In this document: positions 1 through 64,000 of the stretch, one piece after another
How the letters are laid out: each line of letters begins with the position of its first letter
Numbering within the stretch: position 1 is the stretch's first letter
Virus record (IMG/VR): IMGVR_UViG_3300035698_029839
Location: 233,711-297,710 of that record
DNA from: a virus
Strand: one strand, 5' to 3'
DNA: 64,000 nucleotides
Position numbers and translations under genes: made by a program
Notes under the pieces: generated by a model
Told to the model about the DNA's origin: nothing
Databases searched by the model: none
The model's input: the letters and a program-made list of their open reading frames with translations, nothing else

Positions 1-23
1 TGCATATTATACGGAGAAAAACG

Positions 24-209
24 ATGAAAAAGAATAGAAAAGGATTCACATTTATTGAAGTAATAATTGTTATAGCTATAATAGTTATAGTATTTTCGCT
101 TATCTCAAAGATGGCGTGGTACCTTGCTGTTGGACCAATTTTGAGCAATATAATACCCCTAGTAATAGGGGGAGTTATAGGTTATCTTGTCGGAAAAAAT
201 AAAAAGTAA
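24..209 (+). CDS. Small membrane protein with type IV prepilin-like N-terminus
   Basis: 61 residues. Residues 6-23 read KGFTFIEVIIVIAIIVIV, the class III (type IV) prepilin signature: a short basic leader, Gly at the cleavage point, then Phe-Thr and Glu at mature position 5, followed by a long hydrophobic helix. A second hydrophobic segment covers about residues 37-55. Preceded by GGAG about 8 nt upstream. Prepilins are normally cut by PilD-type peptidases and enter pili or secretion pseudopili. No globular pilin domain follows, so this could be a mimic or interfering peptide, or a chance hydrophobic leader. Function is inference. Confidence 0.75.
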   Translation: MKKNRKGFTFIEVIIVIAIIVIVFSLISKMAWYLAVGPILSNIIPLVIGGVIGYLVGKNKK

Positions 210-253
210 GATTTTTTACCTAACTCTGAAATAAAACTCTGAAACTTTTAGAT

Positions 254-284
254 TTTGTAAAAGTGAAAGTAAGAGTAAGAGAAT
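254..284 (+). promoter_or_regulatory. Weak promoter-like site with AGTGAAAG motif
   Basis: TTGTAA followed by AAGTGAAAGT and a poor -10 (GAGAAT). Listed because the AGTGAAAG motif recurs inside better promoters of this window. Confidence 0.3.
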
Positions 285-332
285 ACATAACTCCTTTTAT
301 AGCAAGGGGTTATATATTTTTTTATATTATAG

Positions 333-360
333 TTGACTTTTTTCTAAAAGTGATTATAAT
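333..360 (+). promoter_or_regulatory. Sigma-70-like promoter for the gene at 392
   Basis: TTGACT, 16-nt spacer containing AAAAGTGAT, TATAAT. The start codon is about 30 nt downstream. Confidence 0.7.
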
Positions 361-391
361 AAATTGGTAAAGTATAAATATTGAGGTAATA

Positions 392-1204
392 ATGACAGGT
401 CCAAACTTAAAAGAAAAATTTGCTCAAATTGACAAGCTGATGGACACAGAGGGACTGGTTGAAGTAGAAAGATCTGGCAAACCAGGCGGCACTGAGAATG
501 CTATTTGTGTAGTATCAGTATCGTCTATTGGAGAGATTGAAGTTATAACTATTATCAATAAGAAAGATGCAGACGATTATTATCAGGAAGAATGTCAAGA
601 TTCGATTGCTTATGATTTTAATGAAGTCCCTGGTATTTATCTTATTGAGTTTAAAATAGAGGGTTCTGGCCCTGATCATAACGGAGAATATGATTCATGG
701 GCAGTATTTGTAAATGTTATAAAATATAAAGTCTCTATTGTAAATAAAAAAGATCAATTCGATAAAGAGACCTATTTTAAAAGTTTTGAGTCCAAAATAT
801 ATAATGATGATCCTGGCTCTGAATTCCCGCGTGTTCTATTTATAATTAATGATAATGGAAAAGGTGTTATACTTGATATTTTAAATGAAGAAGTTGCTTA
901 TAAAAGTATTATTCAAGAGATGATAGGATATATGAACGAGATGGATCTTCGCATCGGTGTTTCTCCAGCATTAGAAGCTATGGGGCTATATACGGCATCA
1001 TTTTCTATTATCGGAGATATGGTTAATCTTTTTGATCGCGATCTAAATGAAGATATTAAAATTTTTGATATAAAATGTCTCTCTTTAATTCTGGAAGATG
1101 AACCTATCAAAATAATATCAAGAGAAGAGAAACAAAAAAAAGAATGGGATGGTTTCAGTAAATATGTAGATGAATTACGAATGAAAGAAGAACATATTAT
1201 ATGA
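392..1204 (+). CDS. Hypothetical protein, 270 aa
   Basis: Not recognised. Acidic, soluble-looking, with no clear motif; the centre alternates short beta-like and charged segments. The start has a weak GAGG-type ribosome site (TTGAGGTAATA). Its stop overlaps the next start (ATATGA), so the two are probably translationally coupled. Confidence 0.85.
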   Translation: MTGPNLKEKFAQIDKLMDTEGLVEVERSGKPGGTENAICVVSVSSIGEIEVITIINKKDADDYYQEECQDSIAYDFNEVPGIYLIEFKIEGSGPDHNGEYDSWAVFVNVIKYKVSIVNKKDQFDKETYFKSFESKIYNDDPGSEFPRVLFIINDNGKGVILDILNEEVAYKSIIQEMIGYMNEMDLRIGVSPALEAMGLYTASFSIIGDMVNLFDRDLNEDIKIFDIKCLSLILEDEPIKIISREEKQKKEWDGFSKYVDELRMKEEHII

Positions 1205-1728
1205 TTGGAATAATTATCAATACACTACTTGTTATAGTTGTTATTATAATAGCTATTTATTTGCATATTGTTAATAAAAAGAGAATAAAAACATGGCAAC
1301 AGTTTTTGGGTCAAACTGCTACGTGTTTAAGGGATGTGGTTGAAACACAAAAACAAATTAGAGTTCAAATGAAACAGGTAGAAAAAAATAAAGAAAAATC
1401 AATAAGTTTAAGTAGTTTAAATAAAGCATATAAGGAAGTTGCTGATGAAGACGAAGAAAAAAACCAAAAAGAAAAGACAATAATTAAAACTTGTTTAGAT
1501 TGTCCTGATCATAAAATTATTCACGATCCTGATCCACATGATTGGTATTCCAACCATGATATGGCGGTAGTATGTAAACTTGTTAAAAATCCTAATATAG
1601 AACCTGATTCTAACTATACTTCGGACAGACAAGAATTTAGAAAATCGGCTTCTTCTTGCCGCCCATATAATTTAAAAAAAAAATCAACAATTCCAGATTG
1701 GTGTCCTAGAAATAAAAAGAGGAAATAA
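1201..1728 (+). CDS. Membrane-anchored Cys-rich protein
   Basis: 175 residues. One N-terminal transmembrane helix (about residues 2-23), a charged coiled-coil-like linker, then a C-terminal region with CLDCPDH, a further Cys and Cys near the end that could bind a metal. Overlaps the upstream gene by 4 nt. Family unknown. Confidence 0.85.
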   Translation: MIGIIINTLLVIVVIIIAIYLHIVNKKRIKTWQQFLGQTATCLRDVVETQKQIRVQMKQVEKNKEKSISLSSLNKAYKEVADEDEEKNQKEKTIIKTCLDCPDHKIIHDPDPHDWYSNHDMAVVCKLVKNPNIEPDSNYTSDRQEFRKSASSCRPYNLKKKSTIPDWCPRNKKRK

Positions 1729-1732
1729 GATC

Positions 1733-2059
1733 ATGTTCGATTTTTGCGTTAAAATATGGAATGATTATCATAAAAAAATAGCTAAACGAAAAGTTGAAAA
1801 AGCTGTGAAGATGTTTGGTGAACTGGCTTCTAAAATAGATATCTTCAAGAGCCAGCAGTGTAATAGCCTTTATGTAGGAGAGGAAAAAGCCACTCAAAAT
1901 AAGGTGATATTAGAAGATTTTAAAAAAGATCTCGAAAAATCAAAGCAAGAGACATGTATTTTAATAAAAGCTGTTGATGCTGTTGATAGGAAATTGTTAA
2001 CTTCCGTTGTAATGGATTTTTATGACAGACATGCTACCAAAAATATAGATAAGGAGTAA
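1733..2059 (+). CDS. Hypothetical helical protein, 108 aa
   Basis: Lys/Glu-rich, probably all helical, with three scattered Cys. Follows the previous gene after 4 nt with AAGAGGAAATAAG upstream as ribosome site. Not recognised. Confidence 0.8.
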   Translation: MFDFCVKIWNDYHKKIAKRKVEKAVKMFGELASKIDIFKSQQCNSLYVGEEKATQNKVILEDFKKDLEKSKQETCILIKAVDAVDRKLLTSVVMDFYDRHATKNIDKE

Positions 2060-2061
2060 AA

Positions 2062-2286
2062 ATGAACAACATTATCAGACAGGCTAAAAAGTTTTGGGGC
2101 TTAGATGGATTTGTGGCCATTATATTCTCTATATTCACAATCAGCGCTTTGTTGAGAGGAAGCATTCTAGGATCTATCTTAATGGGTATATTCTCCTACT
2201 GGTGGATAAAGAGAGTGTTAGGTAAACCTGCAAAACATAAGGGAGGTTATTCAACCTGCCAAAGTCCAAGAGATTTAGACTTATGA
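2062..2286 (+). CDS. Small membrane protein ending in RDLDL
   Basis: 74 residues with a hydrophobic stretch at about 18-50 (one or two helices). Two nt after the upstream stop. It ends PRDLDL, similar to the RxxILDL tails of the genes at 52-60 kb, though it lacks the Ile; relationship uncertain. Confidence 0.8.
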   Translation: MNNIIRQAKKFWGLDGFVAIIFSIFTISALLRGSILGSILMGIFSYWWIKRVLGKPAKHKGGYSTCQSPRDLDL

Positions 2287-2384
2287 AAAATCTAACAAAA
2301 CAATACGTAGATGTTAATAAGGTATCAATAACAAAAATATTTTCTATCTCTGTAGTGACAATAAAACGGAGTAAAATTAAATGA
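2283..2384 (+). CDS. Possible 33-aa basic peptide
   Basis: ATGA overlaps at both ends with the neighbouring genes (starts inside the stop of the 2062 gene, ends over the start of the 2381 gene). This is the coupling style used throughout the window and is the main reason to believe it. Basic and hydrophobic; no known family. Confidence 0.45.
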   Translation: MKNLTKQYVDVNKVSITKIFSISVVTIKRSKIK

Positions 2385-2782
2385 GTATAATAGGACAACA
2401 AATAGCAGAAGGCAAACGCAGATATGATTACATGGATAGAACAGATAAAAAAATACTAATGGATTGCGTGATGGGTTTCCATAAGCCAGAAGAACAATAT
2501 CATCAAGGTGTATGTGGAAATTCTTTAAAAGATTTTTTCCCAAGAAGATGTAAACATTGCGGAGAACTATTGTATCCTGACAAATGGGAGCCAGTAGAAT
2601 TTGTTGAATCAGATTGTGAGCATGAGGCTATAGGATATTATCATTCTGATAAAGAAGATGAGAAATTAGTTAACAGATTTCCACAACAATGTAAAAAATG
2701 CGGAATAGATTTAAAACCCAAAACGTGGATATCAGTAGAAAAGTGGGTGTTATTAAAAGAAATAGAACAATTACAAGAATAA
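2381..2782 (+). CDS. Twin zinc-ribbon-like protein
   Basis: 133 residues. Two internal repeats, each with CKHCGELLYPDKW or CKKCGIDLKPKTW and an upstream Cys/His pair, read as tandem small zinc-binding units. No enzymatic motif. Overlaps the upstream peptide by 4 nt. Function unknown; could bind nucleic acid or protein. Confidence 0.85.
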   Translation: MSIIGQQIAEGKRRYDYMDRTDKKILMDCVMGFHKPEEQYHQGVCGNSLKDFFPRRCKHCGELLYPDKWEPVEFVESDCEHEAIGYYHSDKEDEKLVNRFPQQCKKCGIDLKPKTWISVEKWVLLKEIEQLQE

Positions 2783-2813
2783 CAAAAATCTTAAATTAAG
2801 GAAGGACAATATT

Positions 2814-3647
2814 ATGTCAAAAAAACAAAAACAAGAAGAAAAACAGGGACAGGTACAAAAACAAATTGATAAGTGTGTTTTTGTTCTAGATGTCCCAAAA
2901 TTAGAAGAAAAATCAAAGACAATAGCAGATGTTATGTACAATGTAGAAGGGGATAACTTCAAAGATTCTCTTTACACTATGATCAAAGCTAGAACACCTA
3001 TAATTGCTATTCAGACGATAGAAGAAAAAAGATTTATGACCTATCTACAATATTTCAGGATATGTAAAAGTCTACAATTATTTACCTGGGACATTGTTGA
3101 TGGAGTGATAGACTACCAGAAACAGGATACGATAGATATTGATAATAAATGGACTAGAGATACAGGAACAGAACAAGAAAGAATTCTATCTTATATCACA
3201 GCACAATCTTCAAATTTAAGAAAAGAACATCTTAAAGAATATAAGGATAAGGGTTTGAGGGGAGATTTGTATGTTCTGCTCGATTTTCAAGGTTATTTAG
3301 ATGTTCCAAGAATTGTAAGAAGATTAAAAACTCTTTCTAATATTAACTCTTTGACAACTACCATAATAGTTGGTCCTCAAATCAAGAATGAACTTGATTT
3401 AGAAATGAGAAAAATAATTCCTACGTTATGTCCACCAGATCCACAAGATGAAGATTTCAAGTTGGCTATCTATGAAATGGCAGATATAATCGAAAACTCT
3501 GTGCCAGGAATTATTGATCACACAAAAGCAAATGAAGATCAATTACTAAAAGTGTTGCAAGGCAAAACAATCTATGAAGCACAATCATGGATGGCTAATA
3601 ACGTAGTAAAATATATGAATCTTTTAGGGAAAAAAGAAGAAGAATAA
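2814..3647 (+). CDS. Ycf46-like N-terminal domain protein without the ATPase part
   Basis: 277 residues. The central part (about 55-225) carries the pattern of the N-terminal domain of Ycf46-type AAA proteins: ARTPIIAIQTIEEKR, LFTWDIVDG, a LLDFQGYL block, VVRRLK-like RIVRRLKTLS, then TTTIIVGPQ and a proline-rich segment. In the full family an AAA+ ATPase domain follows; here the protein ends with no Walker motifs. It may act as a stand-alone adaptor or be a reduced form. Ribosome site AAGGAAGGA. Confidence 0.8.
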   Translation: MSKKQKQEEKQGQVQKQIDKCVFVLDVPKLEEKSKTIADVMYNVEGDNFKDSLYTMIKARTPIIAIQTIEEKRFMTYLQYFRICKSLQLFTWDIVDGVIDYQKQDTIDIDNKWTRDTGTEQERILSYITAQSSNLRKEHLKEYKDKGLRGDLYVLLDFQGYLDVPRIVRRLKTLSNINSLTTTIIVGPQIKNELDLEMRKIIPTLCPPDPQDEDFKLAIYEMADIIENSVPGIIDHTKANEDQLLKVLQGKTIYEAQSWMANNVVKYMNLLGKKEEE

Positions 3648-3976
3648 TGGGAAATATAAATACTATTAAAGATAAAGATGGGAATCTGATAGCAGAGGCA
3701 GATATGGGACTAGCATGTTTCTCAATGGTTGTGGATATTATCCAAAAATATAATCCGACTAAGGTCGTAGGATTTCCTCGTCAAGAAGAACTTGATGAAC
3801 TACTCAACCCATGTTATGAAAAAGGAGAAGATTTTGAAGTAGTTCAACTTTTAACATTTATGAGCGATAAATCAATGTTTACAAAGGAAGATATAAAAGC
3901 ATTTGAAGAGGCAATTGAAAAGTGCAAATTTACGAATAGGGATAAAGGACCAAAGAAAATGCTCAGGAATATATGA
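3647..3976 (+). CDS. Hypothetical protein, 109 aa
   Basis: Start overlaps the upstream stop (TAATG). Acidic N-terminal half, basic C-terminus. Not recognised. Confidence 0.8.
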   Translation: MGNINTIKDKDGNLIAEADMGLACFSMVVDIIQKYNPTKVVGFPRQEELDELLNPCYEKGEDFEVVQLLTFMSDKSMFTKEDIKAFEEAIEKCKFTNRDKGPKKMLRNI

Positions 3977-4170
3977 GATATATAAGTCATTGCAATATTA
4001 AACTTATTGCCTGTACTATCAAAAAAGAATGGATTACTGAAATCGGAAAAGAAAGAACAAATGGAGATGGATCGGGAATTGTTTTTATTGTTAAAAAAGC
4101 AATTTTTCCAAATTTTAAAGAGGATGTAGAAAATGAGCCATGTGTGGATCAAAAAAACTGCTTGGAATAA
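3973..4170 (+). pseudogene. C-terminal fragment of the MCL paralogue family
   Basis: 65 residues matching only the C-terminal third of the genes at 4493, 5900 and 6370 (IKLIACTIKKEWITEIG...IVFIVKKAIFP against IECKIHKSWI..IG...VTNKIIFP). The N-terminal two thirds are absent. It keeps an ATGA start overlap, so it may still be translated. Confidence 0.6.
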
Positions 4171-4489
4171 AATCTTAAATGACATAGTTAAGATACGAAA
4201 ATTAGCTGATTCTAAGCCAGAATATAGATTATATTTTTATGGAATAGAAGTTTATTCTATAAATTATGCAAGAGCCAAATCTACAAAAGAAAATGAGTGG
4301 CTTAGTATATTAATCTGTGCCGTTGGAAAAACATGTCAAAATCCCGACTTTGATAGGCAAAGAGGAATTACAGTAAATACCATTGCCGCTTTTGATAAAT
4401 GGTACATGGAAGAAAAAGAGATCAGAGAAAGATTATCACATTTAGAAGTTAGAAAAGTTGATACTATAAAAACATGTGGAGAAAAATAG
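4133..4489 (+). CDS. Hypothetical protein, 118 aa
   Basis: Starts inside the end of the fragment at 3973 in another frame. Mixed alpha/beta composition; not recognised. Followed after 3 nt by the MCL gene at 4493. Confidence 0.7.
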   Translation: MSHVWIKKTAWNKILNDIVKIRKLADSKPEYRLYFYGIEVYSINYARAKSTKENEWLSILICAVGKTCQNPDFDRQRGITVNTIAAFDKWYMEEKEIRERLSHLEVRKVDTIKTCGEK

Positions 4490-4492
4490 ACA

Positions 4493-4921
4493 ATGTGTTT
4501 AGATAGATTAAAGACAAAAGAAGAAAAAAAAGAAATACTTAAGGACATGCCTAAAAAAAGTATAGTTGTTTATAAGGTTGTGAATAAATGTGAAGGTAAA
4601 TATTTTCCACCTTGTCGTTATTGTGACTCATATGTAGAAGGACTAAACAAGGTTCCTATTTTTAGAAGATATATATCAACTTGTTGTCCAAATTATAAGG
4701 GAATTTTTTTAGATTATAAGGTAGGTTTTCATTCTTTTAAATATAAAAATGATGCTCAAAAATATTCTAATCATATAACATTAAATACTTCAACAGTTAT
4801 CGAATGTCAAATAAATCAATCTTGGATTACAGAAATAGGAGAACAAAATTTAGGTGCTATAACATATTTCGGTATCTGTTTTGTAACCAATAAGATAATT
4901 TTTCCAAAATATGAGGAATAA
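4493..4921 (+). CDS. MCL-family phage protein, copy 1
   Basis: 142 residues. Family pattern shared with 5900 and 6370: N-terminal MCL-x-RLKTKEEKK, SIVVYKVV, a central loop (here with extra Cys pairs), YKVGFHSFK, and a C-terminal IECQINQSWITEIG...FVTNKIIFP. Function unknown to me. The spread of paralogues suggests local duplication and diversification. Confidence 0.85.
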   Translation: MCLDRLKTKEEKKEILKDMPKKSIVVYKVVNKCEGKYFPPCRYCDSYVEGLNKVPIFRRYISTCCPNYKGIFLDYKVGFHSFKYKNDAQKYSNHITLNTSTVIECQINQSWITEIGEQNLGAITYFGICFVTNKIIFPKYEE

Positions 4922-4945
4922 GAATTATAGATAGCTACGGAGAAT

Positions 4946-5029
4946 ATGATGTACAAATCATTATATAAAGATGAAAAAATGCAACAACTAGTTGACCAAC
5001 TTATGAACGGAGAAATCACCGAAAAATAA
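4946..5029 (+). CDS. 27-aa acidic peptide
   Basis: ACGGAGA sits about 5 nt before a double ATG. Short amphipathic helix-like sequence. Coding status is based on the ribosome site only. Confidence 0.4.
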   Translation: MMYKSLYKDEKMQQLVDQLMNGEITEK

Positions 5030-5148
5030 TATGAAAAAGAGATAAAACTGCTTAAACAATAATGATGGCAATTTCAGTAGTATAAAGTGAAAAAGAATGG
5101 CAATTCACAATCAAAAATAGAAAAATATCACTTTTTACCACCTTACTC

Positions 5149-5176
5149 TTGACAATGACAAAATATAGGCTATAAT
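5149..5176 (+). promoter_or_regulatory. Sigma-70-like promoter
   Basis: TTGACA, 16-nt spacer, TATAAT: the closest match to the bacterial consensus in the window. Downstream lie a short direct repeat (TTTTAAAATA twice) and an untranslated stretch before the gene at 5330. Apart from a possible 11-residue reading frame at 5230-5265, I see nothing else between 5030 and 5329. Confidence 0.75.
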
Positions 5177-5329
5177 GAGAGTATAACTTTTTAAAATATT
5201 TTAAAATATTTATCTGAATAAAGGCTATTATGATGTTCTATGTAAGTGTTGACGGAAAAAGATAAGGGATATGGTTGAGAGCATTAACTACTCATAAAAA
5301 ATGTTGGATAAAAACAAAAGGATGTAAAA

Positions 5330-5560
5330 ATGAAAAATTATTTAAAGAATTTTATAAAAATGGCATGGCCTGCTCTCATAGGATTCTCAATAGGACAATC
5401 AATAGGTTTTTTCATCAGACCAATTTATACATTTATACATTTTATACATCTTATAACAGATTTAATAATATTCACAATTTTAATTTTTATTCTATATAAT
5501 ATAGTAATTGGTATTGCTAAATTATGTAGAAGGGAGAAATCAAATAATGAAAATTCTTGA
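5330..5560 (+). CDS. Small membrane protein (paralogue of the gene at 7134)
   Basis: 76 residues with two hydrophobic segments (about 14-35 and 38-62) and a basic tail. The N-terminal pattern (KNFIKMAWPALIGFSIGQ..GF.I.P) resembles KKFIKKTYPMHVGIAVGQ in the gene at 7134. Confidence 0.75.
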   Translation: MKNYLKNFIKMAWPALIGFSIGQSIGFFIRPIYTFIHFIHLITDLIIFTILIFILYNIVIGIAKLCRREKSNNENS

Positions 5561-5624
5561 TAAAATTAAAAAAGCATGGAAAAAAGCACTACTCAACTAT
5601 GTAAGTTATGTAATGAAGAAATAA
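5547..5624 (+). CDS. 25-aa cationic amphipathic peptide
   Basis: GGGAGAAA about 9 nt upstream of ATG; overlaps the end of the 5330 gene. The sequence is a lysine-rich amphipathic helix with aromatic residues. Could be a small membrane-active peptide, but this is inference from composition. Confidence 0.45.
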   Translation: MKILDKIKKAWKKALLNYVSYVMKK

Positions 5625-5675
5625 AAGTTATAAAAACTAAAATAGACCACCCAATTATAGAAACAAGGACTAAAG

Positions 5676-5897
5676 ATGAGTAAAGAAGAAAAACAAATAA
5701 GGATACCAACAGTTAAAGATATGCAACTTATTAATGATTACGCAGACGAACAAGATTTCTGGAAAAAAGATACTAAAGAAGAGGTGCTAGATTTATTTGT
5801 AGTCTTAGTAGGATATGGATTAGAACCACAAAAAGCAATTAATAATATAAATGGTATGATAACTGCTATGAAAAATGAATATAGAAAGGGAAAATAA
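5676..5897 (+). CDS. Hypothetical protein, 73 aa
   Basis: Acidic and helical, not recognised. Ends 2 nt before the MCL gene at 5900. Confidence 0.75.
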   Translation: MSKEEKQIRIPTVKDMQLINDYADEQDFWKKDTKEEVLDLFVVLVGYGLEPQKAINNINGMITAMKNEYRKGK

Positions 5898-5899
5898 TT

Positions 5900-6379
5900 A
5901 TGTGCTTAAGTATATTATTAACAAAAAAAGAAAAAGATAAAATATTAAAAAATATATCGAGAAAAGGATTGACCGTTTATAAGGTTGTAGAAGTGTGTAA
6001 TAGGGAATATTATCCTATATATAGAGAACTCGATATAGAGAAATCACATTTTTCAGAAGGAAAAAATGTTGATATTCCTAGAGTTAAAAAGATAAGGACA
6101 GAAGATAAAATACCAACCTACTATAAGGCAGGATTCCACTTTTTCAAGAAATATAAAGATGCTCTAAAATCATTAAAATATTTAACTAATATTCATAAAA
6201 ATAAAAAATTTAAATTTATTGAATGTAAAATACATAAATCATGGATTATCGCTATGGGAATGAATTTCATAGAAATTACAGGAGGAGGAGAAGAATCATT
6301 TGGAGTTAGTATAGTAGCTAATAAAGCTATTTTCCCAGATAAGAATGTGGAAAATGAGAAGGACCAAAAATGTGCCTAA
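5900..6379 (+). CDS. MCL-family phage protein, copy 2
   Basis: 159 residues, the longest copy: MCLSILLTKKEK, KGLTVYKVVEV, a central insert with a SEGKNVD segment, YKAGFHFFK, IECKIHKSWI, VANKAIFP. Overlaps copy 3 by 10 nt. Function unknown. Confidence 0.85.
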   Translation: MCLSILLTKKEKDKILKNISRKGLTVYKVVEVCNREYYPIYRELDIEKSHFSEGKNVDIPRVKKIRTEDKIPTYYKAGFHFFKKYKDALKSLKYLTNIHKNKKFKFIECKIHKSWIIAMGMNFIEITGGGEESFGVSIVANKAIFPDKNVENEKDQKCA

Positions 6380-6786
6380 ATAGATTATTAACAGAAAAAC
6401 AAAAAACAAAAATATTAGACAAAATTACAAGAAAAGGTATTACTGTCTATAAGGTAATAAAAGTAATTAATTCTAAATTTTATCCTAGCTATCAAGATAA
6501 TGAGACTGCTTTTGAAGAAGGAACGAATATAGATGTTAATAAGACTAATAAATATTTGCATTTGTGGGAAGGCCCTGGAGAACAGAGAATATATAAGTCA
6601 GGTTATCATTCTTACAAAACTAAAAAAGCAGCAGAGAAATTACTAAGACATTTGAAGAATAACTGTATTGATTATAGGCTTATCCATTGTAAAATTCATA
6701 AATCATGGATACTAGAAATAGGCTTTGATCATGGTATTACTTTTGTAACAAGTAAAATAATTTTCCCTAAAAAAGAGAAGGACTAA
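6370..6786 (+). CDS. MCL-family phage protein, copy 3
   Basis: 138 residues: MCLNRLLTEKQK, KGITVYKVIKV, FEEGTNIDV, YKSGYHSYKT, HCKIHKSWILEIG, FVTSKIIFP. Clean ribosome site GAAGGACC within the end of copy 2. Confidence 0.85.
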   Translation: MCLNRLLTEKQKTKILDKITRKGITVYKVIKVINSKFYPSYQDNETAFEEGTNIDVNKTNKYLHLWEGPGEQRIYKSGYHSYKTKKAAEKLLRHLKNNCIDYRLIHCKIHKSWILEIGFDHGITFVTSKIIFPKKEKD

Positions 6787-6787
6787 A

Positions 6788-7102
6788 ATGACTATATATG
6801 AAAAAAGATGGGACAGAGTTAAAGAACTAGCTACGCAGATAATAGAACTACGAAAAGAAGCTGAAAAAGAATTCGGAAATGATACTATATTTATGTACCA
6901 AGATGAACGAGTAACAGGAGAACTACTTATAAGAGAATCAGATATATCTATAATAGATGAAGGTTGTACCTATAATCTGTTTGAGAATAATCCAGATTGG
7001 GACAATGGCTCTAATAGCACAATGAAAGAAATAAAACAAATCTTCGACGATATTAAAATCTATGTCCCATATAAAAAAAGGACCAAAAATGTGCCTAAAT
7101 AG
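6788..7102 (+). CDS. Hypothetical protein, 104 aa
   Basis: Follows copy 3 by 1 nt. Acidic, mixed alpha/beta. Not recognised. Its end overlaps a remnant of another MCL copy. Confidence 0.75.
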   Translation: MTIYEKRWDRVKELATQIIELRKEAEKEFGNDTIFMYQDERVTGELLIRESDISIIDEGCTYNLFENNPDWDNGSNSTMKEIKQIFDDIKIYVPYKKRTKNVPK

Positions 7103-7130
7103 AATATTATCAAAACATAAGGAAAACTAA
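7089..7130 (+). pseudogene. N-terminal remnant of an MCL-family gene
   Basis: Encodes MCLNRILSKHKEN and stops; the first residues and the upstream AAAGGACCAAAA match copy 3. A decayed duplicate. Confidence 0.6.
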
Positions 7131-7133
7131 AAA

Positions 7134-7340
7134 ATGATATCTAAAATATCTAAAAAATCTTATCAATATATAAAGAAATTTATAAAAAAGACATATCCTA
7201 TGCATGTTGGAATCGCTGTAGGACAAGTATTGTGTCTAATATTTATCCCTGCTCATACAATAGCATTATCGTTAATAATACAATTGTTCTTATCGATAGT
7301 TACTTTTATGCTATATACTATGAGTATATTTACTAAATAG
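7134..7340 (+). CDS. Small membrane protein
   Basis: 68 residues, basic N-terminus, two hydrophobic helices (about 21-43 and 45-64). Paralogue of the gene at 5330. Confidence 0.75.
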   Translation: MISKISKKSYQYIKKFIKKTYPMHVGIAVGQVLCLIFIPAHTIALSLIIQLFLSIVTFMLYTMSIFTK

Positions 7341-7348
7341 AAATAAAA

Positions 7349-7446
7349 ATGTTAGAAATAATAACTCTTATAATATCTTTCCAAATATGATAGATATTAA
7401 CAATAATTATTGTAAAATTATTTTCCCAAAAAATGAGGAAGAATAA
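7349..7446 (+). pseudogene. Decayed duplicate of the next gene fused to an MCL tail
   Basis: The first 12 codons (MLEIITLIISFQ) repeat the start of the gene at 7449, then a stop replaces the Trp codon. The DNA stays alignable for about 30 nt further, and the last part encodes NNYCKIIFPKNEE-stop, the tail of the MCL family. A recombination scar. Confidence 0.6.
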
Positions 7447-7448
7447 CA

Positions 7449-7664
7449 ATGTTAGAAATAATAGCCCTAATAGTATCTTTTCAAGTATGGTGGTTACTAG
7501 CAATAATTACTGTAGTATCCTTCCTAATCACCTATATTATATCTCCTCCTCCCGTAGATGGATCTGGTATAATGCCCTTTCCTGACCCTACAGGAGCTAT
7601 ATATTTTGTAATATGTATAATACTAAACCTTATAATGTGGTTGATCTACTTCATAGCAACTTAA
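7449..7664 (+). CDS. Small membrane protein
   Basis: 71 residues, two hydrophobic helices (about 2-33 and 49-69) joined by a proline/glycine loop (PPPVDGSG). Ribosome site GAGGAAGA. Function unknown. Confidence 0.75.
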   Translation: MLEIIALIVSFQVWWLLAIITVVSFLITYIISPPPVDGSGIMPFPDPTGAIYFVICIILNLIMWLIYFIAT

Positions 7665-7700
7665 TCGCGGAAAATTAATAATAACTAATACAAAGGAACA

Positions 7701-8018
7701 ATGATGAAAAACATTATAACAGAATGGACAGCATGTAATACAGGAAACACATGGACTGATGAAGATATAGAGCTAGTACTATCTGCTCCTCCTCTATCCT
7801 CTAATTTCCATAAAATAGGAAGAGCTATTGGTAGATCATATAAAGCTATAGAATTTGTCTATATTGTAGCTTCTACTCCAGTACCTACTCTAAAAGAAAC
7901 AGGAAGATGGAGTAATCCTTATATAAGACATATAGCGAGAGTTAGCCGTAAAGTAGGATGGAGAAAAGGCTGGGGATGGAAAAAATCTAATTTGTTGGAA
8001 AATGATGAAAATGAATAA
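7701..8018 (+). CDS. Myb/SANT-like DNA-binding protein
   Basis: 105 residues. NTWTDEDIELVLSAP...IGRAIGRSYKAIEFVY (about 17-53) follows the spacing of Myb-like domains, where TW..DE begins helix 1 and a GRS..AI helix reads DNA. A basic, tryptophan-rich tail follows. Possible transcription regulator. Double ATG start. Confidence 0.7.
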   Translation: MMKNIITEWTACNTGNTWTDEDIELVLSAPPLSSNFHKIGRAIGRSYKAIEFVYIVASTPVPTLKETGRWSNPYIRHIARVSRKVGWRKGWGWKKSNLLENDENE

Positions 8019-8142
8019 ACCTATAAAACAGAAACCAAAACCATTAAAAACTCTTACTAAAGAACAAATAAGAGAATCTATACAATATACTATAAAGAAT
8101 GATATTTGTTATGGAATATTCAAAGCACCAAATAATAACTAA
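8011..8142 (+). CDS. 43-aa basic peptide
   Basis: Overlaps the previous stop by 8 nt. Lys/Pro-rich N-terminus, then a short helix. Small but in the usual overlap arrangement. Confidence 0.45.
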   Translation: MNKPIKQKPKPLKTLTKEQIRESIQYTIKNDICYGIFKAPNNN

Positions 8143-8475
8143 TAATGATAATAATCAATGTGTAATAAGATATATAATAATACCTTATAATAACTAATAA
8201 TAGAAACACATAATATCTCTCTTATGAAGAGATCCATAATAAGAAATAATACAATATGATTAGTCCTAATAGGCTAGCACTCTGTCGATATTTAGATTTT
8301 TTATCTATTGTCGATAGTCCTGACCTATTAGAGAGATCAATATATTTGATAGGATATACAGATATTTAACAGGTAAAATACTGGTTTATAACATAGAAAA
8401 TACTGGTTCTCGATGAATCTTTATAAAAAAGAGAAAAAATATCTGGAAAATTAATAGATTTTTTTATTAAAATTT
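8143..8475 (+). other. Intergenic region with inverted repeats
   Basis: No gene. Holds a hairpin ATCTCTC/GAAGAGAT near 8210, and a larger inverted repeat CTAATAGG (about 8266) with CCTATTAG (about 8325) that encloses a second inverted repeat of the TCGATA type. Could end the rightward transcript or the leftward ones starting at 8509 and 8602. Confidence 0.4.
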
Positions 8476-8509
8476 AAGATTATCCTATCGAAAAATCGAT
8501 TGTCTGGAA
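8476..8509 (-). promoter_or_regulatory. CCAGACAA element on the minus strand
   Basis: Read on the - strand: TTCCAGACAA, then ATTTTT and GATAGGATAAT, the same layout as the + strand elements. It points left into a region with no - strand gene. Confidence 0.5.
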
Positions 8510-8529
8510 TATCGACAGTATCGAAAAAA

Positions 8530-8563
8530 TTCCAGACAAGCAGGAATTTTCTTGCAAAAGTGA
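8530..8563 (+). promoter_or_regulatory. CCAGACAA box in an inverted repeat
   Basis: TTCCAGACAA here forms a palindrome with TTGTCTGGAA at 8500-8509 (20 nt between). The following sequence departs from the element consensus, so this may be an operator rather than a start site. Confidence 0.4.
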
Positions 8564-8569
8564 ATGAAA

Positions 8570-8602
8570 AATGGTAAGATATAGAAAATAGGTTGTCTGG
8601 AA
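8570..8602 (-). promoter_or_regulatory. CCAGACAA element on the minus strand
   Basis: TTCCAGACAA on the - strand followed by CTATTTTC and TATATC. Inverted relative to the copy at 8623. Confidence 0.45.
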
Positions 8603-8622
8603 AAGAGGGAGTGATTAACTAA

Positions 8623-8652
8623 TTCCAGACAAGTGGTTCTTTGATAGAAAGG
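8623..8652 (+). promoter_or_regulatory. CCAGACAA element upstream of 8661
   Basis: First typical copy on the + strand. General layout of the element: TTCCAGACAA, two variable bases, G, G or A, a run of T, 5-7 variable bases, then TAGRTT, often followed by GTTAAT. Confidence 0.6.
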
Positions 8653-8660
8653 TAGCAACA

Positions 8661-9365
8661 ATGGTAGAAATTATGTATAGGCCCTCAGATGTGGGTAAAG
8701 AGGTAAGGAATAGTCATGGAAAGATAATAAAAATAAGAAAATATCATTTAACAGAAAAGGAAAAAAAGATAGCACAAAACAAGTGGTCAAAAGTTACAGA
8801 TAATACGGACAAAAGGATAGTCAAGAGAGCAGGAGAGATCTTTTTCAATCCATTCCGCAAGGGAGTCTATTATTATCAGATATGTTCTTTATTTTTATTA
8901 GGAGCAAATAAGTGGCATAGTCTGAACTCTATCCTTAAAAAGATGGAGAAAATAATGTCAGAGGTAATAGTCAGAAAAGATGGAATTAGAATGACATCAT
9001 GGGAGAAATTCAGAGGTAAGTCTCAAAGAGTCCATGCTCTTCGCTGTAAGGATTATAAGGGAAGGGTACAGGAGAATATGGTTCTTCTTCAAAGATTGAC
9101 TAAATTCCATCCTTACGGATATAAGCTAAGACAAGTATGTAGTGCAATAGATATCATGAGAGTTACTAAGAGAGGATTTCCTAATGGTTGTTACTCTTAT
9201 AGGCTACATACTTATGATAATGAGAATCAAGCACTGCCTATGAGAGATTATAGTCAATTTGTTTTTCCTCGACATGAGAGAAAATATGTAAGTTACAAGT
9301 TTATAGGAACTGTTATAACAATGGACAAGGTTATAACTGAAGGGAAAGTAAATGAGATGTCATAA
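8661..9365 (+). CDS. Hypothetical basic protein, 234 aa
   Basis: Lys/Arg-rich, predicted mostly helical with several aromatic-rich segments; could bind nucleic acid. No recognised family. AAAGGTAG upstream. Overlaps the next gene by 14 nt. Confidence 0.8.
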   Translation: MVEIMYRPSDVGKEVRNSHGKIIKIRKYHLTEKEKKIAQNKWSKVTDNTDKRIVKRAGEIFFNPFRKGVYYYQICSLFLLGANKWHSLNSILKKMEKIMSEVIVRKDGIRMTSWEKFRGKSQRVHALRCKDYKGRVQENMVLLQRLTKFHPYGYKLRQVCSAIDIMRVTKRGFPNGCYSYRLHTYDNENQALPMRDYSQFVFPRHERKYVSYKFIGTVITMDKVITEGKVNEMS

Positions 9366-9870
9366 ATGCAATCAAGATAGTATAAAGATTGTCATGGATG
9401 ATGATTTGTCGAAATCTACAATTCACATTATATGTGATATATGTGGTTTAGATATCGATAGTGGTGATAACCCAATGCTCTGTGATCTGTTTATTTATAA
9501 TGAGAATCTAGAGGCAGCAGAGAAATTAGGTATAGAAGCCTATATAGAAGATAAAAAGATAGGAGATAATCCTTATACTTTACTTCAATCTGATCAGATC
9601 CTTCTTAATAAGAGATGGGAGATAGGATTTAATAAGGAAAAAGATAGTTATGAGAAAGAGGCCTTATTAATTTCTGCCGAAAATTTAAAATATGCTCTAG
9701 AAAAAATGGAAGAAGAAAAAACTATTCTTACAGAACAACAAGCAGAACTATCTAAAAACCATACAAAACTATCTAAAAAGGTTAAGAAGCTCTCTAAGAT
9801 AGGATACTTGATGGGTTATAAGTATAAAAAAGACCTATTAAAGATAGTCTTAGAAATTCCAGACAAGTGA
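9352..9870 (+). CDS. Zinc-finger plus coiled-coil protein
   Basis: 172 residues. N-terminal four-Cys unit (CHKC, then CDIC about 20 residues on), then an acidic region and a C-terminal coiled coil (about 100-155). The final IPDK and stop are encoded by the CCAGACAA element of the next gene. Confidence 0.8.
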   Translation: MRCHKCNQDSIKIVMDDDLSKSTIHIICDICGLDIDSGDNPMLCDLFIYNENLEAAEKLGIEAYIEDKKIGDNPYTLLQSDQILLNKRWEIGFNKEKDSYEKEALLISAENLKYALEKMEEEKTILTEQQAELSKNHTKLSKKVKKLSKIGYLMGYKYKKDLLKIVLEIPDK

Positions 9871-9892
9871 TTTTCTAATCCTATATATAAAG
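9857..9892 (+). promoter_or_regulatory. CCAGACAA element upstream of 9914
   Basis: Copy of the element; overlaps the stop codon of the upstream gene. Confidence 0.6.
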
Positions 9893-9913
9893 AACATATA
9901 TAAAGGAGAAATC

Positions 9914-10267
9914 ATGAGTGATAAGAAAGCATATGTAGACGGTAATTTTGTTGTAGGAGTAGGGTCATATTATCTGTTACGCTGGGCGATAGCCTTTTAC
10001 CCTGCTTTGGTATTTGCAGCATGGATAGTAGAATTAACAAGGCCTGAGGCAGGAGAAAAAGAGACACTCCTTTACTTATTAACTGGCCCTTTATTCTGTA
10101 TAGTCTTTACTTTTTGTATATCTAGAATGTTGTTAGTTATTAAGGAATCATGGCCTTTCCTTGTGGGTCTTTATGCTATTACCTTATACCCGTTTATTAA
10201 ATTTATGCAGTGGCATGGTAGTTCTGGTGATACTCCTTTTCCTGGAGTTGACTGGTTTCCTTGGTAA
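9914..10267 (+). CDS. Multi-pass membrane protein, 117 aa
   Basis: Three hydrophobic segments (about 16-40, 51-75 and 79-98), with a glycine/proline-rich C-terminus. Ribosome site AAAGGAGA. Function unknown. Confidence 0.8.
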   Translation: MSDKKAYVDGNFVVGVGSYYLLRWAIAFYPALVFAAWIVELTRPEAGEKETLLYLLTGPLFCIVFTFCISRMLLVIKESWPFLVGLYAITLYPFIKFMQWHGSSGDTPFPGVDWFPW

Positions 10268-10300
10268 TTCCAGACAAGTGGTTTTTTAATAGTATCATAT
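10268..10300 (+). promoter_or_regulatory. CCAGACAA element upstream of the RadA-like gene
   Basis: Copy of the element directly after the upstream stop codon. Confidence 0.6.
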
Positions 10301-10310
10301 GGAGGTAATT

Positions 10311-11273
10311 ATGAATAATAATGTTAAAAAGTTATCAGATATTGAAGCAAGTCCTGTTATTAGGAACAGAACATGGTTTAATGATCTTGATCAAGTATAT
10401 GGAACGAGTATTTCTCCTACTCATAATCTTGGTATGCCTAAAGGTAAGATTAGCTTATGGGCAGGAGAAAGAGGAGTTGGTAAGAGTAGATTGTGTATTG
10501 AGGTAGTCAAGAAATTTACTACTAACTATTCTGATGGTAAGGTTTTATATTTTCTAACAGAAGCTCCTTTGAATGATTTTGCTCAATGGGCAGTTGATGA
10601 TAATTGGCATTATAAGCATATGGTAGAATGTAGTGGTGCTAATAAGATAGATGAGATGGTTGAAATTATTTATCAAGTTAGGCCAAAACTTATATTTATT
10701 GATAGTGTTAACCAGATTGAAGATTTTACAGGCACTGCCAAATCTGCTAAAAGGCTTATAGATGGTGTTGAAGATATAAAAGGTTTAAGAGAAGCTACTT
10801 ATGATGTAGGTGCTCACTTAATCTTATTAGGTCAGATGAATGGAGATGGAAAGACTATTAAAGGTGGTTCAAGTTTGCCTCACTTGGTAGATATAGAGTT
10901 ATATGTAGTTATTGAAGATAAGAATAAGGGTTTATTTAGAATAGAAGTAGGTACAAAGCATAGATATGGCAGAACAGATAGAACTGCTAGGTTCCTGCAT
11001 ACTGACTATGGAGTAAATGAGGCATCTGAATCAGTTACTAATGATTTACCTGATGGTTATAGAAGAGTTTCAGGTTTGAGTCAGAGTGGTTTTATTACTG
11101 TTGGTCCTGATGGCTTGGCAGATACCAATGATCCTGAGTTTTTAGAGCATTTGGAGGCACATAGGTTAATTAACAATATGAACTCTGAATCTGTCTATGA
11201 TCCTGGTGATCCTGGTTTAGGATTACATATTAAGAACAGGGTTCCTACTTTATGGGAAAGATTTATTGGATAA
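10311..11273 (+). CDS. RadA/RecA-like ATPase
   Basis: 320 residues. Walker A GERGVGKS (about 54-61), Walker B LIFIDSVNQI, a conserved LGQMNGDG segment, and KHRYGRTDR matching the RadA signature KNRFG. Proteins of this family load or migrate DNA strands in recombination, or in phages can act as UvsX/DnaB-type accessory ATPases. The N-terminal zinc finger and C-terminal Lon-like domain of bacterial RadA are missing. I chose the ATG at 10311 because GGAGG lies 5 nt before it; an upstream in-frame ATG at 10299 would place that site inside the gene. Confidence 0.8.
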   Translation: MNNNVKKLSDIEASPVIRNRTWFNDLDQVYGTSISPTHNLGMPKGKISLWAGERGVGKSRLCIEVVKKFTTNYSDGKVLYFLTEAPLNDFAQWAVDDNWHYKHMVECSGANKIDEMVEIIYQVRPKLIFIDSVNQIEDFTGTAKSAKRLIDGVEDIKGLREATYDVGAHLILLGQMNGDGKTIKGGSSLPHLVDIELYVVIEDKNKGLFRIEVGTKHRYGRTDRTARFLHTDYGVNEASESVTNDLPDGYRRVSGLSQSGFITVGPDGLADTNDPEFLEHLEAHRLINNMNSESVYDPGDPGLGLHIKNRVPTLWERFIG

Positions 11274-11278
11274 AGTTC

Positions 11279-11307
11279 TTGTAAAGTGAAAGAGCTTTGG
11301 TTATAAT
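11279..11307 (+). promoter_or_regulatory. Sigma-70-like promoter with AGTGAAAG
   Basis: TTGTAA, 17-nt spacer starting AGTGAAAG, TATAAT. Confidence 0.6.
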
Positions 11308-11435
11308 TTTTTTAAAGAAGAGCCCATTCTTATGTAAAATGAGTAAGGATAGGTACTTGAGTCTTTTTTCTATTAACAAATTTAACAATTCGTTAATATA
11401 TTCTTTAAAAAAATTAAAAAGTAGAGATAAAGTTA

Positions 11436-11463
11436 TTGAAAAGTGAAAGTGAGTTAGTATAAT
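11436..11463 (+). promoter_or_regulatory. Sigma-70-like promoter with AGTGAAAG
   Basis: TTGAAA, 16-nt spacer AGTGAAAGTGAGTTAG, TATAAT. Confidence 0.65.
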
Positions 11464-11543
11464 AAGAGATATTGTATCACCCCTCCTCCTTTGGGGAGAA
11501 TGATATTTTTTATTGTTTTCCCCAAAATTTTTAAATTAGGGGG

Positions 11544-11572
11544 TTGACAAGTGAAAGTAGATGTGATAGTAT
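11544..11572 (+). promoter_or_regulatory. Promoter for the structured RNA at 11573
   Basis: TTGACA, 17-nt spacer starting AGTGAAAG, TAGTAT. Third promoter of the same kind within 300 nt. Confidence 0.65.
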
Positions 11573-11763
11573 AGAGATTCGCGATAGGAGGTTCTTAATT
11601 GAACTGGCTTATCTATGCGGGTCGATGATTCGTGAATAAGGGGAGAATAGGGATATTAATTTATCTCTATTACTCCTAACTATAAATGGGACTTAGACGG
11701 TTCCCATCGTTACTATGGTTATAGTAGTGAGAGGTACTGGGTTACTTCTCGCTACTATTTTTA
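11573..11763 (+). ncRNA. Unassigned structured RNA of about 190 nt
   Basis: No reading frame. From the promoter at 11544 to an intrinsic terminator. Hairpins include GGGAGAATAG/CTCTATTACTCC (about 11640-11683) and ATGGGA/TCCCAT (11686-11708). No known RNA family recognised; I considered 6S RNA but the single long interrupted duplex is not evident. Confidence 0.5.
11722..11763 (+). terminator. Intrinsic terminator
   Basis: Stem TAGTAGTGAGAG/CTTCTCGCTACTA followed by TTTTT. Confidence 0.75.
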
Positions 11764-11859
11764 AAAAAGATTAAAGAAAAAAAAAGGATTATCCGATAGT
11801 AGTTAATAAATAGAAAGTAATTAGTTTTTGTTCGAGAAAATACAAATTAAGGAATAAAC

Positions 11860-12078
11860 AAGAGATGACTATCTCAACCAGAAATCCTGTTGTCGCAAAT
11901 TTACGAAGAAGAAACCATACCTTGGCAGTGCAGCCGATAAGCTGTGCCTTTATTGGTCAAAGGTATGCGGATATGCTCTGGTCCAATTGTCCTGAAAAGA
12001 AACATGGATCGGGGTAGTCGCTTTTGAATTTATAGTTCCTCGTTCAAAGGCGATTACCAAAGGTAATCGTCTTTTTTT
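11860..12078 (+). promoter_or_regulatory. Attenuator or riboswitch-like leader
   Basis: Structured, gene-free RNA before the small gene at 12102. The segment around 11912-11972 forms a long hairpin closed by CATACCTT/AAAGGTATG, with an inner GGCA-GCAGC/GCTG-TGCC arm. Near the 3' end GTAGTCGCTTTTGAA can pair with TTCAAAGGCGATTAC over about 14 bp, and that second strand is also the left arm of the terminator GGCGATTACC/GGTAATCG. The two folds exclude each other, the hallmark of transcription attenuation. No known aptamer class recognised. Confidence 0.55.
12049..12078 (+). terminator. Intrinsic terminator (attenuator)
   Basis: GGCGATTACC AAA GGTAATCGTC then TTTTTTT. Confidence 0.8.
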
Positions 12079-12101
12079 ATTAGAAAAAAGTAAAGAGAAA
12101 A

Positions 12102-12254
12102 ATGGAAACAATAGAAATGTTTAGAGAAATAGCGAAAGTTGATAAGATTCAGGAAAATCATAATGATTTTTATGAAATGGCTGAGAAGTATGGATTTTGT
12201 ACTCCTTGGAGTAATTGTGAAGAGGGTAATGAGTATAGTTCTTTAAAAACGTAA
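12102..12254 (+). CDS. 50-aa acidic protein downstream of the attenuator
   Basis: Starts METIEMFREIAKVDK; a helical acidic peptide with two Cys. First gene after the attenuator, so it may be the regulated gene. Weak ribosome site (AAAGAG). Not recognised. Confidence 0.5.
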   Translation: METIEMFREIAKVDKIQENHNDFYEMAEKYGFCTPWSNCEEGNEYSSLKT

Positions 12255-12298
12255 TGAATATAGTTCTTTAAAAAGTAAATAGTATTATCACTTAAAAT

Positions 12299-12371
12299 TG
12301 TCCTTTAGTGTAATGGCTTAGCACGATTGCCTTTGACGCAATCAGTCGAAGTTCGAATCTTCGGAGGACAG
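12299..12371 (+). tRNA. tRNA-Gln(TTG)
   Basis: Acceptor TGTCCTT/GAGGACA, anticodon loop CTTTGAC, T-loop TTCGAAT. No encoded CCA, as for all the canonical tRNAs here. Confidence 0.92.
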
Positions 12372-12468
12372 CTATGAATAGGATAATGTATAAAAATAAA
12401 AAAAGGAGTATTCCCCTATTATCAGAATATATATAATATAAAGTACATTTTAATAATAGGAGATTGTA

Positions 12469-13182
12469 ATGAAACAAAAAACAGGGCCTAAAAGGACTAG
12501 TATTATATGGCAGATGTCAAAAAAAGATTTTACAGAAAATGTGAAAAAAAGTTCTACTTTTAAAGAGATATTAAAATATTTTGGATTAGAAAATAAAGGT
12601 AGCAATTACAAAACATTAAAAAAAAGATTAGAGGAAGAAAATATAAATTATTCTCATATTCCTACAGGAGTAGGATGTAACAAAGGAATGAAAATAAATA
12701 GAAAAGCTATCTCATTAGAAAAAGTAATGATAGAAAATTCTACTTATTGCAGGGGGACTCTTAAAAAAAGATTATTAAAGAATGGTATGTTAGAAAATAA
12801 ATGTATGATCTGTGATCAACTACCTGAACATAATGGGATTAAATTAGTAATGGTTTTAGATCATATTAATGGAACTCCTAATGATCATAGATTAGAAAAT
12901 TTAAGATTACTTTGTCCTAATTGCAATAGCCAACAATCAACTTTTGCTGGAAAAAGGCATAAAAAACATTATTATTGTGAAAAATGTGGGAATAAAAGAA
13001 AAAATAAACAAAGTAAATATTGTTTTAGTTGTTCTGTTAAATTAAATGGGCAAAATAGAAGAAAAGTTAAAAATAGACCATCTAAAGAAAAATTATTAAA
13101 AGAAATAAAAGAAACTAATTATTGTGCTGTTGGTAGAAAATATGATGTAAGTGATAGTGCTATTAGAAAATGGTTGAAATGA
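12469..13182 (+). CDS. HNH homing-type endonuclease
   Basis: 237 residues. An N-terminal DNA-binding-like repeat (about 14-65), then the HNH core: CMIC (110s), MVLDHINGTPNDHRLENLRLLCPNCNSQ with catalytic-type His and Asn and a second Cys pair, a CEKC/CFSC zinc ribbon, and a C-terminal helix-turn-helix (VGRKYDVSDSAIRKWLK). Free-standing homing endonucleases nick or cut specific DNA and spread by gene conversion. It lies between tRNA-Gln and tRNA-Asn and is a close paralogue of the gene at 15078. Confidence 0.9.
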   Translation: MKQKTGPKRTSIIWQMSKKDFTENVKKSSTFKEILKYFGLENKGSNYKTLKKRLEEENINYSHIPTGVGCNKGMKINRKAISLEKVMIENSTYCRGTLKKRLLKNGMLENKCMICDQLPEHNGIKLVMVLDHINGTPNDHRLENLRLLCPNCNSQQSTFAGKRHKKHYYCEKCGNKRKNKQSKYCFSCSVKLNGQNRRKVKNRPSKEKLLKEIKETNYCAVGRKYDVSDSAIRKWLK

Positions 13183-13184
13183 TA

Positions 13185-13260
13185 TTCCCATGTAACTCAA
13201 TTAGGCAGAGTGGCACGCTGTTAACGTGTTGGTTGTAGGTTCGATTCCTACCGTGGGAGT
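13185..13260 (+). tRNA. tRNA-Asn(GTT)
   Basis: Acceptor TTCCCAT/GTGGGAG, anticodon loop CTGTTAA, T-loop TTCGATT. Confidence 0.92.
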
Positions 13261-13328
13261 TCGATTCTTTGAAAAGTAAATAGGGGTTCCAAAAGGAACA
13301 CACATTGTGTTAAGTTTTAATTACTAAC

Positions 13329-13370
13329 ACATGGAGAGGTATAGCACTGAGTGGTATCTCTCCATGTTTT
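13329..13370 (+). terminator. Intrinsic terminator
   Basis: ACATGGAGAG/CTCTCCATGT stem with TTTT, just before tRNA-Ile. Alternatively a processing hairpin. Confidence 0.6.
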
Positions 13371-13371
13371 C

Positions 13372-13445
13372 TGACCTATAGCTTATGTGGGAAAAGCATT
13401 CGTCTTATAAGCGAAAGAGTCCAGGTTCGAATCCTGGTGGGTCAA
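13372..13445 (+). tRNA. tRNA-Ile(TAT)
   Basis: Acceptor TGACCTA/TGGGTCA, anticodon loop CTTATAA read as TAT (codon AUA), T-loop TTCGAAT. Reads AUA without the lysidine route used by CAU tRNAs. Confidence 0.9.
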
Positions 13446-13448
13446 TAT

Positions 13449-13521
13449 AGGCATAAAGCTCAGCAGGCAGAGCATCGTGCTGATATCACGAAGGCCGTTG
13501 GTTCGAATCCAGCTATGCCTA
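13449..13521 (+). tRNA. tRNA-Ile(GAT)
   Basis: Acceptor AGGCATA/TATGCCT, anticodon loop CTGATAT, T-loop TTCGAAT. Confidence 0.93.
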
Positions 13522-13589
13522 TTAGAAAGAGGAATTCTTCTTTTTTTCCCGAAATAATATAGAATAAAGGACAAAAGGGAGAATTCATC

Positions 13590-13808
13590 ATGAAAGAAGT
13601 CTTGATAGAATTAGTAAAAAGGGTAAGTAGGAAAGCAGTTATATTAGCAATAGCTATGGTGTTGGTATATATGGTTATTATAACACCGAATGCCGTAAAT
13701 GCAGTGATAGCTATAGGGGTGATTTCTGGTTTATCAATAGTAGGAGCAGGACTTCAATTTTATTTAGATCTTAAAAAGATCAAAGATGACGAAACAGATA
13801 AAATTTAA
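13590..13808 (+). CDS. Small membrane protein
   Basis: 72 residues, two transmembrane helices (about 17-34 and 38-58) and a charged C-terminus. The only membrane-protein gene inside the tRNA island; its stop runs into the Y-RNA-like gene. Ribosome site AAGGGAGA. Confidence 0.75.
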   Translation: MKEVLIELVKRVSRKAVILAIAMVLVYMVIITPNAVNAVIAIGVISGLSIVGAGLQFYLDLKKIKDDETDKI

Positions 13809-13953
13809 GCAGGTTGAATGTGAGTAAGTTATCGCTTATGGAGCCTGATGTGGATGGTTCGATTCCTCCTCTCTCGATTACAAATTGTTCGAGAGATAGC
13901 TTAACGGTAGAGCGCAGTAAAAACACTTATTCCTCCCACATATCTGCTTTTTT
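13807..13953 (+). ncRNA. Y-RNA-like RNA, copy A
   Basis: Closing stem AAGCAG...CTGCTTTTTT brings together GGTTGAATG, GTTATCG and ACATATC, the arrangement of the Ro60-binding stem in Y RNAs (established for the family; here by resemblance). Inside, a TTCGATT T-loop, a 7-bp CTCTCGA/TCGAGAG stem and a D-arm-like AGCTTAACGGTAGAGC follow in circularly permuted tRNA order. Ends in a T-run. Confidence 0.6.
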
Positions 13954-13960
13954 AAACTTA

Positions 13961-14053
13961 GAAATATGGTGATAGGGCCTACAAAGCTTGGGTCAGCCAA
14001 CTACCCTAGGGACGCAAGTCATTGGTCTGGGGTCGAGTCCCAGTCATATTTCT
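13961..14053 (+). tRNA. Type II tRNA-like gene, anticodon unclear
   Basis: Perfect acceptor GAAATAT/ATATTTC; T-arm CTGGG/CCCAG with loop GTCGAGT (first T changed); variable arm GAC-GCAA-GTC. The anticodon stem GGGT/ACCC has a 9-nt loop CAGCCAACT without a clear T33, so the identity cannot be assigned. May be non-functional in decoding. Confidence 0.6.
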
Positions 14054-14060
14054 CTTTTTT

Positions 14061-14134
14061 ACCCGCTTCGCTTAGTTGGCTAAAGCATCTGTCCTACAAA
14101 CAGAAGATCGTAGGTTCGAGTCCTATCGCGGGTA
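14061..14134 (+). tRNA. tRNA-Val(TAC)
   Basis: Acceptor ACCCGCT/CGCGGGT with a 7-66 mismatch; anticodon stem TCTGT/ACAGA, loop CCTACAA. Position 33 is C instead of T, so the call is less secure. Confidence 0.75.
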
Positions 14135-14136
14135 TT

Positions 14137-14263
14137 ACACAGGTTGATCGCATGAAGGTTATCGGATAAAACATTTTTTCTTCAAACAAAAAATGCAAGT
14201 AGGGTTCAAACCCTTACAACCCAGAAATGGGAAAATTCTTCTGCACTAACATATCTGTGTTTT
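14137..14263 (+). ncRNA. Y-RNA-like RNA, copy B
   Basis: Closing stem ACACAG/CTGTGTTTT around GGTTGATCG, GGTTATCGG and AACATATC. Internal T-arm GTAGGG-TTCAAAC-CCTTAC, a CATTTTTT/AAAAAATG hairpin and a CCC/GGG hairpin. Its T-run is directly followed by tRNA-Asp. Confidence 0.6.
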
Positions 14264-14334
14264 CCCCTATTGGTGTAATGGGAGCACGTGGCACTGTCGA
14301 TGCCAGGGCAGCAGATCGAAACTGCTATGGGGGG
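14264..14334 (+). tRNA. tRNA-Asp(GTC)
   Basis: Acceptor CCCCTAT/ATGGGGG, anticodon loop CTGTCGA, T-loop ATCGAAA (A54 instead of T). Confidence 0.88.
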
Positions 14335-14339
14335 TTTTT

Positions 14340-14421
14340 GAGAGTATTGAGCAATTGGTGGCTTATCTGGCTGTAACCCAGATTCTGAAAAGACTTGTAG
14401 GTTCGAATCCTTCTGCTCTCA
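14340..14421 (+). tRNA. tRNA-Tyr(GTA)
   Basis: Acceptor GAGAGTA/TGCTCTC, anticodon loop CTGTAAC, extended variable arm as expected for bacterial Tyr, T-loop TTCGAAT. Confidence 0.92.
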
Positions 14422-14466
14422 TTTGGAGTTACTATGAATAAGAATTCTAGAAACTTATTTTAGTAC

Positions 14467-14533
14467 TTTAGTCGTCTAAGGGCAAGGATACCTGTGCAAG
14501 CAGGAGATATGGTGTTCGAGTCGTCATCTAAAT
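14467..14533 (+). tRNA. Degenerate tRNA-like gene (GCA or TGC anticodon)
   Basis: 67 nt. D-arm GTCTAAGGGCAAGGAT and T-arm ATGGTG-TTCGAGT-CGTCAT are good, but the acceptor pairs only TTTAG/CTAAA and the anticodon stem CCTG/CAGG leaves a 6-nt loop TGCAAG. Its body resembles the CCA-encoding RNAs at 16466 and 16640. Confidence 0.5.
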
Positions 14534-14546
14534 ATTACTCCTAAAT

Positions 14547-14637
14547 GGTAAGTTGGCAGAGTCTGGCTTATTGCACTTGGTTGCTAACCAAGAGGGCCTT
14601 GAATAAGGTCCCATAGGTTCAAATCCTATACTTACCG
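14547..14637 (+). tRNA. tRNA-Ser(GCT)
   Basis: Acceptor GGTAAGT/ACTTACC, anticodon loop TTGCTAA, long variable arm, T-loop TTCAAAT. Confidence 0.92.
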
Positions 14638-14718
14638 TTAGTGTGGAAAGCCGCACACGTAGTTACTTCCTTTTCGAAGGAGCAGACTAGGCTTGACGAA
14701 GGGGAAGAGACTCCTAAC
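14637..14718 (+). ncRNA. Possible structured RNA between Ser tRNAs
   Basis: 82 nt closed by GTTAG/CTAAC, with GTGTGG-AAAG-CCGCACAC and CCTT-TTCG-AAGG hairpins. Not a tRNA. Could be a spacer that folds for processing. Confidence 0.3.
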
Positions 14719-14719
14719 T

Positions 14720-14806
14720 GGATGAGCAAGCAGATTGGTGACTGCACTGGTTTTGAAAACCAACGAGCCTTTAAAAGCCTTGAGAGTTCGATTCCCTCCT
14801 CATCCG
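14720..14806 (+). tRNA. tRNA-Ser(TGA)
   Basis: Acceptor GGATGAG/CTCATCC, anticodon loop TTTGAAA, long variable arm, T-loop TTCGATT. Confidence 0.92.
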
Positions 14807-14812
14807 CTTATT

Positions 14813-14885
14813 AGCGATATGGTGAAAATGGTAATCATAGATCCTTCATAAGGATCAGTTCCTGGTTCGATTCCAGATATCGCTA
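14813..14885 (+). tRNA. tRNA-Met(CAT), elongator type
   Basis: Acceptor AGCGATA/TATCGCT fully paired, anticodon loop TTCATAA, T-loop TTCGATT. Could be a lysidine Ile tRNA, but a TAT Ile tRNA is already present. Confidence 0.88.
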
Positions 14886-14893
14886 TTTATCAA

Positions 14894-14969
14894 CTGAACG
14901 TGGGGAAGTTTGGCCTAACCCGCCTGGTCTGGAGCCAGGAGAACGCTGGTTCAAATCCAGCCGTTCAGA
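14894..14969 (+). tRNA. tRNA-Pro(TGG), copy 1
   Basis: Acceptor CTGAACG/CGTTCAG, anticodon stem CCTGG/CCAGG, loop TCTGGAG (C33), T-loop TTCAAAT. Same body as the gene at 17380. Confidence 0.85.
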
Positions 14970-15077
14970 TTTTGTAACACCGAATAGAAAATAAGCAGTC
15001 AAGACATATGTTTTATTAAAGGAATCCTGTCTTTTATGTCGAATATATAGATATAAGTTATTTAGATAGGAGATAAA

Positions 15078-15767
15078 ATGAGAAAAAGAACAAGTGTTGT
15101 GTGGAAGATATCAATAGAAGAATTAAAAAAGATAGTAAAAAAGAATGATAGTTTTGCAAAAATTTTAAAACATTTTGGGATGGCAATAGCAAGTGGAAAC
15201 TATAAAACATTAAAAAAAAGATTAAATTATGAAAATATAAGTTATTCTCATATATCTCAAGGGCTTAATAATAATAAAGGAAGAAAATTTCCAGAAAGAG
15301 CTATTCCCTTAAAAGAAGTAATGGTAAAAAACTCTACCTATTGTAGGGGAACTCTTAAAAAAAGATTATTAAAAAAGGGTTTATTAGAAAATAAATGTAA
15401 TATTTGTGGACAAATTTCTGAACATAATAATATTAAGTTAATAATGGTTTTAGATCATATAAATGGAGTTTCTAATGATCATCGCGTAGAGAATTTAAGA
15501 TTGCTTTGTCCTAATTGTAATAGCCAACAAAAAACATTTGCGGGAAGAAATTCTGTAAGAAAAAAATATAACTGTATTACTTGTGGTAAAAAAATTACAA
15601 AACATTCAAAATTGTGTAAAAGTTGCAGTGCTAGATTGCAAAAAAGAAAAGTTAAAAATAGACCTTCAGTAGAACAATTATTAAAAGAAATAAAAGAAAC
15701 TAATTATTGTGTTGTTGGTAGGAAATATGAAGTAAGTGATAATGCAGTAAGAAAATGGTTAAAATAA
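15078..15767 (+). CDS. HNH homing-type endonuclease, paralogue of 12469
   Basis: 229 residues with the same order: N-terminal repeat, CNIC, MVLDHINGVSNDHRVENLRLLCPNCNSQ HNH core, CITC/CKSC zinc ribbon, and C-terminal helix-turn-helix VGRKYEVSDNAVRKWLK. Sits between tRNA-Pro and tRNA-Glu. Probably a duplicated mobile gene that exploits tRNA genes as target sites. Confidence 0.9.
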   Translation: MRKRTSVVWKISIEELKKIVKKNDSFAKILKHFGMAIASGNYKTLKKRLNYENISYSHISQGLNNNKGRKFPERAIPLKEVMVKNSTYCRGTLKKRLLKKGLLENKCNICGQISEHNNIKLIMVLDHINGVSNDHRVENLRLLCPNCNSQQKTFAGRNSVRKKYNCITCGKKITKHSKLCKSCSARLQKRKVKNRPSVEQLLKEIKETNYCVVGRKYEVSDNAVRKWLK

Positions 15768-15769
15768 AA

Positions 15770-15841
15770 GGCCCATTCTTCTAGTGGCTAGGATATCAGG
15801 GTTTCATCCTGAAAACAGCGGTCCGACTCCGCTATGGGCTA
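15770..15841 (+). tRNA. tRNA-Glu(TTC)
   Basis: Acceptor GGCCCAT/ATGGGCT, anticodon loop GTTTCAT, T-loop TCCGACT. Confidence 0.9.
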
Positions 15842-15887
15842 TTTAATCAAGGCAGAAACTGAGGGTTCGAGTCCCTTCCAGAGTATT
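15842..15887 (+). pseudogene. 3' tRNA fragment
   Basis: A T-arm GAGGG-TTCGAGT-CCCTT and an acceptor 3' strand with no matching 5' half. A tRNA relic between two Glu tRNAs. Confidence 0.6.
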
Positions 15888-15890
15888 CCT

Positions 15891-15962
15891 GCTCTTCTGG
15901 TGTAACGGTTAGCATCCGTGATTCTCAGTCACGAGATAGGGGTCCGACTCCCCTGAAGAGTA
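15891..15962 (+). tRNA. tRNA-Glu(CTC)
   Basis: Acceptor GCTCTTC/GAAGAGT, anticodon loop TTCTCAG, T-loop TCCGACT. Confidence 0.9.
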
Positions 15963-16030
15963 TTTTTCCTCTTATAAGTCCTTGTCTTTTATGGATTTAA
16001 AAAAATATTAAAAAAATTGGAAAAAAGTTA

Positions 16031-16059
16031 TTGAAAAGTGAAAGAAAATCCGATATAGT
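16031..16059 (+). promoter_or_regulatory. Sigma-70-like promoter with AGTGAAAG
   Basis: TTGAAA, 17-nt spacer starting AGTGAAAG, TATAGT; placed before the Y-RNA and tRNA-like cluster. Confidence 0.6.
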
Positions 16060-16115
16060 AATATCATCATAACGAAAGTTATGACTTCTTTTACAAGTTA
16101 ATAGAGAGAAAAAAG

Positions 16116-16189
16116 AAACGGGTTGAAGTCTAAAAGTTATCGATCCTTGAAAATCAAACACACTTTTTGACACACCATATCCGTTTTTT
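16116..16189 (+). ncRNA. Y-RNA-like RNA, copy C (minimal)
   Basis: About 74 nt. Closing stem AAACGG/CCGTTTTTT around GGTTGAAG, GTTATCG and ACACCATATC. It lacks the tRNA-like module, so it is close to a bare Ro60-stem RNA. Confidence 0.6.
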
Positions 16190-16202
16190 CTAAAATATGC
16201 AT

Positions 16203-16456
16203 GTGGGTTGATTGATATTGGTTATCGATAATTACTGTGAAAAAGTGCAAGTAAGGATCAAAAAAGAGATTTAGGTAAAGTTAGATTGAGATCACGCCAA
16301 TCAATAAATCTAATGGGAAGACTGAAGATCTTTAAGAGAACCTAGGTTGAAACATACTAAAGGCTTTGTACTGTAAATTTCCCAAAACTTTGTTTAGTCC
16401 TTAGATATCCATGAGATATAAAAAAGGACATCTCCAATTTCTCCAACATATCCACA
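16203..16456 (+). ncRNA. Y-RNA-like RNA, copy D (long)
   Basis: Closing stem TGTGG/CCACA around GGTTGATTG, GGTTATCG and CAACATATC, enclosing about 200 nt of extra sequence with an ATTAGATT/AATCTAAT pairing and a GTCCTT/AAGGAC hairpin. No T-run at the end; the tRNA-like gene at 16466 follows at once, suggesting a shared precursor. Confidence 0.5.
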
Positions 16457-16465
16457 GGCGTTTAT

Positions 16466-16537
16466 CTGAGGGTCGTCTAATCAGGATACCTCCTGTTAGG
16501 GGAGGAGATGTAGGTGTGACTCCTACTCCTTAGACCA
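16466..16537 (+). tRNA. Non-canonical tRNA-like RNA with encoded CCA (1)
   Basis: Acceptor CTGAGGG/TCCTTAG, then A and CCA. Anticodon stem CCTCC/GGAGG, loop TGTTAGG (TTA with G33). T-arm GTAGG/CCTAC but T-loop TGTGACT instead of TTCRANN, and the D-loop (TAATCAG) lacks the G18-G19 pair. Standard finders may miss it. If it decoded, TTA would read the stop codon UAA; a non-decoding role is equally likely. Confidence 0.6.
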
Positions 16538-16541
16538 TTTT

Positions 16542-16632
16542 GCTCGGTAGTTTAAATATAAAACAGTTGCTCTGTTAATCATTTATGATTGCTTGCAACA
16601 GATGGTAGGAGTGATGCCTACCCTGAACACCA
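16542..16632 (+). tRNA. Non-canonical tRNA-like RNA with encoded CCA (2)
   Basis: Ends AAC-A-CCA. T-arm GTAGG/CCTAC with loop AGTGATG. The anticodon stem GTTGC/GCAAC holds a 24-nt loop that contains an AATCA/TGATT hairpin. The acceptor has two mismatches. D-arm GTAGTTTAA is shared with the gene at 16912. Confidence 0.5.
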
Positions 16633-16639
16633 AAATTAT

Positions 16640-16709
16640 ATTAGAGTAGTCTAATCAAGATACCCCCGTTGAGGGGGAGATGTAGGTGTGACTCCTACCT
16701 CTAATGCCA
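16640..16709 (+). tRNA. Non-canonical tRNA-like RNA with encoded CCA (3)
   Basis: Perfect acceptor ATTAGAG/CTCTAAT, then G and CCA. Anticodon stem CCCC/GGGG with loop CGTTGAG (TTG, G33). T-arm GTAGG/CCTAC, T-loop TGTGACT; D-loop without GG. Close relative of the RNA at 16466. Confidence 0.6.
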
Positions 16710-16715
16710 ATATAT

Positions 16716-16895
16716 GTTAGGGTCTGCTCGAAAGAATTTATTCAGAGATGGGCTGTGAGCTATAAGTTTTGTTAAATGAGTTGGATGACTTGTTTAACGA
16801 AATGGGTTCGCAAAGTCAAAGAGGAAGTGTCTTACACATCCAAAGGTGAGCATGGATCAGAGACTTCGGAGGTTTGAATCCTCCCCCCAACACCA
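16716..16895 (+). tRNA. 180-nt tRNA-like RNA with encoded CCA
   Basis: Acceptor GTTAGGG/CCCCAAC (one mismatch), discriminator A, CCA. T-arm GGAGG-TTTGAAT-CCTCC is canonical. The D and anticodon parts are replaced by about 140 nt with its own GGATG/CATCC and GACTT/AAGTC stems. It does not resemble tmRNA: no pseudoknot set or tag frame evident. Confidence 0.5.
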
Positions 16896-16911
16896 ATTTT
16901 CATTTTTTTAC

Positions 16912-16997
16912 TGTTAGGTAGTTTAAGTAAAAAACAGTTATTAAGGCACACCCCTGTTTTGATAGCAGATGATAGGTGAGATACCTATCCCTTACAC
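16912..16997 (+). tRNA. Non-canonical tRNA-like RNA (4)
   Basis: Acceptor TGTTAGG/CCTTACA (one mismatch), T-arm ATAGG/CCTAT with loop TGAGATA, anticodon stem GTTAT/ATAGC with a 20-nt loop. Homologous to the RNA at 16542 but without a clear CCA. Confidence 0.45.
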
Positions 16998-17105
16998 ATT
17001 GGGTAGCTTATGGGTAAAGTTGGTTATTGAGTCGATTAAAGGTTTATAGTGCTTTTAGTCAATGCCTTAATAACAGAAGGATGGGTCCGATTCCCTCCCC
17101 CGATA
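16998..17105 (+). tRNA. tRNA-like RNA with expanded anticodon arm
   Basis: Acceptor ATTGGG/CCCGAT, T-loop TCCGATT, stem GTTATT/AATAAC holding a 40-nt loop with an internal TTAAAG/CTTTTA hairpin. Abuts the preceding RNA without a gap. Confidence 0.45.
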
Positions 17106-17135
17106 TTTTTCTCTCTATCAGTTTAAAAAAATAAT

Positions 17136-17209
17136 TGCGGAGTAGAGCAGTCTGGCAGCTTGTCAGCCTCATAAGCTGAAGGTCGGAGGTTCAAATCCTT
17201 CCTCCGCTA
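17136..17209 (+). tRNA. tRNA-fMet(CAT), initiator type
   Basis: Body matches bacterial initiator tRNA (D-arm GAGCAGTCTGGCAGCTTGTC, T-loop TTCAAAT), with a 1-72 mismatch (T-T), a known initiator feature. The anticodon stem TCAGC/GCTGA lacks the three G-C pairs usual in initiators. Confidence 0.85.
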
Positions 17210-17211
17210 TT

Positions 17212-17349
17212 GAAGTAAGTGGTTGTTGATATTCGTCAGATAAGGCAAATTCTAATTTTTCTCATGTCAAAAATAAGAGGCCTTTGTTATAATTCAAACA
17301 TGATTGGATTATGATGATTCGGAATATTGACTGGCCAGCCACTTACTTC
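17212..17349 (+). ncRNA. Unassigned structured RNA, 138 nt
   Basis: Perfect 11-bp closing stem GAAGTAAGTGG/CCACTTACTTC, inner AAGGC/GCCTT pairing. No reading frame and no tRNA features. Unknown class. Confidence 0.5.
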
Positions 17350-17379
17350 TTCATTTTTCTTACACCGAATCATTATTTC

Positions 17380-17454
17380 CTGAACGTGGGAAAGCTTGGC
17401 CTAATCCGCGAGCTTTGGAAGCTCGAGACGCCAGTTCAAATCTGGCCGTTCTGA
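17380..17454 (+). tRNA. tRNA-Pro(TGG), copy 2
   Basis: Acceptor CTGAACG/CGTTCTG (one mismatch), anticodon loop TTTGGAA, T-loop TTCAAAT. Duplicate of the gene at 14894. Confidence 0.87.
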
Positions 17455-17457
17455 TAA

Positions 17458-17531
17458 CTCTCAGTGGGAAAGCTTGGTATTCCGTCTGGTTTGGGACCAG
17501 AAGATCAGAGGTTCGAATCCTCTCTGAGAGA
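17458..17531 (+). tRNA. tRNA-Pro(TGG), copy 3
   Basis: Acceptor CTCTCAG/CTGAGAG, anticodon loop TTTGGGA, T-loop TTCGAAT. Different body from copies 1 and 2. Confidence 0.87.
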
Positions 17532-17540
17532 TTAACCAAA

Positions 17541-17676
17541 GTGGGTTGATAGATAGTAGGTTATCGCTTATAACGAAGTGGTTGTGAGTTCGAGTCTCAC
17601 CGCGGAGGCAACTCTGTGTAGCTCAATGGCAGAGCACTAAAAATTCTATTGTCGCTAACACATCCACGGTTTTTTT
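17541..17676 (+). ncRNA. Y-RNA-like RNA, copy E with clear tRNA mimic
   Basis: Closing stem GTGG/CCAC around GGTTGATAG, GGTTATCG and AACACATC, ending in a T-run. Inside, in order: T-arm GTGAG-TTCGAGT-CTCAC; strand CGCGGAG; a GCAA tetraloop; strand CTCTGTG (7-bp acceptor-like helix); T; D-arm AGCTCAATGGCAGAGC. That is a circularly permuted tRNA with the acceptor end closed by a GNRA loop. Confidence 0.65.
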
Positions 17677-17700
17677 AATAGTATAGCACTGAATAGTGTT

Positions 17701-17771
17701 GGGGGTATCGTCCAACGGGAAGACATCTGGTTTGCAACCAGAAAATAAGAGTTCGATTCTCTTTACCTCCA
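17701..17771 (+). tRNA. tRNA-Ala(TGC), copy 1
   Basis: Acceptor GGGGGTA/TACCTCC with the G3-U70 pair that marks Ala tRNAs; anticodon loop TTTGCAA; T-loop TTCGATT. Confidence 0.9.
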
Positions 17772-17778
17772 TTCTCTT

Positions 17779-17852
17779 GGGGACGCATGTGCCAAGGGTG
17801 GCGAGAGACCTTTGCAAGGTATCTGTGGTCAGTTCGATTCTGATCGTCTCCA
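17779..17852 (+). tRNA. tRNA-Ala(TGC), copy 2
   Basis: Acceptor GGGGACG/CGTCTCC with G3-U70; anticodon loop TTTGCAA; T-loop TTCGATT. Anticodon stem has one mismatch. Confidence 0.85.
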
Positions 17853-17854
17853 TT

Positions 17855-17966
17855 AAACAGGTTGATTGGTTAAAAGTTATCGATAAGTTCGACTCTTATT
17901 CTCCCCTTCTTTCATGGGGAGAAATGGCCTGGGGCCACCTTTTCTCCTACCACACATCTGTTTTTT
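17855..17966 (+). ncRNA. Y-RNA-like RNA, copy F
   Basis: Closing stem AAACAG/CTGTTTTTT around GGTTGATTG, GTTATCG and CACACATC. T-arm ATAAG-TTCGACT-CTTAT, then stem TCTCCCC/GGGGAGA and TGGCC..GGCCA hairpin. Terminator-like T-run. Confidence 0.62.
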
Positions 17967-18041
17967 ATAAAAAAAGGAAATTCTAAGTATATGTCGAAAT
18001 AGTAAGTAGTAAGCTATTTAACAATTACTTAGGATTTCAAT

Positions 18042-18449
18042 ATGAACTATAAGACAGGAAAATATGCAAAGAAAAAATGTATTGGATGTGGATTAAAAAC
18101 ATTAAACATAAAATTTTGTAGTAATAAATGCCAGCAATTATATTTTTGGGAAAAAAGAAAAAAAGAGATAAAAAAAACAGGAGAGATCCCAGAAAGAAGA
18201 GTTGGTATACGATATCTTAAAGAGGTCAGGGGAGATAAATGTGAGATATGTGATCTTAAAGAATGGAATGGAAAAGATATTACTATGATCATGGATCATA
18301 TCGATGGAGACTCATTAAATAATAAAGATCTAAATCTTAGATTGATTTGTCCTAACTGTGACTCTCAGTTATCAACCTATAAAAATAGGAATAAAGGTAA
18401 TGGTAGACATTCAAGAAGAGTAAGATATGCAGAAGGTAAAAGTTATTAA
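18042..18449 (+). CDS. HNH endonuclease, short form
   Basis: 135 residues. N-terminal zinc ribbon (CIGC...CSNKC), then CEIC, MIMDHIDGDSLNNKDLNLRLICPNCDSQ HNH core. No C-terminal helix-turn-helix. In the tRNA array between Y-RNA copy F and tRNA-Thr. Confidence 0.88.
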   Translation: MNYKTGKYAKKKCIGCGLKTLNIKFCSNKCQQLYFWEKRKKEIKKTGEIPERRVGIRYLKEVRGDKCEICDLKEWNGKDITMIMDHIDGDSLNNKDLNLRLICPNCDSQLSTYKNRNKGNGRHSRRVRYAEGKSY

Positions 18450-18450
18450 T

Positions 18451-18523
18451 GCTGGTGTAGCTCAATTGGCAGAGCGCCTCATTTGTAATGAGGATGTTGT
18501 GGGTTCGACTCCTATCACCAGCT
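18451..18523 (+). tRNA. tRNA-Thr(TGT)
   Basis: Acceptor GCTGGTG/CACCAGC, anticodon loop TTTGTAA, T-loop TTCGACT. Confidence 0.93.
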
Positions 18524-18528
18524 TTAAA

Positions 18529-18600
18529 GGTGCGATAGCTGAGGCGGTTTAGCGCGAGACTGAAAATCTTGAGACGGAGGTTCGAGTCCTCTTCGTACCA
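18529..18600 (+). tRNA. tRNA-Phe(GAA)
   Basis: Acceptor GGTGCGA/TCGTACC, anticodon loop CTGAAAA, T-loop TTCGAGT. Confidence 0.93.
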
Positions 18601-18614
18601 CTTTGTAGCACTGA

Positions 18615-18687
18615 GGGCCTGTAGCTCAATTGGCAGAGCGCCAAGCTCATAACTTGTGGATTGTAGGTTCGAGTCCTTCCTGGCCCA
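18615..18687 (+). tRNA. tRNA-Met(CAT) or Ile(CAU lysidine)
   Basis: Acceptor GGGCCTG/CTGGCCC with one T-T mismatch, anticodon loop CTCATAA, T-loop TTCGAGT. Second elongator-type CAT tRNA; could be the lysidine type. Confidence 0.85.
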
Positions 18688-18714
18688 TTAATAATTTTTT
18701 TTAGGAGAAAGATC

Positions 18715-18750
18715 ATGAAACGTAAGAAAGAAAAATCTGGTAAAATGTAG
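18715..18750 (+). CDS. Possible 11-aa basic peptide in the tRNA array
   Basis: MKRKKEKSGKM with a strong TTAGGAGAAAG site; its stop codon overlaps the first base of tRNA-Lys. Could be a translated leader or chance. Confidence 0.3.
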   Translation: MKRKKEKSGKM

Positions 18751-18824
18751 GGTGTGAAGCTTATTCTGGTAAAGCACGCGACTTTTAATCGCGAGTCTTG
18801 GGAGTTCGAATCTCCCTACACCCA
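18750..18824 (+). tRNA. tRNA-Lys(TTT)
   Basis: Acceptor GGGTGTG/TACACCC, anticodon loop CTTTTAA, T-loop TTCGAAT. Confidence 0.93.
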
Positions 18825-18829
18825 TTAGT

Positions 18830-18903
18830 GCCTTTGAAGCTTATTTGGCAAAGCACCTGGTTCTTACCCAGGAGTCTTGAGCGTTCGAATCGCTCCAGAG
18901 GCA
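18830..18903 (+). tRNA. tRNA-Lys(CTT)
   Basis: Acceptor GCCTTTG/CAGAGGC, anticodon loop TTCTTAC, T-loop TTCGAAT. Confidence 0.92.
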
Positions 18904-18909
18904 TTTCCT

Positions 18910-18982
18910 GTCAGAGGTGATGTAATTGGCAGCATATCAGACTGTGAATCTGAGTGAGCGAGTTCAAATCTCGTCCTTTGAC
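18910..18982 (+). tRNA. tRNA-His(GTG)
   Basis: Acceptor TCAGAGG/CCTTTGA with an extra 5' G facing discriminator C, the His identity feature. Anticodon loop CTGTGAA, T-loop TTCAAAT. Confidence 0.92.
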
Positions 18983-19068
18983 CTTTTAAAAGGATTTGAA
19001 AATAAATAAAGGATTCAGATCCCTATTTTAGAATATAAGGTATAAACTATTTTTTTTGGAGAATAGAA

Positions 19069-19398
19069 ATGCCTTATAAAAATAAAGAAGATCAGTTAGA
19101 ATGTCAGAGAAGGTACTATCGTAATCATAGAAAAACTATGATCGAAAGAACCAATAAAAGAGCCAAAGAAATACGAAAATGGTGGAAAGAGTATAAAAAA
19201 ACACAAAAATGTGAAAAATGTGGAGAAAATCACCCAGCTTGTATTTGTTTTCATCATAGAGATCCAGAAGAAAAAGATATAGATCTATCCACTGCCGTTA
19301 CTCATAATCATTGGGGAGAAAAGAGAATAAAAAAAGAGTTATTAAAATGTGATGTTATTTGTTCTAATTGTCATCTTAAAATTCATTGGAATGATTAA
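19069..19398 (+). CDS. HNH-type zinc nuclease, single unit
   Basis: 109 residues: basic helical N-terminus, CEKCGE, CFHHRDPEEKD, CDVICSNCHLKIH. The same unit occurs twice in tandem in the gene at 51303. Between tRNA-His and tRNA-Cys. Confidence 0.85.
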   Translation: MPYKNKEDQLECQRRYYRNHRKTMIERTNKRAKEIRKWWKEYKKTQKCEKCGENHPACICFHHRDPEEKDIDLSTAVTHNHWGEKRIKKELLKCDVICSNCHLKIHWND

Positions 19399-19404
19399 TT
19401 TTTC

Positions 19405-19475
19405 GCTCGGGTGGTCTAATGGAATGATGACAGATTGCAAATCTGTAGGCGAGAGTTCGATTCTCTCCCTGAGCT
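19405..19475 (+). tRNA. tRNA-Cys(GCA)
   Basis: Acceptor GCTCGGG/CCTGAGC, anticodon loop TTGCAAA, T-loop TTCGATT. Confidence 0.92.
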
Positions 19476-19476
19476 T

Positions 19477-19512
19477 TTCCAGACAAGTGGTTTTTTATTA
19501 TTATTAAGTATA
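19477..19512 (+). promoter_or_regulatory. CCAGACAA element upstream of 19544
   Basis: Copy directly after tRNA-Cys; starts the small gene run 19544-20556. Confidence 0.6.
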
Positions 19513-19543
19513 AATATTAATTTTTGGTAAAAAGGATTAAAAG

Positions 19544-19711
19544 ATGGTAAAATATGTATTAACTGAAGAACAAGAAAAGAAGTTAAACGATGCAGATCTT
19601 GGACAATGGAAGAAACTAAATAATAAGGGTCAACAAGCTATTAAACAGAGAATGGCGATTGCTGACAGAATTGGACTAAAATTATCTGAAATAAAAAGAA
19701 TAGATTTATGA
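19544..19711 (+). CDS. 55-aa helical protein
   Basis: Ribosome site AAAGGAT. Charged, helical. Ends KRIDL; ATGA overlap with the next gene. Confidence 0.65.
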   Translation: MVKYVLTEEQEKKLNDADLGQWKKLNNKGQQAIKQRMAIADRIGLKLSEIKRIDL

Positions 19712-19920
19712 AGAAATCAGATGAAGACAGTTGTAGTGGTTTTAAAAGAGGATGGACTTCTGATCATGAAGAGTGCATAACATGTAAGAAGAATAGTCCT
19801 GCCAGATATAAAAAGTGCATGCAAGCAGTTAAAAAGTCGTTAAAAGAGAACTTTAGCACCGATGAAGAGATAGAGAAGTGGAAAAAAAAGAAAGTGAGAA
19901 ATGAAGATGAAAAGCTATAA
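19708..19920 (+). CDS. 70-aa Cys-containing basic protein
   Basis: Four Cys (CSGF, CITC, KCM) and a lysine-rich C-terminus. Coupled to both neighbours by overlap. Not recognised. Confidence 0.7.
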   Translation: MKKSDEDSCSGFKRGWTSDHEECITCKKNSPARYKKCMQAVKKSLKENFSTDEEIEKWKKKKVRNEDEKL

Positions 19921-20164
19921 ATCGATACCTGTCGAAGTAGAAGCAATTCAATTTTTCGATACTAAAGAAAGTTTTGATGAAACTAAAGAGATTTTTGGAG
20001 AAAGATTATCTTCTAGTCTCCGAAATTTTCCTAGAGCTTTTTTTAGAGTAGAAAATGGGAAAACTGTCCCTTTATATAATAATTCATGGATCGTGAAAAA
20101 AGATAATAAATTAGAGATTTTGGATGATGAAACATTTAAAAAAACATATGAAGAGAAAGGGTAA
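19901..20164 (+). CDS. Phage protein of the PVEVEAIQF family
   Basis: 87 residues. IPVEVEAIQF near the start and NSWIVKKDN..EILDDETFKKTYEE near the end match a common small phage family whose members end ..GDYI...G......P..F..TYE. Function unknown. Confidence 0.75.
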   Translation: MKMKSYKSIPVEVEAIQFFDTKESFDETKEIFGERLSSSLRNFPRAFFRVENGKTVPLYNNSWIVKKDNKLEILDDETFKKTYEEKG

Positions 20165-20167
20165 AAA

Positions 20168-20356
20168 ATGGTATTTTTTAAAAGGTATAAAATAAATGGG
20201 ATGTTATTGTTTTGGAACATTTGGTTATGGGCTATTCTTTTCATAACAGGATGTAGCACTGTCAAAACTCCTCCTTGGAGTGAGAATGAAGTTTCAAGAA
20301 TGTCTGAAGTAGGACAAAATAAAACAGTTCCTATAGTTTTAATAAAGGTAGATTGA
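20168..20356 (+). CDS. Small lipoprotein
   Basis: 62 residues. Basic N-terminus, hydrophobic helix and lipobox ITGC (Cys about residue 37); the mature part is about 26 residues. Length and lipobox would suit an outer-membrane spanin subunit, but no partner is next to it. Inference. Confidence 0.65.
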   Translation: MVFFKRYKINGMLLFWNIWLWAILFITGCSTVKTPPWSENEVSRMSEVGQNKTVPIVLIKVD

Positions 20357-20556
20357 TGGATATATCTAAAATATTTTGTTTTTTAGGACTTCATGACTGG
20401 TATTATGGAAATTTCCAGACAGGAGAGATGTCAAAATGGACAGGAGATCATGTTGGAGTTAGAGGAAGATCCTGTGTAAATTGTAATAAAAACCAAATAA
20501 AGAAAAAGAAGAAATATGTAACTGTTGATAGTTTTGAAAAACAATCAAATGAATAA
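20353..20556 (+). CDS. Small Cys-containing phage protein
   Basis: 67 residues: CFLGLHDWYYG then RSCVNCNKNQ, a pattern seen in small phage zinc-ribbon proteins. Overlaps the lipoprotein stop by 4 nt. Confidence 0.7.
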   Translation: MMDISKIFCFLGLHDWYYGNFQTGEMSKWTGDHVGVRGRSCVNCNKNQIKKKKKYVTVDSFEKQSNE

Positions 20557-20587
20557 GCGGGTGTGGTATAATGGCAAAATGCAAGGT
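20557..20587 (+). pseudogene. 5' half of a tRNA-Gly, truncated by an HNH gene
   Basis: GCGGGTG, D-arm TGGTATAATGGCAAAATGC and the first anticodon stem bases are present, then the sequence passes into the stop codon of the - strand HNH gene. No 3' half is found on the far side. Confidence 0.65.
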
Positions 20588-21250
20588 TTATATATTTAAA
20601 AATCCATGATCTAAATCCCAGTGATGATTGGGACAAAGAAACATTAAATTTTTAATATCATTAACAACTTTTAATTTTGTGTTTTTGTTAAATTGATTAA
20701 TAGCTTTAATATGACACAAATCTAATTTGTTATTATATGAACAAAGTGGACATTTATTTGGTTTAAGATTATAAAATTTTGCTATTTGATGAGCATGATT
20801 TCTGATGGATTGATATTTGTGTCTTGCATAGGTAGATGTAAAATCTTTAATATATTTCTCTCCATATTGTTCTATTCTGTTAAGAGTAAGACATTTTTGA
20901 CAATAATGGGTTTTTGATTGAGTTAGATTTTGACATCTTAAACATTTTCTTTTAGGGCGTTTTGGAAAAAGACTATTATTTGTTTTTGCAGCACAGGATC
21001 TAGAACAGTATTTAGGGTTTTTAGTTTTTGTTCCACAAGTAAAACAATTAATTATAGGTCTATTAGGAGCTTTTATTTTTATTATTTCTCCAAAACATTC
21101 TTTTAAAGCATTATTCCATGATCCGAATCTTTTGCTTACAGTCCATTTATCAAAAGATCCATATTTATTATAATCATTTAATGATGGAATTTTTTTTATT
21201 TTAATTTTAACTCTTTTAAGGTCTTCTATAAGTTTATTAGTTGTTATCAT
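20588..21250 (-). CDS. HNH endonuclease with N-terminal DNA-binding repeat
   Basis: 220 residues. N-terminal helix-rich repeat (KIPSLNDYNKYGSFDKWTVSKRFGSWNNALKEC), typical of homing nucleases, two zinc ribbons (CFTCGTK..CSRSC, CLRC..CQKC), then CPLC..LDLCHIKAIN and FLCPNHHWDLDHG HNH residues. Opposite strand to the tRNAs; its 3' end cuts into the tRNA-Gly remnant. Confidence 0.88.
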   Translation of the reverse strand: MITTNKLIEDLKRVKIKIKKIPSLNDYNKYGSFDKWTVSKRFGSWNNALKECFGEIIKIKAPNRPIINCFTCGTKTKNPKYCSRSCAAKTNNSLFPKRPKRKCLRCQNLTQSKTHYCQKCLTLNRIEQYGEKYIKDFTSTYARHKYQSIRNHAHQIAKFYNLKPNKCPLCSYNNKLDLCHIKAINQFNKNTKLKVVNDIKNLMFLCPNHHWDLDHGFLNI

Positions 21251-21273
21251 TATTACTCCTATAGTTTATTTAT

Positions 21274-21346
21274 GGGAATGAAACTCAATTGGACGAGTCT
21301 CACACTTCCACTGTGGGTGTTGCGAGTTCGAATCTCGTCATTCCCT
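21274..21346 (+). tRNA. tRNA-Gly(TCC)
   Basis: Acceptor GGGAATG/CATTCCC, anticodon loop CTTCCAC, T-loop TTCGAAT. Confidence 0.92.
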
Positions 21347-21438
21347 TTACTTATATTTCGGCATAAATGATTTGAATTCCTTTATTTTTATGGAAAAATA
21401 ATAAATTCATTTTCGAAAATGGATAAAATAAATTTAAT

Positions 21439-21510
21439 GCGAAATTGGTGTTAATGATAGCACATATGCTTGCCGAGCATAAGGTAAGAGTTTGAATCTC
21501 TTATTTCGCT
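21439..21510 (+). tRNA. tRNA-Gly(GCC)
   Basis: Acceptor GCGAAAT/ATTTCGC, anticodon loop TTGCCGA, T-loop TTTGAAT. Confidence 0.9.
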
Positions 21511-21515
21511 TTCAA

Positions 21516-21588
21516 GCCCCTGTACCAGAATTGGCATATGGACTGCGTTTAGACCGCAGGGATGGAGGTTCGAGTCCTCTCGGGGGCA
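21516..21588 (+). tRNA. tRNA-Leu(TAG), class I shape
   Basis: Acceptor GCCCCTG/CGGGGGC, anticodon loop TTTAGAC, T-loop TTCGAGT. Variable loop only about 4 nt, whereas bacterial Leu tRNAs have a long variable arm. Confidence 0.85.
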
Positions 21589-21592
21589 TTAT

Positions 21593-21628
21593 TTCCAGAC
21601 AAGTGGTTTTTTAATATTATATGATGTT
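21593..21628 (+). promoter_or_regulatory. CCAGACAA element upstream of 21650
   Basis: Copy of the element just after tRNA-Leu. Confidence 0.6.
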
Positions 21629-21649
21629 AACTATGTAAAAGAGGTAATC

Positions 21650-22030
21650 ATGAAACGTGTACTAACAATGGATGATATTAGAAAAGGGATGTATGTTACT
21701 GTTCTTCAAGGTAAGATAGAGCAGAAAGTAATCCCTACTCTTAATGGTCCTAGAATCGTTGATAAAGAAAATGATTATTGGAACGGAAAAATTTTAGAAG
21801 TTACTGCTGTTGATATGCCTTATATTGTAGTTAAACTCCATACAAACATGAGTTGTTCTACATATTCTCTTGATGTTAGGATTGTCCAGTTTATGCTTCT
21901 TTCTCCAGAATATATTAAAGCTTGTTGTCCTGATATAAAGATTTCTAAAGATCTTTTTTGGAAGGATATTAAAGATGATTCTATAAAGAATGTTAATACT
22001 ACTATTGAAGAGATTTTTAAGGATCTCTAA
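21650..22030 (+). CDS. Hypothetical protein, 126 aa
   Basis: Beta-rich N-terminal half of SH3-like composition (KGMYVTVLQGKI..GKILEVTAVDMPYIVVKL). Ribosome site AAGAGGTAATC. Not recognised. Confidence 0.8.
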   Translation: MKRVLTMDDIRKGMYVTVLQGKIEQKVIPTLNGPRIVDKENDYWNGKILEVTAVDMPYIVVKLHTNMSCSTYSLDVRIVQFMLLSPEYIKACCPDIKISKDLFWKDIKDDSIKNVNTTIEEIFKDL

Positions 22031-22040
22031 CACTGATTTT

Positions 22041-22199
22041 ATGGATATAGAATTACAACAATTAAAAGATGAATTAAGCGTGGTCTCTATGAGATTAGTT
22101 TATGTAACTGAAGATATTTCTATTAAAATGGCTGAAGGGGACAAATTAAATCAAAGAAAAATTGATTTAGTTGAAAAAATAATGAAATTAGAAGATTAA
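22041..22199 (+). CDS. 52-aa coiled-coil protein
   Basis: MDIELQQLKDELSVV..., heptad-like helix. Start set at the ATG 10 nt after the previous stop. Confidence 0.6.
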   Translation: MDIELQQLKDELSVVSMRLVYVTEDISIKMAEGDKLNQRKIDLVEKIMKLED

Positions 22200-22209
22200 C
22201 AAAGATAAA

Positions 22210-22283
22210 GCACCTGTAGTCTAATTGGAGAGGCACTGCGCTTCTAACGCAGATACATGCGGGTTCGAGTCCTGCCAGGTGTA
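22210..22283 (+). tRNA. tRNA-Arg(TCT)
   Basis: Acceptor GCACCTG/CAGGTGT, anticodon loop CTTCTAA, T-loop TTCGAGT. Confidence 0.92.
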
Positions 22284-22288
22284 ATCAA

Positions 22289-22363
22289 GCTCCCGAAGCT
22301 TAAATGGATAAGCATCTCTCTCCTAAAGAGAAGTTTTTGTAGGTTCGAGTCCTATCGGGAGTA
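22289..22363 (+). tRNA. tRNA-Arg(CCT)
   Basis: Acceptor GCTCCCG/CGGGAGT, anticodon stem TCTCT/AGAGA with loop CTCCTAA, T-loop TTCGAGT. Confidence 0.88.
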
Positions 22364-22368
22364 TTAAA

Positions 22369-22441
22369 GCCCCTATAGTATAATCGAATAGAACATCGGC
22401 CTACGAAGCCGAAGATGGGAGTTTGAGTCTTCCTAGGGGCA
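22369..22441 (+). tRNA. tRNA-Arg(ACG)
   Basis: Acceptor GCCCCTA/TAGGGGC, anticodon loop CTACGAA, T-loop TTTGAGT. A34 would need inosine modification by a host TadA. Confidence 0.9.
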
Positions 22442-23074
22442 TTATATTAGTTTTTTAATAATGTTTTTTATATCATTAAAAGCTTGTTTTAGTATTTTGT
22501 CATTAGATACTAAATCTGGAATAACTATTAAGTTGATGTTTTTGTTAGTTGCTATTTTAGTTTTTTTAGAGTCTATGTTTTGTATTTTATTTAATTTAGT
22601 TTGACCATAGATAGGTTTGAAATGAACTATACCATTCCATTCAATAGCCAATTTAAGACTAGGGATAGCAACATCTGTTTCTAATCCATTTAACATAATT
22701 TTATCGTTAGCTAAAATAGTTAAATTAGGAAATTCTTTTACAAGTAAATTGTAAAATTTAGTTTCTATTTTAGATCTACGAGATTTCCTTTTTAATTTGT
22801 TATTATAAGTGGCAGCGCAAGATTTAGAACAAAAAGATTTACCTGATTTAGATTTTTTTATTTCTGATGGAAGAGTTGTTATTTTTTTATTACAAGATCC
22901 ACAAAAGGTTTTTACGAGGTTTATTTGTTTTTTATGATTATTAAAGCATTTTCTATTGCAAAAAGTGTGTTTATATCTATAACTATATTTTCTTATATTG
23001 CGAGTATGATCAGCTAAAATTCTTTCAAATAATTTTTTACAGTAGTAACATTTTAATTTAATAACTTTTCGCAT
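22442..23074 (-). CDS. Vsr/DUF559-like endonuclease with zinc ribbons
   Basis: 210 residues. Three N-terminal Cys clusters, then SKIETKFYNLL...ETDVAIPSLKLAIEWNGIVHFKPIYGQ..LNKIQNIDSKKTKIATNKNINLIVI, the E..D..E.NG.HH core of very-short-patch-repair/DUF559 restriction-like nucleases. In phages such genes are free-standing homing nucleases. Ends exactly at the 3' end of tRNA-Arg(ACG). Confidence 0.85.
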   Translation of the reverse strand: MRKVIKLKCYYCKKLFERILADHTRNIRKYSYRYKHTFCNRKCFNNHKKQINLVKTFCGSCNKKITTLPSEIKKSKSGKSFCSKSCAATYNNKLKRKSRRSKIETKFYNLLVKEFPNLTILANDKIMLNGLETDVAIPSLKLAIEWNGIVHFKPIYGQTKLNKIQNIDSKKTKIATNKNINLIVIPDLVSNDKILKQAFNDIKNIIKKLI

Positions 23075-23173
23075 AGTTTATATCCTGAATTTATTTTTCT
23101 TATTATTTATATATTCTATTAAAAAATCTTAAATCCTTTTTATTTTTTTTCGAGTCCTGAGTGGGACGTTAAT

Positions 23174-23245
23174 AGGTCGGTGGTGTAATGGCTAGCATAT
23201 TGGTCTCCAAAACCGAAGATTAGGGTTCGACTCCCTACCTTCCTG
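23174..23245 (+). tRNA. tRNA-Trp(CCA)
   Basis: Anticodon stem TTGGT/ACCGA, loop CTCCAAA, T-loop TTCGACT. Acceptor AGGTCGG/CCTTCCT has two mismatches. Confidence 0.82.
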
Positions 23246-23249
23246 TTTA

Positions 23250-23282
23250 TTCCAGACAACTGGTTTTTCGTAATGATAGAAT
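23250..23282 (+). promoter_or_regulatory. CCAGACAA element
   Basis: Copy between tRNA-Trp and the sigma-70-like promoter at 23336; no gene starts directly after it. Confidence 0.5.
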
Positions 23283-23335
23283 AAGAGTAGTTAAAAGAGG
23301 TAGTTTGACATTTCTTTCACTTTTTTATTTTTCTC

Positions 23336-23364
23336 TTGAAAGTGAAAGGGTGCTGCCATATAAT
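23336..23364 (+). promoter_or_regulatory. Promoter for the RNA genes at 23372
   Basis: TTGAAA, 17-nt spacer starting GTGAAAGG, TATAAT. The tRNA-like RNA begins 8 nt further on. Confidence 0.7.
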
Positions 23365-23371
23365 AGATGAT

Positions 23372-23513
23372 GAGCAGTGGTAGAAATTGGTATGGCTACA
23401 ATAACATTAGGTAGTTGTATATATCTAGTGGTTGTGTAAGCATTTATATTGTGAACCCCCTTTTTTAAGGTCAGCGGGTCCAAACCGAAACAGGTTTAAG
23501 CCCTGTCTGCTCT
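23372..23513 (+). tRNA. 142-nt tRNA-like RNA with inserted sequence
   Basis: Acceptor GAGCAG/CTGCTC, Leu/Ser-like D-arm GGTAGAAATTGGTATGGCT, variable-arm-like CGG/CCG hairpin, T-arm CAGG-TTTAAGC-CCTG. The anticodon arm region is about 58 nt too long, with several small stems; an intron-like insertion or a non-decoding RNA. Confidence 0.5.
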
Positions 23514-23528
23514 TTATAAGTTAAATAA

Positions 23529-23677
23529 GAAATGAGATAGTAGTTTGGTAAGCTAAAAATTAATGACACGGCTGAGGCAGGGCGACCCCCTACTACGTAG
23601 AGATCGACACTTACTTAGATTTATTTTTACCAGAATAAATTGAAAAAGTTAGTTTTTATCTATCTTATTTCTTTTTT
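23529..23677 (+). ncRNA. Unassigned structured RNA with terminator
   Basis: 12-bp closing stem GAAATGAGATAG/CTATCTTATTTC (one G-T) followed by TTTTTT, a second TAAAAATTAA/TTAGTTTTTA layer and a GTAGTAG/CTACTAC pairing. No frame, not a tRNA. Has the closing-stem-plus-T-run plan of the Y-like RNAs but not their motifs. Confidence 0.5.
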
Positions 23678-23681
23678 ATAT

Positions 23682-23754
23682 GCCCAGGTAGGCCAACGGC
23701 AGAGTCAACGGTCTTAAAAGCCGTAAAGTGGAGGTTCAAATCCTCTCCTGGGCA
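23682..23754 (+). tRNA. tRNA-Leu(TAA), class I shape
   Basis: Acceptor GCCCAGG/CCTGGGC, anticodon loop CTTAAAA, T-loop TTCAAAT, 5-nt variable loop. Same body as the gene at 24004. Confidence 0.85.
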
Positions 23755-23784
23755 TTACGGTTTTTTAAATGTAAGGAGTAAGAA

Positions 23785-23997
23785 ATGTTAGTATTGAGTA
23801 GACAAAAAAATGAATCGATTATGATTAATGATGGAGATAGACTTATAGAGATCTGTATCGTTGATGTGCGTGGTGATAAGGTTCGACTTGGAATAACGGC
23901 TCCAAAAGATATCCCTGTTCATAGAAAAGAAATTTATGAAGCGATTCAAAGAGAAAAAGAAGAAGAACAGAATAAGGATATTTCAGATCCTCTTTAA
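23785..23997 (+). CDS. csrA: CsrA, carbon storage regulator
   Basis: 70 residues, usual length for CsrA (about 60-70). [39 protein letters not shown] are the conserved RNA-contacting strands, including the Arg of VHR. CsrA dimers bind GGA in hairpins near ribosome sites and repress or stabilise mRNAs. Ribosome site AAGGAG. Placed between two Leu tRNAs. Many genes here start after GGAG sites, so both phage and host mRNAs could be targets (inference). Confidence 0.95.
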
Positions 23998-24003
23998 AGA
24001 TAA

Positions 24004-24076
24004 GCCCAGGTAGCCCAACGGCAGAGGCGGTAGACCCAAAATCTATTTAGTGAGAGTTCGAATCTCTCTCTGGGTA
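24004..24076 (+). tRNA. tRNA-Leu(CAA), class I shape
   Basis: Acceptor GCCCAGG/TCTGGGT, anticodon loop CCCAAAA (C33), T-loop TTCGAAT, short variable loop. Diverged duplicate of the gene at 23682. Confidence 0.8.
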
Positions 24077-24077
24077 T

Positions 24078-24110
24078 TTCCAGACAACTGGTTTTTAGAA
24101 AATATAGAAT
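24078..24110 (+). promoter_or_regulatory. CCAGACAA element, start codon adjacent
   Basis: TTCCAGACAA...TAGAAT runs directly into the ATG at 24111 with no ribosome site between. Confidence 0.6.
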
Positions 24111-24347
24111 ATGGTAAAAAAGAAAAAAGAAGCTAAAAAAGAAGAGCTAAGAGAACATATTCTCTCAGAACAAGAGATGTCGGAATTAGCTAAGGCTAAT
24201 GTCAAAAAAGATATGACAGATGGAGACATTTTCAAGATGGTTAGAAATCTTGAAATAGATGGAGTGGACCAAGGATTCAAATTAATCAATAGTTCAGAGT
24301 TCTATTGGGTATTAATGGAATCAAGAGACAAAATTCCAGACAAGTGA
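24111..24347 (+). CDS. 78-aa charged protein
   Basis: Lys-rich N-terminus, helical. No ribosome site: the ATG is fused to the upstream element. Its last codons (IPDK, stop) are supplied by the next element. Confidence 0.7.
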   Translation: MVKKKKEAKKEELREHILSEQEMSELAKANVKKDMTDGDIFKMVRNLEIDGVDQGFKLINSSEFYWVLMESRDKIPDK

Positions 24348-24366
24348 TTTTTCTTAACATAGTGTT
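24334..24366 (+). promoter_or_regulatory. CCAGACAA element upstream of 24415
   Basis: Overlaps the end of the 24111 gene. Confidence 0.6.
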
Positions 24367-24414
24367 ATTGTGTTGTAAAAATAATAATAGTATTTTGATG
24401 GAGGTCAAAAAACG

Positions 24415-26088
24415 ATGATTAAGACAGAGAAAAGAAATTTTGGTATGCATCCTAAGCTCTTGATGGATACCATTCAGAGACAAGCAGGAACACTCCAAAA
24501 AGCCAACCTTGAAGGTGTTATGAATGCTATTGAGGCAGGTAGTCCTGTAGTAAGAATCGAATTTGTAGTAAAGAATGGTATTGCAAGACTTTCCATCGGA
24601 GACGATGGGCGTGGTATTGAATCAAAAAAAGAGGTCGAAGATTTCTTCGAGACCTTTGGAACCCCTCACACTGAAAATGAAACGACTATATGGAAACAAT
24701 TCCGTATGGGTCGTGGCCAAATGTTTGCTTTTGGAAAAAATGTTTGGAGAACATCAACATTCAAAATGATTGTTGATATTAAAAAGCATGGTTTGGAATA
24801 TGAGTTACAAGAAAACCTGCCTTTTGTCAATGGTTGTCAAATCGACATTGAGCTTTATAAAAATCCTGTCGGTTATTCTCATAATAGTATTGAATCATAT
24901 AAAGAATGTATCATGGAACAGGTCAAATTCATGGAAGGTACAATTCTTTTTAATGGGGAGCAAATAAACACTCCTGCTTCTGAATGCTCCTGGGATTTTG
25001 AAGATAAGAATTCCTATTACCTGTTTAATATTGGTGCAGATTTCAAGATATATAATCTTGGAGCATTTGTTATGAAACCCTCTCCCACTGATATGGGAAT
25101 GATGGGCGTAGCTGTTTCCAAGAAACAGTTGAAAGTAAATTTTGCAAGAAATGATATTCAGCATGATTGTGTTACCTATAATGAAATGAAAGCTGTTATC
25201 AAAAAGAATCGTATCAAGAAAACACGGCAGAACAGAAGAAACCTTAATACTTGGGAAAGAATTGCTACCCTCAAAGATTTAAGGGATGGTGGGCAGGAAT
25301 TAAAAGACATACAAACCTTATCTCTTATTCCTACCGCACAAGGGAAATGTATTTCTCTCAATGCTATAAGAAAGTTAAAACAGCAATGGTGTTTTGCTCC
25401 GTTAGGAGACAGATATGCCGATAAGTTAATGGAGAGAGAACAGGCTGTTTGCCTTAACAAGGGAATACTTTCAGACCTTGGTTATACAGGAAAGAAATCT
25501 ATGTTCTTTGTTTGGCTCACAGGTAGTGAAAATGCGTATAGTTATGGTAACACCGAATGGGACGATATCGGAAAACTTTTTGTTGATTTCAAGAGATTGA
25601 GAGACGGAGTATCTGATTCTTATAATATTTTGCCGAATAAAAAATATACTCCCACTGAAAGAAGAATAATCAATGTTATACAAAAGATGAATTGTTGGAC
25701 AGGGAGACAGATATTACTTGGTTATTCTGATACTGCCTCTGCTTGGACAGATGGTTCTACATATATCTGTTTAGACCGTTCCTATCTCAAAGGTAAGAGT
25801 ATGAGTTGGGGTAGAGATATTGGTAGGGTATTATTAACTATGACTCACGAAATGGCTCATGATGAAGATTCAAGAAGAACCCATATTCATGGCCCTGAAT
25901 TTTATGAGAACATGGTGCAAATATTACAGTCTAACAATTCTCCTTTGGCTTATTGTGCTGATTTCAAATATGCTATGGAGAAAAGCAAAATAGAAGAGAA
26001 AAGAACTAAAGAATTAAATAAAATCAAAAAAGCAGAACAAAAAGTAGATGCTAAATTAGGTATTGCAGCAAAAGAAAAGAAAGCATAA
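24415..26088 (+). CDS. GHKL ATPase fused to an HExxH metalloprotease-like region
   Basis: 557 residues. N-terminal GHKL (Hsp90/MutL/histidine-kinase-type) ATP site: N-box LEGVMNAIEAG (about 34-44), G1 DDGRGIE (about 63-69), G2 RMGRGQMFAFG (about 101-111). The middle lacks a recognised domain. C-terminal MTHEMAHDEDSRRTHIHG (about 478-495) is a zinc HExxH motif with a downstream His/Glu (GPEFYENM). A Lys-rich coiled tail ends it. GHKL proteins in phages include T4 RIIA; the added HExxH is unusual. A regulated protease is a reasonable guess, not shown. Ribosome site ATGGAGG. Confidence 0.85.
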   Translation: MIKTEKRNFGMHPKLLMDTIQRQAGTLQKANLEGVMNAIEAGSPVVRIEFVVKNGIARLSIGDDGRGIESKKEVEDFFETFGTPHTENETTIWKQFRMGRGQMFAFGKNVWRTSTFKMIVDIKKHGLEYELQENLPFVNGCQIDIELYKNPVGYSHNSIESYKECIMEQVKFMEGTILFNGEQINTPASECSWDFEDKNSYYLFNIGADFKIYNLGAFVMKPSPTDMGMMGVAVSKKQLKVNFARNDIQHDCVTYNEMKAVIKKNRIKKTRQNRRNLNTWERIATLKDLRDGGQELKDIQTLSLIPTAQGKCISLNAIRKLKQQWCFAPLGDRYADKLMEREQAVCLNKGILSDLGYTGKKSMFFVWLTGSENAYSYGNTEWDDIGKLFVDFKRLRDGVSDSYNILPNKKYTPTERRIINVIQKMNCWTGRQILLGYSDTASAWTDGSTYICLDRSYLKGKSMSWGRDIGRVLLTMTHEMAHDEDSRRTHIHGPEFYENMVQILQSNNSPLAYCADFKYAMEKSKIEEKRTKELNKIKKAEQKVDAKLGIAAKEKKA

Positions 26089-26141
26089 AGCACTGAATAG
26101 ACAAGAGTTATAAAAAGTTTCTTTATTTCTTATTTTTACTC

Positions 26142-26169
26142 TTGACAAAAAAGTGAAATTAAGTATAAT
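26142..26169 (+). promoter_or_regulatory. Sigma-70-like promoter with AGTGAAA
   Basis: TTGACA, 16-nt spacer containing AAGTGAAA, TATAAT; drives the membrane protein and SPFH gene. Confidence 0.75.
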
Positions 26170-26207
26170 AGTAACATTGAAAGTGATTTATATAGAAAGG
26201 GTTTGTT

Positions 26208-26495
26208 ATGTATCCAGTATTCGTCCTGTTGGGGCTATTAATATTAGCCATATGGTTAGTTGTTAAGTTGCTAAAAAGTGCAAAGTTTGACAAGTGGGTT
26301 AAAGACTTGTGTAGTGGGAAAGTTAACACCGAATCACCCAAAGATATTATCAAAGATATTACTAAAGATGAAGATGTTCTTGGGAAAAAGGTAGAGAAGA
26401 ATAAGGAAGTGGCTAAAAAGCTCACAGAAGAATCATCAGGTATTACAGATTTTCTTGGTAGAAAAGAAGAATCAACAGAGAAGGAGGGCAGTTGA
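26208..26495 (+). CDS. Single-pass membrane protein, 95 aa
   Basis: One transmembrane helix (about 4-25), then a long charged helical cytoplasmic-type tail. First gene of a two-gene unit with the SPFH protein, so possibly its partner (inference). Confidence 0.8.
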   Translation: MYPVFVLLGLLILAIWLVVKLLKSAKFDKWVKDLCSGKVNTESPKDIIKDITKDEDVLGKKVEKNKEVAKKLTEESSGITDFLGRKEESTEKEGS

Positions 26496-26603
26496 TGGTA
26501 TAGACTATGGAGGTTGTCTTACATGTGTATGGTAGTAAATGTTGTAGTAAACGTTGTAGTTAAACAAAAATGTTAATATTAAATTAAATTTGGAGCAAAG
26601 GTT

Positions 26604-27938
26604 ATGAAACCTAAACACATTATTATTTTAGCGATTATCGCAATCGCGTGTATCATCGTGGTCTCGTTATTCACAGGTTTTGTTAGTGTTAACGATGGTC
26701 AAAATTGGGTATATCTCCAGTATGTCAACGGAACAGTTAGAATTGTTGATGAGCCTGGGATGTATATGAAAGCTTTTGGTAAGACAAGGGTTTATCCTCG
26801 ATTTATTGAATTTCGTTACAATGATGATCCAGATGACGGAGATAAATCTAAAGAGTCTATCGAAGTTACATATAATGATGGTGGTATGGCAGATGTATCG
26901 ACTTACATTCGTTTAGCAACACCATCATTGAAAGAAAACCGTATCAAATTTCATCAGCAGTTTGGTGGTAATAAGGACAACATTAAGGCATCGACAAAAT
27001 CTTATATGATTGATTGTCTAAAATCGACAGCACCGTTAATGAGTTCTTCAGAAAACCAGTCGGCTCGTAAAGCAGAATTTAAGCAAGTTGTAGAAGGCCA
27101 ATTGAAAAAAGGCACATTCAAAATGCGTAAAGAGCAGATTGTTAGAAAAGACGTAACAGACAAGACGGGTGAAGGCATTACTATTTTTAAGACCGAGATA
27201 GTTAATGATAAAGATGGAATGCCTATTGTCGTTACCTCTTCTCCTATTACTGAAGATTTCGGAATGACAGTTGTTCAGTTTTCTGTTACAGCAACAAATT
27301 ATGACCCAGATACAAAGAAACAGTTTTCAGCTAAGAAAGCATCGTTCTTACTTACGGAACAGGCTAAAGCTGATCGTGAGAAAGAGACTCAAGAACGTCT
27401 GATGGTTGTAGAGAGAGGCTTAAGAGAGAAAGCTGAAGAGACTGCAAAAGCTAATGTATTGAAAGCTAAAGCAGTTATTGCGGCTGAGTTAAAAGCTGAA
27501 GTTGCTCTTCAAACTAAACTTCAAGCTGAAACCGCGGCGGCTATGCAATTATCTGTTGCAAAAATTAACAAAGCAGAACTGTTGATGATTGCAAGTGCTA
27601 AGCTTGAAGTAGCTCAGATTAAGGCTAAAGAAGCTGAACAGGAAAAGATTGCAGCAATCCTGAGAGCAGAAGGTCGTAAGGAAGCTATCGAATTATCAGG
27701 TGATATTACTGAACTCGAAGAAGCTGTGATTGCCGCTGAAGTTAATAAAGCAGCAGCAGTTGCCGAAGCTATGGCTAAGATGCGTGGTCCTGAAGTTGTA
27801 ATCTTTGGTTCAAAAAGTGAAGGTGGTGGCGGTAACGATATCACTCAAGCTCTTTTTCAGTTAAGATTAATGCAAGATGCAGGTCTTATCAAGAAAGTTA
27901 ATGTTGATTCATCAAAGGTTCAGCGTAAAGTTAGGTAA
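26604..27938 (+). CDS. SPFH/band-7 (flotillin/prohibitin-like) membrane protein
   Basis: 444 residues. N-terminal membrane helix (about 5-28), an SPFH domain (about 30-245: QNWVYLQYVNGTVRIVDEPGMYMKAFG...VYPRFIEFRY), then an Ala/Glu/Lys-rich coiled coil (about 245-390) as in flotillins and HflK/C, and a short C-terminal tail. Such proteins form membrane rings or cages and often control FtsH-type proteases. Ribosome site TTTGGAGC. Together with the upstream GHKL-HExxH gene this may form a membrane quality-control or exclusion module. Confidence 0.88.
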   Translation: MKPKHIIILAIIAIACIIVVSLFTGFVSVNDGQNWVYLQYVNGTVRIVDEPGMYMKAFGKTRVYPRFIEFRYNDDPDDGDKSKESIEVTYNDGGMADVSTYIRLATPSLKENRIKFHQQFGGNKDNIKASTKSYMIDCLKSTAPLMSSSENQSARKAEFKQVVEGQLKKGTFKMRKEQIVRKDVTDKTGEGITIFKTEIVNDKDGMPIVVTSSPITEDFGMTVVQFSVTATNYDPDTKKQFSAKKASFLLTEQAKADREKETQERLMVVERGLREKAEETAKANVLKAKAVIAAELKAEVALQTKLQAETAAAMQLSVAKINKAELLMIASAKLEVAQIKAKEAEQEKIAAILRAEGRKEAIELSGDITELEEAVIAAEVNKAAAVAEAMAKMRGPEVVIFGSKSEGGGGNDITQALFQLRLMQDAGLIKKVNVDSSKVQRKVR

Positions 27939-27973
27939 TATATTACACCCCATGACCTCCATGGGATACTATA

Positions 27974-28007
27974 AGCCCCTCTATCGTAATGGTAGCGGGG
28001 TTTTTTT
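27974..28007 (+). terminator. Intrinsic terminator
   Basis: GCCCC...GCGGGG-type stem with a tRNA-like TCGTAATGGTA loop, then TTTTTTT. Confidence 0.8.
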
Positions 28008-28011
28008 ATAA

Positions 28012-28043
28012 TTCCAGACAAGTGGTTTTTTATTGCGGTGGTA
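28012..28043 (+). promoter_or_regulatory. CCAGACAA element upstream of 28088
   Basis: Copy directly after the terminator. Confidence 0.6.
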
Positions 28044-28087
28044 TGAGAAATGAAATAAAATGAAATTATTAGAAATGGAGAAATGAA

Positions 28088-28849
28088 ATGTTAAAAAAAG
28101 ACGTGCCAAACGGAGTTATTATCTATGAAGGGCCTAGTGTTATAGATGGTGAGCCAATTGTAGTAATTGCTAATAGTTTCAAGACTAATAAGAACCGTAA
28201 AATAGGGGATATGATACAAACATGGATTTTACGATCTGATATTCATCCTAATGACGCTCTTAAAAGTGGTGACGATTTTAGTATTTGTGGGGATTGTATT
28301 CATCGTGGGAAGTACGTAAAAGAAACTGATACAGTTACAAATAGGACTTGTTATGTAAACTTATATCAGCAAGGCGTTTTCTCTATTTACAATGCTTATA
28401 AACGTGGCTCTTATCCTGTTTGTGATATTAAGTATTTACAACTCTTTCGCAATAGGCATGTTAGAATTGGTTCATATGGTGACCCTGCAGCAGTGCCTAT
28501 TTATGTATGGGATAGTATTACAAAATTCAGCAAAGATTATACTGGGTATACACACCAATGGAAATTTTGCGATTACCAATATTCTATGTATTGTATGGCT
28601 AGTTGTGAAACTGAAACCGAACAAAATCTTGCTGATATTCATGGGTGGAGAACTTTCAGGATTATCAAAGATGTTGACACCGAATTAATAGATGGGGAAA
28701 TGCGTTGTCCTGCTCAAACTCATGGGACTCATTGCGACAAGTGCGGTATTTGTAATGGTTCTATGTCAAACCGTAAAAATATAGTTGTAGTCTTTCATGG
28801 TGCGCAAGGTCGTGAAAAACAATATCTTTCTAAAGTATCATGTAAATAA
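28088..28849 (+). CDS. Conserved Cys-rich phage protein (CGDCxHRG family)
   Basis: 253 residues. MIQTWILRSDI, SICGDCIHRG, CYVNLYQQGVFSIYNAYKRGSYP and a C-terminal CPAQ..GTHCDKCGICNG are characteristic of a widespread phage family of unknown function, probably metal-binding. Complete length. Confidence 0.88.
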   Translation: MLKKDVPNGVIIYEGPSVIDGEPIVVIANSFKTNKNRKIGDMIQTWILRSDIHPNDALKSGDDFSICGDCIHRGKYVKETDTVTNRTCYVNLYQQGVFSIYNAYKRGSYPVCDIKYLQLFRNRHVRIGSYGDPAAVPIYVWDSITKFSKDYTGYTHQWKFCDYQYSMYCMASCETETEQNLADIHGWRTFRIIKDVDTELIDGEMRCPAQTHGTHCDKCGICNGSMSNRKNIVVVFHGAQGREKQYLSKVSCK

Positions 28850-28882
28850 TTCCAGACAACTGATTTTTTAATAGTATAGGTT
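28850..28882 (+). promoter_or_regulatory. CCAGACAA element upstream of 28913
   Basis: Copy with the full TATAGGTTGTTAAT right half. Confidence 0.65.
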
Positions 28883-28912
28883 GTTAATGATAATAAATTT
28901 TGGAGAAACAAA

Positions 28913-29302
28913 ATGACTGAAAATGAAAAGAATAAAGGTCCTTTATATGTGTATTGCCATGATTGTGAAACATTATTGGCAAAATGCTATGACATAAGCT
29001 CTGCTCACGTTGTATGCGCTGCTCATCGTAAGGACGAGCATAGTGGTTGCACAGTTACTACTGGTAATAAGTATTATTTTGATAATGTTTTTCCTCATAT
29101 AGAGTTAGAGCCTAATAAGGTTCTTCTTACTGTTCTTGGTGGTGTTGTTGATCTTGTTAATAAGCCTTTTGGTATTGAGGTTGAGATCAGGGATTTTGAT
29201 GTTGAGGGTATAGATGCAGAGGGTGATGAGCGTTGTAAAAAAGACTCTAATGGTGACTGGTATCAAGAAATGCTTTGGGAATCAACAGTAGAAGTATTAT
29301 AA
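28913..29302 (+). CDS. Hypothetical protein with Cys-rich N-terminus
   Basis: 129 residues. CHDCETLLAKC and CAAH near the N-terminus; the C-terminal half (VLGGVVDLV...IEVEIRDFDVEGIDAEG) shares the GG..V..EVxDFDVxGxD pattern with the gene at 37007. Function unknown. Confidence 0.8.
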   Translation: MTENEKNKGPLYVYCHDCETLLAKCYDISSAHVVCAAHRKDEHSGCTVTTGNKYYFDNVFPHIELEPNKVLLTVLGGVVDLVNKPFGIEVEIRDFDVEGIDAEGDERCKKDSNGDWYQEMLWESTVEVL

Positions 29303-29305
29303 TAA

Positions 29306-29339
29306 TTCCAGACAAGTGGTTTTTTACTTGACTATAAAG
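29306..29339 (+). promoter_or_regulatory. CCAGACAA element overlapping a sigma-70-like promoter
   Basis: The right half of the element merges into the promoter at 29328, so both classes serve one gene. Confidence 0.6.
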
Positions 29340-29356
29340 TGAAAGTAAAGTATAAT
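29328..29356 (+). promoter_or_regulatory. Sigma-70-like promoter with AGTGAAAG
   Basis: TTGACT, 17-nt spacer with AAAGTGAAAG, TATAAT; gene start at 29378. Confidence 0.65.
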
Positions 29357-29377
29357 TAAATTTTTGGAGTAAATAAA

Positions 29378-29578
29378 ATGAGTGAATATACAAGATTATA
29401 TAAAGAAGATGTCAGAGCTCCTATTTGGAAAAATATGATAAAAGAGTTAGAATTGCCTAAAGATACAAATGAGATATCAATAAAAATGATATCTTATATG
29501 ACAGAAAGAAATAAGCAGCAAGCAATAGAATTTCAAAAAAACCAGAGTGCTAAAAGCTTAAAAAGTAGTGTGAAATAG
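29378..29578 (+). CDS. 66-aa helical protein
   Basis: TTTTTGGAG site. Charged helical peptide, not recognised. Confidence 0.7.
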   Translation: MSEYTRLYKEDVRAPIWKNMIKELELPKDTNEISIKMISYMTERNKQQAIEFQKNQSAKSLKSSVK

Positions 29579-29599
29579 AATTAAATTTTTTGGAAAAAA

Positions 29600-29749
29600 A
29601 TGAAAAAAGATAGAGAAATAAAACTTAAAAAAATAGAGAATTATGTTAAAGACAAAATGAAACTTTTTGGTAATTCAGAAGATATTAGAGGAAAAGCAAT
29701 TATGGAAGTTCTTCAAAATATTGATGCTATTTCAAAAGGTATTATATAA
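29600..29749 (+). CDS. 49-aa Lys-rich protein
   Basis: MKKDREIKLKKIENYVK...; starts after TTTTTTGGAAAA. A helical, charged peptide. Not recognised. Confidence 0.6.
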   Translation: MKKDREIKLKKIENYVKDKMKLFGNSEDIRGKAIMEVLQNIDAISKGII

Positions 29750-29805
29750 TCTAGGAGTGTGTTTTTTGTTATTATATGCTGTTAATATGATTTTTGGAGA
29801 AAAAA

Positions 29806-30546
29806 ATGAAAAACAAGAAAAAGTGGAAGATTTTAATAATAGGTATAATAGTTTTTATGTTGATTAATATTTCTTATGGGGATGATAAACTTAAAACACG
29901 AGAAGATTATGAGAATTTTATAAAACAACAACAGGTAAAAATAGAAACATTGGAAAAAACAGTTTCTGAGCTAAAAAAACAAGTACTTGATTTAGGATGG
30001 GAATTACATCCTCTTAAATATGGAATGGATCCGAATATAACTGAGCGATTAAAAGAAGAAAATGGAAAATTACAAATTATTATAAAAGATCAAAAGACAG
30101 AAATTCAGCGGCTACTGTCCCTGTTTCAACAGATAAGAATTGACCCAAATTCAGAACCGAATAATATTCAAAAACTCATGATTGAAAAGGAAGAAAAGGA
30201 GTATCAGAAACGATTAGTAAATTATAAGAAATATAGTAGAAGAGAAAACCCACCGCAAACAAGGGAAGAAATTTTGAGGAAAGAATTAGAAGAGTTTTTT
30301 ATGGATATCACGGAAGTTAAGTGGGTTAAATTTAATGATAACACTATATATGTCGGTTTTAATTCTTATCCTCTTGATGGAAATGCTATACTTCGAGGGG
30401 CAGCTCTTCACGGTAATAAAGCAATAAATTTTGGATGTCATGTATGGGCAGTACATGAAGATCAAAAAAATAATTATCCATATTATGGAACCCTTAATGG
30501 TAAATGGTATGATGAGATAACAGCGAGATATGGAAAAATTAAATAA
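29806..30546 (+). CDS. Exported coiled-coil protein, 246 aa
   Basis: Basic N-terminus and hydrophobic helix (about 8-22) ending SYG, a probable signal peptide or anchor; coiled coil (about 28-110); C-terminal globular part with NYPYYGTLNGKWYDE. I start at the ATG after TTTTTGGAG; an upstream in-frame TTG would swallow that site. Confidence 0.78.
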   Translation: MKNKKKWKILIIGIIVFMLINISYGDDKLKTREDYENFIKQQQVKIETLEKTVSELKKQVLDLGWELHPLKYGMDPNITERLKEENGKLQIIIKDQKTEIQRLLSLFQQIRIDPNSEPNNIQKLMIEKEEKEYQKRLVNYKKYSRRENPPQTREEILRKELEEFFMDITEVKWVKFNDNTIYVGFNSYPLDGNAILRGAALHGNKAINFGCHVWAVHEDQKNNYPYYGTLNGKWYDEITARYGKIK

Positions 30547-30650
30547 TATAAATATTTGATTTTTATTTATAGAGTGCTTAAATAGAATAAATCAACGTAT
30601 GGATTCACTGGAGATTGAGAAGTTAGCAGATTAATTTTGGAGTTAATAAG

Positions 30651-30812
30651 ATGTTAAATGTAGAGTGTGTAGATAAAAAAGAAAACGGTGTGGAGATAGT
30701 CTTTTCAGATCCAGATGGAGATGAGGCTATTAAGGTGTGTGTTTCTGAGAAAACTGCTTGGAATTTGGAGAGAGAAATTCAAAGACAACGCTATGCGGCG
30801 AAAAAAGAATAA
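30651..30812 (+). CDS. 53-aa protein
   Basis: TTTTGGAG site 8 nt before ATG. Acidic, with two Cys. Stop overlaps nothing; the next element follows at once. Confidence 0.65.
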   Translation: MLNVECVDKKENGVEIVFSDPDGDEAIKVCVSEKTAWNLEREIQRQRYAAKKE

Positions 30813-30844
30813 TTCCAGACAAGTGGTTTTTTATTATTATAAGT
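30813..30844 (+). promoter_or_regulatory. CCAGACAA element upstream of the PARP gene
   Basis: Copy with TATAAGTTGTTAAT right half. Confidence 0.65.
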
Positions 30845-30872
30845 TGTTAATATAATTTTTTAGGAGAAAAAA

Positions 30873-32207
30873 ATGCCAGTAGTAATAGAACATAAAAAAT
30901 TTAGTTGCACAAAGTTGGGTAGCAATAATAATAAGTTTTGGAACGTAACACTTTATGATAATGATGATGTTATGTCAGAATGGGGAAGACAGGGGAAAAC
31001 CTCACAATCTAAAACTTGGCCAGGTGTGGGTCGTTCTTTTATGGAAAAGAAGATAGAAGAAAAGAACAAAAAAGGGTATCATGAAAACCAAGTAGTCGAA
31101 GGGTCTGGGGAAGTTTCAATATCAGGACATAAAGTTGCTAACACTGAATTAAAAGATATAGCAGCTAAGCAAATAAAATCTAAAAATCCTATCGTAGCAA
31201 AATTAGTTAGTTTTTTAGTCGATGTAAACGCTCATGCTATACATAAAGCAACAGGCGGTAAAATTACATATGATACAAGCTCCGCTACGTTCAAAACTAC
31301 ACAAGGAGTAGTTATACCATCGCAAGTTACAAGGGCAAGAGATTTGTTATCTACTATGTACGATTATGTTAAAAATAACAAATTTGATATGATAGAGGAT
31401 AATTTGAACGAATACTTATCTTTGATTCCGAGAGATTTTGGTATGCACAAGATGAGTCCTTCTGATATTCTTCCAGATGTTGCAGCTGTTGGAGCAGAGA
31501 ATGATATTTTAGATGGTTTGGATTCTTCTTTTGCAGGATTACAAACGTCCACACCGAAAAAGAAAACGACGAAGAAAACAACAAAGAAAAAAGATACTCC
31601 ACAGATTTTTGATGTAGAAATGGGTATTGTTACAGATAAGAAAATCATATCTCATGTCAAACATCTTTATCAATCAACACGCAGAAGTATGCACCAGTCC
31701 AACAGTTTATCTGTACAAACAGTTTACTCTGTAACTATCAAGACAGTAAAAAATGCTTTTGATAGTCATGGAGCAAAGATGAAAAATATTTGGCAGTTGT
31801 GGCATGGTACAAAAGCAAGTAACCTTTTGTCTATTATGAGACAAGGTTTGATTATACCACCGTCAAGCTCTGGACATGTAACAGGTCGTATGTATTCAGA
31901 TGGTGTTTATTTTTCTGATATTAGTACTAAAGCATTAAATTATGCCACTAATTATTGGGGAGGTGGGGGTAGTACTGATAAAACATTTATGTTCTTAGCA
32001 GATGTTGCGATGGGAAAATATCATATAGCTAAAGATTCATGGACTAATTATCCTGTCTCTGGTTCAGATAGCACTTGGGCTAAAGGTAGAGACAAGGGAG
32101 GTGTTAATAGTGGCGTAATAAATGATGAAATGATAGTATATCGTACCGATCAGTGTAATTTGGTTTACCTTGTCGAATTTGTACCAAGGAATCAGCTTAG
32201 GAAATAA
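30873..32207 (+). CDS. Poly(ADP-ribose) polymerase-like protein (WGR, regulatory, ART domains)
   Basis: 444 residues with the core order of DNA-dependent PARPs. WGR domain about 1-75 (NKFWNVTLYD, SEWGRQGKTS, F...KNKKGY). Helical regulatory domain about 85-205 ending YLSLIPRDFG, equivalent to FYTLIPHDFG of PARP1. A Lys/Thr linker (about 220-250). Catalytic ART domain about 265-444: LWHGT (His), SDGVYFSD...ALNYA (Tyr), NDEMIVY (Glu), so the H-Y-E triad is complete, which in the family allows chain elongation. PARPs move ADP-ribose from NAD+ to proteins or DNA ends. The macrodomain gene at 35956 could reverse it. Confidence 0.93.
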   Translation: MPVVIEHKKFSCTKLGSNNNKFWNVTLYDNDDVMSEWGRQGKTSQSKTWPGVGRSFMEKKIEEKNKKGYHENQVVEGSGEVSISGHKVANTELKDIAAKQIKSKNPIVAKLVSFLVDVNAHAIHKATGGKITYDTSSATFKTTQGVVIPSQVTRARDLLSTMYDYVKNNKFDMIEDNLNEYLSLIPRDFGMHKMSPSDILPDVAAVGAENDILDGLDSSFAGLQTSTPKKKTTKKTTKKKDTPQIFDVEMGIVTDKKIISHVKHLYQSTRRSMHQSNSLSVQTVYSVTIKTVKNAFDSHGAKMKNIWQLWHGTKASNLLSIMRQGLIIPPSSSGHVTGRMYSDGVYFSDISTKALNYATNYWGGGGSTDKTFMFLADVAMGKYHIAKDSWTNYPVSGSDSTWAKGRDKGGVNSGVINDEMIVYRTDQCNLVYLVEFVPRNQLRK

Positions 32208-32208
32208 A

Positions 32209-32241
32209 TTCCAGACAAGTGTTTTTTGTTTTAGTAGAATG
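32209..32241 (+). promoter_or_regulatory. CCAGACAA element upstream of 32275
   Basis: Copy with a variant TAGAAT right half. Confidence 0.55.
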
Positions 32242-32274
32242 TAAATAATAATATTAATTTTTCGGCGAAATAGA

Positions 32275-32499
32275 ATGACATATACAGAAACTTACAAAAT
32301 AAAAGTAACAACTTATATAAGAATTAAGTATGATGATGGAGCAAGAGATGGAATTCTTATTGAGAATGAAAAGGATAGTGATTATGTGAAAGTGTTTTTT
32401 CCTGTAGAGATGACAATAGAAGTAATTACTAGAGATATGATTTATAAAGCAGGGAAAATGATGGAAATTAATTTTAATAATTCTGGTTTGTGGGAATAA
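32275..32499 (+). CDS. 74-aa beta-rich protein
   Basis: Alternating hydrophobic pattern (TYKIKVTTYIRIKYDDG..VKVFFPVEMTIEVI), a small beta protein. Unknown. A degenerate element copy (CCAGATGAA) follows its stop at about 32503. Confidence 0.7.
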   Translation: MTYTETYKIKVTTYIRIKYDDGARDGILIENEKDSDYVKVFFPVEMTIEVITRDMIYKAGKMMEINFNNSGLWE

Positions 32500-32569
32500 T
32501 AAAATCCAGATGAATAAAAATTAGTTTGTATGAAATGTTGAAGTAAATAATAATCTTTCGGAGAAAATC

Positions 32570-32788
32570 ATGAATGTGAGAAAAATAGAAATATATATAA
32601 ATCTTTGTGATAGTAGGCGTAGATTCCAAGTTGTAGATGATGATAGCTTTAGTAAGGACATTAAATGTGCCTATGATCTTACTAAAAATTGTTCTCCTGA
32701 ATGTGCAACATGTAGGATATGGGGATCTTCCAAGAAAGCGTCATGCGACAGGGTAGGAGAGGGTTTTGATATAGGCTCTCTTGAATAA
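32570..32788 (+). CDS. 72-aa Cys-rich protein
   Basis: Seven Cys, including CSPECATCR; likely metal-binding. TTCGGAG site. Unknown. Confidence 0.72.
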   Translation: MNVRKIEIYINLCDSRRRFQVVDDDSFSKDIKCAYDLTKNCSPECATCRIWGSSKKASCDRVGEGFDIGSLE

Positions 32789-32821
32789 TTCCAGACAAGT
32801 GGTTTTTCAATAGTATGGTAT
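32789..32821 (+). promoter_or_regulatory. CCAGACAA element upstream of 32868
   Basis: Copy directly after the stop codon. Confidence 0.6.
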
Positions 32822-32867
32822 AGTGAAGTATAAAAACTAATAATATTAAATAATGGAGAAACGAAAA

Positions 32868-33452
32868 ATGTGTACAGTATTAGCAGCAACATCAATTTTA
32901 GAAATTCTTCAAGAAGGAATGAAGAATGGAGAGGTTTTTACCTCTTTTGATATCACTGTTGGAGCAAGGGCCGTAGTCTCTGATAAGGTCTTTCACAGTG
33001 ATGTTAGACGTATCGTTAATGGAGAATTTGATAATGGCGAAATGGCTAGCTATAATAGAGAGCTTTGTTCTCTTAATATTCCTTCAAGCCCCCAAGCTTT
33101 TGTCTTTTTCCCTGATGGAAAATTGGCAACTGACCATCCTCTCGTATCAGACAGCACCGACCCTAATGATGGTACGGATGATGGTACGGATGGCACTGTA
33201 TCGGTTGTCCTCGATGATGATGAGTATAAGCTCACCAAAGATGGACGTGTCAACATTCCTAAGAAACTTTTCAGCCAGATCGTGCCTAGTGCGGGTAGTT
33301 ACGATGTGCTTGTGAACGGCAGTTTGAAAAGTGTTGCACCGAACAAAGACGGACGTGTAAGGCTCTGCCTTATACGAATCGGTATCAATGACAGCAAAGT
33401 TAAACTTTCAGTCGATACCACAAACAATACTATCAATCTTGAAACTATTTAA
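32868..33452 (+). CDS. Hypothetical two-part protein, 194 aa
   Basis: N-terminal helical half, an Asp/Gly-rich linker with DDGTDDGTDG repeats (about 95-108), and a beta-rich C-terminal half (KLTKDGRVNIPKKLF...VLVNGS) somewhat like AbrB/SpoVT-type swapped-hairpin DNA-binding domains, though this is weak. Start placed after GGAG; an upstream in-frame ATG at 32853 contains that site. Base composition is less AT-rich than its neighbours. Confidence 0.75.
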   Translation: MCTVLAATSILEILQEGMKNGEVFTSFDITVGARAVVSDKVFHSDVRRIVNGEFDNGEMASYNRELCSLNIPSSPQAFVFFPDGKLATDHPLVSDSTDPNDGTDDGTDGTVSVVLDDDEYKLTKDGRVNIPKKLFSQIVPSAGSYDVLVNGSLKSVAPNKDGRVRLCLIRIGINDSKVKLSVDTTNNTINLETI

Positions 33453-33476
33453 TAGTTTCGACTAATTCCTACTGAT

Positions 33477-33504
33477 AAGGGCAAGTTAATAGCTTGCCCT
33501 TATA
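33477..33504 (+). terminator. Intrinsic terminator
   Basis: GGGCAAG TTAATAG CTTGCCC stem; short T-rich tail. Confidence 0.6.
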
Positions 33505-33505
33505 A

Positions 33506-33540
33506 TTCCAGACAAGTGATTTTCTATTTTGGTATAGTGT
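33506..33540 (+). promoter_or_regulatory. CCAGACAA element upstream of 33569
   Basis: Copy after the terminator. Confidence 0.6.
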
Positions 33541-33568
33541 TAATGTTATTTTATATTGGAGAAATAAG

Positions 33569-34270
33569 ATGAATAGAAATATGTTATATGTAGAATATCC
33601 TTTGGCAAGGTCATTATTTGAAGCTATTGAGTGTCTGGAAAATGGAGGAAGTGTCTGGCAGGAAATATCAGATGATTTTCCTGATTGTGCAGGATTTGAT
33701 ACTTCCGAAGATTTAGCAGATAATTTTCCTGATGATGAAATTGAGGAGTATGATTTGATTCATCTTGTTCCTAAGGGGTTGGAATCAATTCCAGCAAGAC
33801 CTTTCGTAATAGAAGAAACGGTCTGGGCAACAGAAAGATTCTTCATTACAAATGATTTATATATGCACAAGGGAGACTCTTATAAGATAGTCGAAATTAG
33901 TGATGATGGTAAGAGTATCAAACTTGATGTTCCTAAAAATGAACAAAAGGACACGATGTGGCCTGCTGATAAATTTTGCAGATGTGTACTTCCTGTAGAT
34001 AAGAAAAAAGTCTATGCTCTGGCTGATATGACAAGTAGTAGTGTAGGATATGATTTGGACAATGTTTATGAAGATTTGAGTTTCCTCAAGGAAGAGTGTG
34101 ATGGAGATACTGTTTGGTCTGATAGTTATCAAAATGAAGATGAATTCATAGATTATATGAAATCATTGGGACATAGTGTATCAGGAATAAATTGGGATAT
34201 TGTAGGATATGGTAGAGAAACAGGAGAATTAGTCTATGCGATTCAGCAATGTTTCTTGAGAACAAGATAA
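33569..34270 (+). CDS. Hypothetical acidic protein, 233 aa
   Basis: Asp/Glu-rich with two possibly repeated halves (DNDLYMHKGDSYKIVEISDDGKSIKL is SH3-like). Not recognised. Confidence 0.82.
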   Translation: MNRNMLYVEYPLARSLFEAIECLENGGSVWQEISDDFPDCAGFDTSEDLADNFPDDEIEEYDLIHLVPKGLESIPARPFVIEETVWATERFFITNDLYMHKGDSYKIVEISDDGKSIKLDVPKNEQKDTMWPADKFCRCVLPVDKKKVYALADMTSSSVGYDLDNVYEDLSFLKEECDGDTVWSDSYQNEDEFIDYMKSLGHSVSGINWDIVGYGRETGELVYAIQQCFLRTR

Positions 34271-34296
34271 TTTTTATTGATTTTATTTCTCCAACA

Positions 34297-34326
34297 TGAG
34301 GAGCGTGGTTGATTCCATGCTCCTCA
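34297..34326 (+). terminator. Terminator-like hairpin
   Basis: TGAGGAGCGTGG/CCATGCTCCTCA, 12-bp stem; no long T-run. Confidence 0.5.
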
Positions 34327-34332
34327 CTCCAT

Positions 34333-34365
34333 TTCCAGACAAGTGGTTTTTTATATTGGTAGATT
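34333..34365 (+). promoter_or_regulatory. CCAGACAA element, start codon adjacent
   Basis: TAGATT runs straight into ATG at 34366. Confidence 0.6.
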
Positions 34366-34587
34366 ATGATAAAAGAAATAAAAAAACTTAGAGAGCAAAC
34401 AAATAAAGCAGAAGTTGCTTTGTATCAGGCAGTTATGGATTTAGGCAATCATATGAATAAGTGCAATTGTGATGATTTGCATTTTTCGAGTTCAGTTAGA
34501 TATGATTTTGTTAATACTATTTCTCATCATGAGGTTCATACATTTTGTCTTAATTGTGGTGGATTTATTACTTTAACGGAGATATAA
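34366..34587 (+). CDS. 73-aa Cys-rich protein
   Basis: Helical N-terminus, CNCDDLHF and CLNCGG near the end, a possible zinc site. No leader or ribosome site. Confidence 0.7.
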   Translation: MIKEIKKLREQTNKAEVALYQAVMDLGNHMNKCNCDDLHFSSSVRYDFVNTISHHEVHTFCLNCGGFITLTEI

Positions 34588-34589
34588 AA

Positions 34590-35162
34590 ATGCCAGTAAA
34601 AGAAAATCCTACAAGAGATGTCAAATGCAGATGTGGTAAAACAACTACTGTTAATATTGAGCCTGCAATAGCATATTGCAAAACTACAAGATTTGTTTGT
34701 GAGTGTAAGAAAGTGGTTCATATTACAGATTATTGCAATGGCTGTATCACTTATATGTTTCCCTCTAAAGAGGTAGATGAAGCTTTTCTCAAAATGAGGG
34801 AAGAAGATGAGGAAAGAAAGAATAAAGATAGGAAGAGATGTACGGGTCGTATAGCAGATTTTTACACTTTTATAGATGAAATACCTGTTGGTACAAGACT
34901 TTCTACTATTGAAGATTGTAAAAAGTGCGATGGAATGAAAGGTTGTGGAGTATCACAGCATTGTTTAATAACAGAAAAACAGATACAAAGAAAATGTTTT
35001 AATCATTGTCCTAGATGTGATGCTGGTGAAAATGATATTGAGTGGGGAGAAAAAGATTGGTCTGATGAATCAGCTTGGCAAGACGCTGTTTGTAAGAAAT
35101 GTGGGTGTATGTTTTCAGAAGTATATATTTATAGTTGTTCAGAAATTGATGCACCGATATAG
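34590..35162 (+). CDS. Multi-zinc-ribbon protein, 190 aa
   Basis: At least five Cys pairs (CRCG, CECKK, CKKCDGMKGCG, CPRC, CKKCGC). ATG chosen after ACGGAGAT. Possibly nucleic-acid or metal binding. Unknown. Confidence 0.78.
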   Translation: MPVKENPTRDVKCRCGKTTTVNIEPAIAYCKTTRFVCECKKVVHITDYCNGCITYMFPSKEVDEAFLKMREEDEERKNKDRKRCTGRIADFYTFIDEIPVGTRLSTIEDCKKCDGMKGCGVSQHCLITEKQIQRKCFNHCPRCDAGENDIEWGEKDWSDESAWQDAVCKKCGCMFSEVYIYSCSEIDAPI

Positions 35163-35177
35163 TTTCCTAATGGATAA

Positions 35178-35210
35178 TTCCAGACAAGTGATTTTTTGTT
35201 ATTATAGGTT
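35178..35210 (+). promoter_or_regulatory. CCAGACAA element upstream of a tRNA-like RNA
   Basis: Full right half TATAGGTTGTTAAT; the first feature downstream is the RNA at 35222, not a gene. Confidence 0.6.
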
Positions 35211-35221
35211 GTTAATAAGAA

Positions 35222-35338
35222 AAAAGAATAAGGTTGTAGTTCAACTGTCAGAATGATGGACTAGGCTCTGTTGAGAAGTCGCAATTTTCTATCCTAGTTA
35301 CAAGATGTGGAATCGAGACCACCAATTCTTATTCTTTT
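35222..35338 (+). ncRNA. Solitary tRNA-like RNA with expanded anticodon arm
   Basis: Perfect 11-bp closing stem AAAAGAATAAG/CTTATTCTTTT. D-arm-like GTTGTAGTTCAACTG, T-arm GTGG-AATCGAGA-CCAC, and ACTAGG/CCTAGT stem enclosing 27 nt where a 7-nt anticodon loop would sit. Lies 11 kb from the tRNA island with its own element. Confidence 0.5.
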
Positions 35339-35362
35339 ACTAATTTATTTTTTGGAGAAAAA

Positions 35363-35677
35363 ATGAGTAATTTAGCTTATATACAAACAGTTGAAGTAAA
35401 GAAAACCTATGCAGAAGAAATAGTTATAGATGTAAGAGTCTGGGATAATTTTACTGAGGGAGACTCTTATATAGGAGAAAAGGGACAAGTAGGAGATAGG
35501 GGAGTTGATGTAAAAGATGATATGTCTATTCTCCAGTATTGTAAAGATATTGGTTCTGATGATAGTGCTAGTATTTGTAGTGTAATAGATAGTATTCTCG
35601 AAAATAAAAAGGGTGTAGAAATCAATGGCACTTTTTATGAGTGGGACGAAATAAAACATATATTTCCAGACAACTGA
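35363..35677 (+). CDS. Hypothetical protein, 104 aa
   Basis: Acidic, mixed structure. TTTTTGGAG site. The last residues FPDN and stop are encoded by the next element. Confidence 0.75.
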   Translation: MSNLAYIQTVEVKKTYAEEIVIDVRVWDNFTEGDSYIGEKGQVGDRGVDVKDDMSILQYCKDIGSDDSASICSVIDSILENKKGVEINGTFYEWDEIKHIFPDN

Positions 35678-35696
35678 TTTTTTAATAGGGTAGAAT
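35664..35696 (+). promoter_or_regulatory. CCAGACAA element, start codon adjacent
   Basis: TAGAAT joins ATG at 35697. Confidence 0.6.
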
Positions 35697-35945
35697 ATGG
35701 ATGATAAAATTCTAAAAAATTTAATAGCTATCATAGAGAATTTTGATTTTCAGGTTATGTGGAATGCTGATTTTGGAAAATATTGTGTTCTTCGTCATAT
35801 AGTCCATTATATTGATGGTGAAGCAATGGTTAATTTTAGAGATTTTAGAGCAAAACATATAGACTTATATAATTGTTCTATGGATGATTTTATATTTTTT
35901 CGGAAATCACAAATGACAGAAATATTAAAACATATAAAAAAGTGA
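35697..35945 (+). CDS. 82-aa protein
   Basis: Leaderless arrangement. Helical with aromatic residues. Precedes the macrodomain gene by 10 nt and is probably co-transcribed with it. Confidence 0.7.
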   Translation: MDDKILKNLIAIIENFDFQVMWNADFGKYCVLRHIVHYIDGEAMVNFRDFRAKHIDLYNCSMDDFIFFRKSQMTEILKHIKK

Positions 35946-35955
35946 GGGTATTAAA

Positions 35956-36729
35956 ATGACTAATGGAACATTAAAAACAGTAGTAGGCGATGTTACTAAT
36001 CCTCAAAGACTGACACCGAATGAGGTAGTAATTATACCTCATTGTTGTAATAATAAAGGTGTGATTGGTGCAGGAGTAGCTTTAGCACTTAAAAAGAAAT
36101 GGCCAGAAGTAGAAAAAGAGTATATGTCTGGTTCTTTAGAGCTTGGTTCTGTTTCTTGTGCTGTATTAGATGATGGAGTAGTTGGCCCGAATCAGGAAAA
36201 TCCTAAAGTAACAACTGTCATTTATAATATGATAGGTCAAGATGGAACTGTTTCTACTATTAATTCTAAACCTGTTAAGTATTGGGCTTTAGTAAAGGCA
36301 ATGAAAATTATTGAGGGAAGATGTGAAAATATAAGAAATTGGAATTGGTTTCCTGGATGGAGTCCTAATCCTGTTATCCATTGTCCTAAATTTGGTTCTG
36401 ATCTCGCTGGTGGCAATTTCGATTTCATATTAGAGTTAATAAGAGAAATATGGATAGAGAATGGTATAGATGTAGTCGTGTATGAGTTTGTACCTAAAAT
36501 AAATGGAGAAAAAATGAGTAAACAAATTTGTAAAGTATTAATTAGGAATTTACATGGAGATCCACAAGTTATTGGATGGATCAATGAATCTGAGGTTGCC
36601 CCGATGTTAAGGCTTAATCAGCAATATAAGATTAAGGGGAAGCCGATGTTTATGGTTCAAGCTATTCCTTATCTCGATATTACTGATGCTGTTCAAATAG
36701 TTTTATCATCTGATGAGTTTGACAAGTAA
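35956..36729 (+). CDS. Macrodomain (ADP-ribose-binding/hydrolase) protein
   Basis: 257 residues. Residues about 5-180 form a macrodomain: VVGDVTNP, VVIIPHCCNNKGVIGAGVALALKKKWPEV (the adenosine and phosphate loops), YNMIGQ, and VIHCPKFGSDLAGGNFDFILELI matching the PxIGCGLaGGdW loop of Poa1p-like enzymes. Family members bind ADP-ribose and many remove it from proteins, nucleic acids or its 1''-phosphate. Residues 187-257 follow an internal GGAGAAAAAATG, so a 71-residue C-terminal protein may be made separately. The PARP at 30873 is the likely source of substrate in the same genome. Confidence 0.88.
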   Translation: MTNGTLKTVVGDVTNPQRLTPNEVVIIPHCCNNKGVIGAGVALALKKKWPEVEKEYMSGSLELGSVSCAVLDDGVVGPNQENPKVTTVIYNMIGQDGTVSTINSKPVKYWALVKAMKIIEGRCENIRNWNWFPGWSPNPVIHCPKFGSDLAGGNFDFILELIREIWIENGIDVVVYEFVPKINGEKMSKQICKVLIRNLHGDPQVIGWINESEVAPMLRLNQQYKIKGKPMFMVQAIPYLDITDAVQIVLSSDEFDK

Positions 36730-36762
36730 TTCCAGACAACTGATTTTTTAGTTATGTAGGTT
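36730..36762 (+). promoter_or_regulatory. CCAGACAA element upstream of 36792
   Basis: Copy with GTAGGTTGTTAAT. Confidence 0.65.
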
Positions 36763-36791
36763 GTTAATGATAATTTTTCTTGGAGATAAAA

Positions 36792-37007
36792 ATGAGTAAA
36801 ATGAAAATTGCTATTTTGTTTGAAGCCAACGGTTCTGGAGATACAATAAATAGAACTTGGGGAGAAGATATTATCGAATATAGTAAAACCGATGATATAC
36901 AAAACATTCTTGATGAAGCAATAAATAAAACAAATGAAGCATTAGAGGAAGTCCAAACTTCTGATAGGGCTGTACACTCTTTTGTTTTAGAATTTTTGGG
37001 GAAATAA
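36792..37007 (+). CDS. 71-aa protein
   Basis: MSKMKIAILFEANGSG..., mixed alpha/beta; start after TTGGAGAT. One-base overlap with the next gene. Unknown. Confidence 0.72.
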   Translation: MSKMKIAILFEANGSGDTINRTWGEDIIEYSKTDDIQNILDEAINKTNEALEEVQTSDRAVHSFVLEFLGK

Positions 37008-37300
37008 TGAAAAAATTTGCGATAGTAGATAGTTTCGGAAAAATAGTAAGTGGCGATGATATTAAAGCTGAAAATGAGTTAGAAGCTCATAGGCTTATTA
37101 GAAAAGCAAATGAGGAAAAACTTGTTGAGTTGCCAAGTCTTATCATAATTGAGGTGGGTGGAGGTCTTATTCAGGACGTTTCAATACCCGATTCAGCAAA
37201 TGTAGTTATTGAAGTGCATGATTTTGATGTTGATGGTGCTGATGAAGAACTCCATACAGATGCAGATAATAGACAATATAGAAAATCGGAGTGGGTCTAA
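37007..37300 (+). CDS. 97-aa protein, relative of 28913
   Basis: C-terminal GGGLIQDV...VVIEVHDFDVDGADEE..DADNRQYRKSEW matches the end of the gene at 28913. The first half differs. Unknown. Confidence 0.75.
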   Translation: MKKFAIVDSFGKIVSGDDIKAENELEAHRLIRKANEEKLVELPSLIIIEVGGGLIQDVSIPDSANVVIEVHDFDVDGADEELHTDADNRQYRKSEWV

Positions 37301-37629
37301 TGAAGTTGTCGGTTAATATAGATGAAAAAACAGCAGAAGTTAATTTTGGTTCTCTTACATTTGATTCTGGCAAAAAAATAATACTTGATAAAGGAGAAGT
37401 AGAAGAAGTAAGAGCACGTCTCAAATTAGCAAAGGCAGAGGGTAAGCTCTGTGCAACAGATTCTTTAGAACCTATCGCTCATGATAAAGAATTCTTTGTT
37501 ACAGGAGCTTATGTAAAGGGAGTCAAGTTTGGGACAAAGAGCCTGTTAGTGGTAACAAGCATAGATTCTGATACATTTTGCGATGGAGCAGAATGCAATG
37601 ATAGAGTAGAAAAAGAATACGGACTGTGA
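37300..37629 (+). CDS. 109-aa protein
   Basis: ATG overlaps the previous stop (TAATG), with GGAGTGGG upstream. Beta-rich N-terminal half. Unknown. Confidence 0.75.
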   Translation: MKLSVNIDEKTAEVNFGSLTFDSGKKIILDKGEVEEVRARLKLAKAEGKLCATDSLEPIAHDKEFFVTGAYVKGVKFGTKSLLVVTSIDSDTFCDGAECNDRVEKEYGL

Positions 37630-37632
37630 TAA

Positions 37633-37665
37633 TTCCAGACAAGTGGTTTTTTACTTGTGTATAAA
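37633..37665 (+). promoter_or_regulatory. CCAGACAA element overlapping a sigma-70-like promoter
   Basis: Same double arrangement as at 29306. Confidence 0.6.
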
Positions 37666-37683
37666 GTGAAAGTAAGGTATAAT
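37655..37683 (+). promoter_or_regulatory. Sigma-70-like promoter with AGTGAAAG
   Basis: TTGTGT, 17-nt spacer ATAAAGTGAAAGTAAGG, TATAAT. Confidence 0.6.
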
Positions 37684-37739
37684 TAAATTTTTGGAATTGG
37701 ATAATTTTAATCTTGTATTTATATGTTGCAGTTTGCTTT

Positions 37740-37889
37740 ATGGTAGAGCTTAGTAAAACTAATATATATAAAGAGAATAAGGAAAGAGTAGGACTTCGAG
37801 TCATTGCCTTAATTATTATAGGGTTGATCTGGTTACCTGCTGTTATCGCAAAGATTGTTCCTAATATGCTGGAAGATTGGGCATCTTAA
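37740..37889 (+). CDS. 49-aa membrane protein
   Basis: One helix (about 20-36) after a charged start. A TTG 27 nt upstream in frame would add a second short hydrophobic segment; the start is uncertain. Confidence 0.5.
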   Translation: MVELSKTNIYKENKERVGLRVIALIIIGLIWLPAVIAKIVPNMLEDWAS

Positions 37890-37921
37890 TTTTTGCAGAA
37901 AGAAGAGAATAATATACTACT

Positions 37922-38128
37922 ATGAATATCATGTGGAAAATAGAAACAGTCTTGAAGGTTGATGGGACTAAGACAACAGTGAAGGTAGCCCCCACACAGG
38001 TATGGGAAGGTATAAACGTCTCAGATTCGATCCTGAACCATTTAAGAGGTACTTCAACAGCACATATAACCTATAATAACCAGATTTTCAAAGATATACC
38101 TATAAACTGGTATTTAATAGAGAATTAA
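37922..38128 (+). CDS. 68-aa beta-rich protein
   Basis: Small, alternating hydrophobic pattern. Weak ribosome site. Unknown. Confidence 0.65.
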   Translation: MNIMWKIETVLKVDGTKTTVKVAPTQVWEGINVSDSILNHLRGTSTAHITYNNQIFKDIPINWYLIEN

Positions 38129-38132
38129 CTAA

Positions 38133-38165
38133 TTCCAGACAAGTGATTTTTTAATAGGATAGATT
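38133..38165 (+). promoter_or_regulatory. CCAGACAA element, start codon adjacent
   Basis: TAGATT joins ATG at 38166. Confidence 0.6.
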
Positions 38166-38516
38166 ATGATTATTAAACAAAAAATGGATACTAAGCCAGT
38201 AGTTATTGAAACTACAAAGTCTATGAAAAAAGATGTTGATATATTTTTTTATGAGGATAATGAGGAACAGGAACAGAAACAAATTATAACACTGAATATA
38301 TATTATGAAGATAGAGATGGGGAAAATTGGTTAGACCATTTTACAGTTAATGAAGATGTAACTCAAATTGAGGATAGAGCAGATGTTGCAAGTGAAGTGC
38401 TTGACCATTTACACGAAGAAATATCACAACAATCGGAGATACAATCAGTCTGTGATACTGTTGATAGAATAGTAGATGAAACAATTAAGAGACTTAAGAT
38501 TCAAGAGGTAAACTAA
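38166..38516 (+). CDS. Hypothetical acidic protein, 116 aa
   Basis: Leaderless. Acidic, helical C-terminal half. One-base overlap with the next gene. Unknown. Confidence 0.75.
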   Translation: MIIKQKMDTKPVVIETTKSMKKDVDIFFYEDNEEQEQKQIITLNIYYEDRDGENWLDHFTVNEDVTQIEDRADVASEVLDHLHEEISQQSEIQSVCDTVDRIVDETIKRLKIQEVN

Positions 38517-39031
38517 TGGGAGAAAAAATAAGAGATAGAAAAACACTTATATACCTCAATGCAAAAGATTTAACTCAAGTAGAGATAGAAGCTCTTGGAG
38601 ATATGGAGTTAGGTACTTGTGATAATTGTGGAGAGATAGATAGTTCAATGAGATTGAAGTGGATTGATGGTGAAGATTTTTATGATGATGCTCATTGTGT
38701 TGCTCTTGTAGCGAGTGGAATGTATTCGATTTGTGATAAATGTTATGAAAGACGAATAGTATATATATCATTATGCGGTAGTTGTGATAAATATTTTATA
38801 GTATCTGAAAAAGGAAATAAAGAATGTCCTAATTGCCATAGCGAGAATTTGGTTTATGGCTGTGTCGAAGAAATAGAATCAGGGACATTTGTAATTTATA
38901 ATAAAATAAATGATTTGTATTGGAGTAATGAATATGGGTGGGTAAATAAAAAGAGCGCTACTATCTTTAAGAAAGAAGAGAAACAGACAATAGATTTACC
39001 TATTGATGGGGAAATTAAAGAAAATCAATAA
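38516..39031 (+). CDS. Zinc-ribbon protein, 171 aa
   Basis: Paired CDNCG..., CDKC, CGSCDKYF, CPNCHS: three zinc-ribbon-like units, then an acidic beta tail. Unknown role. Confidence 0.78.
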   Translation: MGEKIRDRKTLIYLNAKDLTQVEIEALGDMELGTCDNCGEIDSSMRLKWIDGEDFYDDAHCVALVASGMYSICDKCYERRIVYISLCGSCDKYFIVSEKGNKECPNCHSENLVYGCVEEIESGTFVIYNKINDLYWSNEYGWVNKKSATIFKKEEKQTIDLPIDGEIKENQ

Positions 39032-39064
39032 TTCCAGACAAATGAAAATTTGATTAGGTAGGTT
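39032..39064 (+). promoter_or_regulatory. CCAGACAA element, start codon adjacent
   Basis: TAGGTT joins ATG at 39065. Confidence 0.55.
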
Positions 39065-39916
39065 ATGAAGATACAAACATTTTCAGTTGTAGTCGGTGGT
39101 AAAAAATGTAATGCTCATTGTCCTTATTGTGTTTCTAAAATGACTGGGTTAGAAGATTGTTCAGAAACAGGATATATTAATGAGCGTAATTTTCACAAGG
39201 CCTGTCAGTTTGCAAAACAATCTGGAGTTAGTACTGTATTATTAACAGGTAAGGGAGAACCTACTCTTTATATGAATCAGATTGATAGGTACCTTAACAT
39301 ATTAGAACAGTATGATTTTCCTTTTATAGAGCTTCAAACAAATGGAATGGATTTGCCATTACATAATGAAGAGTTATTTAATTGGTATAATAAGGGTATG
39401 ACTACTGTTTGTCTTTCTTGTGCTCACTGGTTGACAGATAGGAATAGAGAAATTTTTGGAGAGTTATTTGAACCTTTGGAGAAGAATATAAACCGCTTGC
39501 ACCGAGCAGGACTTTCTGTGAGAGCAAGTTGTGTAATGTGTAAGGATTATATTGATAATGCATCATCAGTAGGGGCTTTTGCTTTGTGGTGTAAAGAACA
39601 TAAAGTAGAACAATTCACTGCTCGTCCTGTCGGCATTGATGAAAATAGTGATAATGAGAAAATCAAAGAATGGGTTAGAGAACATTCTATATCTAAAATA
39701 CAACAAAAAGAAGTAGAAACACTTTTTGAAAAGGTTGGTTTTCTTTTGTTGGAATTAGCTCATGGTGCTAAAGTATATGACTATTATGGACAAAATGTCT
39801 CTATAAATAGTTGTCTCACTCATAGTCCAGATCCTGATGATATTAGACAGTTGATATTTTCTCCTGATGGTCATTTAAGATATTCTTGGGTGTATGATGG
39901 TGCTATTATAATCTAA
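39065..39916 (+). CDS. Radical SAM enzyme
   Basis: 283 residues. CNAHCPYC (CxxxCxxC, about 15-22) binds the 4Fe-4S cluster; GKGEPTLY is the GGEP-type SAM motif; ELQTNGM follows as in many family members. The length fits a bare TIM-barrel radical SAM protein with a short C-terminal extension holding extra Cys. Substrate unknown. The ATG sits directly on the upstream element, so the mRNA may be leaderless; the Cys motif close to the start argues this ATG is real. Confidence 0.88.
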   Translation: MKIQTFSVVVGGKKCNAHCPYCVSKMTGLEDCSETGYINERNFHKACQFAKQSGVSTVLLTGKGEPTLYMNQIDRYLNILEQYDFPFIELQTNGMDLPLHNEELFNWYNKGMTTVCLSCAHWLTDRNREIFGELFEPLEKNINRLHRAGLSVRASCVMCKDYIDNASSVGAFALWCKEHKVEQFTARPVGIDENSDNEKIKEWVREHSISKIQQKEVETLFEKVGFLLLELAHGAKVYDYYGQNVSINSCLTHSPDPDDIRQLIFSPDGHLRYSWVYDGAIII

Positions 39917-39949
39917 TTCCAGACAAATGGTTTTATGTTTATGTAGGTT
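39917..39949 (+). promoter_or_regulatory. CCAGACAA element upstream of 39974
   Basis: Copy with GTAGGTTGTTAAT. Confidence 0.62.
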
Positions 39950-39973
39950 GTTAATTAAACTTTCGGAGTAAAT

Positions 39974-40453
39974 ATGGGAACTAATTTTTACATAAAAGGA
40001 TATGAACATCAAGGGAATGAAGCCCATACAGACCCACAATGGCATATAGGTAAAAGAAGTGCTGCTGGGCTTTTTTGTTATGATTGTGGTATATCTCTTT
40101 GTAAGGGAAAAGTACATTCTGGCGATGAATTTCACACCGCTTGCCCTAAATGTGGCAAAACTCCCACAAAGGAAACTTTGCTAGAAAGCTCTGGTGGTCT
40201 GGAGTTAGGTTTTAATTCAGATGATACAAAGATAAAAGAGGGTGTAGCAACTGCTAGCTCTTTCACTTTTGCTATGTCTAGGCTTAAAGTACCTATAAGG
40301 GTTCTTGATTCATTTGCAAAATATCCTAACGATGCAAAAGTTATAGTAGATGAATATGGTAGGGAATTTAATTATGGGGAATTTTGGAGGTTGTTAAAAC
40401 CGATACCAAAGGTCTTACAATTTACACACATGGTAGGCAAGGAGTTTTGTTAA
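39974..40453 (+). CDS. Conserved MGTNFY phage protein
   Basis: 159 residues. MGTNFYIKG and HIGKRSAAGLFCYDCG are the hallmark of a common phage family of unknown function; a second CPKCGK completes a zinc ribbon. Confidence 0.85.
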   Translation: MGTNFYIKGYEHQGNEAHTDPQWHIGKRSAAGLFCYDCGISLCKGKVHSGDEFHTACPKCGKTPTKETLLESSGGLELGFNSDDTKIKEGVATASSFTFAMSRLKVPIRVLDSFAKYPNDAKVIVDEYGREFNYGEFWRLLKPIPKVLQFTHMVGKEFC

Positions 40454-40486
40454 TTCCAGACAAGTGATTTTTTGATAGGGTAGATT
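40454..40486 (+). promoter_or_regulatory. CCAGACAA element, start codon adjacent
   Basis: TAGATT joins ATG at 40487. Confidence 0.6.
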
Positions 40487-40636
40487 ATGAAAATCTTTAC
40501 TAAACAAAATATCACCATTTTGATTATTACTTTTATTATTGCAATAATTCCTTGTTGTATAGGATTAAAGAGAGGAAAACAAATAAAATTACAAAAAGAG
40601 TATATAATAGTATTGGAGAAAAAATTAAATGGCTAA
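40487..40636 (+). CDS. 49-aa single-pass membrane protein
   Basis: MKIFTKQNITILIITFIIAIIP..., one helix then a basic tail. Leaderless; overlaps the next gene by 8 nt. Confidence 0.65.
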   Translation: MKIFTKQNITILIITFIIAIIPCCIGLKRGKQIKLQKEYIIVLEKKLNG

Positions 40637-40886
40637 ACAAAAGAATTTTTTATGTAAGTTTAATGTTACGAACTGTGATACTGAAATAAATTTTTTCTAT
40701 ATCGATCAGGGGAAGAATGAAGAAGAAGTTATTGAAAAAAACGAAGTAGAACACGATGCTTGCGGTCTTGATACCGAAGAATCTCCTGTTGGTGGTTGTA
40801 TTGGTGAAAAATGCACAGAACTTTGTAATGTTTATCCTATCACCGAATCACAGAAGAAATTTTTGAACAGTGTGGGTATCTTCTAA
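40629..40886 (+). CDS. 85-aa Cys-containing protein
   Basis: Acidic, with six Cys in the last 60 residues (CDTE, CGLD, CIGEKCTELC). Unknown. Confidence 0.72.
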   Translation: MAKQKNFLCKFNVTNCDTEINFFYIDQGKNEEEVIEKNEVEHDACGLDTEESPVGGCIGEKCTELCNVYPITESQKKFLNSVGIF

Positions 40887-40919
40887 TTCCAGACAAGTGG
40901 TTTTCTATTTGTGTAGGTT
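40887..40919 (+). promoter_or_regulatory. CCAGACAA element upstream of 40947
   Basis: Copy with GTAGGTTGTTAAT. Confidence 0.65.
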
Positions 40920-40946
40920 GTTAATATTATTTTTCGGAGAAACAAG

Positions 40947-41240
40947 ATGACTGACATAGAGAAAATGACAAAAATTTTGAGTGACTTAAGGTTAATTAGT
41001 AATACTGACTGCCTTGGGCAAATAGCAACGACAGCAAAAAATCGTAAAAGTGACTTAATGAGGTGGGCTACATTGTCGTGGGAAAAAGAAGATAATGTTC
41101 AGTTGTTACCTGAATACCAACACCGTAAACCGTACGATGCAATTGGTAAAATCGTGAAAATCAACAAAGTTAAGATGCAAGTCAATTTTAGTGGAGTGGT
41201 TTGGAATGTACCTAAAACAATGTTAGTCAAAGCCAAATAA
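40947..41240 (+). CDS. 97-aa protein
   Basis: Helical first half; the C-terminal IGKIVKINKVKMQVNFSGVVWNVP looks like a small SH3/KOW-type beta barrel. Unknown. Confidence 0.72.
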   Translation: MTDIEKMTKILSDLRLISNTDCLGQIATTAKNRKSDLMRWATLSWEKEDNVQLLPEYQHRKPYDAIGKIVKINKVKMQVNFSGVVWNVPKTMLVKAK

Positions 41241-41279
41241 ATAGTGTAGCCCTGCGAGATTATACTTTTTGGAGAAAAA

Positions 41280-41456
41280 ATGAAAGTTAAAAAGACAATT
41301 TATAGAGTAGGAAATGGTTGGTATAATTTTGAAAATGTCCCACAAGGTTTTGTTAAGATTTGTAATCTTGCTTGCGGAACTGATATAAAAGCGTTAAATC
41401 AAGCTAAAAGAATGAACTCAAATTGCGAATATGAAATTAAGACGATGGAGAATTAA
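41280..41456 (+). CDS. 58-aa protein
   Basis: TTTTTGGAG site. MKVKKTIYRVGNGWYNF...; three Cys. Unknown. Confidence 0.65.
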   Translation: MKVKKTIYRVGNGWYNFENVPQGFVKICNLACGTDIKALNQAKRMNSNCEYEIKTMEN

Positions 41457-41457
41457 A

Positions 41458-41604
41458 ATGACAGAAAAAGAAAAAATAGAAGAACAGAAACAAGAGCAAC
41501 AATGTAGAATTACTGCTGAAATTCTTAAAATTAAAGATAAGAATATTTTGATAAATCTTCAATCAGTAATAGATGTAAAATTACAAAAAATACTGAAGAA
41601 TTAA
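41458..41604 (+). CDS. 48-aa helical protein
   Basis: One base after the previous stop, ATGGAG site. Glu/Lys-rich. Confidence 0.6.
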   Translation: MTEKEKIEEQKQEQQCRITAEILKIKDKNILINLQSVIDVKLQKILKN

Positions 41605-41606
41605 AA

Positions 41607-41768
41607 ATGAAAATGAGAATATATTATGCAGGACTTGATGGCGCAATTGGTTGTATAGCTATTGAGGGAAGTGGTGAATGGAATCTTTTAGAGTTAAATA
41701 GTAGAGATGGAAGTGTTTGTAGACTAGGTGAACATATACTTAAAAAACTTAAAGATAATGATAATTAA
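41607..41768 (+). CDS. 53-aa protein
   Basis: Two nt after the previous stop. MKMRIYYAGLDGAIGCIAIEG...; unknown. Confidence 0.6.
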   Translation: MKMRIYYAGLDGAIGCIAIEGSGEWNLLELNSRDGSVCRLGEHILKKLKDNDN

Positions 41769-41777
41769 ACCTTATAA

Positions 41778-41810
41778 TTCCAGACAAGTGGTTTTGTGCT
41801 TGTGTAGGTT
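41778..41810 (+). promoter_or_regulatory. CCAGACAA element upstream of 41840
   Basis: Copy with GTAGGTTGTTAAT. Confidence 0.65.
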
Positions 41811-41839
41811 GTTAATGTTAATTTATATTGGAGAAAAAA

Positions 41840-42025
41840 ATGGTTCATATAACTGTTGCTAAAATAAATGGAGAAGAAGTTAGATATGATGCTTGTGTAG
41901 AAAAAGGGAAAAAACCAGATTGGTTGGAGACTTTTACATATCTTGGAGAAGGGACAATTTATTCTATCAACGGGATATTACAATTTGAATGTAATGTATG
42001 TGATTTTTATAAAAAGAATCTTTAA
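41840..42025 (+). CDS. 61-aa beta-rich protein
   Basis: Start after TTGGAG. Small, possibly zinc-binding (CVE..., CNVC). Unknown. Confidence 0.68.
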   Translation: MVHITVAKINGEEVRYDACVEKGKKPDWLETFTYLGEGTIYSINGILQFECNVCDFYKKNL

Positions 42026-42034
42026 GAGTAAATT

Positions 42035-42220
42035 ATGATAGATAAATATAAACCATATAAACAAGGTGTTATGTTAATTGGTGGTCAAGAAAAATTTAAT
42101 GCTTTAGAGCAGATATGGAGAAATATCACTACCTATATTGATAAGGTAGAAATATTCAAAAAAAGAGCAACAAAAGCAGGATATAATTATAATCAAATTA
42201 TGTGCTTTTTAGAAATGTAG
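42035..42220 (+). CDS. 61-aa helical protein
   Basis: Nine nt after the previous stop. Not recognised. Confidence 0.65.
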   Translation: MIDKYKPYKQGVMLIGGQEKFNALEQIWRNITTYIDKVEIFKKRATKAGYNYNQIMCFLEM

Positions 42221-42229
42221 GAGAAAATA

Positions 42230-42604
42230 ATGTCAACAGCAGCAACAATACAAATAGGTAAAGAGTATTTTTATTGTTCTAGTGATGGTTATCCTAAAGA
42301 TGTCATAGAAGATAATCTCAAACCACTTATCAAACAAGCAAAAGAAAAAGACAAAAGAAATCCTGATTTTTCTTTTATTAAGATTTTACAAATGTTGATG
42401 AAAGATGTCGATTTTGAAAATCCTGATTATTGTGCTTCTAGCCAATACTATTATAGTATAGATGATGATGGAAAAGTTTTTGTCCAGAATAGGGTTGGTA
42501 AAATGGTAGAATGTGCTTTTGTCGATGATGGAATGTTTATTGTTGATGATGGGAACACTACAAAATGGAAAGATTGGCAACAATATGAAGATGTTTTTAA
42601 GTAA
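42230..42604 (+). CDS. 124-aa protein
   Basis: AGGAGAAA site. Helical N-terminal half, beta C-terminal half (YYSIDDDGKVFVQN). Unknown. Confidence 0.75.
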   Translation: MSTAATIQIGKEYFYCSSDGYPKDVIEDNLKPLIKQAKEKDKRNPDFSFIKILQMLMKDVDFENPDYCASSQYYYSIDDDGKVFVQNRVGKMVECAFVDDGMFIVDDGNTTKWKDWQQYEDVFK

Positions 42605-42637
42605 TTCCAGACAAATGGTTTTTTTCTCTTATAGATT
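42604..42637 (+). promoter_or_regulatory. CCAGACAA element upstream of 42665
   Basis: Copy with TATAGATTGTTAAT. Confidence 0.65.
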
Positions 42638-42664
42638 GTTAATGATAACTTTTGGAGAAATAGA

Positions 42665-43279
42665 ATGAGTGAAACAGTAGAAACAATTAGATGCAAAGGC
42701 CATACAATCGAAATCAAACAAGATGATTGTGGTTATAACCCTCGTGAAAACGATAATATCTGTATTATCCATACCGCTCATAGAAATTATAGTTTTGGAG
42801 ATAAAAGCTATAATGATAGTGATAGCATACACGAGGCCGAAAGAGAAGCAGTAAGAAATGGAGATATAGTTTTACCATTATATATGTATGAACATAGTGG
42901 TATAACAATATCACTTTCACCTTTTTCTTGTCGTTGGGATTCTGGGCAAGTAGGTTTTGTTCAAGTGCCTCGTAAGAAAATAATAGAAGAATTTGGTAAG
43001 AAAATATTTACAAAGAAACTTAAAGAAAAAGCGTTAAAATGGGCGAATATAGAAGTAACAGAATTAGACAGCTATTTAAGAGGGGAAGTTTATGGTTTTG
43101 TCATTGATGATGGTGATAGCTGCTGGGGATATATCGGAGATATGAAGTATTGTATTGAAGAAGCAAAAGGGACAGTTAATTGTATTGTTAAACACAATAT
43201 AAAAGAACATTGTGAAATAGTTAAACAGTGGATTAAGAACAAAGTCCCGTTACAATATAGAAAAACCCTTGCAATGTAA
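42665..43279 (+). CDS. Conserved phage protein (PLYMYEHSGIT family)
   Basis: 204 residues. LPLYMYEHSGITISLSPFSCRWDSGQVGFVQV and YLRGEVYGFVIDDGDSCWGYIG are diagnostic of a common phage family of unknown function. Complete. Confidence 0.87.
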   Translation: MSETVETIRCKGHTIEIKQDDCGYNPRENDNICIIHTAHRNYSFGDKSYNDSDSIHEAEREAVRNGDIVLPLYMYEHSGITISLSPFSCRWDSGQVGFVQVPRKKIIEEFGKKIFTKKLKEKALKWANIEVTELDSYLRGEVYGFVIDDGDSCWGYIGDMKYCIEEAKGTVNCIVKHNIKEHCEIVKQWIKNKVPLQYRKTLAM

Positions 43280-43312
43280 TTCCAGACAACCGATTTTTTG
43301 CTTTGGTAGGTT
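43280..43312 (+). promoter_or_regulatory. CCAGACAA element upstream of 43343
   Basis: Copy with GTAGGTTGTTAAT. Confidence 0.65.
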
Positions 43313-43342
43313 GTTAATACTACTTATTTATGGAGAAATAAA

Positions 43343-44398
43343 ATGAGTGATTTAGTAGACTGGAATAGACCTGAAAAAGGCGTAGCAAGAAACTTTGCTA
43401 TGGAATATGAGGGAAAAATATATAATACTTTCCTTTGTTTGCCTGCTCATTCTTGTTTAGACCTTAGACAAGGGCTGAAAAATGGTTCTGTGAGAAAAAC
43501 TGATAGGATTATTGCTGTTGATAATAATCCTGATAATTGGATGAGAACCGAAAGATTCTTGCAAAGGAATTTTGGAGCTAATTACATTTTCTTCAAGGGT
43601 AATGTTGAAGATTTTCCAATGGCTCGAATGATGAAAGAAAGAAACTTCCCTAAGATTGATTTTTCTTTCTTTGATTTGTGTGGACAACTTTGCCCTACAA
43701 GAGTAAAATGGCTTTTTGACAATAGGGTATGTTTTGCACCGAATTGTCGTTTTGGTTTGACAGTATCAGCGGCTCAACGATGGATGAAACAATGGGAAAA
43801 AATAATCTGTAATATTGCTACGGAAATGTTTTATTCCGATGACCTTGAAACACTTTTGACTAATGCTAAAAATAACCTTGCAAAAGATATTTTTGGATTA
43901 CCTATTGATATTAAAAAACGGCAAAAACTGAAAAAGAATAAGATAACAGAATTTACAAATGTTATTAAAAGTATTAAAGCATCGTGTTCTATTTTTATGA
44001 TGGCAATGAATAATTTTAATATGACAATCAATCGTGTCTATCGTTATAAAGAATCAAATGATGATGAAAAGCATACTGAAATGGTCTTTATTGATTTCCG
44101 CTTCGATGGAAACGATATAGGTGATGATATTTGTCTTGATGTTATTGAAGAATTTAAGTCAAGTGGATATTATTCCAATAGAAAGAAAAGACCTGTTGAC
44201 AAACCAAAAATTGTGCTAAAAAATGCTAATGCTATTGCTCGGCATATGGGTATCTATGGAAACTTTGAAAGTATTTTTGATATGAAACCTTGTTCAAGAG
44301 CGCATATTAAAATCAATGCTAAAAAGTTCGGTCTTAATCCTAAGAATGTTACTACAAAGATTGAAAAAAGACTTAAAAAGTATGGTTTGAAAGCATAG
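43343..44398 (+). CDS. Methyltransferase-like protein
   Basis: 351 residues. RIIAVDNNPDNW (end of beta-2 with the ribose-binding acidic residue), FKGNVEDF and IDFSFFDLCGQL follow a Rossmann-fold SAM methyltransferase order, but the glycine-rich first motif is poor. The basic C-terminal 200 residues may bind nucleic acid. Target unknown. Confidence 0.7.
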   Translation: MSDLVDWNRPEKGVARNFAMEYEGKIYNTFLCLPAHSCLDLRQGLKNGSVRKTDRIIAVDNNPDNWMRTERFLQRNFGANYIFFKGNVEDFPMARMMKERNFPKIDFSFFDLCGQLCPTRVKWLFDNRVCFAPNCRFGLTVSAAQRWMKQWEKIICNIATEMFYSDDLETLLTNAKNNLAKDIFGLPIDIKKRQKLKKNKITEFTNVIKSIKASCSIFMMAMNNFNMTINRVYRYKESNDDEKHTEMVFIDFRFDGNDIGDDICLDVIEEFKSSGYYSNRKKRPVDKPKIVLKNANAIARHMGIYGNFESIFDMKPCSRAHIKINAKKFGLNPKNVTTKIEKRLKKYGLKA

Positions 44399-44559
44399 GA
44401 TATATTTTTCCAGATGTTTGTATACAGTATAAAGACCATTTATTTTTAATTTAAGAAAGAATGGTGAAGCAAGAAAGACAAGAGTATATAAGAATAAAAG
44501 CAAAGTATAATTTATAATTTATAAATCATAAAAACAATGTAACTAGATAAGGAGAGAAA

Positions 44560-44619
44560 ATGGACCCGAATGATTTAATCAATTATGATCCTGAAGATGT
44601 TCAAAATGTATTTGAGTAA
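44560..44619 (+). CDS. 19-aa acidic peptide
   Basis: MDPNDLINYDPEDVQNVFE after AAGGAGAG. Very short; plausible because it has a good ribosome site and the next element follows its stop. Confidence 0.4.
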   Translation: MDPNDLINYDPEDVQNVFE

Positions 44620-44652
44620 TTCCAGACAATCGGTTTTATGAAAAGGTAAGGT
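44620..44652 (+). promoter_or_regulatory. CCAGACAA element, start codon adjacent
   Basis: Right half is degenerate (GTAAGGT) and joins ATG at 44653. Confidence 0.5.
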
Positions 44653-44946
44653 ATGATATTTAAACATAGAGAAACTCAGAAACCTGCATTATGGATAACT
44701 CCTTATAATGCAAACTGGCGGGATCAAGATGATCCTAATTTGTATAAAATTACAGACTGGACAGATTTGCCAGACTCTCAGCCTTTTTATTCACAACTAG
44801 GAATACCTATAGAAATATGGAAAGGGCAAGGAAAGAAAGCTCTTTGGTTCTATTTTCTGGCTTTCCTAAAAGAAGATCATAGGTTTGTACATGATTTTTG
44901 GTTCTTTCTTTTGCCCTCTGGTTTTCCTGATAAGATTATTGGTTAA
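44653..44946 (+). CDS. 97-aa protein
   Basis: Aromatic-rich (many Trp and Phe), possibly beta. Unknown. Confidence 0.72.
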   Translation: MIFKHRETQKPALWITPYNANWRDQDDPNLYKITDWTDLPDSQPFYSQLGIPIEIWKGQGKKALWFYFLAFLKEDHRFVHDFWFFLLPSGFPDKIIG

Positions 44947-44979
44947 TTCCAGACAAGCGATTTTTTATTATTATAGGTT
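44947..44979 (+). promoter_or_regulatory. CCAGACAA element upstream of 45006
   Basis: Copy with TATAGGTTGTTAAT. Confidence 0.65.
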
Positions 44980-45005
44980 GTTAATACTATTTTTGGAGAG
45001 AAAAA

Positions 45006-45470
45006 ATGGAAACTATGCAACAGTTTAATAATGTTTGTGTTGAAGAAATAGAAAATTACTATAAAAAAAGAAAAGAAATTGAAGAAGATATAAAAAATTT
45101 AGAAACAAAAAAAGAAAATTTAAGATACCCTCGTATGAAAAGCATTTTTACGTCAATAGCTGAGCAAATACAAAAGAGATTAAAAGCAAGTGGATATGTT
45201 TTTTATGGGCCTTTTGGGTTATGTTGTGAAACTACTATTTATTGGTTAAAAGATATGGAAAAAGATATAATAAAAGATGATAATATTTTGGGGGGTTTAA
45301 CTCTTATATCTAATGGTAACGAATGGGCGATTAGAGATAAAAATAAAGTTAATGACAATTATGCAAAAGGAAGTATAGCAGAAATGAATGGTATGAATTA
45401 TGCCACTGTACAAATAGAAGAAAAAATGAATATTGATTGGCTTGTAGAATTTGCAAAAGAAGATGGTTAA
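45006..45470 (+). CDS. Coiled-coil protein, 154 aa
   Basis: N-terminal coiled coil (about 5-45), then a mixed domain with FYGPFGLCCETTIYWL. Unknown. Confidence 0.78.
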   Translation: METMQQFNNVCVEEIENYYKKRKEIEEDIKNLETKKENLRYPRMKSIFTSIAEQIQKRLKASGYVFYGPFGLCCETTIYWLKDMEKDIIKDDNILGGLTLISNGNEWAIRDKNKVNDNYAKGSIAEMNGMNYATVQIEEKMNIDWLVEFAKEDG

Positions 45471-45503
45471 TTCCAGACAAGTGATTTTCCGATGTTATAG
45501 AGT
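45471..45503 (+). promoter_or_regulatory. CCAGACAA element, start codon adjacent
   Basis: Joins ATG at 45504. Confidence 0.55.
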
Positions 45504-45650
45504 ATGGCAAAAGGAAAAAAACATTCTGTTTTGAGAGTAAGAAAAAAGAGTTTAACGGATAGAACTCGTCTCAATACTATGGTTATTCCTGACAAAAAGA
45601 AAACAAAAAACAAAAAGAAATGCAGAAAGAAGGTAAATTATGACGACTAG
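45504..45650 (+). CDS. 48-aa highly basic protein
   Basis: MAKGKKHSVLRVRKKSLTDR..., about 40 % Lys/Arg. Possible nucleic-acid binder. Leaderless; overlaps the next gene. Confidence 0.62.
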   Translation: MAKGKKHSVLRVRKKSLTDRTRLNTMVIPDKKKTKNKKKCRKKVNYDD

Positions 45651-45864
45651 AAAGGACACATTCGGAGTATTTGTCTACACGAAAAAAAATGATAGAAATG
45701 TTTCTTATGAGTATTTCTCAGAAAATAAAAAAGCAGTTACAGCTGCTAAAAAAACCTTTTCTGACCTGCCGAATAAGAAAGATTGTTATGTAGAAGTATG
45801 GGAACAGGACGAGAGAGGGATGTGGGGAAGTGTTGGAGAGCCTATTTGGAAATCAGATAAGTAA
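45640..45864 (+). CDS. 74-aa protein
   Basis: Start lies inside the previous gene with AGAAGGTAA upstream. Mixed; unknown. Confidence 0.7.
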   Translation: MTTRKDTFGVFVYTKKNDRNVSYEYFSENKKAVTAAKKTFSDLPNKKDCYVEVWEQDERGMWGSVGEPIWKSDK

Positions 45865-45896
45865 TTCCAGACAAGTGATTTTTTCTTTCTATAACT
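45864..45896 (+). promoter_or_regulatory. CCAGACAA element upstream of 45924
   Basis: Copy with a variant TATAACTTGTTAAT. Confidence 0.6.
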
Positions 45897-45923
45897 TGTT
45901 AATGTTAATTTAATGGAGAAATA

Positions 45924-46229
45924 ATGATAGAAATAATGATAGAAATAATGATTGGTGCATTGCTTGCGATTGTTGCTTATTTGTTTTTGGGTTATCTTTG
46001 GAAACAAAGGAAACAGAAGAAACAGTACAAAAAATGTGTTTATCAGGTGGTTGAAATGCTTAGAGCATACAACAGAAACCCTGCTGATATAAAAAATTGC
46101 GAAACACAATATGAGGCTGTTTGTAAGGCAACTGAATATTTGACTGCTACTGTTTGTGAAGAAATGTTGCAATATCTCCCTAAAGAAGAACAAATAGATT
46201 ATGAAAAACAGTTTAAGAGAGATAAGTAG
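45924..46229 (+). CDS. Single-pass membrane protein, 101 aa
   Basis: N-terminal MIEIMIEIMIG repeat, transmembrane helix (about 8-28), then a charged helical domain. Unknown. Confidence 0.75.
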   Translation: MIEIMIEIMIGALLAIVAYLFLGYLWKQRKQKKQYKKCVYQVVEMLRAYNRNPADIKNCETQYEAVCKATEYLTATVCEEMLQYLPKEEQIDYEKQFKRDK

Positions 46230-46232
46230 ATT

Positions 46233-46436
46233 ATGAGAACATTAAACAAAAGACAAAAGAAAATTCTGGACAAATGGTTCGAGACAATAAAAAACGAGCC
46301 AGGACTAGGTGTGGCAGATGTTGTTGAAGACTTATTGCCATATGATATATGGAAAGAACTCGAGAGGCTAAACGATCACGAGACTATCTACCAGAATATC
46401 AACAGATATATCAATGACAAAGCTATGGCAGACTAG
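46233..46436 (+). CDS. 67-aa helical protein
   Basis: Three nt after the previous stop. Unknown. Confidence 0.68.
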   Translation: MRTLNKRQKKILDKWFETIKNEPGLGVADVVEDLLPYDIWKELERLNDHETIYQNINRYINDKAMAD

Positions 46437-46437
46437 T

Positions 46438-46470
46438 TTCCAGACAACTGATTTTCAGGAGAGATATATT
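46438..46470 (+). promoter_or_regulatory. CCAGACAA element, start codon adjacent
   Basis: Unlike the other start-adjacent copies it contains AGGAG before ATG at 46471. Confidence 0.5.
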
Positions 46471-46683
46471 ATGACAGATAAGATAAAACAAATATTTGAG
46501 CATTTTATGGCCCTGAGATTTGCTCATATAAAAGTTGCTGATCCTTATTATAAAGAGTGGCAAGATAGATTTGAAACTGGTATAGAGTGGCAAAAGTCAG
46601 ACTACTCTAATCGGTTTGCACTAAAAACTCTTGCTCCAGATCTTTATCCTGATGATAAAGATGATTTCTTTATAAGAGAGTAA
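46471..46683 (+). CDS. 70-aa protein
   Basis: MTDKIKQIFEHFMALRFAH...; start chosen at the ATG after AGGAGAG. Unknown. Confidence 0.7.
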   Translation: MTDKIKQIFEHFMALRFAHIKVADPYYKEWQDRFETGIEWQKSDYSNRFALKTLAPDLYPDDKDDFFIRE

Positions 46684-46716
46684 TTCCAGACAACTGATTT
46701 TTTACTCTTATAGGTT
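46684..46716 (+). promoter_or_regulatory. CCAGACAA element upstream of 46747
   Basis: Copy with TATAGGTTGTTAAT. Confidence 0.6.
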
Positions 46717-46746
46717 GTTAATCGCAACACCGAATAGGAGAAACAA

Positions 46747-46782
46747 ATGCAAACTGCTACAAAATTACAATATGATTATTGA
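46747..46782 (+). CDS. Possible 11-aa peptide
   Basis: MQTATKLQYDY after TAGGAGAAAC. The only frame behind a complete element, so perhaps real or a truncated gene. Confidence 0.3.
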   Translation: MQTATKLQYDY

Positions 46783-46791
46783 TTGTTATAA

Positions 46792-46824
46792 TTCCAGACA
46801 AATGGTTTTCTGGAACAGTATAAT
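46792..46824 (+). promoter_or_regulatory. CCAGACAA element upstream of a noncoding RNA
   Basis: Copy ending CAGTATAATG; no gene follows for 280 nt. Confidence 0.55.
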
Positions 46825-46829
46825 GTAAA

Positions 46830-47048
46830 TAGACGAGATATAACCCTAAAGTAAAGCCTGAAAGAGAGGTGCTAGATGCGAAGTTAAACTAACTATTTAT
46901 TAATGGGATATTTTTAGAGAATTTTTGAACTTCGAGTTTTTGTGGTCTTCTCAAGCAAGTAAAAAGACCACCAGCAATTATTCTTTTTAGCTTGTTTTTG
47001 ATTTGTCAAAAGTCCCTCATTTTGAGGAGAGATGAGGGACTATTCCTT
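46830..47048 (+). ncRNA. Unassigned structured RNA with terminator
   Basis: Between its own element and a terminator. CGAAGTT/AACTTCG long-range stem, GTGGTCTT/AAAGACCAC hairpin at 46942-46972. No frame. Unknown class. Confidence 0.5.
47011..47048 (+). terminator. Intrinsic terminator
   Basis: AGTCCCTCAT/ATGAGGGACT stem then a T-rich tail. Confidence 0.7.
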
Positions 47049-47081
47049 TTCCAGACAAGTGATTTTCTCTTATTGTAAGTT
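47049..47081 (+). promoter_or_regulatory. CCAGACAA element upstream of 47110
   Basis: Copy with GTAAGTTGTTAAT. Confidence 0.6.
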
Positions 47082-47109
47082 GTTAATGATTATCTTTTGG
47101 AGATAAAAA

Positions 47110-47187
47110 ATGTTTATAATATTAGCAACAGGAAATTGGCCAGGAGCTTTCACGATAGTCGGTGTTGCTTTTGCTTTTGCTTGGTAG
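47110..47187 (+). CDS. 25-aa hydrophobic peptide
   Basis: MFIILATGNWPGAFTIVGVAFAFAW, a single membrane helix, after TTTGGAGAT. Confidence 0.45.
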   Translation: MFIILATGNWPGAFTIVGVAFAFAW

Positions 47188-47203
47188 ATGAGGGGCACTT
47201 AAA

Positions 47204-47404
47204 ATGAGTAAAGTAAGAAGATGTCCTTGGTGTAATAAAGTTGTTGTAGGACACCCTAATAAGAAATTCTGTAACACTAAACACAAAGATAAATATCATA
47301 ACACTAAAAACCCTAGAGGAATATACAAACACTTGCACCCTGATAATATCTCAATAGAAGATGAAATGCACCCTTGCGATCCGCACTCGTTAGGTCAAGA
47401 ATAG
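47204..47404 (+). CDS. Small zinc-binding protein, 66 aa
   Basis: RRCPWCNKVVVGHPNKKFCNTKHKDKYHN: a treble-clef-like Cys/His set typical of small phage zinc proteins. Unknown role. Confidence 0.75.
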   Translation: MSKVRRCPWCNKVVVGHPNKKFCNTKHKDKYHNTKNPRGIYKHLHPDNISIEDEMHPCDPHSLGQE

Positions 47405-47406
47405 TT

Positions 47407-47439
47407 TTCCAGACAAATGGTTTTTTGTTTCTCTAATGT
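47407..47439 (+). promoter_or_regulatory. CCAGACAA element, start codon adjacent
   Basis: Degenerate right half (CTAATGT) joining ATG at 47440. Confidence 0.5.
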
Positions 47440-47598
47440 ATGGCAAAGAAAAAGAAAATTAAAATAAGACGACCATTTTTAGGCTTTGAAAATAAAGCAA
47501 AAGATGAGATAATAATTGATGAAGAAAAGATAAAACAAACTTTCCCTGATATACAACAAAGATTAGAATATGTTAATGCACTAATAAATAAATTCTAG
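47440..47598 (+). CDS. 52-aa basic protein
   Basis: MAKKKKIKIRRPFLGF..., leaderless. Start resembles the basic gene at 45504. Confidence 0.6.
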   Translation: MAKKKKIKIRRPFLGFENKAKDEIIIDEEKIKQTFPDIQQRLEYVNALINKF

Positions 47599-47609
47599 AA
47601 AAAAGAAAA

Positions 47610-47825
47610 ATGAAAGTTGAAAAAGCAATACAATACTATAAAGAACGTCTTATCCGCAAGGCAAAGAAAAACGGATTGTGGGAAAACTTTGGACAAGAAG
47701 AAATAGGTATATTAGAAGAGATTTACTCCAAACATAAATACAAAGATGATGGAGTTTGGGATAAGATAGAAGCTTTTGATAATTGGTGTATGAATTGTGA
47801 TTTAGGAGTACTAAAAAATGAATAA
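47610..47825 (+). CDS. 71-aa protein
   Basis: Helical. Overlaps the next gene by 8 nt. Unknown. Confidence 0.68.
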   Translation: MKVEKAIQYYKERLIRKAKKNGLWENFGQEEIGILEEIYSKHKYKDDGVWDKIEAFDNWCMNCDLGVLKNE

Positions 47826-47994
47826 TGGAACAATCAGAGTGCTAGGAGATATGCCAACAGAGTTAAGATGTCCGTATGGCTGCGATGGTGGTGATGTTAC
47901 AGTCGATTCTAAAACAGGAAAATGTAAAATTTGCGGCAGAGTTTACAATATAGAACCTACGCAAATAATAGTAGGGGTTTTTCCAGACAACTGA
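47818..47994 (+). CDS. 58-aa zinc-ribbon protein
   Basis: CPYGCDGG...CKICGR; C-terminal VFPDN and stop are encoded by the next element. Confidence 0.68.
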   Translation: MNNGTIRVLGDMPTELRCPYGCDGGDVTVDSKTGKCKICGRVYNIEPTQIIVGVFPDN

Positions 47995-48013
47995 TTTTTT
48001 GCTTTTGTAGGTT
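47981..48013 (+). promoter_or_regulatory. CCAGACAA element upstream of 48042
   Basis: Copy overlapping the previous stop; GTAGGTTGTTAAT. Confidence 0.65.
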
Positions 48014-48041
48014 GTTAATCGAAACCTTGCGGAGATATAAA

Positions 48042-48167
48042 ATGGACTGGTTAGATAAGAAAATACAAGAACAAAAACATAATATTGATATTATGAAAAG
48101 AGTTTGCGATCCTTTTGAACCTGCTGATTTACAGGAAAAAAAAGAACGCGGAGAGCTTGACGAATAA
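48042..48167 (+). CDS. 41-aa acidic peptide
   Basis: MDWLDKKIQEQKHN... after GCGGAGAT. Helical. Confidence 0.6.
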   Translation: MDWLDKKIQEQKHNIDIMKRVCDPFEPADLQEKKERGELDE

Positions 48168-48168
48168 C

Positions 48169-48201
48169 TTCCAGACAAGTGGTTTTGTGCTTGTGTAGGT
48201 T
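48169..48201 (+). promoter_or_regulatory. CCAGACAA element upstream of 48232
   Basis: Copy with GTAGGTTGTTAAT. Confidence 0.65.
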
Positions 48202-48231
48202 GTTAATCGAAACCTTTTAGGAGTAAACGAA

Positions 48232-48543
48232 ATGAAGTTAATGACAAAAGAAATCCTGGATAAAATACCTGCTTTGTATGCAGACGAAAACATTCCACTT
48301 GGTGAAAAAATCTGTTATGTTAGATTCTTTCACCCTTTTTCAAGTTGGAAATGGTTCGCAACGGAATTTGACCCCGAAACAGGTATATTTTTTGGATGGG
48401 TTGATGGTTCTTTTCCTGAATGGGGAAATTTTTCTCTTGAAGAAATGCAAGGTGTTAAGGTTAGAGGTTTGGGAATTGAAAGAGATATGCACTTTACCCC
48501 CAAACCAATGAAAGAAATATCCGAATATAAAGAAAGAGGTTAA
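48232..48543 (+). CDS. Conserved small phage protein, 103 aa
   Basis: Pattern [44 protein letters not shown] resembles a widely distributed phage/plasmid DUF with 'K.F...WTWY..EFD...FFGLV.G...E.GYFSL.EL'. Function unknown. Confidence 0.85.
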
Positions 48544-48550
48544 AACAGAA

Positions 48551-48627
48551 GCCTTGTTATCCTTTCCCGATAGTCTTTAGTTGCAAGTCGGTAATAAATT
48601 AAAGATGAAGGATAGCAAGGCATTTTT
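48551..48627 (+). terminator. Long terminator or small RNA
   Basis: GCCTTGTTATCCTT pairs with AAGGATAGCAAGGC across a 45-nt loop, then ATTTTT. Confidence 0.55.
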
Positions 48628-48658
48628 CCAGACAAGTGGTTTTTTGTTTGTGTAGGTT
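48626..48658 (+). promoter_or_regulatory. CCAGACAA element upstream of 48693
   Basis: Copy with GTAGGTTGTTAAT. Confidence 0.65.
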
Positions 48659-48692
48659 GTTAATCGAAACCTTTTTTTAGGAGTAAACGAAA

Positions 48693-48959
48693 ATGGCAAA
48701 AAAATCATTCAGAACGGACGAGGCTTTTGCAAGTATTGCGACAGCAATCAATTTAGTTGCAGCCGAAATGGAAAAGCCAAAAGAACAGCAAAACGAAAAA
48801 AGAGCGGGACAGGTTGCTTTGGCAGCAGTCAAAGTTATTGTTGATTCTGAAGCAGCATCAATGAATAGTGATAAATTTGACCTTGCCCCGATAGCAGAAA
48901 TTGAGGGAAAAATTGAGCAAGCAGTCGGGACAATCGAACCGCCGCCACTAACATTTTAA
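48693..48959 (+). CDS. 88-aa protein
   Basis: Ala/Glu-rich helical protein after TTTTAGGAG. Less AT-rich than its surroundings (several GCG and GCA codons). Unknown. Confidence 0.7.
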   Translation: MAKKSFRTDEAFASIATAINLVAAEMEKPKEQQNEKRAGQVALAAVKVIVDSEAASMNSDKFDLAPIAEIEGKIEQAVGTIEPPPLTF

Positions 48960-48972
48960 GGTTTTCGGTTTG

Positions 48973-48999
48973 CCCCCTGTCTGATGCAGGGGGTTTTTC
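48973..48999 (+). terminator. Intrinsic terminator
   Basis: CCCCCTG TCTGATG CAGGGGG then TTTTTC. Confidence 0.85.
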
Positions 49000-49001
49000 T
49001 T

Positions 49002-49034
49002 TTCCAGACAAGTGGTTTTTTACTATTATAGATT
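49002..49034 (+). promoter_or_regulatory. CCAGACAA element upstream of 49067
   Basis: Copy with TATAGATTGATAAG, a diverged right end. Confidence 0.6.
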
Positions 49035-49066
49035 GATAAGTTAATAATCTTTTTTAGGAGTAAAAA

Positions 49067-49240
49067 ATGATACAAGTAAAAACAACAAAAAAACCTATCG
49101 AACTTGGGGCAATTCCAAAAAACACGATGGCGCATACAAAAGGTCTCGATGAGATTGATTTGTGGGCGGCAAAAGTCGGAAAAGCAGAAAAAAGAAAAAG
49201 AGAAATAACACCCGTTAAAAAACATATTGTTTGTACTTAA
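49067..49240 (+). CDS. 57-aa basic protein
   Basis: TTTTAGGAG site. MIQVKTTKKPIELGAIPKN...; unknown. Confidence 0.65.
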   Translation: MIQVKTTKKPIELGAIPKNTMAHTKGLDEIDLWAAKVGKAEKRKREITPVKKHIVCT

Positions 49241-49253
49241 TACCTCAAAACCT

Positions 49254-49290
49254 TGCCTCTGCTTATCTAATAAATAAGCAGGGGCACCTT
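49254..49290 (+). terminator. Intrinsic terminator
   Basis: GCCTCTGCTTAT/ATAAGCAGGGGC stem, then a short T tail shared with the next element. Confidence 0.7.
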
Positions 49291-49323
49291 TTCCAGACAA
49301 GTGGTTTTTTACTCTTATAGATT
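49291..49323 (+). promoter_or_regulatory. CCAGACAA element upstream of a noncoding RNA
   Basis: Copy with TATAGATTGTTA; no gene follows for 330 nt. Confidence 0.6.
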
Positions 49324-49339
49324 GTTATTTGAAAAGTAA

Positions 49340-49580
49340 ATAAAAGAGCCGAAAGAAATTAGTGAGATATTGTTTAAGGCATAGGGTTACAGACCTAAAG
49401 AATGCGCAAGGGCGAAGCCCCTGAGAACTAACTAACAAGTCTGATTAGTCTTTTCTGTAAGAAGATAGCATATATAGACAATATCCTACTACTTCCTTTC
49501 TGCCCAATTTTGGAAACTACTAATTTTGTTTTTCATAGCCCCATCCAGCGGTGGGTAATAACACTGGACGTAATAAGGAA
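49340..49580 (+). ncRNA. Unassigned structured RNA
   Basis: Gene-free. GATATTGT (about 49369) pairs with ACAATATC (about 49479); inner GGGC-GAA-GCCCC hairpin near 49420; 3' hairpin CCAG..CTGG near 49547. A group I intron was considered; too short and no convincing core. Unknown class. Confidence 0.45.
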
Positions 49581-49584
49581 TAAA

Positions 49585-49617
49585 TTCCAGACAGGTGGTT
49601 TTTTATTATTATAGTTT
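49585..49617 (+). promoter_or_regulatory. CCAGACA element upstream of 49650
   Basis: Variant TTCCAGACAGG. Confidence 0.6.
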
Positions 49618-49649
49618 GTTAATGATAACCTTTTTTTAGGAGTGAAAAA

Positions 49650-49943
49650 ATGTTAGGGAAAAAAACAAATTGTGATTTATCAGCAGGGATAGCAAAACTT
49701 GACCTTGAAAAACTTACAAAACAGGTAGAAATTCACTTTTATTCTCTTATGGAGAAAATAAGACGAAAATCATCTAGTATAATAAACGATAGTCTAAAAA
49801 TAGAAGATAGAAAAGATAGTTTATCTTCTATGTCGGCAACGGGTGCTGATGAATTTACTAGATTATCTGAAAGCCTCGCAGAGACAACCGAATTATTACA
49901 TACATTATACAACACAACAGATAGAGAAATAATTATCGAATAA
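49650..49943 (+). CDS. Helical protein, 97 aa
   Basis: Coiled-coil-like throughout; TTTTAGGAG site. Unknown. Confidence 0.72.
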   Translation: MLGKKTNCDLSAGIAKLDLEKLTKQVEIHFYSLMEKIRRKSSSIINDSLKIEDRKDSLSSMSATGADEFTRLSESLAETTELLHTLYNTTDREIIIE

Positions 49944-49959
49944 TAAAAATTTGGCAACT

Positions 49960-49993
49960 TTCCAGACAGATGGTTTTTTGTTATAGTAGGTTG
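49960..49993 (+). promoter_or_regulatory. CCAGACA element upstream of 50027
   Basis: Variant TTCCAGACAGA; GTAGGTTGTTAAT. Confidence 0.6.
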
Positions 49994-50026
49994 TTAATGA
50001 TAACCTTTTTTTAGGAGAAAAAAACA

Positions 50027-50230
50027 ATGTTAGACTTTATTGATGTTATAGATTTAACAAGTGAAAAAGATGAGGGAAGAAATAGACAAACATCTTTGTC
50101 AATAAGTGATAAAAAACCTCTTGAATTAGGTGTTGTCGGTGGAATATCTCACAATACAAATATTACTTTTGATAAAATCAATGCTCAAAAGATGATTGAT
50201 TTTTGTCAAACGATAATAAATAAAGAATAA
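50027..50230 (+). CDS. 67-aa protein
   Basis: TTTTAGGAG site. Unknown. Confidence 0.68.
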   Translation: MLDFIDVIDLTSEKDEGRNRQTSLSISDKKPLELGVVGGISHNTNITFDKINAQKMIDFCQTIINKE

Positions 50231-50263
50231 TTCCAGACAGGTGGTTTTTTGTTATAGTAGGTT
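50231..50263 (+). promoter_or_regulatory. CCAGACA element upstream of 50296
   Basis: Last + strand copy in the window; GTAGGTTGTTAAT. Confidence 0.62.
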
Positions 50264-50295
50264 GTTAATGATAACCTTTTTTTAGGAGTAAAAAA

Positions 50296-51030
50296 ATGAC
50301 AGAAAAAACAACAAAAACAGCAGTAAAAGCGGTTGACAGTGGATTAAAAGTCAACCTCCCAATTACGACAAAACCTGTCGTGATTGAAAGAAAAATGTCG
50401 TCAAAAGGTATTGCTGACGATATGACAAGTCGTATTATGGGAAAATTGATTGGTTTTGGGGATTTATACGACCCTAAAACTCAACAATTTTTGAGTGAAG
50501 ATGAATTGAAAGCAAAAGGCGCGGTGTTTATTACAGTGTCGTTGAATAAAATCTTGATTGTTGGCAAAGATACAAACGCAAAAAGCAGACTCACGAAAGA
50601 ACCGACTCCATATATCAGAAAAACGACAAAAATTCAGGTCATTGGCAACGTAAATTGGACCCCTTTTATCAACAAACGTGGTTCAAAAGACTTTGTATCG
50701 GCTGAGCAAAGAGCAAACAAGGTCGAAAATTACGAGAATTGCAAAGCAATCGGAAAAAAAGATGATTTTCGTTATGTTTGCGGCGTAGTTTTTCAGGTTT
50801 TGGAAAGTGCAAAGTATTACGATGAAAATGGTAAGGAATACGATAAAGACAAACTTACTGCTGAATATCTCAAAACAGCAAGCAAAGCAAGCAAGCAGAA
50901 AGAAGCCGACAAACACGGTATAGAATTAAAGTTTGACCCTCAGTATAGGACAACACGTATCGACAGTTGCGACTATCTCAGGGGGTTCGGCTTTGAGTAT
51001 AAGCCGACAGACAATCACCACAACTCCTGA
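50296..51030 (+). CDS. Hypothetical protein, 244 aa
   Basis: Lys-rich, mixed alpha/beta. It contains KIQVIGNVNWTPFINKRGSKDFV and a beta-rich middle. Base composition less AT-rich than the average here. Not recognised; ends before a strong terminator, so it closes the element-driven region. Confidence 0.8.
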   Translation: MTEKTTKTAVKAVDSGLKVNLPITTKPVVIERKMSSKGIADDMTSRIMGKLIGFGDLYDPKTQQFLSEDELKAKGAVFITVSLNKILIVGKDTNAKSRLTKEPTPYIRKTTKIQVIGNVNWTPFINKRGSKDFVSAEQRANKVENYENCKAIGKKDDFRYVCGVVFQVLESAKYYDENGKEYDKDKLTAEYLKTASKASKQKEADKHGIELKFDPQYRTTRIDSCDYLRGFGFEYKPTDNHHNS

Positions 51031-51051
51031 ATAGGTTGTTGCCTATTTTAA

Positions 51052-51089
51052 CCCTACCTATCTTAACCCGATAGGTAGGGTCTTTTTTA
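51052..51089 (+). terminator. Intrinsic terminator
   Basis: CCCTACCTATC TTAACCC GATAGGTAGGG then TCTTTTTT. Confidence 0.88.
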
Positions 51090-51302
51090 TTCTCCTGATA
51101 AAATAATTCTGGATAGAGATCATTCAGGATATAAAAGATCAATTTGCGTAAGGGTGACCCTTACCTACTTAGTCTCATACCTCCCCTATATTCTTATCGT
51201 TTTGAAAAATCGGTCATATTAGCAAAGGAATTTTACATTTAAAACTTTTTAAATATTTTTATTAAAGGGATTTTAATATAAAAAATAGAATTATACTCTA
51301 TT

Positions 51303-52016
51303 ATGGCATTAACTAACTCAGAAAGACAGAAAAGATACAAATTAAGAAATCCTAAAAAAGCGAGATCTGGAAGAGTTAAAAATAGAAAAATTATTAGAGA
51401 ATTTTTATCTAATAATAAATGTGAATGTGGAGAATATAACCCAAATAAGCTATGTTTTCATCACAAGAATAATTCAGAAAAAGATTTTAAAATAACAAAT
51501 CTTGTATCATATAGTACAAATCGATTATTATCGGAGATATCCAAATGTATTGTATTATGTCAAAATTGTCATGCTAAATTACATATAGAACTAAAATATA
51601 AAGATCGATTATTTTTATTGCTAAATAGCTATAAGAACTCTCCTAGATATAAAAGATATAATAAAGAATCAAAACTTCTTTTATATTTCTATAAAGAGAC
51701 TTGTAATTGTTTAAATTGTAACCACGATTATAACGCCTCTCTTTGCTTTCATCATATAGATTTTGCTACAAAAAAGAAAGCAGTATCTCTCTTAAAAACT
51801 ATCCCTTCAATTAATAAAGAATTATCAAAAACTATATGTTTATGCAGAAATTGCCATGAAGATTTTCACTGTAAATATGGAAGAAAAACCAATCAATCTC
51901 AATTAGAACAATATATAGGTAAAAATGTAGAACCACTCAAAGTGGATATAAAAGATTACTTACCTCTTATCGAACAAAACATTTCTAAATACTACAACCT
52001 ATCTTTTTCCCTATAA
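51303..52016 (+). CDS. Tandem HNH-type zinc nuclease
   Basis: 237 residues with two copies of one unit: CECGEYNPNKLCFHHKN...ISKCIVLCQNCHAKLH (about 38-92) and CLNCNHDYNASLCFHHIDFATKKK...LSKTICLCRNCHEDFH (about 135-190). The gene at 19069 has a single unit. Stands alone between two gene blocks, a free-standing mobile-type nuclease. Confidence 0.85.
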   Translation: MALTNSERQKRYKLRNPKKARSGRVKNRKIIREFLSNNKCECGEYNPNKLCFHHKNNSEKDFKITNLVSYSTNRLLSEISKCIVLCQNCHAKLHIELKYKDRLFLLLNSYKNSPRYKRYNKESKLLLYFYKETCNCLNCNHDYNASLCFHHIDFATKKKAVSLLKTIPSINKELSKTICLCRNCHEDFHCKYGRKTNQSQLEQYIGKNVEPLKVDIKDYLPLIEQNISKYYNLSFSL

Positions 52017-52142
52017 AGAGACTCCTTTTATCGAAATATCGATTAGTGGACCCTAAAAACAAAATCTAGGAAAATTCTGCCGAAAAAATAATAGATTTTT
52101 AATCTATCTCTCTAATAAATAGGCAAAAGTGAGTTTTATAAC

Positions 52143-52170
52143 TTGAAAGTGAAAGTGATAAGATTATAAT
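52143..52170 (+). promoter_or_regulatory. Promoter for the ILDL gene train
   Basis: TTGAAA, 16-nt spacer GTGAAAGTGATAAGAT, TATAAT. About 48 nt before the first gene; the only promoter I see for the train up to about 61 kb. Confidence 0.75.
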
Positions 52171-52217
52171 TTTGGGATAAGAAATAAGAGAGAAATCGGT
52201 AAAACGGAGATAAATGA

Positions 52218-52376
52218 ATGAAAACAAATGATATAATCGAAAAGATATCAGAAGAAATGGTTTGTGAGAATGCTTGTCCTCAATTTCAACAAATACATTA
52301 TGAAATAGAAAAATGCACTTGTTATAAAAAAGAAGTAATCGAATCAGTTAAAGAGCTTGGGAATAAGAATGGGTAA
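52218..52376 (+). CDS. 52-aa Cys-containing protein
   Basis: ACGGAGAT site. Four Cys (CENAC, CTC). First gene of the train; no ILDL tail. Confidence 0.68.
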   Translation: MKTNDIIEKISEEMVCENACPQFQQIHYEIEKCTCYKKEVIESVKELGNKNG

Positions 52377-52740
52377 AAATATTGCCGACATAAGAAGAGA
52401 AAATGAGATAATCTATGGGACAAAGGACAACACATTTGATGATTTTCCTATAGCAATCAGGGTTAAGGTAATAACTCCTTGTGAAGATTTCACATTCTTT
52501 GATGGAGAGACTGGCGTAGTTACTCAAAATACAGGAGATTATTTAGGTATATCTGTAGAGTTTGATGATCCTCATCGTTATAGGGACGGTAGTGTGTTGA
52601 CAGGGTTTAATTTTAATCCCAAGAGCTTATGTGTTCTAAATAAGATAACAGAAGAAATAGCAGAATCGATAAGAGAAAAGATCGGTTTGGATGAATTTCA
52701 GAAAGAACGATCAGCCAGATTTATGATATTAGACTTATGA
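52369..52740 (+). CDS. ILDL-tailed protein 1, 123 aa
   Basis: C-terminal SARFMILDL. Body has a beta-rich middle (RVKVITPCEDFTFFDGETGVVTQ) like small SH3 barrels. Start placed at the ATG after TTGGGA. Stop overlaps the next start (TTATGA). Confidence 0.8.
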   Translation: MGKNIADIRRENEIIYGTKDNTFDDFPIAIRVKVITPCEDFTFFDGETGVVTQNTGDYLGISVEFDDPHRYRDGSVLTGFNFNPKSLCVLNKITEEIAESIREKIGLDEFQKERSARFMILDL

Positions 52741-53054
52741 ATTATAAAGTCGGAGATAAGATTAAGATAAAAACATGGGAAGAGATGGAAAAAGAGTTTG
52801 GATTCGGAAATAATAACAAAACTATCATAACTTGTTCTGGACTTTTTAATTCTACAATGGAAAAAGAAATTGAAGAATTAAAAACTAATAGAATATTAAC
52901 AGTTAAAGAAGTAGAAATTAATCATCGTTATAGAATGAAAGAAAGAACTAGTGAAATAGCATGGACTTGGTCAGATGATATGATTAGGTGTTTAGTAAAA
53001 GACTATAAAGTACCTGACCCTATAAAATCACGATTGGAGATATTAGACTTATGA
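52737..53054 (+). CDS. ILDL-tailed protein 2, 105 aa
   Basis: Ends KSRLEILDL. N-terminus YKVGDKIKIKTWEEMEKEFG is repeated in the gene at 53266, so the two are paralogues; a KOW/SH3-like start. TTATGA overlaps on both sides. Confidence 0.82.
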   Translation: MNYKVGDKIKIKTWEEMEKEFGFGNNNKTIITCSGLFNSTMEKEIEELKTNRILTVKEVEINHRYRMKERTSEIAWTWSDDMIRCLVKDYKVPDPIKSRLEILDL

Positions 53055-53269
53055 CAGATGAACAGATAATAAAAAGATTTAGAAAAAGAGAAAAAATATT
53101 AGGAGTATGGTCAGCAGAAAGAGGTTATGATGCTTGGGATATTTTTATTAAAAAAGAAAAATGGTGTCAGCTATCGGCAGTTACAACAACACCATTAAAA
53201 GATATGTTAAGAAATTATCCAACAGCTAATATCGATTGGGATACAGTTACAGCTAGGAAATTAACATGA
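53051..53269 (+). CDS. 72-aa protein without the tail
   Basis: Overlaps both neighbours by 4 nt. Helical first half. Ends ARKLT, with no ILDL. Confidence 0.75.
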   Translation: MTDEQIIKRFRKREKILGVWSAERGYDAWDIFIKKEKWCQLSAVTTTPLKDMLRNYPTANIDWDTVTARKLT

Positions 53270-53598
53270 GATATAAAGTAGGAGATAAAGTAAGAATAAA
53301 GACTTGGAAACAGATGAAGAAAGAATTTAGACTAATAAAATCATCGACAGGGAAGTCTCATATGAGCATAGATATAGGTCATTATCATATAGCTTTTAAT
53401 CCAAGCACAGAAATAAAACTTAATAAATTAAATACTAATAGAATAGTAACTATTGCAAAAGTAAAAGAAACCATAAATAACAGATATTATATTATGAAAG
53501 AAATATCAAATCATATGTTTGATGAAAAAGTAATAAAGAATATAGTAAAAGAAATATATGAACCTATTTGTAGTAGATTAGAGATATTAGACTTATGA
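53266..53598 (+). CDS. ILDL-tailed protein 3, 110 aa
   Basis: Ends CSRLEILDL. Paralogue of the gene at 52737 (YKVGDKVRIKTWKQMKKEF). Confidence 0.82.
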   Translation: MRYKVGDKVRIKTWKQMKKEFRLIKSSTGKSHMSIDIGHYHIAFNPSTEIKLNKLNTNRIVTIAKVKETINNRYYIMKEISNHMFDEKVIKNIVKEIYEPICSRLEILDL

Positions 53599-53864
53599 TA
53601 AATTGGATCAATACAAAAGAAGAACTTCCCAGAGCGGGAGATTTAGTTATTATTTATAGTGAAGATAAAACAGTGATAGAAACAGAAATAGAAAAAACAA
53701 AATATTGGGCAGGTGTATGGAATGCTGAATATACTAAAGAATGGGAAAAATATAAAGAAAAATCATTATATTGTTTTTGGGCTCCAATAAATAAACCAGC
53801 ATTAGATATGCCAGTAAGGTTTATAGAATCTATAGAAAACAGATCGGATATATTAGACTTATAA
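53595..53864 (+). CDS. ILDL-tailed protein 4, 89 aa, DUF551-like
   Basis: Ends ENRSDILDL. W.....ELP..G..VIIYS...I....KYWAGVWN...CFWAPI resembles the small phage DUF551 pattern (W...ELP..g..V...HW.pLP). Role unknown. Confidence 0.8.
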   Translation: MINWINTKEELPRAGDLVIIYSEDKTVIETEIEKTKYWAGVWNAEYTKEWEKYKEKSLYCFWAPINKPALDMPVRFIESIENRSDILDL

Positions 53865-54130
53865 TGACAAAAGATACTACACTTTTTAATAATAGTACTA
53901 TAGCAGAAGTACAGGAAGGTGAATACTTTCCACCTGTGAGTATAGCATGGGATAAGGATGGAAGAAGTATGTATCTTCCTGTTCATTATGAAAAGAAATT
54001 AGTGCAATACGATATATCAGTAGGACAATATGTTTATTCTGATGGAAGATTTGGAGCAACATTTTTTAAGATAAGAATAGATAATTCCAAGAACATTATA
54101 AAAGACAGATTTGAGATTTTGGACTTATGA
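53864..54130 (+). CDS. ILDL-tailed protein 5, 88 aa
   Basis: Ends KDRFEILDL. Beta-rich body. Overlaps by 1 and 4 nt with its neighbours. Confidence 0.8.
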   Translation: MTKDTTLFNNSTIAEVQEGEYFPPVSIAWDKDGRSMYLPVHYEKKLVQYDISVGQYVYSDGRFGATFFKIRIDNSKNIIKDRFEILDL

Positions 54131-54426
54131 TAATTTGGAATAAAATAGCAGAAAAATTACCAAAGATAAATAAAAATATTTTTCTTTTTGGAGAAGAACT
54201 GCAACATATAAGATATGGTTGTTTACGTATTTTTGATCCAAAAAAATCTGAACTTTTAGATCCTAAAAAAAAGCTCAAAGAAGGAGATACTTATTGGCAG
54301 GTTCATATGAAAATAGGAGAACAATTTTGGGTATTACCAGAAAGATATCCTTATTGGTTAACTAATAAAGAATTAGTTGCACAAATAATAGAAAAAACAG
54401 ATAGACTTAATATTTTAGACTTATAA
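54127..54426 (+). CDS. ILDL-tailed protein 6, 99 aa
   Basis: Ends TDRLNILDL. Body starts IIWNKIAEKLPKINKNIFLFG, distantly like the gene at 53595. Confidence 0.8.
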   Translation: MIIWNKIAEKLPKINKNIFLFGEELQHIRYGCLRIFDPKKSELLDPKKKLKEGDTYWQVHMKIGEQFWVLPERYPYWLTNKELVAQIIEKTDRLNILDL

Positions 54427-54923
54427 TGCAGAATAATTTAGTAGGAAAAATGGTAACTTTTGAACAAGGCGATGATGGAATAGAAGTCACAGGAGAAGTC
54501 ATGACTCTTACTACTGACAATCATGGTAATTTACGTTTGTATGTATGGATAGCAAAAGAAAAAAAATTATTTCATGTCCCTTCTCATATTATAAAAGATA
54601 TTATTCCAAATAGAAAAGAAATAAATACTTACAAGTGGTATTCAATATTAGAAATTAAACCGCCGCTAAGTCATGCTGTTGTTGGTTTTTTCACAGAAGG
54701 AAAATACGAAAACCAAATAAGACTTTTACATCGTTATGAAGAGGCTGACGAGGAAAAGACAATAATTTTATGGACATCTATTAGTCTAAAAAATTCTGAT
54801 GAAGTTGCAGATGATGAATGGATTCCTCCTAATAGTACTATGTGGAGATTCATAGATACAGATATTCCATTAGAAATAATAGATAACCAACAAATAGATA
54901 GATTACACATATTAGATTTATAA
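54426..54923 (+). CDS. ILDL-tailed protein 7, 165 aa
   Basis: Ends IDRLHILDL. N-terminal SH3-like half (VGKMVTFEQGDDGIEVTGEVMTL), then a DUF551-like second half (WYSILEIKPPLSHAVVGFF...WIPPNSTMW). Confidence 0.8.
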   Translation: MQNNLVGKMVTFEQGDDGIEVTGEVMTLTTDNHGNLRLYVWIAKEKKLFHVPSHIIKDIIPNRKEINTYKWYSILEIKPPLSHAVVGFFTEGKYENQIRLLHRYEEADEEKTIILWTSISLKNSDEVADDEWIPPNSTMWRFIDTDIPLEIIDNQQIDRLHILDL

Positions 54924-54932
54924 GGAGTAAAA

Positions 54933-55325
54933 ATGAATAAAAAAATAGATATTAAAGCAACAAGTGAAAAGATTAACCTTGCTATTATAGGTAAAACAAT
55001 GTATGATATATTTACGAGAAAGATAATAAGGCCTCCTTACTTACTCATTAGATATGCCTATAATACTAAAAGTGGCCTTATGATTTCTTTTATATTACTT
55101 CTTGTCTTATTAAGCTTATTTATATGGCTTGTAGCAGGAAACGTTTTTTGGATATCTCTTTTTCTAATGTTTATATGGTTTGTTAGTCTTATAGCTATGT
55201 TTTGTCATCATGATGATAATTATTTCCGTACTCTTGATACCGAACCCAAATGGGTTTTAAAATTTATAAAATCTTTAACTCAAATGAAAGAAGATATCAT
55301 AACAACAGATAAAGAAAGAGAGTAA
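54933..55325 (+). CDS. Membrane protein, 130 aa
   Basis: Two helices (about 47-65 and 70-88). The N-terminal TRKIIRPPYLL..Y resembles FITRKIIRSTFANI in the gene at 57226. No ILDL tail. AAGGAGTAAAA site. Confidence 0.8.
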   Translation: MNKKIDIKATSEKINLAIIGKTMYDIFTRKIIRPPYLLIRYAYNTKSGLMISFILLLVLLSLFIWLVAGNVFWISLFLMFIWFVSLIAMFCHHDDNYFRTLDTEPKWVLKFIKSLTQMKEDIITTDKERE

Positions 55326-55328
55326 AAA

Positions 55329-55541
55329 ATGCATAAACAAAAACCTGGAGACGTTAAAATAAGAATACCCAAAAGCAGACAAAAAGAGATATTTAATATA
55401 CTAATAGAATTCTTTAACAAGCATCAAATGTACGACGGAGAAAGTATTTGTCAATCAGATGACGCTATTATAGATTCTCCTGATCTTGTTGGGGACTTAG
55501 CGGATCTTTTATTTAAGGACACAGAGATAGATTATGAATAA
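55329..55541 (+). CDS. 70-aa protein
   Basis: Basic N-terminus, acidic C-terminus. No tail. Overlaps the next gene. Confidence 0.72.
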   Translation: MHKQKPGDVKIRIPKSRQKEIFNILIEFFNKHQMYDGESICQSDDAIIDSPDLVGDLADLLFKDTEIDYE

Positions 55542-55695
55542 TCCGACATTAGATAAAATAAAGAATTTTGCGGTAAAAGAATTAAAGAATAAATATGGTT
55601 TCTGTGGTCTAGCTGATGGTGATGATATGTGTATAATCAATGCTACCGATTCGGAAAACAAAGATATAATTATTAAGATAGAGATTAAAAAATGA
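55534..55695 (+). CDS. 53-aa protein
   Basis: MNNPTLDKIKNFAVKELKNKYG...; overlaps both neighbours (8 and 4 nt). No tail. Confidence 0.68.
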   Translation: MNNPTLDKIKNFAVKELKNKYGFCGLADGDDMCIINATDSENKDIIIKIEIKK

Positions 55696-56093
55696 AAACT
55701 TGTCCTAATCCTAAATGTGGTAGTCATAAAATAATCATATTTGACTCTGATAATAATTATTGTCAAAAATGTAATGAATGGTTTCCAGCCGTAGCTGAAG
55801 AGGAATGTATAGCAGGATGTAGAGTATATGCAAATGAAGAAATAAAACATCATAAAGATTGTCTCTATTACCCAGAAAGCTTATCAAAAATGCATGATGA
55901 TTTCAAAACAAAACATATGGAACTTATTACTAAATTAGCAGATGATATATGGGCAGTAGGAAAGAAATTAGAGTCAAGAGAATTTGAAACAAGTAAAGAA
56001 TTAAAAGTTATTTCAGGTTGTCTTCATGATATTAGAGCAGAACGTGATACTGAATGGTACAAAAAATTCAAAATAGATGAGGAAAAATCATGA
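55692..56093 (+). CDS. Zinc-ribbon protein, 133 aa
   Basis: CPNPKCGSHK...CQKCNEWFP zinc ribbon, a CIAGC..H..C second site, then a helical C-terminal half. Overlaps the CoaD-CoaE gene by 4 nt. Confidence 0.8.
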   Translation: MKTCPNPKCGSHKIIIFDSDNNYCQKCNEWFPAVAEEECIAGCRVYANEEIKHHKDCLYYPESLSKMHDDFKTKHMELITKLADDIWAVGKKLESREFETSKELKVISGCLHDIRAERDTEWYKKFKIDEEKS

Positions 56094-57226
56094 CAACAGC
56101 AATATATGCATTTAGTGGCGACCCTATAACATATGGTCATATTGACATAATCAACAGAGCTAGAGCAACATTCGACCAGGTTATAGTAGCCATCGGAGAG
56201 AACCCTGATAAAAATTATACTTTTTCTTTAGAGGAAAGAGAAAGTATGGCTAAGCAGTGCTTCAATGATTCATCAATCAGGGTTCTCTCATTTTCTAACT
56301 TACTAGTGGACTTTGCTTATGAACAAGGAGCAAGTGTAATAATCAAAGGAGTAAGAAACTCTGCTGATTTTGACTATGAAAGTATCTTACATTCTATTGG
56401 TCAAAGTCAAGAAGTTGGAATAGATACTCACATACTCTTCGCTGACCCCAGATTGGCACACATTAGCAGTAGTGTAGTTAAGGCAATAGCACAGCATAGT
56501 GGATCGATACACGAATACGTACCACTACACGTTAAACAAGCTATTGAAGAAAAGATATATGACCAAACTATCATAGGAGTAACAGGAGAGATTTGTGCTG
56601 GCAAATCTCATATATGTAAAATGTTAAGTAGATATCAACATTTTACAGGTGGTTATCAAAACATCCACAATATAGAATTGGATCAGATTGGTCATGATAT
56701 TCTTTCTAAACTCACAGATCCACCTTATGTACAAATAAGAAAAGAGATAGGCGAATTTGCACCTACATCTATTGAAGAGGATGGTTTTATCAACAGATCA
56801 GTATTAGGATCAATAGTATTTAATGATTCTAATAAACTACAAAAATTAAACGACATAATGACTAAACCTATAATGATTAGATTAAGAAAAGAAATTTCGG
56901 GAAAGAAAGGAATAATTTTAATCAATTGTGCCTTATTGGCAGAAGCTCATATACTCCACACATGCAACAACAACACCATTCTAATAAAGGTGGATAAAGA
57001 CACTCAAAGAAAAAGATTATTGGATCGTAGGCTAACTGAAGAGCAAATAGAGACACGTCTGAATAGTCAATACACTTATGATCGTAAGAAGTATCAAATA
57101 GAAGAAAATATCTATCATAATCGACATGGTAAGTTTTGGGAAATTGATAATACTAGTATGATAACTATGGAAGATTTACATAAGGAATTTGAAAAGATAC
57201 TAACAGATATAAGAAAGAAAAATTGA
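56090..57226 (+). CDS. CoaD-CoaE fusion: phosphopantetheine adenylyltransferase and dephospho-CoA kinase
   Basis: 378 residues. Residues 1-155 match CoaD: FSGDPITYGHIDIINRA with the TxGH nucleotidyltransferase motif, VIIKGVRNSADFDYE, and SSSVVKAIAQHSGSIHEYVPLHVKQAI. Residues 160-378 match CoaE: P-loop GEICAGKS, LDQIGHDIL, RSVLGSIVFND, the LLAEA lid region, RKRLLDRRLTEEQIETRLNSQ. Together they turn 4'-phosphopantetheine into CoA in two ATP-dependent steps. The order is that of animal CoA synthase; bacteria use two separate genes. No ILDL tail. Overlaps both neighbours, so it is part of the train. Confidence 0.93.
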   Translation: MTTAIYAFSGDPITYGHIDIINRARATFDQVIVAIGENPDKNYTFSLEERESMAKQCFNDSSIRVLSFSNLLVDFAYEQGASVIIKGVRNSADFDYESILHSIGQSQEVGIDTHILFADPRLAHISSSVVKAIAQHSGSIHEYVPLHVKQAIEEKIYDQTIIGVTGEICAGKSHICKMLSRYQHFTGGYQNIHNIELDQIGHDILSKLTDPPYVQIRKEIGEFAPTSIEEDGFINRSVLGSIVFNDSNKLQKLNDIMTKPIMIRLRKEISGKKGIILINCALLAEAHILHTCNNNTILIKVDKDTQRKRLLDRRLTEEQIETRLNSQYTYDRKKYQIEENIYHNRHGKFWEIDNTSMITMEDLHKEFEKILTDIRKKN

Positions 57227-57657
57227 TGAATACATTATATTATTTTATCACGCGAAAAATAATTAGGAGTACTTTTGCTAATATACATATAGTATTTAAA
57301 TCTTTATTTTACATGTTGTCAATAGCAAGTTTATCAACTATTCTTCCTATTATTTTTAGGACATATTTATTTTTTCCTACTCCAAATGCAATGGGAATTC
57401 TTACTATTATATATCTTGCTATTTTTGGAATTCTTCTTTTTATACGTCTTATACAGATATTAGATTGGTATGATATAGAGGATGAACCACATTTTGTCCA
57501 ACAATTTATTGAAGATTGCTGTCGTTCTGATAATAATTTAGAAGAAAAGTATAAACAAGAAAAAGAAGTAAGATTACAAGTAATAAAACAAAAGAAAGAA
57601 GCAAAAAGACTCAAAGCAGAACTAATTAATAATAGAACTGATATATTAGACCTATAA
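57226..57657 (+). CDS. ILDL-tailed membrane protein 8, 143 aa
   Basis: Ends NNRTDILDL. Two helices (about 20-40 and 55-78) and a coiled cytoplasmic-type tail. Relative of the gene at 54933. I use the ATG overlapping the previous stop (TGATG). Confidence 0.8.
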   Translation: MNTLYYFITRKIIRSTFANIHIVFKSLFYMLSIASLSTILPIIFRTYLFFPTPNAMGILTIIYLAIFGILLFIRLIQILDWYDIEDEPHFVQQFIEDCCRSDNNLEEKYKQEKEVRLQVIKQKKEAKRLKAELINNRTDILDL

Positions 57658-57686
57658 AAAAGTTTTAAATAGAAAAGGAGTAAATA

Positions 57687-57905
57687 ATGTCAAGACATGC
57701 AGAATTAAGAAAAGAAGAGGGAGTAGAGCATGTATCAACAAAAGAAGATGGAGCTTTGAAGTGCTGGAGAGATCAACATAGAATATGTTCTTCTCAATGT
57801 GTTGCTTGGGTAAAGATGGGAACTACTAGAAAGATCTATTGTAAAGCCTTGCCATCAGGACAACATGAGATTGCCGAATATGTTGAAGAAGAGAATGGAG
57901 CATAA
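57687..57905 (+). CDS. 72-aa Cys-rich protein
   Basis: CWRDQHRICSSQCVAW...CKAL. Possibly metal-binding. AAGGAGTAAATA site; no tail. Confidence 0.75.
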   Translation: MSRHAELRKEEGVEHVSTKEDGALKCWRDQHRICSSQCVAWVKMGTTRKIYCKALPSGQHEIAEYVEEENGA

Positions 57906-58119
57906 TACGCCATTTAAAGAACAAAATATTAAATATGTCACGATTGAGGGTAAAGAGCCTATTTGTTTTTCTTGGGGAATAAATAGCTTTGGTTTTGGTA
58001 CAACAACTTTCTTTTATGAAGATGATAAATTAAAGTGTGATAATGAAACTCTTAGTAAAGATAGTATAAAAAAGATTCTTTGTGCTTTGGTCGATGAAGC
58101 AGAGTTTATAGATAAATAG
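57895..58119 (+). CDS. 74-aa protein
   Basis: Overlaps the previous gene by 11 nt. Beta-rich. No tail. Confidence 0.7.
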   Translation: MEHNTPFKEQNIKYVTIEGKEPICFSWGINSFGFGTTTFFYEDDKLKCDNETLSKDSIKKILCALVDEAEFIDK

Positions 58120-58151
58120 AACCAGTTTAATCTTATTCCCGAAAAAATATT

Positions 58152-58523
58152 ATGATACTTAATTTTATTTTATATGGTTATATTGTTCCATTGATATGGG
58201 CTATTATTATTGGTCAGGTTGTGATTTATTTTGATTCTGAATATCGATCATGGGAGATAGGGAAAAAAATAGGGATTCATCTCCATTATTTTGTGATATC
58301 TTTTATTCCTGTTGCTGCTCCTGTTGCTCTTACTCTCATAGCAGGAATAGATTTGAGAGAACATTATAAGCGTAGACACAATGATGATGGAGAAAATTTT
58401 GACAATTATAGAACATTTAGGGAATCAGAAGAGGCAGAACTTGCAAAGAATATTGGTATTAAAATAGTTAAAAATGAGAAGATCAACCCTATAACTGATC
58501 GATTAGAGATATTGGACTTATAA
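58152..58523 (+). CDS. ILDL-tailed membrane protein 9, 123 aa
   Basis: Ends TDRLEILDL. Two to three helices (about 5-27 and 43-70). Similar in plan to the genes at 59252 and 59614. Confidence 0.8.
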   Translation: MILNFILYGYIVPLIWAIIIGQVVIYFDSEYRSWEIGKKIGIHLHYFVISFIPVAAPVALTLIAGIDLREHYKRRHNDDGENFDNYRTFRESEEAELAKNIGIKIVKNEKINPITDRLEILDL

Positions 58524-58699
58524 TGCGTTGTCATATTTGTAAAAAAGAAATAGAAGGAAATTATCATAAACACACTTGCGATATTGATGGTATAGATGAA
58601 GAATTTTATACTCATCCTGGAGATTGTGATAAAAAATTTCTTGATGAATCTACAAATAAAAAACCTGCAAATAGTAGGTTTGAGATATTAGACTTATGA
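58523..58699 (+). CDS. ILDL-tailed zinc protein 10, 58 aa
   Basis: Ends NSRFEILDL. MRCHICKKEIEGNYHKHTCDIDG...FYTHPGDC: a Cys/His zinc unit that is almost the whole protein. Paralogue of the next gene. Confidence 0.8.
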   Translation: MRCHICKKEIEGNYHKHTCDIDGIDEEFYTHPGDCDKKFLDESTNKKPANSRFEILDL

Positions 58700-58896
58700 T
58701 GGAATTTGGAAATACATTTAAATGTCATACTTGCAGAAAAGAAATAAACAAAGATTATCATAGATATCATCATAGTCTCGATAATATAGAGCTAAATTTT
58801 TATACTCATCATGGGATTTGTGATACAATATTTCGTGGTAAATATGTTAAACCTTTTGAAGAAATAGATAATCGATTAGAGATATTGGACTTATGA
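58696..58896 (+). CDS. ILDL-tailed zinc protein 11, 66 aa
   Basis: Ends DNRLEILDL. FKCHTCRKEINKDYHRYHHSLDN...FYTHHGICD. Paralogue of the gene at 58523; both keep the tail. Confidence 0.8.
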   Translation: MMEFGNTFKCHTCRKEINKDYHRYHHSLDNIELNFYTHHGICDTIFRGKYVKPFEEIDNRLEILDL

Positions 58897-59255
58897 AGAA
58901 TAACTTTTTAAAATTAAAAAAGAATAAACATTATAAATTTGTTTTATTAGATCCTGATCGAATGATATCATTAACGATATCGAAACCTGATAAGAAAAAA
59001 TTTTTTAAGTCCTCCACAAAAAATAAAACGGCAGCAAAAACAACACATTCTTCTTATGGAACTTATTCTAGGAATCTTATGATGGGTCATGCAACCCTTG
59101 TATCTATTCAAGATGCATTAGGCAGTTGTGAAACTTTAAGACAGATGGAGGCAGATATGATAAAAGATACAGAACAAGGCATAAATAAGAAAATATTTTG
59201 TCCTCATTGTGAGGCAGAAAAGATACATGACAGATTCGAGATATTGGACTTATGA
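58893..59255 (+). CDS. ILDL-tailed protein 12, 120 aa
   Basis: Ends HDRFEILDL. Basic N-terminal half, then a CPHCEAE motif just before the tail. Confidence 0.8.
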   Translation: MKNNFLKLKKNKHYKFVLLDPDRMISLTISKPDKKKFFKSSTKNKTAAKTTHSSYGTYSRNLMMGHATLVSIQDALGSCETLRQMEADMIKDTEQGINKKIFCPHCEAEKIHDRFEILDL

Positions 59256-59596
59256 GTGTAATAACAATTATATTAATAATATATCTAATTCAATTAATGG
59301 TATCTTGTCCAATTTTTTCAATAATTTGGTACAGGGATAATATAAAAAATGGAAAAAGAAAAGCAATACTTGAAGCTTGTAAGGGAGGACTTATAAGTTT
59401 TGTACCAGTAATACCTATAATGGCAATAACGTATTTAATTTATATAGAAACTGGAAATGAATTTAAAAAATGGTTAAAAAATGATCCTACTTCTCCTGAC
59501 AATATGAATGATCCAGATTTTATTCTTCCGCAAAAAAAGATCAAGAAAATAATTTTAGAACCAATAAAAAACAGAACAGATATTTTAGATTTATAA
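59252..59596 (+). CDS. ILDL-tailed membrane protein 13, 114 aa
   Basis: Ends KNRTDILDL. Two helices (about 3-23 and 45-66). Confidence 0.8.
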   Translation: MSVITIILIIYLIQLMVSCPIFSIIWYRDNIKNGKRKAILEACKGGLISFVPVIPIMAITYLIYIETGNEFKKWLKNDPTSPDNMNDPDFILPQKKIKKIILEPIKNRTDILDL

Positions 59597-59613
59597 TACT
59601 GGAGATAAAAATT

Positions 59614-59922
59614 ATGTCTTTTTTATATTTTTATATTATTTCGTCATTATGGTGTGTAATAATCGGCCAGATTATAGCTTTTTTTGAATGGAAATCAGAT
59701 CCAGGAAGGCCAAGGATAGTTATTCATATCGGAATTTTTGTTTTGTCTTTTGTCCCTATTATTAGCCCTTTTATAGCAACTCTTGCATTGATTGTTAAAT
59801 CAATTGATTATTCATATAAGAAAATTTTGGAATGGGTTCAGACAGCCCCATTTCCTAAAGTTATTAAGAATAAAAAACCAATCGATTTTATCGAAGAACG
59901 TGTTAATATTTTAGATTTGTGA
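59614..59922 (+). CDS. ILDL-tailed membrane protein 14, 102 aa
   Basis: Ends EERVNILDL. Two helices (about 2-22 and 37-62). ACTGGAGAT site. Confidence 0.8.
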   Translation: MSFLYFYIISSLWCVIIGQIIAFFEWKSDPGRPRIVIHIGIFVLSFVPIISPFIATLALIVKSIDYSYKKILEWVQTAPFPKVIKNKKPIDFIEERVNILDL

Positions 59923-59929
59923 GAAAAAT

Positions 59930-60418
59930 ATGGTTAGAAAGAAAATATTTAAAGATTTATTTGATCGAGAAATAAAAGTTGAGGATATTGTTCTTAATGT
60001 TTGGGCAAATAATGAGAGTTATAGGATGCAAGGAGAAGGAGATCCAGGAGTTGTCCAATATAGGACAGCTAAAGTAATAAAATTCTGTCCTCAGAGTATT
60101 AGAATAGAATATATGCAAGGTAAAACCTTAAAAGATAGTAGTATCTATAATACTCATAATAGGATTATTGTCATGACAAAAAATAAAGAAATTGTTGATA
60201 CTTCCGATATAGACAAGGAAATGGAAATAAAAAACGCTGAAATAGAAGTGAGAAATAAAACAATAAAAAGATTAATGAAAGATTTAGGAACGAATGCCAA
60301 ATATAAAAAAGAAGCAGATGAAGAAATAGAAAATTATATAGAAAAAATAGAAGAGTTAGAAAGTACTATTGATAAGTTGATACAAGATTATAAAAGATTT
60401 AGTTTATTAGATTTATAA
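59930..60418 (+). CDS. ILDL-tailed protein 15, 162 aa
   Basis: Ends YKRFSLLDL, the most diverged tail. N-terminal beta part, C-terminal coiled coil (about 90-155). Confidence 0.8.
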   Translation: MVRKKIFKDLFDREIKVEDIVLNVWANNESYRMQGEGDPGVVQYRTAKVIKFCPQSIRIEYMQGKTLKDSSIYNTHNRIIVMTKNKEIVDTSDIDKEMEIKNAEIEVRNKTIKRLMKDLGTNAKYKKEADEEIENYIEKIEELESTIDKLIQDYKRFSLLDL

Positions 60419-60431
60419 GAACGGAGTTATT

Positions 60432-60977
60432 ATGGAAGAATACGCTTCAGAACAAGAACAAATAGATTATGAAAGGATTAAGGATGGTGACTATTTATTT
60501 TCTTTAGGTATAGATATTACTCCTCTTTTAGAAGAACTGCTTAAACAAGATACAGAAGGTTTAACTATAAGTCCATTAAAAGAAGGAGAAGAAATAGAAT
60601 ATGAAGGTAAATTAGAAGATTTGAGAGTTATGTGTAAAAATGAAGAAATGTCTTTATGTGCTATAAAATATGTTATTCCTCTTGATAACGAAAAAAGAGA
60701 GAATTATCATGTTTTGAGTCATTATATAGTAGTTTTAGTAAAAGAAATTGACATAGAAGATGAAAGTAGTTTAATGCATAAAATAAAATTTCAAGAACAA
60801 GTTCTTATTACTCTTAGGAAAATTACAGATTATTTTGAGATGGGAAGACCTCCATTATGTTTTTATTTATATTTCCCAGAAAATATAATTATTGATAATG
60901 ATGGTAATAAATTATGTAAGATTGAAGCACAAACGGAATGGGAGCATCACGAAGAATTTGGAGAACATAAAGATTAA
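60432..60977 (+). CDS. Acidic protein, 181 aa
   Basis: Glu-rich, mixed alpha/beta; not recognised. Ends GEHKD with a TAA, but a free copy of the tail follows immediately (see 60978). Confidence 0.8.
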   Translation: MEEYASEQEQIDYERIKDGDYLFSLGIDITPLLEELLKQDTEGLTISPLKEGEEIEYEGKLEDLRVMCKNEEMSLCAIKYVIPLDNEKRENYHVLSHYIVVLVKEIDIEDESSLMHKIKFQEQVLITLRKITDYFEMGRPPLCFYLYFPENIIIDNDGNKLCKIEAQTEWEHHEEFGEHKD

Positions 60978-61001
60978 ATGTTAGAGATATTAGATTTATG
61001 A
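60978..61001 (+). other. Stand-alone MLEILDL reading frame
   Basis: ATG-TTA-GAG-ATA-TTA-GAT-TTA-TGA directly after the stop of the 60432 gene. It encodes only the tail peptide. Either that gene lost its tail by an upstream stop, or this is an empty tag unit. Confidence 0.5.
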
Positions 61002-61006
61002 ATAGA

Positions 61007-62137
61007 TTATCTATATTCTATTTTACAAGCAGCAGAAATTCTTAATATATCCAAACCAGACAAATCATCATTAACTGAAAATCTTAATATATCATTATCT
61101 TCTGGTTTTAGAATTATAGGTTCTAGTATTGTGTTTCTTACTGACAACCATGTATTTGTTTTTCCTGCGCTTCCATGTGCAACTATTTCTGCTCCTGATA
61201 ATTGCAAGATGTCAGATAATTGTTGAGCAATTGCAGCAAAAGCAACTTCCCCATTTATTATTCTCTGGTATACTATTCCAGAGGCTGCTGATACCCCTAG
61301 AAAAGAATCGTATGGGATATAGGGCATTGTAGGAGAAGTTATGTTATCAACTCCTCCGTCTATTGTGCTGTCAAAGGTATTATTTGCCAAAAAATAAGAA
61401 AGTTCATGAACATGTACCCATGTTCCTAATTTAGGGGTAATATCAAAATTCCCAGATCCAGGGATGTTAGAAATTCCTTCAAACTGTATATCGTCCATAT
61501 AAAATTTAGGTAATTTGCCTTCTTCGTCAATAATTTCTACTCGTAAAGCATTTAAGGTTTCTCCTGTTAGTGCCATATCTTCTAATGGAATAGTTATTCG
61601 TTGCCAAACTTTGAAGATATTCCAACTAAAATAATCTTCTAAACCAACACTATTTCCTACCATTGTTCCTGCTCCTACGTCCCATCCATAAACTTCAATA
61701 CTATCTCCTGCTTTCCAGTCTTTATCTACATATATCCATATTATTAAAAATTGATAATTTGTTAAAATTAGATCAGAACCTTTAGCTATTTGCAAAGTAT
61801 CATTAAGGTCTCCATTATCATATTTTATACTTTGAGTTCCTCCTCCTGTATGATTTTGATCTGTGCTATCAATATCCCATTTTCTTCCACTAATTATAGA
61901 AGCGGTCCAATAAGAATTGTCTGTTCCATCATTAATATTTTCTGTATAATCAACAGTTCTTCCTATATTCATATCAATACCATATTCAGAACTGGTAAAG
62001 TATCGAATACTATTTTCATATTTTTTGAGTGGATGGGTTGCTACTACTAAACCATTATTGCTATCTTTATCATCATGAGTGATGACATGAGCATTTTTGT
62101 GATTTTTAGGATCTGTTATATAACTATCTATTCCCAT
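61007..62137 (-). CDS. Virion-type protein with carbohydrate-binding-like domain
   Basis: 376 residues. N-terminal part with TASIISGRKWDIDSTDQNHTGGGTQSIKYDNGDLNDTLQIAKGSDLILTNY-type beta sandwich (quoted in outline; about 75-215), typical of CBM-like jelly rolls in phage tail or baseplate proteins, then a Thr/Gly-rich C-terminal region. Probably host-surface binding; exact part unknown. Converges with the + strand train. Confidence 0.7.
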   Translation of the reverse strand: MGIDSYITDPKNHKNAHVITHDDKDSNNGLVVATHPLKKYENSIRYFTSSEYGIDMNIGRTVDYTENINDGTDNSYWTASIISGRKWDIDSTDQNHTGGGTQSIKYDNGDLNDTLQIAKGSDLILTNYQFLIIWIYVDKDWKAGDSIEVYGWDVGAGTMVGNSVGLEDYFSWNIFKVWQRITIPLEDMALTGETLNALRVEIIDEEGKLPKFYMDDIQFEGISNIPGSGNFDITPKLGTWVHVHELSYFLANNTFDSTIDGGVDNITSPTMPYIPYDSFLGVSAASGIVYQRIINGEVAFAAIAQQLSDILQLSGAEIVAHGSAGKTNTWLSVRNTILEPIILKPEDNDILRFSVNDDLSGLDILRISAACKIEYR

Positions 62138-62139
62138 AA

Positions 62140-62727
62140 TTATCCTATTGAAGATGCGCTATGATAATTAAATATTAATGTTATATCTACTTCTGTTCCT
62201 GTTTGGGAGGTATATATAGTAATTATATTATTTTTTGGGACAATAATATCCTGATCAAAGTTAAAAGAATTTATATCATCAGAAGATCCGACATAAATTC
62301 TTTCAAGTTCAGTTCCTCCTGAAAGTCCTGTTATATTGTCTCCAGTTAAAAAAGTTCCTGTTGCAGTTTTACCACTTCCTAAATTTAAATTAGATGGAGT
62401 GGCTGCTATCCCTCCAATTGGAGTTCCTGTATCTTTTCCTTCTATTTTTATTATTTCTGATTGTCCAGTTCCTGCTAATCTATAATGTATTCCTTCAAGA
62501 ATCATGTCGGTATTATCAGTATTTTTTATATAACAAATACAAACATCTCCAGTATCAGCCGAAGGATCAGCATATGTGGGAGTTTGTTGAAGAATTAGAT
62601 TAAAAGCTAGTCCTTCTTCATGATTAACATGATGTTCTGTTGATGAAGTAATAGCTATTGTTTTTAACCTATTTTCAGTATTAACTCCAGCCGAAAATCC
62701 TGTCCCTTGGCCATCTTCAATTAGCAT
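62140..62727 (-). CDS. Virion-type protein, paralogue 1
   Basis: 195 residues. LIEDGQGTGFSAGVNTENRL at the start, then a beta-rich body with a C-terminal TLIFNYHS. Same N-terminal module as 62759 and 63380. Structural role inferred from composition and location. Confidence 0.75.
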   Translation of the reverse strand: MLIEDGQGTGFSAGVNTENRLKTIAITSSTEHHVNHEEGLAFNLILQQTPTYADPSADTGDVCICYIKNTDNTDMILEGIHYRLAGTGQSEIIKIEGKDTGTPIGGIAATPSNLNLGSGKTATGTFLTGDNITGLSGGTELERIYVGSSDDINSFNFDQDIIVPKNNIITIYTSQTGTEVDITLIFNYHSASSIG

Positions 62728-62758
62728 TGTATTTTCTCCTTATTTTCTTTATATTTAA

Positions 62759-63328
62759 TTACTCTTCGAACCAGTCTATTGTTACTCTTGTTTTTGTCCC
62801 AGCGGATTCAGCCGATCCTTTAATCCCTATTGATTGATTTCTTCCTAAAATTATAGCATCATTAAAATTAACAGTAAAAGAATTAGATCCGCTTATTCTA
62901 ATAGTATATATACTATCTCCTCCAGAGATTATAAGAGGAGTTGTAACGTCATTATGTATACAAGTTGTTTCTGATGTTAAGGCAGATGTTGCATTCATAT
63001 TAGAAGGTATTTTTTCTTCTCCACCTGATAAGGTTGTTGGTTTTAACCATACTCCGAATTTTGTTAATCCAGTTAATGGCTCTTCTGTAGAAAAAGTCAT
63101 TCCATGTACATATAATTTATCATCTCCCGTATATGTTATATATCCCACTCCTTCTGTTGCTCCTCCTAAAAGTTGTGTTGCTGGTAAGTTTATAACAAAA
63201 GCTTTTTGCTCATCTTTTGAAACATAATAAATACGAGCATTAGATCTAGCACTAGTATCTAATCTATTAGTGTCAGTTACACCAGCTTTTTTCCCTGACC
63301 CCTTGCCATCTTCTATAACTGAAATAAT
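62759..63328 (-). CDS. Virion-type protein, paralogue 2, with ATT start or damaged start
   Basis: Open frame of 189 codons reading IISVIEDGKGSGKKAGVTDTNRL, which aligns residue for residue with MGIIIEDGKGSGKKAQ of the next paralogue, but the first codon is ATT. AAGGCAAGG lies 6-7 nt before it. An out-of-frame ATG with GGAG at 63366 encodes only MGYILKYKERQGVLFQL. A GTG at 63148 is possible but would remove the conserved module. Either ATT initiation, a frameshift, or a pseudogene. Confidence 0.6.
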   Translation of the reverse strand: MISVIEDGKGSGKKAGVTDTNRLDTSARSNARIYYVSKDEQKAFVINLPATQLLGGATEGVGYITYTGDDKLYVHGMTFSTEEPLTGLTKFGVWLKPTTLSGGEEKIPSNMNATSALTSETTCIHNDVTTPLIISGGDSIYTIRISGSNSFTVNFNDAIILGRNQSIGIKGSAESAGTKTRVTIDWFEE

Positions 63329-63379
63329 ACACCTTGCCTTTCTTTATACTTGAGAATGTATCCCATTTATTTTCTCCTA

Positions 63380-63967
63380 TTATTCACTTGCATATCCTAA
63401 TATATTAATAGATCCTTCTCCTGTTTCTTCTCCTTTTAAGTTTACCGATAATGTATCGTTTGTACCTAAAATAATACTGCCATCGGTATGATAATAAGCA
63501 GGAGCTTTACTATAGCACCAATAAAAAGCAGTGGTTCCTGGAGTATGTCCTATCATTCCATCACCAGCAGAATCGTCCCAATATAAAACAGTTAGATCTA
63601 TTGTATTTACTGAGGTTCTGTTTAAATTTCCTGCTCCTCCTATTATTATATTGGTATCTGGAACTGTATCTCCGAAAATTAATTCCCCAAAACAACATGT
63701 ATTATGACTGGCAGTTCCTCCGTTCCAGTTAAACCAAAGATCTGTAATAAAAAATTTTGAAGAAGAAGATGTATTTTTAATAAATAACATTCTTCCACCT
63801 GTTGTTGTTACTGTTAGCATAGGCGTAGAAATACCAAAAGCACTATCAAATTCATGACTTTTATGAGATAAGGTGCTTTCAGTAACCGCCTTTGTTAGTA
63901 AAAGATTATTTGCATCAATTTGAGCTTTCTTACCTGATCCCTTACCATCTTCTATTATAATTCCCAT
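63380..63967 (-). CDS. Virion-type protein, paralogue 3
   Basis: 195 residues. MGIIIEDGKGSGKKAQIDANNLL, TESTLSHKSHEFDSAF, a beta-rich body, and ILGTNDTLSVNLKGEETGEGSINILGY at the end, parallel to the other two paralogues. Virion role inferred. Confidence 0.78.
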   Translation of the reverse strand: MGIIIEDGKGSGKKAQIDANNLLLTKAVTESTLSHKSHEFDSAFGISTPMLTVTTTGGRMLFIKNTSSSSKFFITDLWFNWNGGTASHNTCCFGELIFGDTVPDTNIIIGGAGNLNRTSVNTIDLTVLYWDDSAGDGMIGHTPGTTAFYWCYSKAPAYYHTDGSIILGTNDTLSVNLKGEETGEGSINILGYASE

Positions 63968-64000
63968 ATTCTATTCCCTATTTAATCTTTATCTCTATAT

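Follow-up and report, generated by a model that had tools for sequence, protein, structure and literature searches.

Most of what is known about PARP signalling comes from eukaryotes, in which ADP-ribosylation sets in upon DNA breaks and is then reversed by hydrolases. In bacteria the domain layout of PARPs has been described (PMC5966428), and phage-encoded PARP-type enzymes were reported from Aeh1 and phi4:1 (available text of PMC4245714) and as the PART family (available text of PMC9503650). The latter text also predicts that the sirtuin-macrodomain pairing of Streptomyces phages acts as a writer and an eraser. Among macrodomain proteins, SCO6735 clears ADP-ribose from Asp and Glu, but its best substrate is DarT-type thymidine ADP-ribose, and it also inhibits DarT (PMC9411070). 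Its key hydrolysis residues are Q85 and N27, while Lys34 and Lys89 place the DNA; a K34E exchange harmed the activity on DNA and barely that on protein, and G128E substantially reduced the removal of DNA-ADP-ribose (PMC9411070).

Layout of the PARP and macrodomain genes

We analysed 64,000 nucleotides of a giant bacteriophage genome (positions 233,711 to 297,710 of IMG/VR record IMGVR_UViG_3300035698_029839), referred to as the window. As the preliminary description had proposed, the window encodes both a PARP and a macrodomain protein, the latter recognized by sequence, AlphaFold model and structural match. The PARP is of the WGR type, and its H-Y-E triad is complete. The relevant features are:

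30813..30831, plus strand: promoter-like element TTCCAGACAAGTGGTTTTT, about 40 bp ahead of the PARP start (exact match)
30873..32207, plus strand: PARP with WGR domain, putative helical regulatory region and ADP-ribosyltransferase domain (Pfam, PHROG 23333, PDB matches to PARP1/2/3, alignment of phage PARPs)
32209..35954, plus strand: intervening stretch with about 8 small ORFs (ORF list, element positions)
35664..35682, plus strand: promoter-like element of the unit containing the macrodomain gene (exact match)
35697..35945, plus strand: 82-aa ORF, first gene of the macrodomain's unit, separated from the macrodomain gene by a 10 bp gap (ORF list)
35956..36513, plus strand: macrodomain of the SCO6735/ALC1 class, residues 1-186 (PHROG 335, PDB 5E3B/2AFC, AlphaFold model, fold match, residue mapping)
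36514..36729, plus strand: C-terminal extension of 71 residues (sequence; relatives stop at the domain boundary)

The PARP ORF (30873-32207, plus strand) encodes 444 amino acids. Its catalytic domain (E=1.9e-25, 90 bits, cut-off 26.7) and WGR domain (E=1.7e-6, 28.5 bits, cut-off 22) were both detected by Pfam. The helical region PARP_reg stayed under the Pfam cut-off (E=1.1e-4, 22.8 bits, cut-off 26.8), and its span is covered by the alignment to PARP1/2. The triad consists of H311, Y346 and E419, all of which are invariant among 10 aligned phage PARPs.

The element TTCCAGACAANTGNTTTTT occurs in 45 copies in the window when up to 2 mismatches are allowed, compared to 0.04 expected; it is also referred to as the TTCCAGACAA element. 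A -10-like sequence, TATAGGTTGTTAAT, follows downstream at near-constant spacing. A promoter function of TTCCAGACAAGTGGTTTTT is inferred. The copy at 35664 lies ahead of the 82-aa ORF that in turn immediately precedes the macrodomain gene; this ORF had no match within the related loci of G001 and G043. Thus, both genes do lie behind the same class of element, as first noted, but this class is common to about 40 further units.

From the PARP stop to the macrodomain start we measured 3748 bp, in agreement with the 3.7 kb given before. Six promoter-like elements (at 32209, 32789, 33506, 34333, 35178 and 35664) lie between the two genes, which together with the size of the gap shows that they do not form one operon. 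Neither do they have the layout of a toxin-antitoxin operon with directly adjacent, co-transcribed genes. The suggestion that ADP-ribose marks are set and removed at different times was not borne out, as both genes belong to the same promoter set, and a common phase of expression is probable.

Fold and residues of the macrodomain protein

The macrodomain ORF (35956-36729, plus strand) encodes 257 amino acids. The Pfam Macro model, run on the phage record, did not match this protein because of its subclass; PHROG 335, which carries the label 'phosphatase', does detect it (E=6e-24). Matches in the PDB were 5E3B (SCO6735, E=1.7e-10) and 2AFC/2FG1 (BT_1257, E=2e-9 to 4e-9). An AlphaFold model based on 11 sequences has a confident fold for approximately residues 1-180; an earlier model calculated without alignment (pLDDT 32) was left unused. 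The structures nearest to the model were 2FG1 (Z 21.8), 5E3B (Z 18.5), TARG1 (17.4), ALC1 (16.8) and DarG (16.1), with an rmsd to 5E3B and 2FG1 of 1.6-1.8 over 138-151 residues. By sequence and predicted structure, the protein belongs to the SCO6735/BT_1257 (ALC1/TARG1) class.

The PHROG label would fit an enzyme that dephosphorylates ADP-ribose-1''-phosphate in RNA repair and has no relation to the PARP. The yeast protein Poa1p indeed matches the model structurally (Z 14.7), and the phage carries 33 tRNA genes. The usual source of ADP-ribose-1''-phosphate is KptA/Tpt1. Neither the phage nor its two relatives yielded a KptA/Tpt1 gene, and the model is clearly more similar to SCO6735-type proteins than to Poa1p. 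The RNA-repair reading was dropped because no KptA was found, and we regard it as highly improbable.

Core residues of SCO6735 (H24, N27, Q85 and G87) are retained as H29, N32, Q95 and G97. They include the hydrolysis core, Gln95 and Asn32, which is kept in all three related phages. The long mobile loop aligns to that of SCO6735 without gaps and at the same length. The motif PKFGSDLAGGNF is located at residues 144-155, so that the AGG of the phosphate-binding (PB) loop is kept as initially described; the loop is not intact throughout, however, since Asp149 occupies the position of Gly128, which is important in SCO6735. Further exchanges are Lys34 to Ala39, Lys89 to Val99 and Lys93 to Asn103. 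In the two related phages, the positions of Lys34, Lys89 and Gly128 read K/V/D and K/V/E. In SCO6735, these three positions are the most important ones for taking ADP-ribose off DNA; their changes lower the claim of an SCO6735-like activity on DNA, not that of class membership. With Asp149 and Ala39, the protein could be a poorly active enzyme or could do no more than bind ADP-ribose.

Five of the phage macrodomains in the comparison have Asp or Glu at the PB-loop position, and all five belong to PARP phages. It is not claimed as a mark of PARP-linked macrodomains, the comparison set being mostly PARP phages. The Lys84/Asp125 dyad of TARG1 was also considered and rejected: Lys84 (SCO6735 Gln85) is Q95, and the Asp125 position is A151 when the motif is read by eye.

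The C-terminal extension begins at an internal ATG behind GGAG and is missing in both related phages, and no homologue was found in its own locus or the related loci. Residues 215-257 of the AlphaFold model have a pLDDT below 50. The extension probably goes back to a small gene that was joined to the macrodomain by in-frame fusion. Such an added segment could serve as the effector of a reader that binds ADP-ribose marks or modified PARP, like ALC1, and does not remove them. The model does resemble ALC1 closely in structure, and the PB-loop Asp and the loss of Lys34 could cripple hydrolysis. Against a reader stand the conservation of the hydrolysis residues Gln95 and Asn32 in all three phages and the absence of the segment from both relatives, and we judge this reading unlikely.

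PARPs and macrodomains in other genomes

In two related jumbo phages, the PARP (56-67% identity) and the macrodomain (49-59%) occur in the same order with a gap of 3.3-3.5 kb. As the three genomes are collinear, this linkage was counted once. A lack of co-occurrence elsewhere had been named beforehand as a refuting observation; co-occurrence was in fact found in unrelated phages and at two actinobacterial PARP loci. Among 27 PARP phages with a macrodomain, a count that leaves out this phage and its two relatives, 6 had a macrodomain within 5.5 kb of the PARP (1.83 expected, P about 0.008, under a null of uniform placement, whereas accessory genes cluster). Hence, PARP-macrodomain pairs in unrelated phages are commoner than chance predicts, although in most PARP phages the macrodomain lies far from the PARP. 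In the same phages, NADAR (0/11) and ADP-ribosylglycohydrolase (ARH; 0/4) genes were never within 5.5 kb of the PARP; the contrast to macrodomains reached a P of about 0.08 only. The PARP-near macrodomains are MacroD-like in G005 and G017 and of PHROG 335 in W01, W04, W07, G030 and G039, and this diversity of subclasses suggests repeated assembly.

Of the two actinobacterial loci, that of Rathayibacter iranicus has an ALC1-like macrodomain directly after a WGR-PARP, and in Leifsonia Leaf264 the distance is ~3 kb. A scan of bacterial genomes for the phage macrodomain itself gave no confirmed match. Viral contigs were scanned for PARPs with a single sequence, which gave no match, and with an alignment, which succeeded. 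Small proteins right after the PARP in L054 and L057 (GSNxAGxHGAGAA, GCGLAGY) reached a macrodomain profile E of about 0.002-0.003 only and no Pfam family, and were not counted.

Macrodomains are also frequent irrespective of PARPs. They were present in 7 of 13 well-known jumbo phages, a small, hand-picked control sample chosen by accession because control sets assembled via RecA, TROVE and NrdD had turned out too small; the available text of PMC9503650 gives 56% of jumbo phages. No PARP is present in seven phage records that do have a relative of this macrodomain. The protein may be a free-standing counter-defence enzyme, lying near the PARP since accessory genes cluster in large phages, which removes ADP-ribose placed by the host or destroys ADP-ribose-derived signals; the host writers would be DarT-like toxins acting on DNA, or mRNA ADP-ribosyltransferases. 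A role of jumbo-phage macrodomains against soluble ADP-ribose derivatives has been argued (available text of PMC9503650), and the substrate preference of SCO6735 and its inhibition of DarT (PMC9411070) agree with such a function. Moreover, the phage also encodes NADAR and ARH proteins, so that the genome has three ADP-ribosyl-hydrolase families, including the macrodomain, and erasers outnumber the single writer identified. On the other hand, the DNA-placing lysines are Ala39 and Val99, Asp149 takes the place of a glycine whose exchange to Glu impairs DNA-ADP-ribose removal, and macrodomains, unlike NADAR and ARH genes, lie near PARPs above random placement. We consider a counter-defence role a serious possibility, but not the leading one.

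A candidate writer and eraser compared with known systems

We favour, tentatively and at slightly less than even confidence, that the macrodomain erases ADP-ribose which the phage's own PARP has attached to Asp and Glu. The PARP would be switched on by DNA ends through its WGR and putative helical regions, as in PARP1/2/3. Lacking the eukaryotic factor HPF1, it would modify Asp and Glu residues in proteins of the host or the phage, and also in itself. The macrodomain would then strip protein-linked ADP-ribose, so that the marks are short-lived and self-modification stays limited. The missing DNA-placing lysines and the Asp in place of Gly128 make protein-linked ADP-ribose a likelier substrate than the thymidine-linked form. 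No bacterial-type PARG (PARG_cat_microb) was detected in the phage record, which would suit mono- or short modification better than a long polymer; the macrodomain has no match to this Pfam model either, and a PARG reading of it was dropped. The phage may thus run its own reversible chemical tagging in the cell, with a common target of both proteins as an assumption.

The components are known already; the recurrent PARP-macrodomain pairing is undescribed in the literature examined, and the available text of the phage PARP reports (PMC4245714, PMC9503650) contains no description of such neighbourhoods. A phage with a WGR-PARP, a suitable eraser, NADAR and ARH would be a compact system for studying the targets of phage PARPs, a possible trigger by DNA ends and any need for reversal. 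With several macrodomain subclasses statistically linked to PARPs, the hypothesis is testable in cultured phages, for example the Klebsiella phages 05F01 and vB_KpM_FBKp34.

The macrodomain shares fold, core residues and mobile-loop length with SCO6735 of Streptomyces coelicolor (5E3B) and BT_1257 (2FG1/2AFC), and differs from them in four changed positions, the extra C-terminal segment and the nearby PARP gene. The PARP has the H-Y-E triad and, with a putative helical region between WGR and ADP-ribosyltransferase domain, the layout of PARP2/PARP3, Herpetosiphon HaPARP and the C. difficile CD160 PARP, but is phage-borne and has a PARP_reg region below the Pfam cut-off; the bacterial WGR-PARPs studied coexist with a PARG, which the bacterial-type model did not detect in the phage record. 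DarT-DarG likewise combines an ADP-ribosyltransferase with an ALC1-class macrodomain. The phage, however, has no DarT, no adjacent genes and no C-terminal half of DarG, and the catalytic Lys is Gln. Identity with DarG was rejected: the NCBIfam DarG match (22 bits, cut-off 250) covers residues 31-58 only, and the neighbouring writer is a PARP. In the sirtuin-macrodomain modules of Streptomyces phages, an SCO6735-like macrodomain also stands beside an NAD-dependent writer, and in Annadreamy a macrodomain of the same class overlaps the Sir2 gene (gp151-gp152); here the writer is a PARP, and the genes are 3.7 kb apart and do not overlap. It is conceivable, if rather doubtful, that a reversible circuit of protein ADP-ribosylation, triggered by DNA damage and built from a WGR-PARP and an eraser drawn from different macrodomain subclasses, has been assembled repeatedly in large phages. 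If true, this circuit would resemble the eukaryotic PARP/TARG1 damage response in its logic, but serve infection.

The PARP and macrodomain genes and their shared element

The virus record, 297.7 kb long with the window at bases 233711-297710, is of the jumbo tailed-phage type and carries 33 tRNA genes in the window. Several other proteins of this phage were recorded along stretches L128 to L136: a Ro60-like TROVE and vWA protein (L136:15013-16740, ~195.0-196.7 kb of the record), which is kept in two related jumbo phages, a queuosine salvage protein homologue (L136:10415-11380), a PAS-histidine kinase (L134:15555-16688), and intein-bearing DNA polymerase III alpha-type and UvrD-like helicase proteins (L128:15838-17685, L129:6821-9805). 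The two genes under study are:

30873-32207, + strand: PARP gene, 444 residues; WGR, PARP_reg-like helical region (scoring below the Pfam cut-off) and PARP catalytic domain (Pfam)
35956-36729, + strand: macrodomain gene; PHROG 335, with sequence match to the solved macrodomains SCO6735 and BT_1257

The preliminary description of a PARP and a macrodomain lying 3.7 kb apart was confirmed by domain, structure and distance data, the gap being 3748 bp. At the sequence level, the structures of PARP1, PARP2 and PARP3 align with the window PARP. Its H-Y-E triad (H311, Y346, E419) is unchanged in all 10 aligned phage PARPs. The macrodomain protein had no match to Pfam Macro. Its AlphaFold model, built with 11 aligned sequences, is confident over approximately residues 1-180 and matched BT_1257 (Z 21.8), SCO6735 (18.5), TARG1 (17.4), ALC1 (16.8) and DarG (16.1). 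The macrodomain continues in frame into a further 71 residues (36514-36729) that have an ATG and a GGAG of their own; both related phages lack this fused segment. Directly 3' of the PARP gene, both relatives have a large homing-endonuclease-like ORF, identified by eye only (L001:6794-7600, L117:4703-6106), which is missing in the window phage.

Both genes are preceded by the same element, which extends to TTCCAGACAAgTGgTTTTtT and is followed ~6 bases on by a TATAGGTTGTTAAT-like stretch. The window holds 45 copies with at most 2 mismatches (0.04 expected), spanning 8491-50249 on the + strand and lying mostly at 24-50 kb. Of its ten-base core, 47 copies fall on the + strand of the window and only ~7 in the remaining 235 kb of the phage, and variants of the element are found in two related jumbo phages. 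The element reads as the promoter of one gene set at ~8.5-50 kb, with the TATAGGTTGTTAAT-like stretch as a putative -10. Since one copy lies ~40 bp 5' of PARP, one 5' of the unit holding the macrodomain and six in all from 32209 to 35664, the two genes look co-regulated but separately promoted. An earlier suggestion of separate timing for setting and removing the mark is not supported by this pattern, as both genes belong to the same promoter set.

Active site and predicted substrate

Residues were mapped by the published numbering of SCO6735 (PMC9411070) and a sequence alignment. SCO6735 H24, N27, Q85 and G87 are retained in the window macrodomain (H29, N32, Q95, G97), and K34, K89, K93 and G128 are replaced (A39, V99, N103, D149). 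The AGG-type loop had been called intact; AGG is indeed retained, and the glycine two residues before it (G128) is lost. In SCO6735, Q85A abolishes activity on both DNA and protein, K34E almost eliminates DNA activity and hardly changes protein activity, G128E substantially lowers DNA activity, and in most mutants the activity on protein falls by about half (PMC9411070). The Lys34/Gly128 positions are K/D in the related phage G043 and K/E in the related phage G001, and AGG is AKG in G043. Since Lys34 is often lost among the phage macrodomains compared, its loss is no special mark of the window protein. The active-site changes argue against a DNA-specialised antitoxin and are compatible with a protein-directed hydrolase.

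PARP1/2 target Asp/Glu without the eukaryotic factor HPF1, and Ser with it. Asp/Glu-linked ADP-ribose is removed by SCO6735 and TARG1 (PMC9411070). A phage PARP working without HPF1 would make the linkage that this macrodomain class removes. Activity of SCO6735 on ADP-ribose joined to uracil in RNA has also been reported (PMC13036486).

Recurrence of the gene pair

Both genes are found in the same order in the two phages closest to this one: G001 (350.9 kb; PARP 67% and macrodomain 49% identical, gap 3.3 kb) and G043 (547.9 kb; 56% and 59%, gap 3.5 kb). RecA-like and TROVE genes are also similarly spaced in the three genomes, which are therefore collinear, and the linkage was counted once.

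An alignment-based scan yielded 55 PARP loci in viral contigs, and 50 PARP records were searched over their whole length for PHROG 335 and Pfam Macro. The gene positions obtained were entered into a proximity test (uniform placement, threshold 5.5 kb, related records dropped). A macrodomain lay within this distance of PARP in 7 of 28 phages (1.87 expected, P ~0.002). Co-occurrence, which the preliminary description had named as a check, held in unrelated phages, with 6 of 27 after exclusion of the window phage (1.83 expected, P ~0.008): G005, G017, G030, G039, the Klebsiella phages 05F01 and FBKp34 (one lineage) and Pseudomonas phage pf16. NADAR and ARH genes of the same phages served as a check for accessory-gene clustering, and none was within 5.5 kb of PARP (0/11 and 0/4), the contrast with the macrodomain reaching only P ~0.08. 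Counted by presence alone, 22 of the 25 PARP records that reach 180 kb or more have a macrodomain, versus 7 of 13 in a small, hand-picked control of well-known jumbo phages (Fisher P ~0.03); the control agrees with the 56% stated in PMC9503650. Seven records hold relatives of the window macrodomain without a PARP.

Among 12 bacterial WGR-PARP loci, a TARG1/DarG-like macrodomain follows PARP after a few dozen bases in Rathayibacter iranicus and lies ~3 kb downstream in Leifsonia sp. Leaf264. At the PARP loci L054 and L057, the gene directly 3' of PARP (L054:11721-12119, L057:11841-12314) encodes a small protein that carries GSNxAGxHGAGAA and GCGLAGY motifs; these are perhaps a very divergent macrodomain-like family. 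The reading of PARP and macrodomain as writer and eraser of ADP-ribose gains support from recurrence in other genomes.

Other ADP-ribose genes and known systems

Outside the window, the phage record encodes two further ADP-ribosyl-hydrolase proteins; KptA and a bacterial-type PARG were searched for in the record and not found.

64111-64542 of the record: NADAR protein (E=5e-50)
201824-202516 of the record: ADP-ribosylglycohydrolase (E=2e-34), TDDT and GGDTDT metal motifs intact as read from the sequence

Three ADP-ribosyl-hydrolase families thus stand against one identified writer, other writers such as sirtuins lying outside the search. This is the strongest argument for a macrodomain acting as a free-standing hydrolase against host ADP-ribosylation systems, a role that we regard as possible, if somewhat doubtful. 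A PARP-macrodomain pair acting as writer and eraser is the favoured reading, plausible but unproven, and the same imbalance keeps it at a little under an even chance.

Phage PARPs were reported earlier from Aeh1 and phi4:1 (PMC4245714). According to PMC9503650, PARP-type ARTs are among the commonest viral ART families, macrodomains are common in phages, and sirtuin-macrodomain and ART-ARG are known or predicted writer/eraser pairs. PARP-macrodomain neighbourhoods were not found described in the open-access papers searched. Among cultured phages, the window macrodomain has its closest relative (34%) in Streptomyces phage Annadreamy: gp152, encoded by a gene that overlaps one for Sir2. Such sirtuin-macrodomain pairing is predicted in PMC9503650 to combine a writer with its eraser.

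Follow-up and report, generated by a model that had tools for sequence, protein, structure and literature searches.

A fused CoaD-CoaE protein encoded on a virus contig is a probable bifunctional CoA synthase of a family shared with DPANN and CPR cells

Phages are already known to carry genes for the last two steps of CoA synthesis, coaD for phosphopantetheine adenylyltransferase (PPAT) and coaE for dephospho-CoA kinase (DPCK), and fusions of PPAT with DPCK are already known in eukaryotes. In uncultured archaea, PPAT is found fused to a GTP-dependent DPCK of arCOG04076, and the last step of CoA synthesis has been reported missing in the Nanoarchaeota and other DPANN (PMC6650551). A study of snow viromes reports coaD and coaE as abundant viral metabolic genes, and its authors note an increase of CoA intermediates upon phage infection (PMC11097641). 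In the part of the literature covered by our search we found no prokaryotic CoaD-CoaE fusion of the bacterial type, although this coverage does not prove novelty. Here, we describe such a fusion, CoaDE, encoded in the last 64 kb of a virus record of 297,710 bases (G000:C1:233711-297710); this whole stretch is referred to below as the window.

The preliminary description of this DNA had placed CoaD and CoaE in one protein on a virus contig, with intact TxGH and P-loop motifs, and both points held. The gene (56090-57226, + strand) is a single ORF that runs from ATG to stop without internal stops and codes for 378 residues; no long frame lies opposite to it on the other strand. The CoaD or PPAT domain spans residues 1-157 (56090-56560, +) and the CoaE or DPCK domain residues 159-378 (56564-57223, +). 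Residues 3-155 matched TIGR01510 with 153.3 bits (NCBI curated equivalog cut-off, 103.3) and residues 161-341 matched TIGR00152 with 90 bits (cut-off, 65.55), and the Pfam matches agreed with these assignments. An AlphaFold model of CoaDE, made with 21 family members, had a pLDDT of 88.9 and a pTM of 0.86, both halves being confident, and its top structural matches were PPATs and DPCKs. The N-terminal half superimposed on the E. coli PPAT (6b7a) with a Z score of 23.5 and an rmsd of 1.2 over 158 residues. Residues 145-378 matched the DPCK part of mouse CoA synthase (2f6r; Z 17.1), and the C-terminal half matched a bacterial CoaE (4i1u; Z 17.0).

The TxGH motif reads T14-Y-G-H17 and is part of a family signature, FSGDPITYGH (residues 8-17; 56111-56140, +), whereas the P-loop reads G166-EICA-G-K172-S173 (GEICAGKS, residues 166-173; 56585-56608, +). 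In an alignment of 21 fused proteins S9, D11, G16 and H17, as well as G166 and K172, were invariant. The loop before TxGH is AFSGDP in the window protein and PG[ST]FDP in ordinary CoaD. We considered whether AFSGDP could be a broken or decayed motif and rejected this, because the family-specific residues F8 and G10 are present in 19 and 18, respectively, of the 21 aligned fused proteins; the loop is thus a signature of the family. The catalytic residues of PPAT that were compared (T10, H18, K42, R88, R91 and S128-S130 in E. coli numbering) are those shown to matter in the H. pylori enzyme, in which the position of R88 is essential (PMC12784347). They correspond to S9, H17, K41, K86, R89 and S126-S128 of CoaDE, with two conservative changes, T10 to S9 and R88 to K86; R91 is kept as R89. 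Lysine occupies the R88 position in the window protein, as it does in 14 members of the 21-protein alignment. This replacement of an essential residue counts against the reading of CoaDE as a CoA synthase, and the departure of the AFSGDP loop from the canonical ATP site suggests that the kinetics or the donor may differ. In the kinase half, the residues shown to matter in the mycobacterial enzyme (PMC3019153) correspond to K172 (the P-loop lysine), D198 (the catalytic aspartate, D32 in M. tuberculosis), L282 and R309 (the lid arginine, R140).

The start of the fused gene overlaps by 4 nt a small upstream ORF (55692-56093, +), and its stop overlaps by 4 nt a small membrane-type ORF (57223-57657, +). 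Because of these overlaps with both neighbors, coaDE is probably part of a polycistronic unit, and the upstream ORF would belong to the same transcription unit. A putative ribosome-binding sequence, GAGGA (56079-56083, +), precedes the start codon. No RNA structure beyond chance was found at the start of the gene, and scans of the locus for promoters and terminators gave matches at chance level only. The downstream ORF ends in RTDILDL. A total of 32 different small ORFs of the contig share an almost identical C-terminal peptide, in most cases [DN]R[FL][ED]ILDL; 15 of these lie in the window (52740-60418) and the others in stretches L003, L004, L005, L011 and L012. The codons of the tail vary synonymously, so that it looks conserved as protein. 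The tail, which was absent from seven other (short) phage loci checked, may be a C-terminal tag for sorting or docking.

Used by itself in a viral scan, the window protein returned no relatives, and an alignment of CoaD only gave no usable search pattern. An alignment of CoaE led to 22 viral loci, among which one codes for a fusion (L024). In other viral loci coaD and coaE are adjacent (L029 and L034), adjacent in the reverse order (L044 and L045), or coaE overlaps a gene for a CoaD joined to an HD-type hydrolase (L027); in the 735-kb phage LR756501, coaD and coaE overlap by 4 nt. A second alignment search added one more viral fusion (L046), as well as 18 full-length ones from genome bins. The fusion is present on two virus contigs besides that of the window, and in 28 distinct metagenome-assembled genomes (MAGs), one with a partial copy, of DPANN archaea, CPR bacteria and scattered other bacteria. 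In surveys of three phyla, which share some genomes with the 18-bin set, the genomes with full-length fusions numbered 3 of 96 in the Aenigmatarchaeota, 7 of 194 in the Woesearchaeota and their kin, and 4 of 287 in a CPR phylum; partial or interrupted fusions were found as well. The first 20 relatives are 37-53% identical to the window protein. Thus, the proposal that the fusion is special to phage, and that cells use only separate enzymes, was not supported: the family is patchy, apparently undescribed, and occurs chiefly in archaea and bacteria that are tiny and metabolically reduced. One cellular copy (L052) adjoins an archaeal PCNA gene, recognized by eye, and another lies on a 573-kb contig of G015 together with ribosomal protein S7. 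At least these two copies are therefore chromosomal rather than mis-binned phage; copies on short contigs could be mis-binned.

Several loci were left out of the phage evidence. The waaA-coaD-mutM locus of "Campylobacter phage A11a" (L015) lies on a bacterial contig, and chromosomal loci of Acinetobacter, Staphylococcus and Enterococcus under phage labels were likewise excluded. Such bacterial contigs in the phage collection (L015, L021, L022 and L023, for example) inflate counts of phage coaD and coaE. An ORF that follows coaD in a Brevundimonas phage was rejected as coaE, as it has no kinase P-loop.

A phylogeny of each domain, suggested in the preliminary description as a check, placed the window protein among cellular copies on both trees; its nearest relatives were both from DPANN, L142 for CoaE and L051 for CoaD. 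For CoaE, a single group (SH-aLRT 96) comprised 31 fused rows together with one separate row. For CoaD, fused rows grouped with support of 80-87 except for the long-branched L130; two long rows fell outside or were weakly placed. In a test from which the two longest fused rows were omitted, a single fused clade was not rejected (p-AU 0.43). A clade of the three viral fused copies was neither supported nor rejected (p-AU 0.228), and branch support inside the fused group was weak. The simplest reading of these trees would be one origin of the fusion, wide horizontal transfer, and then acquisition by phage. Since a single fused origin was not rejected and the window copy lies among cellular copies, the phage most likely took a ready-made fused gene, although the direction of transfer is inferred.

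We also asked which other CoaD and CoaE genes accompany the fusion in cells. The fusion was the only CoaD above cut-off in 23 of the 25 MAGs tested, a separate CoaD being kept in G004 and G016, and the only CoaE in 21, a separate CoaE being present in G012, G016, G017 and G019. No CoaBC was found in 13 of the 25, the four CPR bins among them, a pattern that fits phosphopantetheine salvage. All of these absence counts hinge on bin completeness, for which figures were not given. In three MAGs (G008, a Spirochaetes bin, G018 and G020) the fusion is both the sole CoaD and the sole CoaE, and CoaBC is present, so that the fusion is the obvious candidate for the last two steps in these genomes. This pattern, together with the retention of CoaBC in several MAGs, supports real CoA synthesis by the fused family, and favors ordinary CoA synthesis as its role.

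Our preferred reading, to which we give a probability of about 0.78, is that CoaDE is a bifunctional prokaryotic CoA synthase of a horizontally spread fused family, acquired ready-fused, that would convert host phosphopantetheine to CoA in infection. The N-terminal PPAT would form dephospho-CoA from ATP and 4'-phosphopantetheine, and the C-terminal kinase would phosphorylate dephospho-CoA to CoA. CoaBC was not found on the window contig, and the phosphopantetheine must therefore come from the host; it may be host-made or released from carrier proteins. The phage enzyme would thus bypass host CoaD and CoaE. Horizontal transfer would have spread the family through DPANN archaea, CPR and scattered other bacteria, and giant phages, and the phage would have taken the gene already fused. 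Whereas the sequence, the predicted fold, the catalytic residues, the membership of the family and the cellular relatives are directly observed, we infer the activity of CoaDE, the direction of transfer and the benefit of CoA supply.

An HD-type hydrolase (a weak Pfam HD match) is fused or adjacent to CoaDE in 12 of the 28 cellular fusion loci. Three of these code for three-part CoaD-CoaE-HD proteins (L059, L140 and L142), and in the other nine the gene is adjacent. Fusions of HD with CoaD alone, in either order, occur in the 462-kb phage LR756500 (L018, 3001-4161), in L027 (4941-5990) and in L155. In these three loci and in L071, the CoaD to which HD is fused or adjacent has the ordinary loop, suggesting that the hydrolase goes with CoaD as such. 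No HD match was found in the window or in the other stretches of the same contig. A mobile CoA-salvage module, CoaDE with or without HD, may pass between host-dependent DPANN or CPR cells and giant phages and capture the phosphopantetheine of another cell, HD being an unrecognized step of CoA turnover; we put this forward tentatively, as a possibility with the odds against it. The repeated association with HD points to a step of CoA metabolism that is still unassigned.

The same enzyme could have a different purpose, namely counter-defense, in which CoaDE would restore CoA when a host defense depletes CoA or its precursors. Phage genes for NAD+ reconstitution restore NAD+, and in L024 the viral fusion follows a gene for nicotinate phosphoribosyltransferase (L024, 2902-4119) about 1.4 kb downstream, and L044 has a nucleotidyltransferase/Nudix gene near its coaE-coaD pair; CoA and NAD-type genes thus travel together in some giant phages. 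Moreover, the window phage encodes a poly(ADP-ribose) polymerase-like protein (30873-32207; 444 residues) with WGR, PARP regulatory and PARP catalytic domains. However, we know of no CoA-depleting defense, none was found here, and the co-occurrence with NAD-type genes is expected equally if the genes serve general cofactor supply. We consider this purpose unlikely.

Still less probable is that the enzyme acts on another nucleotide pair, such as a NAD-type cofactor, an RNA 5' end or a signaling nucleotide, with AFSGDP and HD as marks of a changed specificity. The family-specific F8 and G10 at the ATP loop would fit such a change, as would the frequency of HD in the cellular loci, which CoA synthesis alone does not explain. 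Yet the equivalog cut-offs are passed for both enzymes, and in several genomes that retain CoaBC no other CoaD or CoaE accompanies the fusion. In addition, two of the three viral copies (L046 and L024), although of the same fused family, have the ordinary SFD loop, and HD also accompanies CoaD proteins with that loop.

That the contig is a piece of chromosome from CPR or DPANN, or else a plasmid, and the gene an ordinary cellular member of the family, is suggested by the cellular nearest relatives of coaDE and by the failure to find terminase large subunit or tail sheath on the (possibly incomplete) contig, but is very unlikely given its listing as a virus record in IMG/VR, its 33 tRNA genes within about 12 kb (window 12299-24076, with small ORFs between them), its densely packed, very small and overlapping ORFs, few of which belong to known families, its replication set of DNA polymerase, processivity factor, clamp loader and helicase matching phage families, the failure to find ribosomal protein S7 on it, and the presence of the fused gene on another contig with both terminase and tail sheath (L046; G001). 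Because of that last contig, phage carriage of the fused family does not rest on the window contig alone. Two proteins at the end of the window had no phage matches. Elsewhere on the contig (stretches L003-L014), three ORFs match DNA polymerase III alpha, three have intein splicing domains, and one protein has a Ro60-type vWA domain.

With CoaDE as a probable CoA synthase, the fused family becomes a candidate enzyme for both last CoA steps in DPANN and CPR cells. In phages, the terminal CoA pathway occurs in at least two arrangements, fused and adjacent, besides CoaD fused to HD, and these phage-borne arrangements make a role for CoA supply in infection directly testable.

How does CoaDE compare with the described systems? 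Its N-terminal half resembles bacterial CoaD (TIGR01510) in fold, catalytic residues and sequence (about 40% identity), but is fused to CoaE and has AFSGDP for PGTFDP and lysine for R88. Its C-terminal half resembles CoaE (TIGR00152) in P-loop, catalytic aspartate, lid arginine and fold, but groups with fused copies, has IELD for VDAD, a CNNN motif and a longer insert after the P-loop helix. The preliminary description had likened the protein to animal CoA synthase. The order of the domains, PPAT then DPCK, is indeed that of the eukaryotic enzyme (COASY), as would be the two activities, and the kinase half is structurally near to the mouse protein; the best matches of the CoaD half, by contrast, were all bacterial PPATs, in comparisons that included no solved eukaryotic PPAT half. 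The simplest reading is that the two fusions are independent. CoaDE is, like the fusion of uncultured archaea (PMC6650551), a prokaryotic PPAT-DPCK fusion, but the arCOG04076 kinase is of an unrelated family, whereas that of CoaDE is a bacterial-type CoaE. Finally, the separate coaD and coaE of giant phages (LR756501 and others) and of snow viromes (PMC11097641) provide the same two steps on phage genomes, but belong to other clades; the window phage has instead the fused form that is shared with cells.
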